Assembly: GCF_032854445.1 (NCBI RefSeq)
Contig: NC_088302.1
Coordinates: forward strand, 9,357,338 to 9,421,337
DNA length: 64,000 nucleotides
Source: Liolophura sinensis
Taxonomy: Eukaryota > Mollusca > Polyplacophora > Chitonida > Chitonidae
Direction of reading: 5' to 3'
Positions 1 to 64,000 of the stretch are shown one piece after another. Position 1 is the first letter of the stretch. Every line of letters begins with the position of its first letter. The notes beneath the pieces are model-generated. The model saw nothing but the letters and a program-made list of their open reading frames with translations. It was not told the origin of the DNA and ran no database searches. A program made the translations under genes and the position numbers.

Positions 1-235
1 ACATCTTTGTAGCAAATTACCTTACTGTACATGATGCCTGATTCAATATGGAGTAAAACACATCACATCAGACAAGTGTTAGGGAAACTGCCAAAGATTC
101 TTATAGATGTTGAGTGTTGTTACTCATTATAAATTCTTTTGGACCATGGTATTTGCTCTATTTTGTAGGGTTTCTTTCTTCTAGTTTTAAAATTTAGAGA
201 TGGGTTATATCAGCACACTGCAGATCAAAATGATC

Positions 236-457
236 TACAATTATAATTCTTCAACCTTTCACATGTTTGCGAGGTGTTTATTGAAGCATATTCTGAGGGC
301 ATTAGTCTGTGTAGACTGATAAAATTATACTTTTTGTGAAGCCCTGAAATTGGCCAATCCAAACCATGGGGCTTTGTCTCCAAAATCAAATTAAAAATGT
401 GCATAAATGACACTAAAAGTTGCTCTTTCATATTTGAAGAGGTTGAGGAATTAGTCT
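236..457 (+). mobile_element. MITE-like element, type B copy 1
   Basis: About 220 bp bounded by inverted termini: taattcttcaacctttcaca on the left and, on the right, the complement of taattcctcaacctcttcaa. A second copy with the same interior (tatactttttgtgaagccctg, then agttgctctttcatat) lies at 38411-38622. It has no coding capacity. Confidence 0.65.
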
Positions 458-2545
458 ATGTGATATTTGTGAAATTTGAATGTAAATTAACGATGTACGT
501 ACACTGTAAATTGGTCTTCCTCACAATAATTTTGTCAGTGTATGTCAGTCAAAATATGGTTAAACACCATGTTGATTTGGAGAATATTACAGATATTTGT
601 GTTACTTAAATCGTGGTAATTTGACCTGTACCATGCAGTCACACAGATATATATTCGTCTGTATACTACATGGAATCTTTCAAAGAAGTACATGTATAGC
701 TTAGCTCTGAGATCGGTTAGCCATGTTCCCAGCTTAGCTGCCACATTGTTTGCTCTGAGATCAGTTAGCCATGTTCACAGCTTATCTTCCACATTAACCG
801 CTCTGAACCGTTACATTCACTAACCTGGAACTCGGTCCTGTCACCTGTGCTGTCTCCAGAGGGCCAGCACTGAACACCACAAAAAGATGTGTCCCATGAT
901 CTGAGAGCTATTCTGAATTCATATCACCTCATTATGTGAGAATAATAAAGACCATAACATCACCAATAGCGCATTCAAATCATGTGATTCTGTTGCTAGG
1001 GTGAACTCAGTTGCTCTTCCCAAAATTAAGATCAACTTTTTACACAATACAACTGATTATAGTTCATTTCTGTTCATTATGAACAAACAGATTTAAGTTA
1101 AAACTCCTAAACAATTTGTCAATCACCCTGCATATGGTGTACATATCATTGGTTTCATCGAAATCATTCCAAGAGTTGATCTTTTTGCGTATGATACTGA
1201 GTGCAGCCTACTCCAGTTGAAAATGGCGGTTAGCGAAGTTTGGCTTGCTGCTGATATAACACATACATTTGTGTTAATTGTGATGTTATGGTCTTTATTA
1301 TTCACGAATAACTAGGTGATATGAAGTAAGAATTACTGAAGGATTACAGAAAACATGTTTTTGTATCATAGAGCTTTGACATATTGAGGACAGCATGTTC
1401 CAGGGAAGTGAATGGAAGAGTGAATGAATTTGTGAACGCTATGCTGGGAATAATGAAACATATCTCAGATCTAATGTATAGCTGTGTCTTAAGTATCCAA
1501 GCATTGCTCAGGCAGGGCAATGTTTGAGTCTCAGTTTTTTGTAATCTATAATTAAAACAACATTCTTCAATAAAAAAAAAACAGGAAAACACTCGGCTAA
1601 AATTTATCACACATGTAGATTTATTTGGCCACAAATGTTTAATGTAAACTGATAATACATGTGCATGTGTGTACATTTAGCTGCATCTACAGTATAATTT
1701 GTGTTTCCCTGGTAACAACATTTATGCATGTATCTAGAGCTAATCTCCCAGTTTGCTTTTGCATGATGTACGGAAGTGTAGTGTTCTTATATCATTATGC
1801 ATACTCACCCATCCTACAGTTGTTTGTATGCTTATAGTTCTTTTGATGAATTTTCATTTGTTTTTTCTTTAATTATGAATAATTTTTCTTTAAGTGTATT
1901 TATCACATAAAGTAATAATATAAGATATATCGGGTGGGCGTAAGAAAATGCGCCATAATTTGATGCTGCATTGCTCCATTATCCTTTGTTCAAACCCTTT
2001 CGAACTTAAGACATTCAGATGGCATGATTTTGTTAGTATACTGACCAGTTTTCAAGGTCATAGCTTGAGTAGTCCGTACACAGGGTTAAAGTGCAGCAGC
2101 CTCAATAACGCAAGTTCCGGTGACCCACATTGCATCACCTGTCAGGTGTCACGAGTAGAGCTGTGCTGCACCTATGTGACATGCATCAATCAAGTGTCAT
2201 GTGGAAAAATTGTCTGGCTCTAGTGTCAGAGAAACCCTTCTGCCAGATAGGCACAAGTTTTGCTGAATCAAGATGATTTTCTCTGCAGCGGACAAGGAAT
2301 TGATCACCTTTTCAAGTAAACCAAGGTAGAACATAATTTTGAAATGTCCGGAACATGCGTTTTTGACTCTATTTTGATTTTGGTCCCATGAACCGAAATC
2401 TTAAAGGATGAAATTGAAATTTAGTCTGTATACTAAGGACGTAATAGCTTTTGAGTGTGTAAATTTTTAGAAGCTGATGTAAGAGGGTTTTGGAGACATT
2501 TAGTGTCCAATACAGCCCATTTTTTTTATGCCCAACTGATATATA

Positions 2546-2772
2546 CTGTAAATCTTCAGCCTTTTCAATTACTAAAGCACTTTCTTCAGGGGAATTTGTG
2601 CATGTAATTACATATATTATGAAAATGACACCAAAAATGATTTGTTTGTGTCGATAAAGATGCAAGCATCATAAAACCCTGCAGATTATTTCTCTGAAAC
2701 CCACTGTTCTCTTGGAATGTTTCAAAATATTGGTTGCAGTGTTGGTTGAAAAGCTTGAAGAATTGCCGCATA
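2546..2772 (+). mobile_element. MITE-like element, type A copy 1
   Basis: Inverted termini aaatcttcagccttttcaat and gttgaaaagcttgaagaatt flank about 185 bp. The interior (taaagatgcaagc-tcataaaac-ctgca-attatttctct) recurs at 22868-23078. Confidence 0.65.
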
Positions 2773-3704
2773 CGAAGAATTATACAGTTCTATATTAAAT
2801 CAACATTCATTTGGCGTTGTTAATCCTTTAACCTTCTCTTGGAGCTGCTTCCATTGTTCTCAGGGTCTTGGTCTCAGGCTGTGTTACATGAAGTTTGAAG
2901 GAGACCGCTTGTCACATCAGTATGATTTGTCAAAGGTCATTGGTTTGCTCCGGGCACTCCGGTTTCCTGCACCAACAGCATAATGGCCAAATTGTATAAA
3001 TGGAAGACAGGGCAGTTTACGGGTTGATGTCTTTTGTTGGTAAAGGTAAAAAATGTGGGCACTGCACCATGTGATTTGTCAAAAATGTTAGGCTACTTTT
3101 GCTAAACTTGACAGTAATACCTATCAACTGTCTTGCCATGTTCCAGAGGTACATAAGACACTTCTTTCCTCCAGGAACATCTTGAGTTGTCAAACACTCA
3201 GCTCTACAGTTTTCTCAATTGTTCATCAACTCTGAATAACTTTTTGAGAATTCCAGATGCCCATTTATAGTAAATGTAATCAAAAATATAGTTGTCTGTC
3301 ATGTCCATCAGATCACATGGTACATGAGGACTTCTCTTACCTTCAGCGATAAAAGAGTTCAAACTCGAGACTTCCCTATTCTTGAGTATGGCTAGGTATA
3401 GAACAGCATCATCAATAGGATTGGAAATGAGGATAAGAATAAGTAACTGATTTATGGTGACCTTTTATAGTTGGACAACCAATAAACCATTGATTGTTTG
3501 TTGATGATTATGCTGGCTGTATTTATGCTTATATTTTTCTTCACATTTTATTTATCCAATTGTATATATACATGTACACTGTGTCTGCTTTTTCCTGTAT
3601 CACTGTAGAAGGCTAGAGGGAACAATCAGCTTTTTAAATTTAAGAATAGTTCCCTCGTTTAAATAGTCAGTTAAGTTAAGTTGGTTTTACCTCTCTGTCC
3701 CCAG

Positions 3705-3810
3705 GGGATCGTGTAATCTTTGCAGAGAGTCCCTCAGCCCCAGGGATCCCAGTGGTCTACAGGACCCCTGAGGAGAGGGCGTCCAACCCAGACAGACTAA
3801 ACCTTGACAG
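3705..3810 (+). CDS. LRRC49: LRRC49 exon a (first recognised)
   Basis: Acceptor tgtccccag precedes the exon and donor gtatgt follows it. Two bases complete a split codon, then the frame reads DRVIFAESPSAPG and ends ...PDRLNLDR with two bases over. This is the divergent segment just before the first leucine-rich repeat. The initiating exon is not in a place I could identify. Confidence 0.85.
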
Positions 3811-6800
3811 GTATGTGCTGTTAACTTCTCACTGTTTAATGTTAGACATGAAATTTCATCCATGATTCAGTCACTCGTTTTGCCTGTTTCCAAGAGTTTT
3901 ATTGATCTTTCTGAGTGTTTTTGGAATGGGAGATTATTTCCTCCTTATTATAATATCTGCTCATAAATTCCTTTTTTTTTTTGAATGTTAAGGTCTGTGA
4001 GGACAATTTTTTTATCATATACATATCAATGTTACATATGTACATGTATGTGTGTTGTCAAAAGCTGTGGTCACATCCAACTAGTTTTGAAAACACTTTT
4101 GGAACAGCCCTTAAATTTAGATTGTTACATGTACATTTCACAGGTTTCCTCCAGCCATATAATTGAATAAAGCATTCAGCAACAATCATTCAGCAACAAT
4201 CATTCAAATGAAATCAGTGTATCAGATCTAGATTGAATGAGATGAGAAAATGAAGTGAGTCTGATGTGAATCATTGTATAAATAAACTGGCCTCTACACC
4301 TATATATAATTCATATGTTTTGTGCACTCTATTTACTTATTTATTAATTTATTAGTTAATTAATTTATTTATTTATTATTTCCTCCACCAACAGGTATAT
4401 AACCCATTCACAGGAGAGTTAACAATAATGAACGGTTATAAAACAAAATATTGCACACATAAACTTTTATATACAGACAAAGTGACAAATCCTTTTGATA
4501 AAAGAGAAAAGATTACATGTACATGTACATATCAGACCCCTCGTTAACTCAAACTAGTAGGGCGCTGCGCCCCGCCCATCTGAAAACAGTGCCCTTTTTG
4601 GAAACTATAAAATGTGCCCCGCCCCTATTAATCGCCGCCTCTTGGCCCATTGCCTAATGTTCTTATCAGTTTTCTGCCGTCAGTTGGATTTGCAAGAGTA
4701 ATCCTATCAGATCCTTCGCCGCCTGTTTGTCATTCAGTGCTGTTACTGGTGTGTGTTCCTAGTAGGAATGCCAGACACGATTCGACACGTTGGTAGAAGC
4801 TATCAGTGGACGTATTTTACCAGTGGGTATTTAGGCTGTCACAGACACTTTTTCCAGCCCATGTCGTGAGATTTATCATCAAGTATATTTACTTTTCGGT
4901 CGTAAGCACGGCAAAAACTTTTTCACGGTTTTCAAGTCATCAGTAATTACATACATGTACATCAGTTGATATGAACATTTTCACTGGATGAGAGTTAGTA
5001 TCAATCAGTACATTTGGTAGGAAAAGAAATATTTTACCCGTAAACTATATCAGATGGGCCAAAAATTCATAAAGACAAACTCCTACGAAAGACTATACAA
5101 TTAAAGTAATAATCCTTCATCACAAACAAGAAAACGCGAACAACAGAATTTGCTAACCGAAAGTTTTAAAGGAAATTGCTGACTGGATGAACTATTTGCA
5201 CGGTAAGTTCAGAGCCTCATTTTCATTTCCTGTCTTCCTATGGCTAACGATGAGTTTGTTGATGTTTAAAGTTTTGAATGTGATATATAAAATATAATAC
5301 ATGGGGCTTCACGATGGACTTTTCTTTTCTTTTTGTGTGTGTTTCCACCCCTATATTGAATGGGGGGTCGACACCTAGTTTAACCTTTTTTATCAACATT
5401 ACTGTTTTAACTAAACAAAATCAAAAGTTACTTAGCAGAGTAAATTGTGTGGAATGATATATAGTTTTATTTAAAATACACATAATATCTTCACAGCCAT
5501 GAATGACTATCATGTTACATTCTCTAGATTTAAATCATATTACGTTTATCTAGAGGATACCTGTATCTTGTAGGACCACTATTGTTAACACATGTGGATG
5601 GGGCCTATTATTGTGTGTGTGTAAATGTGGCTGAGACCAAATAAAAAATGTACTTTATTAAATATACAATTCCATATCCATAATTATTGGCATATATACT
5701 ATGCCAATAATTTGTGTACTGACCGCCATCATATATGTGGAATATTCTTCAGTACGGGGTAAAACATCAATCAAATACATAAAATATTAAATGAAAATAA
5801 CTTATGTTTAATTTTTTTTTATTTTTTTTTTTTTTACAGAAAGCGAATGAATATTCTTGGATTCAGAAGACACGGTACCACTTTATTCCCAGGTTAAAGC
5901 TCGGTCATTGGCAGTATCTGATGACAGAGGACTCACTCTATTCCCGTTGAAGAATATACTGAAATGGATGACAGCACCGTTTCATTATTTCATAGCTCAA
6001 ATAATGAAACACATGGAAGTTTGGAACGGAGAGAAGAAGTGGTTTATTCGTCTGATGAAGATGAAGAGCCATTTCCGTATCCCAAACTCAGTGGGAAACA
6101 TCGATATGGTGTGAAAGCGATTCGTAAATTAAATTTTCCATGTGATTTGATAAAGAAAGAAACATTTTCCAACAACACCAGAGAGAGTGTGCTGTATTGC
6201 AACTTGTGTATTTCAGGTGCATGTGCCAAGATGAAGTTATACAACACCTTTAGAGTGAGCAGCACAGAAGGGAAGTTACATTGGACAGTAATCAAAAGGG
6301 CCTTGGAAAGCAGGCAGACAAACACACTATTCAGCAAAATAAATGTCTTTGCTGTGGTGGGAATCATTGGATACAATGCCATGGAAGCCAGAGGGCTTGA
6401 TCCAAGTGCTGTCTCTAGTATGACATTGGATTATGCCTCTCAATTTGTCTGGTGTATTTAAGAACAGGAGCTCTTTTACAGGGTGAAATATGACCTTTAG
6501 ATACCCAGTGCTGCGCCTTCCAAACTGCAGGTAGATGGTTTGATGTCCCCTGATTCGATTCCGATTAGTTCAAACGAAAGAAAAATGGTGGAATTTGGTG
6601 ATCAAACATCAGAAAATTACGTTCACTGCTGGCATCTGAGTCTTCACTATGTATACAAAACAGAGAACAGAGAACAATCACTGTATATTTTATACTTTTA
6701 CAGTTAAGTTTGAGATGATTCCATGTCCAAGTGTGGCTTGCAACTCCAATAACACAAGGCAGAATACTGTAAAGTTACATACATGGCCCAAAAATGCCAC

Positions 6801-9800
6801 AGATTGAGAAAGTATGGACCAGATCTCATTAAAAACGCCCTTTGATTTATGGTGAACTGGATTGTAGTTGTGTGAGCCATACCTTCTGAAAGAAAAAGGT
6901 TGAAGGACGAACCTTATAATACCCCTCCCCCCCCCCTTCCCCAGACAAACCCAAAAGAGAAGACGTCCAAATTGTTGCTTTCGCTTGTCCAGTATCTAGT
7001 ACAACTCTGGTCGCCTATCTTTCAAAATACTGTTTAACTTATATGATTTCTGGGGTGCTAATTAAAAGGTGTACACGTATGGGTAATTATAGATAAAGTC
7101 ATATGATGGTTTCTGGAAAAAGCACACAGTGGGTAGGCCTAATGCATTGATACAGCAATGCTTGCAGGGCTTGCCAATACATAGTGCCAGCAGGTCTTAG
7201 CCACATAACGTCACCCGGCCAGGGCTCTCTGGTCGACATGATAGGCAGAAGGTCCAACTTTAATGGGTTTTTTTTTTTAAATGAAATGAGTTGACGCAGG
7301 ATTTTTTTAAATGCAGTTTACAGACTCACATAGCATAAATATTGTGTCTATGGAACATTTAGTGTGAACGTTAAGTCGTTGGGGATCTCCTTTAATAAGT
7401 ATGTTTTGCTATAACCGTCTCCTAGCCTTAATTAGCTTATAGGGATGCATTTAAAGATATACCCCAATAAGAAATTATTTTATTGATTTGTCACGTCTGT
7501 TATATGAAGCATACAATTTATCTTGATCCTGTCCTCAGTGAACTACTGTAATTTGTTTTAAACACCATCTGAAATAATGTTACTTGTAGTTTTCTATTAT
7601 TTTTATGTTTTTATTATTGCTGCATTACTTGTTGTTAAAAAAACTGCACAAATATATTTCTATGAGAACAAATACATGCTGAGGACATATCCTCTCCTGT
7701 CACTGAAACTGTTACTATACGGAAAACAATATTTCTGAAAAAAGAATAGCAGAAGCATTGATTATTGGAGCCTCCGTGGCCAAGGTGGTTAGCATGCCAG
7801 TTCAGCACAGTGACCCTCCCACCAATGCCGTACATGGGAAGGCCTGCAGCAACCTGTGGATGGTCATGGGTTTTCCCCGGACTCCTCCCAGCTTAATGCT
7901 GGTGACCATTGTATTAGTGAAATAATCTCGAGTACAGCGTTAAACACCAAATAAATAAAATTGATTGTGGGTTCATTGAAATACCCAATCTACAAATGCA
8001 GTTAAAATAACTTATTATTAATAAATATGCATGACTCACCAAAGTAATGATTTCTTTATTACACAAGTTAAATATTTATCTGATTGGTGTTAAATGCAGT
8101 GCTGAAGAATTTCACTTAATTATGATGGGAATAAGGTTCATAGGGACTGGGAATTAGCAAACAGCAATATTAGTATAATAAAGAAAACAATTTCTATATT
8201 TGTGGTGTTTTTTATTGTGGAAATGTGCCCCTTTTGGAACAACTCCACACTTCCCCTTTTTCACTGAGCTAGGGGTTTGCATGTAGATATCATTGCTTGT
8301 TCATAATAAAATGTAAATAGTATTCAGATATCCTTCATCGTAATATTAATAAAATATAAGTATAATATTTTCCAGACAAATATCCCTATCTCCCACTCCT
8401 AAATGTAGGTTTGATTATATTGAAATATACTATAGTTCGAATGAATGTGAATGTATACAGAGAATTGGTTTGTTATGCACAGTACTTTTCTTTGATGAAT
8501 TCCTGCACTCAGGAAGTGTATTCTCCCTTTTCCAGACGACGACTGACGGTGTGTCCGGTACTGGAAGGAGAAGACAACTTGAAGCTGTTGAATTACCAAC
8601 ACAACCTGATTACCCGCATACAACACCTCAGCTCATTGCGCAGACTCATCTTCCTGGATCTCTATGACAACCAGATAGAGGAGATATCAGGTCTCAATTC
8701 CCTCAAGTGTTTAAGGGTGCTCATGCTGGGCAATAACAGGTAGGTTTGTCAGAACTTGTACTGGTAATAACAATGAATAATTACATGGTATCTTGAAATA
8801 TGTATTTAAGATTCATTGCTTTCTTCTGTCTGTTTTCAGGATTAAGAAAATTGAGAACCTAGACAGTTTGTTAAAACTGGATGTATTAGATCTCCATGGT
8901 AACCAGGTAAGCTGTTTCACATTTCCATATTAGGTTTACTTCAGTACTTCACACTGAAAGCTACCATGCTGTCATGTGATGGTTTGTTCTATGTATGTCA
9001 TATGTCATCTGCATGTTTGCAGCATTTTTACACCTATATATTTATTGTGCGTAGTTTTTTTTACTTTTACTCGGTTGCCTTAATATGACTATAAGGTGAG
9101 GGCTGGCTTAATATTTCATCGTATGAAAGTTAACTTCTTTTGGTTTTCTATTTAGGGTATGTGTTAAGAAAAAACTATTTGTACAGGATTTGTGGCAGTA
9201 ATGAATATGTAAACATATTGTACAATAATGTTGAAAGACTGTTGAAAGATAAACCCTCATTCTCATGTAAAGAGAGCATCATTTGAAGGGCTTTTCCCAA
9301 TACAAACAAACATTATGGTCTACCCTTGGAATCATGTATACATATCATTCAGTGAGTAGGTCATGACTGGCCTGGCTGGTTGTAACAGAAAGTTTGGTTT
9401 AAATTCTACAAATGAAATGATGTAGATACATCTGAACTAGTTCATTAAGCCACACCAGTAGAATGAATTTGAAGGTTTGCTCAGACATATGGCTTGTAAG
9501 TGAGGCAATATTCCATGTAGAGTTGAGAAATGTGCCATGGTATGACAGTTATGAGTTATATCCCCTGACAGATCACAATGATTGAGAAGTTGAACCACTT
9601 GGCGGAACTGCGTGTGTTGAACCTGGCAGGTAATCTGATCACACATGTCAACGGTCTGACGGGCATGGACTCTCTGGCAGAGCTCAATCTGCGGAGAAAC
9701 AAAATTAAATGTGTGGTGAGTGTTAGCAAAGCTTCTTCCTGTGTGTTTTCCTCAACTTTTTGATCAGATCAAATGGTAACTTTGAAAGCATTTGTGCACA

Positions 9801-12800
9801 TTTTTTAAAATTGAGTTCAGATGACTTGAAATTTTAAATACATGTAATAGTCAAATAACATAAGTTTAAATAAATATTTTGCTAGTATGTTGTACATGTA
9901 TGTATTCAAGCAAACTGAGGTGGATTACTTTTACACTATGCAGTACAGTACACTTTACCAGCTTTTCGTCTAGGCATTTGTCAGTTACTATTGAAATGGT
10001 ATAGTTTTTTTCTCCTCAACTCATAAACCTGACTATGATGATATATAAGTGATGTATTTACTTGGTTACTATATGGTTAAACCCCCAAATATGTGTGTCT
10101 TTGCCTTGTAGACGGAAGTGGACAATCTGCCGTGCATAATGAGGCTGTTCCTCAGCTTTAATGACATTGTCAGGTGAGATTGGATGTATTGGTTACAGTC
10201 TGGACAAGACTTGAAGAAGCTATACCAGAGATTTTTGCCAAAAATTAATCAGCTCAAATCTTGCTATTATTTTGGAACAGCTCAAATAATTACTTTTGAC
10301 AAAATATCAGCCTTTTCTCTGCATGTCACAGTTCAAAATCCGTAAAAAAGTTACTAAAATGTATAAAGTCTGATGCATTGTAAGTTTTTTAAACATTACA
10401 ATCATTTTAACACTATAAACAGTACAAGTACGATATTTACTGATTGACAATAATTTGAGCTGTTTTTGGCAAATACAGAAACTTTGAGTGGATAAGCGAA
10501 TATGGATTATTTGTGTCAAAAATCTCTGGTATAGCCTTGTTAAGGCTTTTTCTTAGGTTAACTGTATAGGTGAATTTCATAAGTGTTTTATTTATTTATT
10601 TATTTGATTGGTGTTATACGCCGTAGTTTTTTTTTTTAGCAACCACATTGGTGAGAGGCTTCTGGGTCACTATGCTGTGCTAGGGTGCTAACTGACTGAG
10701 CCATAGGGGCCCCCTATAAGTGTTTTATGATGCACTAAACACAAATTTTCATTGAAATACTCAGCATGGTGATGAGGTATAAAGTGAGAGTAACTGGGCA
10801 GAGCTATGTGAAATAACCAATTCCCTCTAAATAATTGGCCAGCCTCTGGACTTTTGTGTGGTATTCAAACCAGCTGGACCAGCACAGGCCACAGTCTAGA
10901 TAACCAGTGTGTGACATACATGTATTTGTATATGACATTGTGCACAAAAAGTCTTTCACTCAGACCCCTTATTGAGTACTTGGCCCATGTTAAGAGGTGT
11001 ATAATGTAGGAGTGTTAGGATGTAAAAAATTTGACTGATAGACAGACAGATTGACCATCTACTGATGACTAACAAAGTGGCTTTGGAACAGCAATACTGC
11101 CAAATTCGCAAAACTGCTCAAGTTCAATTTCTCTGTTTTTATGTAAACATGTAGTCTATTAGTTAAAGAGTAACAAGGCAGTCTTCTCTATGAAGAACAT
11201 TCCAAAAAAATAATTTACAAAATTTTGTTAATTTAGACTCTTGTGATGGCAACAGTTAAATAAATAAGCATGCAATATATTGCAATTTTTTGATTCATTA
11301 AAATCCAAGGGACATTAAGGCAAGAAAATTCAAGTCTTAGGATTTTTGGCCAGAGGGAACAGGACTAAAAACATGTTTATTTTATGACCCATAATGCTAC
11401 TTTTACCTGAGCAACTAAATGGCAAATTGAAATCACTTTTCCAAAGCCAGAGAAAAACAGAACTAAAACTAAAAATGCCTTTGCTTCCATATTAGCTTAA
11501 CAACACACAAATTACCTTTCAAACAAATCTTCAAACAAATGTTGCATGCACGAGTCTTTACTCTGCCTGAAGAAGCCTTTGGTAGTGTAACAATTTTTCA
11601 AAGATCATCCCTGTTCCTTTGTTAAAGTGTTGTTCTCATAATTTATCACGCCAGGCCTCCGTGGCCAAGTGGTTAGCCTGCTAATGAAGAACACTGACTT
11701 GGGATCCTTTCACCATTTTGGTTGCTGTGAGTTCAAGTCCAACTCATTCTGGTTTCTTCACCAGTCGTAAGTGAGAAGGGCTGCCAGTAACCGTGAATTA
11801 TTGCAGGTTTCACTTCAATTAAATAAGTAGATAAATTCAGCCCTCAATTCATCTTTCCATCTGTATAATGCCAGGGCTTTTGACATGTTGTGATCAACTC
11901 ATACCTAACTCTTAGCACGTATACTCTCATTTGATGCTTTGTTGCTTTGTGATATCAGTATGCAGTCGGTCTGTGATAGGCCCTGTTAGTCTTGATGGAC
12001 ATTGTCCTCATACTTGTTCATTTACTTGTATCATTGTGTAATGAGTGATGCCTGAGGGGCCTCCCTGGCTGAGGGGGTTAGCACGCCAGCACAGCGCAAC
12101 CTGCGGATGGTCGATGGTTTCTGCCAGGCTCTGCCCGTTTTCCCCCCTAGCAGAACGATGGCCGCCGTTGTATAAGTGAAATATTGTTGAGTATGGAGTA
12201 AAACATGAGTCAAATAAATAAATCATTTATGTCTGTTATTTTCTTTGTGTTAGTGCTAGATCACAGATTGGATAATTAGATAAATGAATAACTATGAGTT
12301 TGGTGTTCAGATAAGAGCTTTGGTCATGTGGTCTTTTTTAATTATGCTCATAATTAAAATAGGTTTACCAAGTGTGTGGTTCCTGTGGTTAATTATGTGC
12401 AAGAGGAATTGTGTATGTTTGGGGGGGTGGGGTGGTAGGCGGGGTGACGTGGCACACATGGAACTCCACGTGGACATACCTATATATTTTTAGCTCTGGC
12501 CAGGGCACTGGTCAGAGATCTGAAGAAGCTACAGTATCCAGCAGTTAATATAAATATTACATAGTTTTCTCAATGTGTAATTGGTCTGCGGTGAATAATA
12601 CATATGTTGTGTTCTGGAAATAGACGCTTATGTTTAGTGTGAGTGTCATGCTGTATGGCTAGTACCACATGTATGTGTTGTTTGCCTGGTGCTCTGAAAA
12701 CATCAAAGCTTTTCTGAACATCAACACAGCTGCGTGTACCGTAATAGTACAATATAGTACCTAAGTTTTCAGAAGTTAAGCACCAATGAACTGTTTGTGA

Positions 12801-15800
12801 TTGCTTCAGGATGGACCTGGGTTGGTATTTATATTTGATTTTGGCTTAGTGTATTATTTTCTCACTTAATTGTTTTATGGCATATTGTATCAAAGCCATG
12901 AAACTTGGGTAAGCAAAGCCATGAAGCGGTATAACAACATTGTTAATGGATACCTGTGATTAACATACCTGTTCAGTTTACATCATCATGAATGCATGAA
13001 GGTAAGTGCATTATTCAATCAATGCTCGGTGAAACAAACATTTATCTGTAATGTCAGAATGGGTTTCAACCTGAAGAGGTGGTTTGACTGTCGTGGCTGG
13101 AGAGGTGTCAGGGGCGTGGGATGGACAAAAGTCCCAGTGGACAAAAACCCTGCGGGCAAAAGCCACACGAACAAAAACCCTGGTGGACATGAGCGCGGGA
13201 GGACATAAGCCCTTCAATTTGTATTAAGAGTATATGGTAAATTGCATATGTTGTTTGCTTGTTTCAGAAAACTTGAACCATTCTTCTTGAAGTGATGTTT
13301 TCAGATTTTAATACACGTTTGAAGTCAGTAGAAGGCCTTCTTACTCGTTCAAATTCCATGTATTCTAACCATTTTGTGGCAAGATCGGAAAGAGCTATAT
13401 ATGTACTAGGGGTATACAGAATGCGTGACGTCCATTCTAGGCTTATCTGAAAACTAAAGAAGTCTACAATATGACTACAGTTGTTCTTTTGCAGCTTGTG
13501 TAAGACTTTTTTCTATTCTAAGAACACAAATCTGATGTATACATGTATATATGTCAGTGTTCTCTATCCTGGAAGTATAACTGACATGCTATAGCCTAAC
13601 ATCTCTAAAGAAAATGGTTGATTCCAAATACTTGTAGAGGTGATGGTTTTAGCCCTAGAAAACAGAAGAAAGAAAACTTGCCTACAGAGTGTAGTGTTCA
13701 AAAATATCCAGCCAATATTCTTTTTTTTTACCAGATTTGGGGAAATTAATGATATATAGATTTTTAATGTACACAGTTACTATATTATGCTTCCGATTTA
13801 ATGTTAAGATCACTGATTTTATTTATCATATAGATCTATATATGATAGATATATAAAATAGAAAAAATAGTAACCTATACAATGTATTGTATTTTATTCT
13901 TATTATCATTTTAAAGAGTTTTCAAAAATAATGTATTTCTGGGGAACTATAATATGATTTGGTTTAAATTTCTAAATAATCTCAATTTTTAAATACATCT
14001 GTTATAGTGAACACATAATATTGCATAAGATGCCTGTAAACCTACTCCAAAAGCATATGTTACGGCAGGCACGAAGTGATTCTGTGAATCAGAATAAGCT
14101 GTAGCCTATAAGCCATGATGAAAGATTTCAGCCAAACAGATTGAATGCAGTGGTGGATACTTTAGGCAATGAACATATTTGCTTGATGAAAAGCAGTTGA
14201 TAATTGTAATAGTTAAACATCAGAGAACGTCAGTTTTTGCCATATTGTGTTGAAATAGGATGTGTACAATGTTTATGAGAAGAAAGCTGTTGCACCTGAG
14301 TGTCCACTGGGATATGTTTTGATGACAAGTTTTTTTATGGCAAGCGAAGTCACACTATATGAATTCCGTCAACAAATATTTAACATCATGTTTTTCACTG
14401 TTGGATATGTTTTATTAGTTAATTTAGATGACGGGGCTTTTATCCTCCTAGGGTTTTGTTCATGGGGGTTTTGCCCGGGGGTGGTTTTGCCCGGGGGTGG
14501 TTTTGTCCGGGGGTAGTTTTGTCCTGGATTCGTCAGCGACTGCCTTGTCTGTGGAAGCCCCACACACTTACATCGGCGGAAACACTTCTGGCCAATGTTT
14601 AACCCAATGTTGCGATTAACTAAACATGTATATACATATATATGACAAATTAATCATGTATTAATTAGCGTACTCAAAGACTTTCTGTTAGTCAGTTTCA
14701 TCAAGTAAGCATTCCCCTTTCCCCTCCCTGAAATGGAGGTATTAAGCGAGAGCCCACTCTACCCCTCCCTCCTTTTTTCCTATGCATGTGTTCCTTTTAA
14801 TACACATTATCAGAGGATGTCTTTGTGGGAGAAACATGACATACATGTAGCTTCACTACTTTTGCACATTTCAGGACAAATGGACAGAACATGTGAATAC
14901 TTTTCAAAGAGGAAAATCTTACATATTTATTGTTACTTGTATGTATTCCTTGAACAAGTAAAATAATAAAGGCAATCAGATGCGAATGATTAGTGAATCA
15001 GACAGTGTTTTCCAATGACATACCTCTAGCTCACCTTTCCCAGATTTCTAGAATTACAATACACAATGGTACTATTTGATGTGCTAAGGGTGAAAAAGCT
15101 TCAAGGGTGGTCTATGGCTCACCACTAGCAAACTGTAGTCAGGCTAGAGGCATGCTAATCAGATGTCACAGGGGAACCTTTGGCCTTCAGTTGAAACCTT
15201 TAGGTTTCACGTGAAGAGATTTGGGTCATACATATACCCCATACATGCCATATTGGCTGTTATGTCCCCTGTCTCAGTAATATTGACCCAATCGGACAAG
15301 TCTGGTTTAGGTCTGTGATTGACAATAACTTAAGGGGATGTGTCAGTAGATCAGTCATGCTAGATGGACACACTTAAATAGCTGGACAGTACCTGTGTTG
15401 TCTGCAAGGTGAATACATTGACTATGTAGCCTTTTGAAATTGGTACCATCATTCATTTGGTCTCTCATGTGTAGACAGAACGTTTTTATATGCCGTCAGG
15501 TGTATAGGTATAGTTCCATGTACACTACATGCATGCACATTAGCATAAAGTAAGTTTACGCATATATATTGCTGGCAGTGAATATGTACTTGTAGGTCTG
15601 TAATGGCATTAATGCTGTGATCAGTATGGCCAGAATGAACAGTTATCGTAGTAATCGCAAACTGCGCCGACCCAAAAGTGCAGGCAGAACAAGGAATGTC
15701 TCCATGATCAAATTAGAAGACTTTGAAATTGTTGGGTAAGTGTGTGACTGTCTTGAACATAGAACCAGTATCATCTAGGCAATGTATCGTTTTCGTAACG

Positions 15801-18800
15801 GTAATATCATTATTTGAGAGTACACTGTATGTTGTGTCATTTTAAATATTAATAATACTGCAGTCTTTCTGTACATCAAATTTAGGCGGTAATGTGGAGA
15901 GCTTCAAACTGCAGGCTTTCTAAACTTTGGCATATTTTTGAGTGAGTTTGTATGAATTTTGACAAGTGATCTTTTCTGTGGTCCAGCTCATAATTTTCTT
16001 TTATATATATATATTTTTGGGCATTCTTTGAAAAATGTACACATGACAGAACAGTAATTCCTTAGTTAAAGGGGGTCATTCTTAAGTACAACACGCAACC
16101 ACAAGCAAATCATCTATCCTGCGAAAAGTTTATACCTATCCCATAAAACTCAGCACCATAATGGTATAAGTAAATATGATTTAGTCGTTCTCTTTTTTCC
16201 TTGTGATCTGATATTCATATGTCCTGTACATGGGAAGATCTGCCAGCAACCTGCGGATGGTCGTGGGTTTCTCCTCGGGGTCTACTTGGTTTCCTCCCAC
16301 CATAATGCTGGCTGCCGTCATAAGTGAAAAATTCTTAAGTACAGCGTAAGACACCAATCAAATAAAGAAATAAATAAATATATTCATATATATAATTCAA
16401 TGTTTATTGAATGTAGTTTATACACACAAATGGATTCAACTTGCATTCAGTGAATTAAATTCCAGCCAATCAAAGTAGCCATAGTTCAACCAATTAGATA
16501 GCCTTGATGCTGTCTGAAACAGCCAGTAGTTTCACCATAATTCCAGCGAAAAAATATTTCAATAGCAGGGTGTTGGCAGCCAATAGAGGTAGAGTGACCT
16601 GATGGGTGTAGGAAAGTTTTCAGAGCACATGGTTCAGTTAGCCAGTTGCAGTCTGCAGTGTGAGGATCCAACTTGTCTATTGCATTGAGAAAACCCTCCT
16701 CCATCCCTTTAGCGCCTCCACTCAGTGAGTATTTCAGAACTTAGTTTGGGGGGTTAATATTGCACCAAATATGGTTTAAGCAATATTGTTTACAAGCAAG
16801 AAAATTTTTATCAGTATTACACATCGATATACATTAGTGGGAACGCGCTGTTCACTGTGTATGATCTTAGACTGCTGTCTGAGCAATAACTTGGACCAAC
16901 TAATAACATATTACAAGTGAACCTCTCTTCACAACCACTAACATAAGTGAACCGCTGTTCACAAACAAGAGCAGGGACCGCTGTCCTAAACTAACATTGA
17001 ACGCGCTGTTCACAAGTTATTTATTAACATGAACTGCTGAACAAAGTTGTTCACAAACTCTTACTCTCACTAGGATGTGGACCTACCAGAGTTCCCTGAT
17101 AGGACATGCACCTGTATTCATTTTTCATGTCATGATCATTGTATCCAGGTTGTGAGTTTACATTATCACCTTTTCAATTTTGCGTTTCGGCTCATGTGTA
17201 TGTCCATGCCGAATTATTCAACTATAATAAAGATGTCAGACGTACTTCATTTTGTTTTGTTTTGTATAAAACTCATTTAAAAACTATCAATATTCTATTG
17301 AATATACAATGAACAGAGAGGTCTGATATCAAGTTTAGACTCTGGACTCCTGATAGCGTAGATTATGCTTGTAATACCCAAAACTGAGCAGTCGTCAGTT
17401 GCTTTTGCAAGTGGCCATTTTTACAATGAAATTAAATTGAAATTGTTATTCTGTTAGGTTAAGAAAAATAACAACATATATTTAAAACTAGTTTTGTAGA
17501 CACTTCAAACAACCATCACACATGAGAACACCTTGCTTCGTTCTGTCTTATAAATATGGACCACATGCATGTAGGTGGCTAATCCAAGTGTGAAAGGAGA
17601 AACATCTGTAGATCTGTCCTTGAATGCACTCCACAGCTATTCATACTATTAACTTCACACTTGCAGAGTGAATGATTGGTGCAAACCCATGGAAATGATA
17701 CATTTTGAGGATTGCCAAAAGTGTGTATGAAAATTAGGCAGGTATGATGTCACAAACAGATACTGCACTAAAACACAGTAACAAGTTAAATTTCAGATTT
17801 TACATTAGTTGCAGATCGGGGGCGTATGTGTTGTACCAATATGAATAGCATTGGCACATATATGTATGTGACTTTTCAGTCTAAAGACTGATTTGAAAAT
17901 TTTTGGCTGTAAATTGAAGAAAATAGAGATTCTAATCTGAGATAGTTTCTTTTGCCAGATTGTATATATGGATTTTCAGTCTACAGTTGATTTCTTTCCA
18001 AATGTACATCATGCTTGCAAAATGGTTTTCACCACAAGTGGAATACAACATATATGCTATTATCATGAGAGCTATAGTTAAAAGAGCTATAGTTAAGAGA
18101 GCTGTGTTAGGACAGTGTGTTGAGTCAGGTACACTTGCAAGCAAGGGCATTGATGCAACTGTGTAGTCCTGGATGATTGTAATGTTGACTTGATATTATG
18201 TAATAGTTACATGTACATGGATATCACATTCCCAGACAAAGTGGTCAGTTGCAAATATCAATGGCAGCTATAATGCCCAGAAGTCATTTGTTGTAAAATG
18301 ATATGGCTGCAAAAGGGTCTACATGAGATGTAGTGTAACCTCAGTTGGACTGTATGTAAATATGCAGTACTAGCAGAGATACATATGTCTGCTAAAGGGC
18401 AGGTAAGGTTATGCTTTGTTCTTTCCTATGGCAGGTGTGTCATAAATTAACTCTAATAATATGTAAGCATGTGACATACACAGCAACAAGTTTCTTGACA
18501 TGTTGACAGTTTTGCTTTTTGATATATAATAAGCTGTGGGTTCTTTAGATTCAGGCATCTGGCGCTGCCTAGAGGTACCCAAACTTACAATAGTACATCA
18601 GGGTTGTTGTTGACAAGTTGCCAGTGTCTGCTGAACCGTCCTGGCTCCCAAACCACTCATTATGACTATTATTAGTCATTAAGGGAGCTGGCTTTTCCTG
18701 AACCACCCCCTGGGGCCATTAAGCAAACAGAGCTGGGTCTATAGTCCTAATAAACGTTAGTAGCCCCTACCTATATTGTTACTATTGATTGGTGCCTTAT

Positions 18801-19467
18801 CCGAGTTTAACCTGTAGTTAGTTCACATGCTTCACACTTCAGCAAGCCTTTGTTCTGCTTCAAATGCCAAGCACGCAATTCACAAATTCACGACTGAGAT
18901 TAGAAGGATATGCCCCTGCAGCCTTGATTATTATCGGGCCTGTGTTATTTTAGATCCCTAACATGGTATTTCCATTGTCATAGTCTTGGTTACTTCGACT
19001 TGTCCTAATAATAGTGGACTTGCCAGCTCAGTGAAGTGGTCATTTGGAATGCCACACACACATAGCTCTTGGACAGCAGAAAAAGTCTACCAGAATGGAA
19101 TCCTCGTACCTGTGACTTACCACCACTCTTAGTCAATGCAGAGAATGGACCAAAATGGAATTTTGCAAACCTGTAAACATTAGCATTGATGACTGCTGAG
19201 ACGGACGTCAGGCCAGAGGAGTTGTTCTGAATATTGCTATAACTGACATGTAGCAAGGATAGAGTGGATGAATACCAAAAGTGGATGGATGAAGCAAGAT
19301 TTGGATAATTGGTTATAACTGAGTACCAGAAATAGACAGATATAGCAACATTTGGATGTTTGCTAGCAGTTTAAAAAGCAGATGTCAAGAGACAAGATCT
19401 GGTTATACACAAACAAGAGATGAATCAGGTCTAAAAGTGGAAAGATGTGGCAAAACTGGATGTAGGC

Positions 19468-19523
<56 letters not shown>

Positions 19524-22500
19524 ATATTAAAGGATACAGACATTTCCGAAAAAGTGGTGGATACAAGTGGCATGCTCTGGATGTACACGAATACGAGAAA
19601 CAACAGTTCTGAATGCTGAAAGGTGCAGCAAAATCTGGATGTAGGCCAATATATATATTCAACAATACATTTCTGAAACTGGTGGATACAAGTGGCAAGA
19701 TTTGGATGTATGTATTCTTTAATTAGAGAAGCGTACAGTTCGATTAGACTTTAGAGGTGAAGTACAGTTAAAGAAGTGGTAGAAATTCTGAATGTGCCCA
19801 TACTATTAATACAATATATTTGGTGACCATTTGCATATTTGTTCTGTACATGTGTATTGCATGGGCAGTTCAGATAATTTTGCCCGAAGAAAAAGCCTGA
19901 AAGAAAAGAATCAAGACACAAGGAACAGCTGAGTGTGAGTACATTGGGCCGAATTCTAGGCTTAAGTAAGTGATATATTACAAAAGGTCACTTCAGAAAG
20001 AGCAGTTTCTTCACATAATTTTCATCAAGTGTTGTTGAATCAGTAGCTGTGAGTGATTTTAAGACTTGCGGAAAAAACAGTGAACAAAAAGTCCTTGTGC
20101 ACATATCTGGAGGAATTACCATTTTGAGGGCCTGTTTGCAATTCCCAAAGGCTGTAATGGGTCCAGTTTGGTGTCAAGATCACAAGTACAGGTGCCTGTT
20201 GGCAATAAGACAAGCAAAAGCCAGTGTCTGACCTAATGATTTCTGTCGTACCAGAAACAAGAGTGCATTTCTCTTTCACCTGGAAGCTGGATGGTATCAG
20301 GTAACAGATATAAGCACCTGTCAATAGTTTCATGTTACATTCAGCCATTTACAGACCTCAGGATTACACAAAATGACAAAGCCTTCCAGGAACAAAGAGT
20401 ACATGTACTTGGCTGCTTGAGGAATGGTCTGAATATATTGACTCCATTACTACCAGGCAGACTCATTGTGATTTTGTCTACCATGTATGACATCAGCTGA
20501 AAGCTGAGACCTTATTATGTTTCTATTATGTGTAAGATACAAACCTGTCTCTTGTTTCTGGCCTGCATATTTAACAGTGGAATCGTGTTTTTAGATACAT
20601 GAACGAGTGCCAGTTCATAAACGTGTATGTGTTTTATATTGTGGCTTTGTGTGGACTTCCTTGCTGGATTCATGCTTTTCAGGTGCAACCTAGTAAAAAG
20701 GACAATACACATATAGATATTCCATTGAGCTTTACAACCATGGATATTTGAAAACGGCTGTATCATTGAGTCTGACAAAGCTGATTACTTTGTGTTATTC
20801 GTGGATCTTTACGGTTGGTTACAATGAGTATGACCTCACGGAAACCGCGTCCTAAGCTGTTCCTGCCAGAGCATGCATCCAGGGGCAAGTCTTACCACTT
20901 AGAGCCCCTGGGGGAGTGGAGTCAGCAGAGGCTGCAGGAGGCCTTACAGCACCGTCCTGCTCTGTTACATAGCACCAAGTGAGTACAGTGAGGTGGATTG
21001 GTGGAAATGTACATGTGTATTTATGTAAAGGATACAAACGCATTTTTTGGCTGGTCTTCCTACGATATATATTTTTCTTTTGGCGAGACAAAATATACCT
21101 GCGACCACACCGACCTCCTTGTGATAGCTCAGGTAAGAACACCAGATTCATCAAGATGTGCAAAGATCCCTCATGTCTTATCGTACAGTTATTCCAAGAT
21201 ATACTACTGTTACATAGTCTTAATTTTAACTTGTCATAAGTTTAGATATGAATGGGCCTTAAGGGAACCCACTCCAACTGTCATTTTTGAATTTGTAAAC
21301 AGTACATGTACATGTAGGTAAACATTTTATTTCTACATGAGGGGCCTCAGTGGGTTAGCACGCCTGCACGGCGCAATGACCCAGGAACCTCCCACCAATG
21401 CTGTCACCGTGAGTTTGTCCAGCTCATGTTGGCTTCCTCTCCGGATGTGCATTTGAAGGCCTGTCAGTAACCTGCGTTTCCCTCAAGCTCGGCTTGGTTT
21501 CCTCCCACCATTTAATTCTGGCAGTCGTTGTATAAGTGAAATACTCTTGAGTATGACGTAAAACACCAATCAAATATATAAATTTCTACATGAAATAGTC
21601 AGAACATGATACATGAAGTGGAAAATTTCATTAATCATTTCATCTTGAACAGGAAAGCAGCAGCAATGTTAGGATATAGGGACAAAGTACACTGCACTTT
21701 AGGGTGTTCAGATTGTAGCGTTCACATACATGTAGATCCATAAAGACAAAGCCTGGGTCAGCCTAGCATAACTATTTTAAACATGATTGCTACTGATGAC
21801 AATGTAGATTTCTGCGGGTAACAAGAGTGATGAACTGAATATAACAAGTTTTCAACTTCATGTATGTTACCATCATACCTGTCTGCTCAGAATGGTTGCT
21901 TGTCTATTTGCTATCTTGTTCGTGTGGATTTGCAGCCCTCACATGATAATGTTGTACCATTATTAAGGTTTAGTCTTTTTGGTACACAACATGTTGGTTT
22001 AACCCTAGCCGTGTATAGGAATTCTGCTGCTGTCACTGCATTATAATCTTGAAAAATTCTTGTGTGTGTGCATGCATGTAAACATTATTTTTGAGAGGAT
22101 TACTATTCATGTATTTGCAGTATTGAGGACACATCACTTATCACATCCATATTTCCAGTTTTGTGAACATATGACATACTGGTACCATGTGCATTTTCAG
22201 TTTTAACAATGTATTGTGTGTGTACCTTGAGTGTTAGTGCCATATGTATATTTTCAATTTGAGGTTATATCTTGTATCATTTATGTATTATGTTTTGAGG
22301 ACATACCATGTGTGCGTTTTCAGTTTTGAGGACTTATTATGTGTATTTTCAGTTTTGAGGACATATAATGTGTGTATTTTCAGTTTTATGGACATATCCT
22401 GTGTATTTTCAGTTTTACGAACATACCATGTGTGTATTTTCAGTTTTACAAACATACCATGTGTGTATTTTCAGTTTTGAGGACATATCGCGTGTATTTT

Positions 22501-25500
22501 CAGTTTTACGGACATATCCTGTGTATTTTCAGTTTTGAGGACATACCATGTGTGTACTTTCAGTTTTGAAGACATACCATGTGTGTGTTTTCAGTTTTGA
22601 GGAAATTGTATGATGTGTGTTTTCAGTTTTGAGGACATATCATGTGTGGGAGAGTGCAGCACCCTGTCAGAGCTGTCCCTGGACGGCAATCCTCTCACCC
22701 AGGAGTCTCACTACAAGCAGTCTGTCCTGAGACACATGCAGCAGCTCAAACAGCTCGACATGAAGCGCATCACGGTGAGATACAGTTGCGTACATGTGTA
22801 CTGTGTGACCAGCCTTTAATCTGGTGGCCATTTATTCATGGGTGCATGTTTGACTCTAAACAGCATTTACTGTAAATCTTCAACCTTTTCAACTGCCTGT
22901 CTTCAGTGGAATTTATGCATACAGTCATTATGTAAATAGTGCTAGAATAACTTGTGTGTGTCATTAAAGATGCAAGCTTCATAAAACTCTGCAAATTATT
23001 TCTCTACACCCCATAGTTCTCCCAGAATGCCCCAAAATATTTGTTGCAGAGGTGGTTGAAAGCTTGAAGATTTGGGTATTTTTGAAAGCAACATTAGGGA
23101 ATCAATAAGAATATAACCGGCGGTTAAAAGGGAACGCATTTAAATTGAATGACACAGCATAATGGTTCAACCTGATTGAAATGTCAAGGTCAGATTTGAC
23201 GTAGCTTTGACAATCACCCAAGTCAAGTCTGTTCTGTTCATATACAAATCAGAATTGTCCATTCATCAGTATTTAAGCAGATTTCCTGTATTCGATGTTC
23301 TTTTAATAGTTTTTTAATAGCTGAAATAGTAACTATAAGTTTCAGAAATGTTGATGTTGATCAAAGAGCAACATTCTGTAATGATACATGTTATGGATAT
23401 GTATTTGTAACATTTATAAAGTTGATTGAAAAGACTAGAGCCATAACTGAAGTGGAAACATTTTTGTTGTATTAGTTGTAAAACTTATCACCTTTTTTTC
23501 TTTTTTTTTTGTGTGGGGGGAGGGGGGGTGGATGAGGCATTACCATACACCCCATGCATTTACACAGGAAAAGTAATGGGTGTAGGTGTTCATATTCATG
23601 TATTTCATATTTAAGTTTTGACATATTATTATGTAAAAAAATTATTATATTTCATCAAGTATATTAACCGATAGTCATTGATAATATTGATAGTGAACAT
23701 ATAAGGAATTCCTTGACATTAAACAGATTCTTATCCAACATGCAGATTTTATTAGATTGTAATCACAACTCTGTTTACCTGCAGGAAGAAGAGAGAAGAA
23801 TTGCCATAGTGATGGCACGAAAAGAAGAAGAGAAAAAACGAGAGATAAACAAGATGGCTATTGTGAAGGTAGCTGGGAATTGTTTACATTTGTGTTCACA
23901 GAAATGTGGTCAGAATGTGTTCTCAGCAGTGTGCACATGGTGCATTCTCATTCACAGCAGTGAGGACACATTGTGTTCTCAGCTAGTATTATGGAAACAG
24001 ATGTAATGTGGACACTGGACTCATTTGGTTAGCTCACTAGCGCAGCTGAATAACCCAGGAGTCTCTCACCAATGTGGTTGCTGTGAGTTCAAGTCCAGCT
24101 CATGTTGGTTTCCTCTCCAGCTGTAAATGGGAAGGTCTGTCAGCAACCTGCGGATGATCATGGGTTTTCCTCAGCTCTGCCCGTTTTCCTCCAACCATAA
24201 TACTGTATAAGTGAAATGTTCTTGAGAACGGCACAAAAACATCATTCAAATAAATAATGTGGACACTGCATGTTCTCTCCAATGTGGACACTGCATGTTC
24301 TCTGTAATGTGGACACTGTGTGTTGTCTGCAGTGTGGACACTCTGTTCTCTGTAATGTGGATACTCTGTTCTCTGCATTGTGGACACTTTGTGTTCTCTG
24401 TAGTGTTGACACTGTGTGTTGTCTGCATTGTTGACACTGTGTTCTCTGCATTGTTGACACTGTGTGTTTTCTGCAATGTGGACACTTTGTGTTCTTTGTA
24501 ATGTGGGCGCTGTGTGTTCTCTGCATTGTTGACACTGTTTGTTCTCTGCAATGTGGACACTGTGTGTTTTCTGCAATGTGGACAATGTGTGTTCTCTGCA
24601 ATGTGGACACTTTGTTCTCTGCATTGTTGACACTGTGTGTTTTCTGCAAAGTGGACAGTGCATGTTTTGTATAATGTGGACACTTTGTTCTCTGCATTGT
24701 TGACGCTGTGTGTTTTCTGCAATGTGGACACTGTGTGTTCTCTGTAATGTGGATACTCTGTTCTCTGCATTGTGTACACTGTGTGTTTTCTGCATTGTGG
24801 ACATTGTGTGTTCTCAGCAATGTGGACACTGTGTGTTCTCTGCATTGTTGACACTTTGTGTTCTCTGCAGTGTGGACACTTTGTTCTCTGTAATGTGTAA
24901 ACTGTGTGTTCTCTGCATTGTTGACACTGTGTGTTCTCGGCGATGTGGACACTGTGTTCTCTGCATTGTTGACACTGTGTGTTCTCTGCATTGTTGACAC
25001 TTTGTGTTCTTTGCAATGTGGACACTGTGTGTTCTCTGCAATGTGGACATTGTGCGTTCTCTGCATTGTTGACACTTTGTGTTCTCTGCAATGTGGACAC
25101 TTTGTTCTCTGTAATGTGTAACCTGTGTGTTCTCTGCATTGTGGACACTGTGTGTTCTCGGCGATGTGGACACTGTGTTCTCTGCATTGTTGACACTGTG
25201 TGTTCTCTGCATTGTTGACACTTTGTGTTCTTTGCAATGTGGACACTGTGTGTTCTCTGCAATGTGGACATTGTGCGTTCTCTGCAATGTGGACACTTTG
25301 TTCTCTGCATTGTTGACGCTGTGTGTTCTCTGCATTGTTGATACTTTGTGTTCTCTGCATTGTTGACACTGTGTGTTTTCTGCAAAGTGGACAGTGCATG
25401 TTTTGTGCAATGTGGACACTTTGTTCTCTGCATTGTTGACACTTTGTGTTCTCTGTAATGTGGACACTTTGTTCTCTGTAATGTGTAAACTGTATGTTCT

Positions 25501-28500
25501 CTGCATTGTGGACATTGTGCGTTCTCTGCAATGTGGACACTGTGTCCTCTGCATTGTTGACACAGTGTGTTCTCTGCATTGTTGACACTTTGTGTTATCT
25601 GCAATGTTGACACTGTGTGTTCTCTGCAATATGGACAATGTGGACACTGTTCTCTGTGTTGTGGACACTGTGTGTTCTCTGCATTGTTGATACTTTGTGT
25701 TCTCTGCAATGTAGACACTTTGTTCTCTGCATTGTGGATGCTGTGTGTTCTCTGCATAAGTACATACATATAAAGCATGCATTATTTTCCAGCTACCTTG
25801 AAAGAATAAATTTCCAGCACTGTATGACCTCGAAACAGAACACTGTTCCACGGCAGCGTGGATATAGTAAGATCCTACCATCGGGCTATTCACTTCACAC
25901 AAAATTTGGATATTGTGGGTAATTTTACAGTGTTGTAGCTTTGGAATTACACTTATCTGTTCTATACAGTTGTTTATAAACATTACATGTATATGGCCAT
26001 TTTTACAGTTATGGTATGCATTAAATATGCCAAGTCGCATTTCTGTTTAGGTCGGGTTTGGTCGTGTTGGTTATGTACATGAATAAACATGTACATTATC
26101 TGTGTACATGTATGTTAGAATGCAGACCTGTCATTGAGTCATGTTTGACCATTATTACAGGAAAAACGTCGCCTGGCCATCAACAATGCCAAACGTCAGT
26201 GGGAGGTAATGCAAGGCTCACTTATACATCACACCGGTAAACTGGGCAAAATGCCTGATCTGTATGCAAACCACGTAGGGACATTTTCCACAGCCGATGT
26301 CATAAGGCATACACGCTCAGAAACGCTAGAAGACAAAGATGAGGTTTCCTCTGTCAGGTTTGTCCTTTTTCTCTCTTTAGACCTTTTCAGATGAAGACAC
26401 ATAATAACTTGGATTCTGTTAACTTTAACTGTGTACACGTGGTGATTGCCATGTAATGTTATATAAAAAAAAAGATGTATATTGGGAAATTATTTATAAA
26501 GCACTTCATGAACTACAACTGTTACTATTTTTTGCTCATGGTAATTCTCACTAAGTCATGTAATGTTGTAAAAACATGTGTTTTGAGAAATTGATGTCCT
26601 TCTTATTCCAATCTCAATGTAAGCTGCAAGGAAACAGTTTCTCAAAGTTATATTTTTTTGTCAAAGGGTTAAAATAAAACTGCTCATAAAAAAAGGAAAT
26701 TTAAGACAAACTTAATGTATGTTATACAATGTAGTGACCTAGCAAGTCGACCTCAGAGCAGCACGAGTGTTCGAAGTGCTCCGACGGAACCCTATGGAGA
26801 TGGAACAAGGTCAAGGCCAGGCTCACGAGGAAAGGGAGATAAACCCTCACTGACACCTTTGAAAGAAACCATGACATTTGCGTGAGTGAAAGTTTGAACA
26901 AGTGATAGGAGTTAAAGTCACAGGTGTTCCTTTCCATATGAATGATTGACGTTCATCTATGAATTTTGTCCTGGAGCTATTCTGTTTTTGTTAAAGGATT
27001 GTTACCAGCAGAAAGGTGTGAGTTCTAAGAAAAAGCACACCCAGCATGTTTCATTCTTGTGCAAAGTAATACTCAAATACAAATGCAAAATTTTATCCAA
27101 ACTTTTTTGCCTTCCCAACAAATTTTCATGTTTTATATATCCTCACATGAGGTTAATTTCTATGTAATCAACTCCTCCTATGGCACTACCATCTACTTTA
27201 TCTTATGTACATACTGCAATGCACAAAAACATTGGATAACTCTGACACAAGCTCTAATCCTACAGGGCCCCTGGATCTAAGGGAGGTAACTCTGAGATGA
27301 GTCACTTGGCAGATCTGGAGGCAGACAAGCTGAGTATTTATGGTCCTGGTGCAATGGAAGCTTTAGACAAGAACTGGGGTATACATGCTGCAGGGGCTGT
27401 CACCACTATCACCTTCAAATTTATAGACTTTGATGTCATCTCAAAACATCTGCATAAAATCAGAACACGATTTCCATCCGTCCATGTAAGTGCCCCAATT
27501 ACATTCACCTATCCTATATGGTGCATAAATCATGCTGAAGAATTCATGGTATCAGGTGACAGATGATTCAAGGTGACACTCATCTGATATGATAGCATTC
27601 TAGTCAGGTTGTTGGTTTTACATTTTTTTTGTGTACTACTTTTTAAGCATTGTCATGAACAGCAGATAAAGTTAAGACAAAATGTATTGTCATCAGTAAT
27701 TAGGTTTATTTAGTTGATAAAGGCTGTGTCATCTATGAAGTCCAGCAGTTCCCCACCCTTGTAGTTGTGGGTTCAGGTTTGAATCTCATCATCTTATCTG
27801 TAGCATTATGTGGTACTTGCAGAGATGCAGTAGTTCGCTCTGATTTGATTAGTTAAGTTTTGAAGTGGCTTACATTTGAAATATTGGTACTGTTAAAGAA
27901 GATAAATATTGGCCAAGTCTCATTTACAATGTAATTGAATGGGGTGAATTTTTTTGTTACATATTATTAGAACCAGTATCAGTTGATAACTCTGTCATTT
28001 ATTCTCTTGGATGCTGAGCCAGTCATTTGAATCATTCAATCACGGCATGTTTTGCAGACCCTGGTGTTCAGTGCGACCAACATTCGGTGCCTTCAGCAGC
28101 TGAACGCGCTGTCCAATGTCCGGAGACTGGAGAACCTAACGATAGACGTGGAAGGGAATCCCGTAACCAAGTTTACACACTGGAGGATTTACACTCTCTT
28201 CAGACTCGCTCATTTTAACCTCAAGAAAATCAATGATATTGAGGTAAAGAAAATTCACCAAGATTTTAATACTTATGTGGTGGATATTTTAATCCGCTTA
28301 TTCAGTCTTTATTTATTAGATAATTGAGATATTGATAGTTTGGTTTTCTTTTACCAATTTGAGATTTTTTTTTTCACCAGATAAAAGTAAAGTTATATCT
28401 GTTTACATGCAGAACCTGGTGTGACTTTTTAAATGATATATTTTACAGTTTGATTACCTGAAAGGATTAGTGTTCTGATTAGTTTTTTATTCATAATTAG

Positions 28501-31500
28501 CTATTCCTGCTAATATTGTTATTGTGTTGTTAATATATTGTTAAATTGAGTGTAAAAAAATATTGGAAAAAAGCACAGTAATCTGAGTAATATGGCATTA
28601 AAATCACTAGATAATGAGGCTGGGTTTATGCATTTTTTCCGTCAAAACTCAGTAGTCTTTGCCGTATGACGTTATACAAGTCCAACCTTTTTCGAACTGT
28701 CAGAGCTTCTCCATTTAGCTTGGTGTTAAAAAAAGCCACACAAGTCTAACAAATTGTGAACTGTATTCAACAACGCGATGGCCTTTGACAGCTATGGAAA
28801 TACTAGCGGTCTCTAACACGCTACAGAGGACAATGAAAATCGAAAACAATCCAAATCTAATCATGTTACTTAACTGCATAATTCAAGAATTAATGACTAG
28901 GGTTGAAATACTGAGTGTTGATTAAAATTACTCATCAAAGGTGCGAAATCAGGTGACATCTCTTTAGAAACTGCCCCAGGTAGGTGCGAAAGCAATCTTA
29001 CGGTGACAGTCCATCCGTCATTGTTTTAATCTCTGATCCAGGTTATGAGGATTAGCGACATTGCAGGAAACAAAAGAGGATTAAAGCCACGCTTCATAGT
29101 ACCTGTTGGGAAAATTAAACAGTTGTAAGAATTTTTTTTTTCGTAATGCTGTGATTAAATGACAAAAATTAATACCTGTGAACCCATTTTTGAAGTAAAT
29201 CCACTCGGGGAATAGAATGATATTTATTGTGAATCTGACAGAAACAAAGAATAGTAAATATTAAATCTGATACACACACAAAATGTAGACCTACAGTGTA
29301 AAACAGGATAACGCTATAGCTTAACAGTCCGCATTGTCAGTATGGTTGGAAATGCCTGGTTAAAGATCAAATTCAACGTCTGGAAACTCGGAATCTGAAG
29401 GCTGATCAGAGATGTCAGTGTCTTAAATCGAAACTTCAACTTCATCCACTGTGGGCTCAAAGTGATATAGCAGTATGTTTGCTTCTGTGTACGTAGAATC
29501 CATCTCGAAAATGACATCGTTTTGATACGAATTGCCAGGTTATACGGGCCAGCTAGGCTTTGGTTGGCCATCTTTGACGTCACCGGCTGAGCTTTACATG
29601 GTGATCAGCCAGGGTAGTAAATCTATTGGTTTTGGTGGATTTAGAGTCATGATTAGGTTTCTAAGAGGCCCTCCTAGTAACACGCTGTTGAGCAGGTTAT
29701 ATTCTTTATACTTGGGACAAGTAGCTAAATCTGGACACTAATCCTTTAATTCCTGAACATTTTGTGTAAGAAAGAGCAACTTTCAGTGAAACGGGCTCAC
29801 CTTTTGGGAGACAAAACTATATTGGTTGAGTGGACGAATTTGAGGCATCACCAAACGCATCATTCCATCAGTCTACACAGAATAATGCCCTCAGAATATG
29901 CCTGAATAAATACCATGCAATGATGTCATATATGGATATTTTAAAATGCTTACTGTGTCTTTATTTAATGGGTAATTCAGATATTGATAGCCTGGTTTTC
30001 TTTTACCAATGTGAGATATTTAGGTGGTGGGGGGGTGGGGGGGGGGGGGAACCATAAAAAAGTATCAAAAAAGTAAAGTTACATCTGTTTCCACTAAGAA
30101 CCTGGTGACACCAAAAGCATCATTTCATCGGTCTACACAAAATAATGCCCTCAGAATATGACTGAATAAATACCATGCAAATATGTAAAGAGGTCAAAAA
30201 TCACAGTAGTGCTTATGTTTTGTTTTTTTCCCCCACTCAAACAACAGTGGTCAGAATTTAGGGTATAAATCTGACCAATGTCATATATGTGAATTGTTCT
30301 TGATAACAGCATTAAATAGCTGTCAGATGTAGAAATCATGGCCGCCATGCTACATGTCTGCATGTCAGTGACAATGTCTTAAACACTGTAAATAAATACT
30401 TAATTAAATTTCAACCTCTCTTATTTTTATTTAGGTGTCATCAAGCGACATAGCACAAGCAGAACGATTGTTTGGTTCCCTGTCACACCTGACGACATCA
30501 CAGTTACCTCCATCCCGTCTTCTCTCATTGTTAGGGGAAAGTAGGTCAGTGCTGGCTCGTTCGTGTTTTAACTTAATGCGTGTAACATTAATACTGTAGT
30601 TGTGCTGTGGTCTCTTCATAATTGGAAATAAAACAGTGTCAGTAGTTGTTAACATCTACCGTAGTATCTCACAGGCACAATGATGCTTCAGCAGAGGAAT
30701 CTCCCTTTGTAGTTTGTCAGCCATTGTCAACTAGCATATACAAATTGTACATGTGCAGCAATGAAATCAGTGCAACCAGTACAGTTACTGAATTAGCACT
30801 TCATATAGTGTTTTTATGTTACAGTGTACAAAGTCAAACACATAGCATATTAACATTAGTACTATTACATAATAATGTGGTCACTTCACAGTACAAAAAA
30901 AACATCAATCTGTCACAATGTGGTAATTCAAAAATCACATTTTGTATCCCTGTCTGTAGATCTTTGTTTAGTTTTGTAATTTTTAATGAATGTTTAGAAA
31001 TATGGTAATCCGCCGATGGTTGTGGGTTTCCCCTGGCTCTACCTGGTTTTCTCCCGCCATTATGCTGGCCACTATCGTATAAGTGAAATATTCTTGAGTA
31101 TAATGTAAAACATCAATCAAATAAATAAATAAAGTTACTGTTCATACAAAGTAAAGAATATGACCCTACCACCTACCCCCCATCCATCAACTAATCTGTT
31201 TTTTTGCTTTGTAAGACTTTTGTCTTTTTGCAAGTGTAAATCCATATTTTAGGATATGTATGTTTCTTTGTGATTCTTTACACGTATTATGACTGAATTG
31301 TTGACAGATTCACATCCTTTATTTGACAGGAGAAAACAGATCATGGCTCTATATGAGGACAAGTCACGGAGATCAGAAGTGAAAACCACAGAGCGACCCC
31401 CAGGGGAGTTTGTGGGACGATCAGGTCTGGGTTACACACCGCCAGTAGCAGACACCAAAACAGTAAGTGAATGAGTGATGGATTGTGGCCATGTCAGTAA

Positions 31501-33403
31501 TACCAAAACAGTAATTGTGCTCAAATGTCCTGCATTTCTGTGTGCAAAGAGATATAAGTGAAACTAGAAAAACTCCTAAAGGACAAGACAGCACCTGGCT
31601 AAAACATATTTCAGTCGAAAGCAGGATTCTCAAGCTTTCTAAAAAGTATCATACTTTATTATTTTAACAAGACTTCACCGAATAACATGTAGATCAAAAT
31701 GACAATACTGCACAAATAGCTGGTGTGAATTGAAGCAGACGTCTAGCTAATTTCATTCAATCAAAGATATTGCTGTCAGATTGTGTGGCCTAAGCTGTGA
31801 CATTCAGTCTGTGAAGTAACATAAGATAACAAAGAACTACTGCATAAGATATCATTTTGAGATTGTTTACAATGATTTAGTGACGTGTAGCCCAAGGGCC
31901 ATTTCAAACAGTGTTGGGGGATAGGTGTGTATCATTTACGGACCACTACAGATGTAAAATTAGTTGATTTACAAGCTGTGTAATATCCAAGGACGGTATC
32001 ACAAATTATGTCCGACAGTTGCATACTGCCTCAGCTCAAACAGCATTCATCTCCTCAGTAGACTTTAGGCCTACTTAGACACGCTGTTCAAATTATACAT
32101 ATATATTTTTTGTCATTCATTTTAGTGTTTATATTAAATAACAAATATCGGAGTGTGAAAAATTCATTAAAGATACCAAAGGTTCATGGGAATGAGAAGA
32201 CAACATCTCACTTGACAGTGCTTAAATTGAATTAATTCTTATGATATCATTTTTCTTTTCTCTAAATTTATTAGAATTGAAGAATTTAAATTTTGCTCTG
32301 TTATCTTTCTCGCATACATGAGATGATTTTTTTTCTTGTTTTCTTAAAATACAGTAAAATTATTGATATGCCGTTTTCAAGCCGAGGTGCTTTCTCTGGC
32401 GTTCGTGATAACTGTGTCAGCACTGCTTCCATCTTAGAAGCATTTAGATCAGCCTCAGTGGTGCTTAGGCCTGCATTTATTTCAAAATTGAGCTTGAATC
32501 TAGTTGTACAACAGTCCTATTGTAATTTTGTAAACATTTACCAGGGGTCAAAATCACCAGCACAACCCCTCCGAAGGCTAGGACCTGAACCAGGAATACC
32601 CCGGCCATGCATCTACAGGCTACTTAAACTGTAAATGATATAGCAGGCCTACTTGATCACAGTTCAAGCAGTTAAAGAACTATCCTTTGAATTTCAGTAT
32701 GTCCAATTTTCGAGAAAGCTATTTATCACTTGGACCTTCATCGCCAAAATCTACATCTACATCTGCCACTGCTACTGCATTGACTATAATACAGAAAATA
32801 CCTTAGACGTTAGAGAGCTAGAGCAAACGTGACGTCACCTTGCTGTTGATAATGGAGACGCACTGAAGCTGTGTCAAGACGAAGTTTCACTAAATCTTTA
32901 CTGGGTTTAAAAAGATCTAAGAAAATATTTAATGCTGGTTTAAGATACTTTGAATGGTAGTCTTTCAGTGGACATAAATGTTTATAGTCAGGTGCTGTCT
33001 TTCACTTCAAGTGGATCAAATAAGTAGAAAAATAAATATCTTTTTATATATATCACAAGACAGAGCAGTTGATAATAATGTAGCCTTAAAAGATGTGTAT
33101 TTTGAGTGACTTGGAATCATTTACCATAATGTATATTACAAACATGATGAAAAGTGTCATAATTGAACTCTCAAGTGCACGTACAAACTTTTCATATTTC
33201 AGAGCCAGTCATCTCATGCTGATGTTGCAAAGAGCTATGTGGCAGAAGTGGTAAAGGACACGCTGTATTGTGACAGAAAAAACAACGAGCTTCGACGCAT
33301 TTGGCCGCAGCTATTTTACGAAATGGTGAAAGATGCAGTTTTAGAAATGACAGACATTAAATCCTATATGAAAAAGTGTATGGAGGAAATAGAAAGAAGC
33401 TGA
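3705..33403 (+). CDS. LRRC49: LRRC49, leucine-rich repeat subunit of the tubulin polyglutamylase complex (5' end missing)
   Basis: Fourteen exons join without a frame break: 3705-3810, 8536-8739, 8840-8906, 9572-9715, 10112-10173, 22627-22774, 23785-23868, 26161-26357, 26735-26881, 27266-27485, 28058-28243, 30435-30544, 31330-31462 and 33203-33403. They encode 668 residues plus the stop. Counted from the first full codon, residues about 45-220 form eight 22-residue SDS22-type repeats (for example LDLYDNQIEEISGL and LDLHGNQITMIEKL). Residues 244-290 are a charged, probably coiled-coil helix (EEERR, KEEEKKRE). Residues 338-395 are a Ser/Gly/Pro linker, and 400-668 a conserved C-terminal module. 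Order and wording match vertebrate LRRC49 throughout, including LTVCP, MKRITEEERR and a WPQxF motif near the end. In mammals the protein works with TTLL1, TPGS1, TPGS2 and NICN1 in tubulin polyglutamylation. Exon 1 starts mid-codon, so N-terminal exons lie further upstream and were not identified. Confidence 0.93.
4560..4572 (-). repeat. GC hairpin followed by CTAG, Helitron-like 3' end
   Basis: Read on the - strand, GGGCGC-A-GCGCCC can form a hairpin and is followed two bases later by CTAG and then T. This is the order expected at a Helitron 3' terminus (hairpin, CTRR, host T). No matching 5' end was found, so this is only a lead. Confidence 0.25.
5722..5790 (+). mobile_element. tRNA-derived SINE, 3' fragment
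   Basis: Degraded copy of the tail block seen elsewhere in the window (gtggaatattcttcagtac, then gtaaaacatcaatcaaa). Only the 3' part remains. Confidence 0.5.
5964..6461 (+). pseudogene. 165-codon ORF of unknown origin inside an LRRC49 intron
   Basis: The ORF starts MDDSTVSLFHSSNNETHGSL, has an acidic stretch (SSDEDEEPFPYP), then a Lys-rich segment with YCNLC. A T-rich tract and cag at 5839 precede it like a 3' splice site. I recognise no family. It lies about 250 bp upstream of a decayed THAP motif on the same strand, so a dead transposon gene is the likeliest explanation. Further short open stretches continue to about 6710. Confidence 0.35.
6715..6890 (+). pseudogene. Decayed THAP zinc-finger sequence, transposon relic
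   Basis: The translation gives CPSVACNSNN (C-x4-C), then KLHTWPKN and EKVW, and in another frame CVSHTF (C-x2-H-x-F). About 42 codons separate the second Cys from the last Cys. This spacing and the LH-x-WPK...W core match the THAP domain (C-x2-4-C-x35-50-C-x2-H). At least one frameshift and internal stops (TGA, TAA) show it is dead. THAP domains occur in P-element-type and other transposases and in host proteins; which source applies is not resolved. Confidence 0.55.
7767..7960 (+). mobile_element. tRNA-derived SINE
   Basis: It begins ggagcctccgtggccaaggt (tRNA-like A box) and ends cgagtacagcgttaaacacc followed by an AAATA tail. It belongs to the family found about a dozen times in the window. 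Confidence 0.75.
8536..8739 (+). CDS. LRRC49: LRRC49 exon b, leucine-rich repeats 1-3
   Basis: Acceptor ttttccag and donor gtaggt. It encodes RRLTVCPVLEGEDNLKLLNY followed by repeats with LDLYDNQIEEISGL and LRVLMLGNN. It enters with one base and leaves with two, matching its neighbours. Confidence 0.93.
8840..8906 (+). CDS. LRRC49: LRRC49 exon c, leucine-rich repeat 4
   Basis: Acceptor tgttttcag and donor gtaagc. It encodes IKKIENLDSLLKLDVLDLHG followed by NQ, in frame with both neighbouring exons. Confidence 0.93.
9572..9715 (+). CDS. LRRC49: LRRC49 exon d, leucine-rich repeats 4-6
   Basis: Acceptor cccctgacag and donor gtgagt bound 48 whole codons that begin ITMIEKLNHLAELRVLNLAG. The last repeat contains LAELNLRRNKIKCV. 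Confidence 0.93.
10112..10173 (+). CDS. LRRC49: LRRC49 exon e, leucine-rich repeat 7
   Basis: Acceptor gccttgtag and donor gtgaga. It encodes TEVDNLPCIMRLFLSFNDIV and two bases of the next codon. The following 12.4-kb intron holds two alternative first exons and several mobile elements. Confidence 0.9.
10587..10715 (-). mobile_element. tRNA-derived SINE with internal deletion and target-site duplication
   Basis: In reverse orientation it keeps the tRNA-like head (gagccataggggcccc) and the tail (tttgattggtgttatacgcc) but lacks the middle. A perfect 13-bp direct repeat, ataagtgttttat, flanks it at 10579-10591 and 10716-10728, showing retrotransposition. Confidence 0.8.
11653..11825 (+). mobile_element. 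tRNA-derived SINE, 5' part
   Basis: The tRNA-like head is very clear: A box gtggccaagtggttag and B box gagttcaagtcca. The 3' part is lost after about 170 bp. Confidence 0.75.
12054..12224 (+). mobile_element. tRNA-derived SINE, internally deleted
   Basis: Head ggggcctccctggctgaggg is joined directly to aacctgcggatggtcgatgg, skipping the B-box region. Tail ataagtgaaatattgttgag and an AAATAAATAAA end. Confidence 0.75.
13115..14535. mobile_element. 1.4-kb non-autonomous element with inverted subterminal tandem repeats
   Basis: The left end (13115-13215) carries units such as ggacaaaaaccctgcgggca and gtggacatgagcgcgggagg. The right end (14428-14530) carries the complement: ggggttttgcccgggggtgg repeated, and cggggcttttatcctcct. 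Reversing the right end gives ggacaaaaccaccccc units and ggaggataaaagccc, matching the left end's ggaggacataagccc. The 1.2-kb middle is AT-rich without a coding frame. The layout resembles foldback-like or other non-autonomous DNA transposons; the superfamily is not identifiable. Confidence 0.55.
15626..15735 (+). CDS. Candidate alternative first exon 1 of LRRC49
   Basis: An ATG at 15626 opens a basic peptide, MARMNSYRSNRKLRRPKSAG, that continues to LEDFEIVG. It ends at a good donor (GG|gtaagt). Base composition and codon use look coding against the AT-rich intron. The exon ends with two bases over, exactly the phase required by the exon at 22627. I therefore infer an alternative promoter giving an LRRC49 isoform that lacks almost all leucine-rich repeats. 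I recognise no domain in the 36 residues. An unrelated nested gene is the alternative. Confidence 0.5.
16240..16380 (+). mobile_element. tRNA-derived SINE, 3' part
   Basis: catgggaagatctgccagca, aacctgcggatggtcgtggg and the ccaccataatgctggctgcc block are followed by the tail and an AAATAAATAAAT end. The tRNA head is missing. Confidence 0.75.
16841..17053. repeat. Cluster of short GAAC...GTTC palindromes
   Basis: Near-identical imperfect palindromes recur: gaacgcgctgttcac (16841), gtgaacctctcttcac (16917), gtgaaccgctgttcac (16947), ggaccgctgtcc (16976), gaacgcgctgttcac (16999) and a diverged last copy (17031-17053). Spacing is about 30-75 bp. Function is unknown. Confidence 0.5.
19255..19720. 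repeat. Diverged tandem repeat with an embedded (TA)n microsatellite
   Basis: Units containing gtggatacaagtggca, agcaaaatctggatgtaggc and related phrases recur three to five times with heavy divergence. A pure (TA) run followed by (GATATA) units occupies about 19470-19527. Open frames here are repeat artefacts. Confidence 0.6.
20824..20978 (+). CDS. Candidate alternative first exon 2 of LRRC49
   Basis: ATG at 20824, with a second ATG two codons later, opens a 51-codon reading frame. It starts MSMTSRKPRPKLFLPEHASR, includes LEPLGEWSQQRLQEALQ, and ends at donor gtgagt. It leaves two bases over and so can splice in frame to 22627. It is clearly richer in G+C than the flanking intron and reads like coding sequence. 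No known domain is visible. It is most simply an alternative start of LRRC49; an unrelated nested gene cannot be excluded. Confidence 0.55.
21339..21582 (+). mobile_element. Full-length tRNA-derived SINE with target-site duplication
   Basis: The head gaggggcctcagtgggttag, a B-box region (gtgagtttgtccagctc) and the full tail are present. A perfect 12-bp repeat, atttctacatga, lies at 21329-21340 and 21582-21593. Confidence 0.85.
22300..22640 (+). repeat. Tandem array (about 30-bp unit) made of the LRRC49 exon f splice acceptor
   Basis: Ten or more units of the form tgtgtattttcagttttgag + gacatacca run directly into exon f, whose own acceptor and first codons are the last unit. Unit length varies from 29 to 31 bp. 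Looser copies extend upstream to about 22155. Every unit carries a potential 3' splice site (tttcag). Confidence 0.85.
22627..22774 (+). CDS. LRRC49: LRRC49 exon f, last leucine-rich repeat
   Basis: Acceptor tgtgttttcag and donor gtgaga. One base completes the split codon, then FEDISCVGECSTLSELSLDG and onwards to MKRIT. The first 20 or so bases and the acceptor belong to the tandem array that lies immediately upstream. Confidence 0.93.
22868..23078 (+). mobile_element. MITE-like element, type A copy 2
   Basis: Starts tgtaaatcttcaaccttttc and ends gttgaaagcttgaagattt, an inverted pair. It shares its interior with the copy at 2546. It lies in the LRRC49 intron after exon f. Confidence 0.65.
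23785..23868 (+). CDS. LRRC49: LRRC49 exon g, charged helix
   Basis: Acceptor tacctgcag and donor gtagct bound 28 codons starting EEERRIAIVMARKEEEKKRE. This segment is highly conserved in LRRC49 and probably forms a coiled coil. Confidence 0.93.
24018..24256 (+). mobile_element. tRNA-derived SINE inserted into the minisatellite
   Basis: It contains ggttagctcactagcgcagc, gttgctgtgagttcaagtcc (B box), aacctgcggatgatcatggg and a degenerate tail ending in aaataaat. The 13-bp string aatgtggacactg flanks it at 24005-24017 and 24257-24269. It matches the minisatellite unit, so it may be a true target-site duplication or just two array units. Confidence 0.75.
24257..25765. repeat. 1.5-kb minisatellite, 23-25-bp units
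   Basis: About sixty tandem copies of gtggacactgtgtgttctct + gcaat and close variants (ttgacactttgtgttctctg). It lies in the LRRC49 intron between exons g and h. Weak copies at 23890-24004 show the array started before the SINE. Long open frames on both strands result from a stop-free unit whose length is mostly not a multiple of three. Confidence 0.95.
26161..26357 (+). CDS. LRRC49: LRRC49 exon h
   Basis: Acceptor attattacag and donor gtttgt. It begins EKRRLAINNAKRQWEVMQG, like the vertebrate KEKKRLTINN...RQW segment, and continues into a linker. It leaves two bases over. Confidence 0.9.
26735..26881 (+). CDS. LRRC49: LRRC49 exon i, Ser/Gly/Pro-rich linker
   Basis: Acceptor caatgtag and donor gtgagt. 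It encodes a low-complexity linker (DLASRPQSSTSVRS, GTRSRPGSRGKGDK). The phase fits both neighbours. The segment is longer than in the human protein, as expected for a linker. Confidence 0.85.
27266..27485 (+). CDS. LRRC49: LRRC49 exon j, start of C-terminal module
   Basis: Acceptor atcctacag and donor gtaagt. It contains LSIYGPGAMEALDKNWGIHA, matching vertebrate LSLYGSGALESLDRNW, and ends KIRTRFPSVH. Confidence 0.93.
28058..28243 (+). CDS. LRRC49: LRRC49 exon k
   Basis: Acceptor gttttgcag and donor gtaaag bound 62 codons beginning TLVFSATNIRCLQQLNALSN. They contain the family-typical stretch ENLTIDVEGNPVTKFTHW. Confidence 0.93.
28285..30190. repeat. Intronic duplication between LRRC49 exons k and l
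   Basis: The block 28285-28425 (gatattgatagtttggtttt, cttttaccaatttgagat, agtaaagttatatctgttt, agaacctggtg) recurs at 29935-30110. A second block (gtctacacagaataatgccc, tgaataaataccatgcaa) occurs at 29833-29915 and 30105-30185. A 12-G run (30029-30050) interrupts one copy. Confidence 0.65.
28640..29760. other. Unassigned sequence inside the LRRC49 intron, possible old transposon
   Basis: About 1.1 kb, locally richer in CpG (tgacgtta, tgacgtcaccggctg), lies between the duplicated intronic blocks. No convincing coding frame or termini were found. Confidence 0.3.
30435..30544 (+). CDS. LRRC49: LRRC49 exon l
   Basis: Acceptor ttatttag and donor gtcagt. It encodes VSSSDIAQAERLFGSLSHLT and LLSLLGES, leaving two bases. 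It aligns with AERLFGILAH and ISILGDARKK of the vertebrate protein. Confidence 0.92.
31003..31132 (+). mobile_element. tRNA-derived SINE, 3' part
   Basis: Starts within the cgccgatggttgtgggtttc block and continues through tataagtgaaatattcttga and caatcaaataaataaataaa. The head is missing. Confidence 0.75.
31330..31462 (+). CDS. LRRC49: LRRC49 exon m
   Basis: Acceptor atttgacag and donor gtaagt. It encodes RKQIMALYEDKSRRSEVKTT and a Gly/Pro-rich stretch ending in PVADTKT. In frame on both sides. Confidence 0.88.
33203..33403 (+). CDS. LRRC49: LRRC49 terminal coding exon
   Basis: Acceptor tcatatttcag precedes 66 codons and a TGA. The sequence reads SQSSHADVAKSYVAEVVKDT, then LRRIWPQLFYEMVKDAVLEM, and ends MEEIERS. 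The WPQ-F-E-V-DAV pattern is the conserved LRRC49 C-terminus. An ATTAAA near 33551 could be the polyadenylation signal. Confidence 0.93.
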   Translation, partial: SQSSHADVAKSYVAEVVKDTLYCDRKNNELRRIWPQLFYEMVKDAVLEMTDIKSYMKKCMEEIERS

Positions 33404-34870
33404 TATGAGGAAACTTGATTTACCAAAAGAACTAAGTACAGATGGGTTGTAGATACATGTACCTGGATAGCTTTTCAGGAAATTTTTGTAAGACTCTTCA
33501 CAACCTGCACAGGGATGTCCTGGTGAAAATATTGGTATCAATAAGGTTATTATTAAAGTTACAATAAGCTTTTGTCTGCACTATCCTTGACACTGAACAC
33601 TGTATCATGGAGCATGATTGGTTGAACAGTAAAGTCTGTGAGAAGGTCTGCCAGCAACCTGCAGAAAGTCGTGAGTTTCCCCCGAGCTCTGCTCGATTTC
33701 CTCCTGCCATAATGCCAGCCACTGTCATATAAGTGAAATATTCTTGAGTACGGCGTAAAACACCAGTCAAATAAATAATAAATAAATCAACAATAAAGTC
33801 GACATGATAGTTTGTTTTACCAACAGTCTTTTACCATTGGAGCCAAGTATCTAGTTTCTGAAAATCAACGCATCTAGGAGAATGCAGATTCAAAAACAAC
33901 AGACAAGAATACGCCTTCAAAACCTCTCGGTTTTATCAGGCTTTCCAGCACTCCCCTTTGTGAATTAATTAATTTCCAAGAAATCTTTTGAAAGTTTGAG
34001 AGATTTTTTCAGAAATTATGGTTTCATATTATAATTTGTCACTCTGCGTGATTAGGCAGTCGGAGAGAAAGTTTGTTCTGAGACTAAGACATGTCTCCAT
34101 CACTAGAGTAAACTTTGTAGGTCATAACTCCACATGCAGATGTATAAAATTTTGGACACGTAAGTGTTTCTTGTCTGAGATGATATAGAGATTGCCATGC
34201 ATGACTTATGGTAAACATGATAAATGTCACCTGTCGCTTTGACACCCTGTCTTAGTGTGTTTAAGTTGAGACTGTTCAGAGGCTGTGAATGAGAAATGCT
34301 GAAAAGCACCATCATTTTGTAACATGCTGTTAATTTCATAAACTTGATGTGTCTTCATACTATAGACATGGCCACAAGTATACCATATTCACACAACTGA
34401 TGGATTCATTAAATCAAATAACAACTGAGATACGTTGATTGGTTAATGATACAGAGCTACTGCTACAGTATTGTATTTTATGGCAGACCTACTCCCTGGC
34501 ACTGACAGTGTGCAGCCTTTGTTGACGGTCACCATCTTTACCTCTTATGATCCATTGTGTGATGATTTGTGTCATGAATAAATAACAACATCATTACATC
34601 ACTAGAAGTTTTTACCAACCATAAACTTAGCATCCAAGATTATTCAAGCCAGTCAAGCCAATGTAGTTTTATCCAAAAAATCAAATTATATAGGTACATG
34701 CACCGAATTCAAAGTTGCCCCTTTTTTGTGAAAACTATCTGATGATCACCAGACACCCAGTGGGATTAGCCTCAGACGTTTGAAGCCATTCAGCCACATT
34801 AGGTAAAACAGGATTCTGACCTAGTTTCTGTGATTTCTACTGTGAAAGGTTCCCTTTCAAGAAGTTGTTT
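33404..34870. other. LRRC49 3' flank
   Basis: Apart from the SINE at 33636-33787 I see no gene or strong repeat here. The LRRC49 3' UTR presumably covers the first part. Confidence 0.4.
33636..33787 (+). mobile_element. tRNA-derived SINE, 3' part, just downstream of LRRC49
   Basis: agaaggtctgccagcaacct, ttcctcctgccataatgcca and ttgagtacggcgtaaaacac match the family consensus closely. It may lie in or just beyond the LRRC49 3' UTR. Confidence 0.8.
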
Positions 34871-35228
34871 GGCTTGACTGGTCTTCGTCTTTGATAGCAC
34901 CATGTACCCGTGTGACTGGTGTGGTCTTCATCTTTGATGGCACCATGTACCCATGTGACTGGGGTGGTCTTCATCTTTGATTGCACCATGCACCAGTGTG
35001 ACTGGGGTGGTTTTCATCTTTGATGGCACCATGTACCAGTGTGACTGGTGTGGTCTTCATCTTTGATGGCACCATGTACCCATGTGACTGGTGTGGTCTT
35101 CATCTTTGATGGCACTATGTACCCGTGTGACTGGTGTGGTCTTCATCTTTGATGGCACCATGTATCCGTGTGACTGGGGTGGTCTTCATCTTTGATGGCA
35201 ACATGTACCCGTGTGACTGGGGTGGTCT
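34871..35228. repeat. Minisatellite, 43-bp unit, about eight copies
   Basis: Unit: tgtgactggtgtggtcttca + tctttgatggcaccatgtacccg, with few substitutions between copies (acccg, acccat, accagt). The high similarity suggests recent expansion or homogenisation. Confidence 0.92.
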
Positions 35229-37210
35229 TTCCTGAGCTTAAAAATGTGAGCCAGGTTCAAGTGTGAGTATGGATGGGTAAATTGAACTGTGATCTGATTT
35301 GTATAAATTTCTGATAAATCTACAAGTGCAAATATATGAGTGTAACTCAGTGGGTCATTTCTGCTGTGTCAAATGTTGTTGTTTCATGTGCTATGTATGT
35401 TGTTAACATGTATGAATAGAATTACCTTAGTTCAGTATGCAGGTGTTACCTCATTACGAAAGTTGTCTCCCTTTAGTCTACACAGTGAATGTTAGGTAGA
35501 GAAACACTTCTGTTGCAAGCAATACCTTCTCCAGTCACTTTTTACAGATGTGTTAGAAACTGGAATAAGCATCTGACAGACACATGTAAGTAAAGTAGGT
35601 TTCATTTTCATTATTGAAAGGATTTTACATGTCACCAGCTTAAAAAAGATAACATGTATTATAACACACAGCACAAATAGGCATTAAAATGACACTGTTG
35701 ATGCCAACTCTTGAGATTTTTTTCTGATAAATTCATCATGAAATTAATCACATTTCACAAAAATATTCTTAGTGGCCTTCTTGGTGGATGAGTAAATCAG
35801 AATCAAGCAAAATGTGTCACTTGAAAAAGCTAAACGCAAACATTATGTTATATTGTATGGTATGGTGTGTATACATCGGGACTGACCTCAAATTGCCATG
35901 AAGCATTGCTCCGTTTAGAAAGGGAGATCTGAAACAGTATTGGTACATGTTAGATTGAACTACATGGACATGTCATACATTCACAAAAACAGTAATCTGT
36001 AAGGTTCGCAGTGATGTGCCATGCCTGTCTGCAAATCTTATGACTTCTGACATCTGCTGATTATAACTGTGCTCTACCACTTCATCCCACAACAGCCGTA
36101 GTTTGCAGGTCAGATTTGGAGACCTGCTTTGTAATTAGAACTGTAGAACTGTAGAACAGAGAAATGTTACTTGTAAATTGGTTACTAGACTTGGGAAACC
36201 TCTTCGTGTGTCAAGTATTGAATGCCTAGACACATTTACCCACTAGCCAACCAGGGCCCTCTTTCACAAAACTTCATTAATCAATTTTTCTTAACTTTTC
36301 TCGTAAATGACATTGGTTTATGGAACTGTAACCGAGACAAAGTTACAAGAAATATGACTTACAGAGGTTTGTGGATGTGCCCCCAGTATGACAACCAATT
36401 CACTGTCAGTCATTAATATCATTAATAAAACAACCGTGCAGCTCTGTGCAAGTTATCATGCCGGTGACTTTTTTTCATGTAAAATCTTTCATGTAAAATT
36501 TAGAACATATGAAGCTGCCTTTGTTTTGATTTTGGTCCTGAATCAGCAAGATATAGCTAGTTGAAACTATATGTTTGAATGATTGCTTAGGCAGAAAAAA
36601 AAATCACCCCCCATTATTGGTATTGGATTATGAAAGTGTAATTTGTATGTGTTTAGTTCATGATTTGTGTTATGTTGCAGGTATGGTGATCAATCCTTTC
36701 TATAAAAAAAACAAATATATATATCCATGACTACGATAACTGTATATATTTGTCCAGTGCAGTGTGATACTTGTGCTGGCTCTGAAAATCATTGTTTTGT
36801 TTTGTTTTTTTTTGTTGGTGTTTTTTTTTTAAAGAGAAATAAACACTAACTTTGGTGTTCAAACGAAAATAACTTTCTCAGAAATGCAGTTGTACTGGTT
36901 GTTATAGTTTACATCATGTGATTGTTACTACTTAGTCAGTCCCGCTCCGACTGCTGGTGGGACCTTGATGACAATGAACCTTTGACAGTGCTTCATATGA
37001 CAGTGACTTATGCACTGTCTAATGGCCATTGTTGAAGAACACTTCATTTTGACTCATCCATCAGTATCATGCGGTCACATTCAGGATGTTTTGTCAGTAA
37101 CTTGCCGTAGGTTTATCCTGGACATATGCACTGATATTTTACATATTGTCTACACCATGTCAATTTTATGGATGTTAAATTTATCCAAGTATTTGTATCG
37201 CAAACTGACC
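35229..37210. other. Intergenic sequence without a recognised gene
   Basis: AT-rich, with T/A runs at 36780-36835. I find no spliced or continuous coding frame supported by composition. Confidence 0.4.
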
Positions 37211-37915
37211 AGTATATTATCTGGGCATTTCAACCTACCTGGGCATATTTCTGATATACATTTATCAATTCCCGTCGGGGCACATTTCTGACATATCATA
37301 CCCTATCTAGGCATATTTCTGATATACCACTTCCCATCTGGGCATATTTCTGACATATCACTCGCCATCTGGGCATATTTCTGACATTACTCACCATCTG
37401 GGCATATTTCTGACGTATTATTCCCTGTCTGGGCGTATATCTGACATATCACAGGACATCACCCTCCATCTGGGTATATTGATTACACAGGATATCACAC
37501 TCCATCTGGGCATATTGTTGACACAGGACATCATTCGCATCTGGGCATATTTCTGACACGACATTCCACTCCATCTGGGCACATTGTTAACACAGGACAT
37601 CACACTCCATCTGAGCATATTGTTGACACAGGATATCACACTCACTCTAGGCATATTGTTGACAAAGGACATCACACTCCATCTGGACATATTTCTGACA
37701 TGACATCACACTCCATCTGTGCATATTGCTGCCACAGGACATCACTGTCATCTGGACATATTTCTGACACGACATCACACTCCATCTGGGCACATTGTTT
37801 ACACAAGACATCACACTCCATCTGGGCATATTGTTGAAACAGGATATCACACTCACTCTGGGCATATTGTTGACAAAGGGCATCAGACTCCATCTGGGCA
37901 TATTGCTGGGCATGC
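37210..37915. repeat. Minisatellite, about 39-bp unit, about eighteen copies
   Basis: Units of the form ccatctgggcatattgttga + cacaggacatcacact alternate with a shorter form (catatttctgacatatcac). Open frames across it are repeat artefacts. Confidence 0.92.
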
Positions 37916-38410
37916 ACCATCTCTAGATATTCCTTACATACATTCCTGTGGACTGTGACGTGTGTGACAAAGCTAGACAATCATTTCCACACGTATCATC
38001 TGATCCATGCACATCTTGAACAACACATCAGACACAGGGCATCACAGCACATTCCAACATATTTGATATATTTTGAGTCTACGTCGTGTTAAGAGACAGT
38101 TATTAATCTGATTGATTGTTCCTGAATGACATACTCAAGAATTTTTCACTTGTGTGATGATGATCACTTTTATGGATCAAGGAAACCGGAGTGCCCAGCA
38201 TAAACCACGGACCTCTAAGAAGTTAATGACAAACTTCCCTCCATGTGACTTACTGATATGCATACCTTAATGGTGGAAAACAAGTGGTCTTCATCACACA
38301 TTAGACTGCACAACGTGTACAACAGTGGCCAGCATTGTAATGGTTGGATACCAAACACAGCCCAGAGGAAACCCACAACCACTCACAGCTAAGACACATT
38401 ATTTTGACTT

Positions 38411-38622
38411 TAAACTACTGTAATTCGTCAACCTTTTCACATGTGTGCAAGATGTTTATTCGAGGATATCCTGAGGGAAGTATTCTGTGTTGACTGGGAA
38501 AATTATACTTTTTGTGAAGCCCTGAAACTGGCTAATCCAACCAATCTAGATTTGTGGCCAAATAAAATTATTAATGTGCACTCAAAGTTGCTCTTTCATA
38601 TGTGAAAAGATTAAAAAATTAG
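38411..38622 (+). mobile_element. MITE-like element, type B copy 2
   Basis: Same order of blocks as the copy at 236: taattcgtcaaccttttcac, tatactttttgtgaagccct, agttgctctttcatatgtga, aaaattag. The ends are inverted repeats of each other. Confidence 0.65.
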
Positions 38623-39104
38623 GGTACATTTAGACACATTGTCTAAATGTCTAGAGTTAAATCTACATTTATTTCAGACCCATACAACATTTAGAAATAT
38701 TATACCAAGATCACGTCACAATCAGACATATCCAAATATTTTACATATCGTCCTGAGCCCAAACCACGTAAGTCATTCAGCCAAACAGACGTGACAGCAT
38801 GCCTTGTTTGATTATACACGGTACCCTGTAATAAGACACTCGGGTTCAGACAAGACTTCATCTTTAAACAGCCTCTCATGAATCACATTGAGGTGGCCTA
38901 GAGGTTACAGTTTAAAATAAGTAAAGTAATTCCGAGAACGGAATTCATGGTTGTCACTCTATATTAGAGACTTTCTCACTCCTTTCTGAATTTCTGTCAG
39001 CTTGCTGCACATTGTTTTGTCTAAAATACCAGCATGCATTTTTATACCTACACAGCTACATGTACATAAACCTATGTTTATTGCTCACATTCCCTAATGA
39101 TGAG

Positions 39105-39245
39105 GACTGCATTGCTGGCATAATGGTTAGAGCATCCGCCTTGAAGATGGAAGACCCAGGATCAAACCCAGGACTGGTCATACCAAAGACTAAAAATGGT
39201 ACTGGTTGCTGCCTCGTTTGGTGCTTAACACCATATTCATACTCT
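39105..39245 (+). mobile_element. Second type of tRNA-derived SINE
   Basis: The A-box-like tggcataatggttagagcat and B-box-like ggatcaaaccca lie about 50 bp apart, as in a tRNA. They are followed by ggtactggttgctgcctcgt, unrelated to the common SINE. A lone tRNA pseudogene is the alternative. Confidence 0.5.
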
Positions 39246-39247
39246 CA

Positions 39248-39365
39248 GTTACATGGTTACTCAGTAATACTCTGAATACGCAAATATATGGTGTCAATAA
39301 TCTTCATATATGAGGATTGTTAACACCATATATTTGTGTATCCTATTGCTGAGTCACCATGTAAC
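39248..39365. repeat. 118-nt imperfect palindrome (hairpin)
   Basis: The left arm (gttacatggttactcagtaa, then caaatatatggtgtcaataa) is the inverse of the right arm (ttgttaacaccatatatttg, ttgctgagtcaccatgtaac). Both arms meet at catatatg. Roughly 58 bases per arm pair with few mismatches. It may be a palindromic MITE or a hairpin RNA source. Confidence 0.75.
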
Positions 39366-42300
39366 AAATTTATCCTACAAAGACAAATCAATTCAGTGCA
39401 GAAGAAAGATGTAGAAGTGAATCCCAACAAAGGGAGATAACCTACTCAGCAGACACATTTGACATTGTCTGCAGGATTCGAGAATATATACGTACCCCAC
39501 ATGACTGTTGTTATCCAATGAAAAGCTGAGCATTTTGTCTGATGCAGGATAAATTACAATACCTGTTTGATAATATGCTTTACACCTGTGCACTATATTA
39601 AGGTAATTCAGTCAAAAACATGTATACGAGACAGCAAATAACAACAAAAGCAAATTCTGACTGATTTTACTTTTCCACAAGAGAAAATTTTATTATTCAA
39701 AAAACTGGGCCAACAACACTGAGGAGGTAAGATGGAGAGGTGTTGACAATATAACTCTTCTATAGAAAGAGCAGTAGAGAAAATATACCGCCATCTCTGC
39801 TTTACCCATGAAATTAACTGGTCTTGCTTCTGAGCAAAAGTTTCAAGAATATATACTTTTTGTTTTAATCGAACATGGGTTGAACATTTCTGACAGTGCT
39901 GTAACAAAAACTGTGTGACTTGTGGATAGACTTTTAAAATACTGCAACAAGTAAAGCTATTTTGTGAGGGACGGGTAATCATTTTTTTAATCAACTAAAA
40001 GAAAATTTACGGATAGGAAAGGTTTACTGGGCATACTGGTGAAATGTTATTTCATGGTCTAGAATTCCGACAAAGTTTCTCTGCTAAATTTAGGTAAACT
40101 GAGCTAGATTATGTCTTCCAGAGTTGATAAAGGTAACAGATTACAATTAACGAATAATGCAAGTACTATGTGATAGTCTAACAATGCCATCATGCTTAAC
40201 GCACAACAAGAAACAAGGCTTGTTTGTAACTTAACAAGGAAAATACCCGAACATTAACAATCTTTTTCATTTCTTCTGTATGTAGTGACGCATCACAAGT
40301 CACAGACTGACACCGAGGTATACATACAGATGTCACCATGCACCTCCACTGACTTCACCAGACAGACACAAAGTTGCTTACAGTACACCATTACCACAAG
40401 GGAGAGCATTGCATACTCACACAGGTCACACCTTGGACATTCACATTTCACATTCATGTACATATATACACACCATGTACTTTGTAGAACACAAACAGAA
40501 ACTAGAAACCAGAAGCCCAGAAGACCAGAAACTAGAAGCCATGAAAAGTCCTTAACATAGTGTTGTTAATTTCAAACAGATCAGGGTACGTAATTACACA
40601 TATACGTGTAAGCTTAACAAGACTTAAAATATTGCGCCTGTCTAAATCCCTATGGTTCTGGCATTATTATAAACGATGAAAACAAAAATTAAACAAAATA
40701 CATGAACTAAATTTTTCGATAACAATTTTATGATTGGCATGACTAGAAATACATTATCTAGTGTAATAAGCTGTTGTACGTGTTGCTCCATGGGATAGCA
40801 AAGACAAAAACAAAAACATGTACCCAATATCTAGCTATACAGTTTATCTTCAGCCAATAAAACCTCAAATCTACTTGGTATAACTACTGCAAGGTTTAGG
40901 TTATTCTACAATTATAATACTAATCAGCACTTCAGAATTTCTGACGATTCTCATGAGACAAGACAGGTACAAGTAATTTACCCCAAGGGTATAAATTCCT
41001 TCAGCTCAATTTCATACACTGCAGATTCACAACTGACAAACCTCCCAGTCAACAATTCAGAACAGGTCAACAGCCGATAAGAACTAAATCAACAAGCTAG
41101 TGTGTGCGAACGAGTAAAACAAAGAAAAAATACTGAGCAAGAAACAAAATGATTATTTGAGAATAATTAAAACCGCTGCCATCACGGAGGAATATTATAT
41201 AATATTTCATGTCATTTATTTGAAGGTGTGAGTGGTATTAATGAACCATACATGGTACAATGCCACAATCCACAACAACATCCACATACATGTACCTGGT
41301 TATTAAGTGACGAGATCAGTCAATTTACCAAAAGGGACTAGGAATTACACAGATTTCAGAATCAGGAGACAGCTACAGTTCTAACCCCTGACCACATTTT
41401 ATAAACACAACAGGCATTTATAAACAAACTTGCACACAACCAGACAACTTCAAACTAAACAGAATACCTATATTGGAAGAGAGGTTTTCTCATACTTGAA
41501 CTTCCAAGTAAATCATTAAATACATACATGTATATGAAGCTTCTTCAAATTTCCCTACAATATTGCACTCATCTATTGGTTTTAGGGTCTAAATATGTTT
41601 TTCACTAATTGAAATACAATGAAAAGTCAGCAGTTTAATTTTTTAAGTTAATATTAAATGGTCTTAAATATCTAAATATCTTTAACTTGAAAGCAAAATT
41701 TGTTCAATTGCCTCACTTTGTCCAAGACATACTTAACGGCCTTATTTTAATGAATATAAACTTCAATCCCAGAAACAACAGACTACTTCAAAAATAAGTA
41801 TGTGATAGAAAATAAAAGGTCAAAGGGAATGTTGGCAAACAAAATAGAACAGTGACTTATGCACCTGCTAATTTGACATGTGTGTTGCGGCCCACTGGCA
41901 AACGAACTGTCCAATTTATTACAGCACACCTATTGCTTTGTTGACGTTATGAAAGTTATATAAAAAAAAAATTCCAAATTAAAACAATATTAAAAGTGAA
42001 AATGTGAAAATCAGTCCATCATGTTAGTGGTGTGTTAATGGGGTGCATAAGCATTAATATAAGTATAAGGAGGACTTAATATAAAATACAACTCATTGAA
42101 TTTACAATTTTTCCATCACACAAAATTAACCATGACAAAGCTGTTAGGGTAAAAATTTTTTTGGTTTTATTTAATTTACTTTTTTTTTTTTATTGTTGTA
42201 TGTACAAAAGCATGCTTGTTAATACAGTCACACAGTTGTAGATATGACCAACACAAAAAATATCTCCCAACAAGATCCCTATGCCAAGTCTCTCAGTTAT

Positions 42301-42423
42301 TACATTTCCTGCTAGAATAATAAAAACGGAGGGATGATGGTTTCGCAACCAACTCTTTCAACTGTCACTTTGTCATGCAGGTACTGTTAGTTGCCTCCCT
42401 TGATCAGCAAATCTGAGACCTGT

Positions 42424-53333
<10,910 letters not shown>

Positions 53334-53432
53334 CTTAGCTCACTTGTTGAAATGGCTCTCTCTCTCTCTTCTGTGCAAAAGTCTGGCCGACCTTAGCAGC
53401 TGCAGCTTTTTAATGCCGTTGATCGTAGTCGG

Positions 53433-53440
53433 TGACGTCA
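53433..53440. promoter_or_regulatory. CRE (TGACGTCA) in a head-to-head promoter
   Basis: A perfect palindromic CREB/ATF site lies about 100 bp from the REEP start codon and about 50 bp before a probable + strand 5' exon donor. The surrounding 53350-53480 has more CpG than its flanks and a CT run at 53356-53372. I infer a shared promoter for REEP (-) and the MAP kinase gene (+). Confidence 0.55.
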
Positions 53441-53492
53441 CCAAAGTCGCCGTGCACCTTGGGTAAATCTACATCCGGCCTGGAAATTTATG
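53441..53492 (+). other. Probable non-coding first exon of the ERK3-like gene
   Basis: A strong donor (TTTATG|gtaagt) at 53493 follows GC-richer sequence next to the CRE. The coding part of the kinase gene begins after a 5' UTR acceptor at 56312, so a spliced leader exon is needed. This is the best candidate; its left boundary is arbitrary. Confidence 0.4.
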
Positions 53493-56312
53493 GTAAGTTT
53501 TGGGAAGAGAAGGCGCTGTTGTTTGCATATTTAGAAAAGGTGATGAAGATTAAACAGAAAGTAAATGAACGTTTTGATATTCTTGTTTTACACCAACATT
53601 TACTAAACGGTATAGACTGCAAAGCGCTGGCCAAACTGTAGTCTTAGCTTAAGGTCAAACATCGAAATCTGGCCCCCCTCATAACTTGTTGGTATCATGA
53701 GGTTTGACAGCTAAAATTAGCTGTCTTTTGTGTTACATACCAAGCAAGAATGTCATATAGATTTATCGCAGGAATATTTGCTGATTGAGTTTAGTCTTTT
53801 AGTGTATTGCACAATATGTGTCAGCCAAAGGATGTCATAAAATCATGACTTCATGAAGGGTAAGACCAACTTCCGTATGACACCGAAATGAGAATTAAAA
53901 GTTTACTTTTGCCGTGTTGGACAACCAGGGCGGTTTGTTTGGCTCTTAGATTAGTACAGAAGTTCTTCTGTTAAAACGAAAATAACATAAGTAGTATCAG
54001 CAGTGATCTATTTAGCCAACAAAATGGGAAGAAGAAAAATCATGTACCTATAAAGTTGATAGATAAGCTTATTCATGGACAGAAAGAGTAATAGTTAGTT
54101 TTGGCCTCATATCAGGCCCCTAGTTAGCAGTTTATCGTGTGCCGCAGCACCATGCCTATCACAATGTCGGCCATGCCTCTGTGAAGCCACAGTGCAGTGC
54201 ATCCTGCCCCTAAAAAAAACTTTATTCGATTTGCTGTCCATTTCTGCAAACCAATACTGTAAATACTTTCATCGGCTTTTCGTATCATATTCACTGAACA
54301 TTGCCTCCGATTGCAGGACAACTTTTTTCCATCCAAGTATTAAAGGGTAACTATAATACCGAAAGCATTTCTTAACCTGATAATTCTTACCCCGAAAGGT
54401 GGTTTCCCTTCAGCCAACAATGCATATATAATGCACAGTTGTGGATCGACAAGTTTGCATTGACAAGTTTGCACAACAGTTAAACTTGAATATTAGACGA
54501 TGGCCAACACCATGCCAAGTTTGAGTCAGACGGACAGGAAGTGTCAGTCCATCTACAAAAGACTAGCCGCACAGAACAAAACTATTCGATCTTTTTTTAC
54601 AAACCATACAAATGCAACATTCAAAGCAACAACAACGACATTGTGCACCCTCATACTATTGAGCCAATCTTATAAGATAAGTAAATCATCATACAAAGTT
54701 CTACTCAAACAGACCAGTCAAAAGTATTCAAGAAAATGAGATTTATTTTTTGGTAATTAAAAAAACAAATCATTTGATTCTAATGGTATGAATTTTACAA
54801 GTAACTTAATTGATTGTCTTAAGTGAAGTCAGCCATAGGTCTTTGTTTTGTTTCAAATGCCTTACCCAATGCTTTCAGTCATAATTCCTGAACAAATGGC
54901 ATTTTTCTCCATGGTGCTATTTGTATTAATGTAGTGAAAATCACAAAAATAAAATAAATCAAAAAAATATGTGAAGTAAAGATAAAAAATTTTCTTCTTG
55001 TTGTATAGGTCTTAAGTTAATAGACTGGCTGCTATGGAGTACTTTAAAAAAGTTTTTTTCCCTTTAAGAAATAAATTTCATGTGATACTTATGCAGTATC
55101 TGCATGCAAGCCATATATTTATGGGAAAATTTCCATTTTTTATTATCAGTGGAGGAGCTCCATGGTGACATGGTATATTTAAACTATGTCTTAAACTAGA
55201 TCTAAACTGGTCTTGAATGGCAACATACCCATTTCCAGCGATGACAACATCTTGAAGGTCGAAGGGACCGCGGACACCTAGCAATTATTACAAGGACACT
55301 AAAAGCCCCATGCCTTTCATAAATCCTGGCTAGGCATCTGTCATATTGTAGAAAAGAAGTTGTCATTGTTTTATTCTTGACTGACATTTAAAAGCACAGA
55401 AAACACTAATGTGAAGTATATATCTGATTAACGACCATTCTAAAAGCAATATCCAGAAAAATACATTTTTCGAATTTTTTTCAACCTGGTTTTTTGCCAC
55501 CAGGCACACACAGACTGCTAGCTTTCATCATTCAAAAGGAATGAACACTGAAAATCAACTATTTACGGCATTCAGTATGGATATGACGCCACTGATACCT
55601 CTGAATCAATACAGACCACAACAGAATTTGATGTTTAAAAATTATTTTACTTTGTTGGATAAATTTTGAAGCAATAAATCAAACTATTTTCCTGTACAGT
55701 GTTTAATAGTTTTTCATCAGATGTGTTGTTCACACTCTTCAGGAGAAACAAAACAGGAGATTTGTGAATGAAATTCAAAGACCATCACAAGTACAATTAT
55801 GTTTAAGATAAAAATTTACAAATAGATACAATTTGATGATACCACTGATACTAAGGACTTGTGATAGTCCTAAAAGTGATCCTAAGTGATCCTAAAATGG
55901 CTGATATTCAAGGTGGAATTTCACCACATGGACTACTACTTCAAACTTTTAAACTATTTCTACAGATATAGTACAACTTGCTCTCCAAATCTCTTTATCT
56001 AACTTTAAAAATTCTTTATAGGTAAAGCTGTGGGGCACACATATACAGTATCAATGGTGAATAGTTATGCAGGCTATTAAATCTCCATCAGCTAAGCATG
56101 GTCAGAAGTGAAACCACCAAGGGATTCATATTTGGACATTATACATGATGGTGTACATGGACTTGAAGACCCGTGTCTCCTATACCTGGTCTAATTTTGG
56201 TTACAGGAAATAATGTGGGACCCACTTTAAATTTGTTAGTTTGAAATTTTAATACATACGTGTAGTCACCATATATGACTCATACTTTTAAAGTTGACCT
56301 TTTTTTTTTCAG
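53493..56312 (+). other. Probable 5' UTR intron of the ERK3-like gene
   Basis: Between the putative leader-exon donor at 53493 and the T-rich acceptor ending at 56312 there is no supported coding frame. A 79-codon frame at 54500 has no recognisable features. Confidence 0.4.
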
Positions 56313-56410
56313 GTAAGGATACAAATTCAGTTACCATGTTTCGGTCTAAGTCGTCCTGGCCTTGATCATATAGAGACTGTTAGTGATAGTGTGATACCTG
56401 ATCAAAAAAC

Positions 56411-61299
<4,889 letters not shown>

Positions 61300-62884
61300 A
61301 AACAGTGATACAGATAGTGTGATTTATTTATTGTTGTTGTATGGTTGAGGGAACCTGTAACCTGTATATGACATTTATCATAGATGCTGACAAGAACAAT
61401 CCTCTGCTATCATGGTGTCATTATGTACTTAGTGATCTACAGTCTCTATCATGGTTAGAAAACATTAATCAGAACAATTTAATAACAATTTCTTTAGTTG
61501 CAAAAAAAATTGCCCTTTTCTGTTCTTTTTCCATTTTTTCTTTTCTTTTCTGTTTTGTTTTATGTAATTGTGTATTATGCTTTTTTCCTTTTTTCCTGGC
61601 AAGTGTATGATTTTGGTGTGCACACTACAAATCTCCTGGTTTTTTTGTTAATATAAATCCTACTATGATCCAAACGTTTGAAGGCCTTTTGTCATATTTT
61701 GTGTAGGGTTTGTTATAAACCCATAATCTTTCATCCATTGATTCATTCATATTTGGTGTTCACATTGCTGTCTAACAACTACAGTTTCTGTACAATTTGC
61801 CAGATGTACCATGGGTCACTCAAACATATTGGCGGTGTGTTGTGAAATAAGACAGATATCACATTACATAAGATCCATAAAGTGTTTGAAAGTACTAGTG
61901 TTAATCAAGAAAATGGGTCTGGGATAACGATACAGAGTTTTTCTATTCTTATTTTTTATTCAGGCTGATGAAAAAGATGAAGTAAACCAAGAATTTGAGT
62001 AGAGCCTTGTCAAAGCAGCTGTTAATTATGCGGAATGCTTGGCACAAAACAACTCAGTCAAGACACAGCCTTATGTACATGCACAGTATTTTTTAACCTC
62101 AACATTAATTGTAAATACTTCAATCAAAAATCAGGTTGTTGAAGTGTGAAAAAATGATTGTTCCTACACCCATGAGGTTAGGCATACTTTGCTTCCTCCC
62201 CACCAAGGCACTGCCCTCATTGTCGCTCAAGTGGGTTTGTTATTTCTCACACCTGACCCGTCCTACATGCTACAACAAGAAATGGTACTGTAGAGGTCTG
62301 AATTATCATGATTACATGCACATGTAGCTCAGGCTAAAATCAGTCTTCAGCATATGTCCATGCAGGTCATGATTTAATAAGGGTAATGGCATGTTTGAGT
62401 AACCTGAATAATAATGCAAGAGCCATGAGATTTTGCAAGTTTTAGTTGTGGTATTAACAGACTGCAAGAAGACCTATCACTTAACTCTGAACTCACGAGT
62501 TATGTTATTAAACAGATAGTGGAAGGTAAAGCTTTCTCCTTCTGTATGTGTCTACTAAGTATTTGAAAGATTTTTATGCTGGTATGCATAGGCGTCAAAA
62601 AAAGAGAATAAGAAGGAAGTACAAGAGTCATCCAGTGCATATCCAGGGATAAGTGAAATACTTTCTCACAGTCTGCTACCGCTAATTTGTAAAATTCTCT
62701 ATTTTTCCCGGGCTCTGCCCGGTTTCCTCCACCATAATGCTGGCCGATATCATATAATTGAAATATTCTTGAGTACGGCATAAAACACCAATCAGAATCA
62801 AAATAAATAAATAAAATTCTGTGATTGTTGCAAGATTTCTGTAAACTTCGAATAAGGTGCATTGTCCTGCTCACTTGTCTATAT
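61300..62884. other. ERK3-like gene 3' UTR and intergenic sequence
   Basis: T-rich sequence follows the stop codon. A SINE fragment occupies 62703-62817. No further gene was recognised. Confidence 0.4.
62703..62817 (+). mobile_element. tRNA-derived SINE, 3' part
   Basis: tttcccgggctctgcccggt, ttcctccaccataatgctgg and ttgagtacggcataaaacac followed by AAATAAATAAATAAA. The head is missing. Confidence 0.75.
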
Positions 62885-63215
62885 ACATGTAGCCTACTAT
62901 GTAGTACATATATAGGCCTTCCGTTCTAGAAAAGAAGGGATATTCTATAAAACAGCATACTGTGGAGCAGCACATGTATAGGGCTACCACTCAAAAAAGA
63001 ATGGGATATTTATATAAACAGCCTTCTATGGAGCAGCGCATATATAAATCTACTGTTCAAAAAAGAAGGGGATATTCTATATAAACGGCCTACTATGGAA
63101 TAGCACATGGATAGGCCAGCTATTAAACAAAAGAAAGGGATATTCTCTATGAATAAGCTACCATGCAGCAGCACATTCAAAAAGAAAAGGGATATTATAT
63201 GTAAACATGTCACAG
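62885..63215. repeat. Tandem repeat, about 62-bp unit, about five copies
   Basis: Units contain aaaaaagaagggatattcta + tataaacagcctactatgga + gcagcacatatatagg with moderate divergence. Confidence 0.85.
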
Positions 63216-63262
63216 CTATTATTATTCAATATGATTAATTTTATTGCAACCTGGGGATTTCT

Positions 63263-63385
63263 CATCCAGTCTGTGGGTTTCTCCTGGGCTCTGCTGGTTT
63301 CTTCCAATCATAATGCTGGCGGCTGTTGTTGAAGTGAAATATTCTTGAGTATGGCATAAAACGCCAATCAGGTAAATAAAAAGAT
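63263..63385 (+). mobile_element. tRNA-derived SINE, 3' part
   Basis: tgtgggtttctcctgggctc, ttccaatcataatgctggcg and gaaatattcttgagtatggc, ending in caggtaaataaaa. Confidence 0.72.
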
Positions 63386-63886
63386 TAATTTGATGAAATA
63401 ACGCTGGGACATCTGATAAAAGAAACACACTTTTTTGTCGTAATTTAATCAGTCAGATATATGAAAACTGATAACTCTGACTGAAAGTTTTGAAATGCCA
63501 GATCCCCTCCCAGATCCATTTGGCTATCATCATGGTAAACAACCTAGCTGTATTCCTCATATGACTATTCAAATTTAACGGCAATCATGTTTTTGAATAA
63601 TGTTAAAATGAACTGGAATAACCCCCGACTTTTTTAATAGCAGACTGTATTACAATCTCGAAATTCTACATCTTGAAAACATGTGGTGGTCATGCATGAA
63701 TTTATTCATTAGTTATTATTTATACAACAATTACATGTACTGCATAGAAAAGAGATTTGAAGATTATACATGTGTTTGCATGTTACACGAAGTTAAAAAT
63801 GTGCTGATGTCGTTCAGGGGGGGATAACTCTTTTGGCGCATATTTGTGCATACAAAGCTATTGTCCTTGGAGGTAGGAAAGAACTT

Positions 63887-63940
63887 GCCGTGAGAGGGCG
63901 CTAGAAGGTGATTTCCTGTCAACGGCAAAATGGCGTTTTG
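63887..63940 (+). promoter_or_regulatory. Possible promoter or first exon of the next gene
   Basis: gccgtgagagggcgctagaa resembles the CTCF core (AGRGGGCGCTA). It is followed by caaaATGGCGttt, a YY1-like context common at animal start sites. The ATG at 63930 opens only MAFCVRSLCRN before TAG in unspliced sequence; donors gtaact (63958) or gtaatg (63967) could follow. The window ends too soon to decide. Confidence 0.3.
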
Positions 63941-64000
63941 TGTTCGCTCACTTTGCCGTAACTAGGTAATGATAAAGTTTCAAAAATTCACGTCCAAAGC

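Follow-up and report, generated by a model that had tools for sequence, protein, structure and literature searches.

Minisatellite-like tandem duplications of an intron–exon boundary have been described in amphioxus as 'mirages', with examples at BflGb6/BflGb9, Adh3, TnC and PGBD5 (PMC3087553, PMC3902484). In the BflGb6 mirage, each repeat takes in the 3′ end of an intron and the 5′ portion of the exon that follows, with splice signals in many of the copies; the units measure 150–160 bp and number six and three in two haplotypes (PMC3087553). Units at Adh3, where somatic instability was detected, range from 10 to 72 bp (PMC3087553), and the later report added the TnC mirage and describes the PGBD5 mirage as imperfect, at 60 and 108 bp (PMC3902484). 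Their interiors are concerted, their boundaries excluded (PMC3087553, PMC3902484). In the extracts of these reports on which we draw, the Adh3 data and globin RT-PCR suggest that regular splicing is unhindered (PMC3087553), and the Adh and TnC mirages yield no aberrant mRNAs (PMC3902484). In human ABCA7, intron 18 carries a length-polymorphic VNTR of 25-bp units, each headed by the exon 18 donor; a single additional unit causes a frameshift and truncation (PMC5954066).

Here we analyse a 64,000-nucleotide stretch of DNA (the window; GC content, 37.6%; probably animal, to judge by its genes) in which the acceptor border of a coding exon in an LRRC49-like gene is repeated in tandem ahead of the exon itself. 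As read from its sequence, the array appears to be a mirage in the amphioxus sense, that is, tandem units across a real intron–exon boundary. It resembles the described mirages in that its units span such a boundary and its copies keep splice signals, imperfectly as at PGBD5, and differs in its LRRC49-like host gene, its short units (29–32 nt) and its copy number (at least 11), being known here from the sequence of one haplotype. The named mirage examples that we encountered, in extracts of the reports, all have cephalochordate hosts. Compared with the ABCA7 VNTR, which is likewise an intronic minisatellite with units of similar length, an exon edge as its starting point and a repeated splice signal, the LRRC49 array repeats an acceptor and exon codons, whereas ABCA7 repeats a donor (GT) 3′ of its exon (PMC5954066, in extract). 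The LRRC49 array is acceptor-sided and not a donor VNTR of the ABCA7 type; the 1.5 kb beyond this exon contains no repeat of its donor border (score 7.0 against a mean of 8.0 and a maximum of 11 in shuffles). With intron gain in potato RdRp, as extracts of that report describe it, the array shares a duplication that runs across an intron–exon boundary and takes in the acceptor with its tract, but in RdRp a new spliced intron arose from one duplication and here there are many short copies (PMC4974935). Among the matches listed by a full-text literature search, in which 'mirage' was sought only beside amphioxus terms and subscription papers lay mostly outside, no title or abstract start concerned this LRRC49 array.

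The host gene and its exon boundary

The LRRC49-like gene lies on the plus strand and spans about 3.7–33.4 kb of the window; a second gene, at about 56.4–61.3 kb, we take to encode an ERK3/4-like kinase, a name suggested by its sequence. A tblastn search with a partial and approximate human LRRC49 sequence gave matches collinear with the protein along the window, some of which overrun exon ends and among which off-register leucine-rich repeat (LRR) and chance matches also occur. The features of the host gene are as follows.

8552–8740, 8811–8912, 9569–9724 and 10115–10222, plus strand: tblastn matches to partial human LRRC49
22619–22774, 23779–23868, 26137–26214 and 27300–27488, plus strand: tblastn matches to partial human LRRC49
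27983–28246, 30435–30545 and 33230–33391, plus strand: tblastn matches to partial human LRRC49
10112–10173, plus strand: upstream LRRC49-like coding exon, ending ...GACATTGTCAG, then gtgaga
22627–22774, plus strand: true exon, 148 nt, FEDISCVGECSTLSELSLDGNPLTQESHYKQSVLRHMQQLKQLDMKRIT, its first ~22 nt forming the coding portion of the repeat unit

The upstream exon contributes the AG of a split serine codon, AG|T, and the in-frame join of the two exons reads ...FNDIVSFEDISCVGECSTLSELSLDGNP... (in a longer reading of the protein across the 10173/22627 junction, ...FLSFNDIVSFEDISCVGECSTLSELSLDGNPLTQ...). The LRR pattern, read by eye, continues through the junction, and Pfam LRR_9 matches residues 78–220 of the joined protein, spanning it; LRR_4, LRR_9, LRR_8 and LRR_1 exceed their cut-offs, and LRR_14 and LRR_LRWD1 fall below theirs. 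The partial, approximate human LRRC49 is 56% identical over 52 residues to 22619–22774, a match that runs 8 nt into the intron, and has in common with the start of the exon the pattern S-F-x-x-x-S-C. When 37 AGs at 22081–22720 were tried as acceptors, only 22627 and 22660 stayed open to the exon end, and the latter lies within the exon, so that its use would lose 11 codons. Placed in this way from reading frame and homology, 22627 appears to be an authentic coding-exon boundary, joined in frame to 10112–10173 and continuing an LRR protein. Queried with the exon protein, the PDB returned 32 sequences, none of them named LRRC49 (best E 0.0016, an LRR protein of the dynein regulatory complex), and pattern matches of the joined protein in genome contigs (62) and viral contigs (14) gave no confirmed relative, as expected for an LRRC49-like gene, which is an animal gene.

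Anatomy of the boundary array

The exon at 22627–22774 is preceded by 11 head-to-tail units of 29–32 nt, at 22293–22626. Each unit combines the last ~11 nt of the intron, TGTATTTTCAG, with the first ~20 nt of the exon, TTTTGAGGACATAYCATGTG, intron end and exon start being in register and in the same orientation.

22110–22224, plus strand: three decayed boundary copies (nhmmer E 0.008–0.014; pattern matches at 22114 and 22152)
22110–22136, 22150–22172 and 22190–22224, plus strand: the decayed copies singly, as found with an nhmmer profile of the units
22293–22626, plus strand: main array of 11 units, each an exon start TTTTGAGGACATAYCATGTG followed by an intron end TGTATTTTCAG
22365–22604, plus strand: higher-order 120-nt tandem duplication within the array (22365–22484 versus 22485–22604)
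22595–22626, plus strand: last unit, 32 nt with an atypical middle, adjoining the exon and carrying the true polypyrimidine tract and CAG

From 5′ to 3′ the units measure 31, 29, 31, 29, 31, 31, 29, 29, 31, 31 and 32 nt (four of 29 nt, six of 31 nt and the last of 32 nt), and no two are identical in sequence. Tandem Repeats Finder, the check proposed by the sequence-only reading, recovered the array at 22292–22648 with a period of 31 (11.7 copies, score 425) and of 60 (score 436). At up to 3 mismatches, the window contains 13 occurrences of the 20-mer TTTTCAGTTTTGAGGACATA, one of them the true junction and all on the plus strand between 22114 and 22639; in 100 dinucleotide-preserving shuffles it occurs 0.02 times on average and at most once. 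The border array is real and beyond chance. A profile built from the 11 units, whose own matches follow by construction, finds nothing below E 0.1 in the window outside the array, the best matches beyond it being 24782–24817 (E 0.1, in a 25-bp array) and 60586–60602 (E 0.21). The sequence-only reading had a 3′ splice site and the first codons of the exon amplified before their own exon, which the composition of the units bears out. Its count of at least ten units of 29–31 bp becomes 11 of 29–32 nt, and the array reaches further 5′ than it had proposed, with decayed copies to ~22110; its description of the case as unusual is fair, although the phenomenon had already been published as mirages.

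The two 120-nt blocks agree at 107 of 120 positions, differing at 13, and 120 nt is the strongest internal lag, from which we infer that a four-unit block was duplicated later, after the units had diverged. The outermost three copies are the most decayed of the array; they carry an acceptor-like CAG before 22121, 22159 and 22201. The first 18 nt of the exon are 13–17/18 identical to the 11 units, with no trend along the array, and the last unit, at 14/18, is not the most divergent main unit despite its atypical length and middle, so that edge decay or exclusion is clear on the 5′ side only. In the frame of the exon start, units read FEDIPC, FTDISC, FTNIPC, FMDISC and FEDISR where the exon itself reads FEDISC, and two of the 11 contain a stop. 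Among the 10 units in register, 12 of 31 columns vary, the longest invariant run is 10 and the core TTTCAGTTTT never changes (column permutation P = 0.037, with units that are non-independent and a block picked after the fact). This invariance is one weak hint of constraint on the acceptor. As a counterpoint to a neutral reading of the array, it leaves room for such constraint.

Among the exons compared, a clear border repeat is confined to this one. We set 36 border stretches of 18 exons, several with ends placed by eye and therefore approximate, against the neighbouring 1.5 kb, upstream for acceptors and downstream for donors; 4395, 5840, the start at 56402 and the end at 61296 may not be splice sites. 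The 22627 acceptor border scores 30.5 (maximum of 40 shuffles, 11) and is the only clear nearby repeat among the 36 approximate borders. A weaker flag at the putative 4395 acceptor (13.5; maximum, 10) falls in an AT-rich repeat (Tandem Repeats Finder, 4330–4381). Border duplication as a general habit of the locus was rejected, with 1 of 36 borders clearly repeated. The LRRC49 unit scores 12 against the 25-bp array at 24256 (11 of 300 mononucleotide shuffles as high), 11 against the 43-bp array at 34879 (12 of 300) and 10 against the 36-bp array at 37450 (3 of 300), scores that, with 20 array comparisons made, we do not count as evidence of common origin; only the 31-bp (37263) and 36-bp (37450) arrays are clearly related to one another (0 of 300 shuffles). 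A SINE-like element at 24041–24262 has 15 further matches in the window (E up to 0.001), and may resemble molluscan elements. Meta-family SINEs range from fish to cnidarians, a spread also compatible with an amphioxus host. They are present in bivalves (PMC10294476, in extract).

Splicing potential of the copies

Upstream of 22627, 14 acceptors pass a filter that requires a pyrimidine before the AG and seven or more pyrimidines among the 12 positions from −15 to −4, their first exon bases lying between 22121 and 22595. Joined to the exon at 10112–10173, all 14 run into an in-frame stop before 22627, in agreement with the earlier claim that the upstream copies are acceptor-like and that their use would truncate the protein; the three acceptors that had been translated do so too, at 22533, 22564 and 22595 rather than at 22533, 22563 and 22593. 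In 500 simulated introns (first-order chains of the same dinucleotide make-up), however, a mean of 12.75 of 14 such positions also stop, and all 14 do so in 21.6% of them. Truncation is thus expected at random and is not evidence of design or function, and the idea that truncation by every decoy is a sign of design was discarded on this control. The proposal that the copies act as decoys or modulate dose has weak hints in its favour but is not supported here, given this near-random truncation and the reported harmlessness of the amphioxus arrays.

Acceptor strength was scored with a matrix trained on the 16 other junctions read by eye in the window (those scored leave-one-out), which is rough because its training junctions are few and some may not be splice sites. 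On this scale the true acceptor scores 3.45, second lowest of the 17 acceptors read in the window, and 11 of the 14 upstream acceptors outscore it (3.6–5.89, on the same rough 16-junction matrix); the three below it are 22353 (3.40), 22201 (3.0) and 22238 (0.49). Many copies retain splice signals, 13 of the 14 scoring 3.0–5.9. Ranked among 3596 plus-strand AGs, the 10 main-array decoys span the 86th–95th percentiles and the true site sits at the 86th; the AG-free zone is 20–29 nt at those 10 decoys against 23 nt at the true site. No measured property sets the true acceptor apart from its copies. Exon definition favours an acceptor that adjoins a short exon, and the true acceptor, adjoining an exon of 148 nt, is therefore likely to be the one used. 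Predicted RNA folding of 22290–22774 gives a z of −1.80, with 5 of 100 shuffles equally good. The high scores of the copies (11 of 14 above the true site) are a counterpoint to a neutral reading, since they favour some decoy use.

Origin of the array and its rival readings

We consider it probable that the array is a mirage-type intronic minisatellite seeded by the LRRC49 exon border, roughly neutral, with upstream copies that are fossil acceptors. A first tandem duplication would have covered ~11 nt at the end of the intron and ~20 nt at the start of the exon; copies would have multiplied upstream through repeated slippage or unequal exchange, and the 120-nt block would have been duplicated afterwards. 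The exon-side edge of the array would be the true acceptor, and the copies upstream its fossils. By exon definition, the authentic acceptor would serve most transcripts, and any use of an upstream copy would give premature-stop transcripts that are degraded. With a dominant authentic acceptor and degraded stray transcripts, the array is probably near-neutral and does little harm to splicing. Changes in copy number may be tolerated because a functional acceptor–exon junction survives an exchange whose breakpoint falls in the intronic half of a unit.

The most pointed alternative is that the copies compete for U2AF or the spliceosome, that some transcripts are lost to nonsense-mediated decay and that array length thereby sets LRRC49 dose. 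Higher scores than the true acceptor in 11 of 14 copies, main-array AG-free zones comparable to its own (20–29 against 23 nt), truncation at all 14 upstream acceptors and the invariant TTTCAGTTTT (P = 0.037) speak for such attenuation, as does human ABCA7, in which skipping of exon 19 and reduced expression correlate with VNTR length (PMC5954066, in extract). We nevertheless judge it unlikely: truncation at 14 of 14 is close to the random 12.75, the matrix was built on only 16 by-eye junctions, like arrays in amphioxus reportedly leave splicing undisturbed (PMC3087553, PMC3902484, in extracts), and at ABCA7 the retention of units (~2% of isoforms), which uses the repeated site itself, is described in the extracts of that paper as independent of VNTR length (PMC5954066). 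A fuller version, to which we give still less credence, has the array as a self-renewing, length-tunable splice attenuator, perhaps outside cephalochordates, in which the number of competing acceptors would set the share of LRRC49 transcripts lost, and unit exchange would restore the junction and could import variant first codons.

Sequence common to exon and array gives by itself no direction, and would be compatible with a pre-existing intronic minisatellite onto a unit of which the exon border moved, or by which it was converted (exonisation). This order of events is very improbable in our estimate, since the codons that open the exon conform to the LRR pattern, with Pfam LRR_9 running across the junction, and S-F-x-x-x-S-C occurs also in the approximate human LRRC49. 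The exon codons fit an LRR protein, which makes the exon border the most likely seed of the array; this history, from border to array, is the simplest reading and rests partly on the approximate human sequence. Arrays of short units are frequently misassembled, and an assembler may have inflated or collapsed the copy number. An aberrantly assembled mirage was indeed noted in the amphioxus draft (PMC3087553, in extract), but all 11 units here are distinct, those in register (10) vary at 12 of 31 columns and 13 differences separate the two 120-nt blocks, which leaves little room for an artefact. Least probable of all, to our minds, is that the array is a first step in intron gain, in which a unit may later acquire a donor and turn into a small new exon or intron: gain by duplication across an intron–exon boundary is documented in potato RdRp (PMC4974935, in extract) and has been proposed from amphioxus mirages (PMC3087553, in extract), but all 14 upstream acceptor readings run into a stop.

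Read as a border-seeded, roughly neutral mirage, the LRRC49 array is a further, clean case in which the border of a coding exon has been multiplied into a series of acceptors, and if the host is not an amphioxus, mirages would seem to be no cephalochordate peculiarity. It offers a natural test of how the spliceosome chooses among about a dozen near-identical acceptors spaced at 29–32 nt, and of whether, as in ABCA7, the length of the array makes a difference.

Border signal at the putative acceptor 4395

At the putative LRRC49 acceptor 4395, comparison of the exon-border stretch with the adjoining 1.5 kb of upstream intron yielded a score of 13.5, against a maximum of 10 among 40 shuffles, a signal that lies in AT-rich repeat sequence and probably reflects low complexity.

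Repeats inside the LRRC49-like gene

The second intron downstream of the LRRC49-like exon 22627-22774 houses a large 25-bp minisatellite (24256-25756; ~61 copies), in which longer periods of 73 and 221 are also present. Decayed phrases resembling it were seen by eye from ~23890, directly past exon 23785-23869. No clear relationship was found between this minisatellite and the boundary array, the units copying intron end and exon start ahead of exon 22627-22774. A SINE-like element lies at 24041-24262, with 15 additional matches in the window, on both strands.

Tandem arrays beyond the LRRC49 coding exons

34879-35229: 43-bp unit, 8.2 copies with 92% matches, downstream of the final LRRC49 coding exon identified
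37263-37908: 31-bp and 36-bp arrays, side by side
57283-57380: 43-bp unit, 2.3 copies, flanked by the first and second exons identified for the ERK3/4-like kinase gene
62906-63176: 66-bp unit, 4.1 copies

The units of the adjacent 31-bp and 36-bp arrays are clearly akin, equal similarity being reached in none of 300 shuffles.
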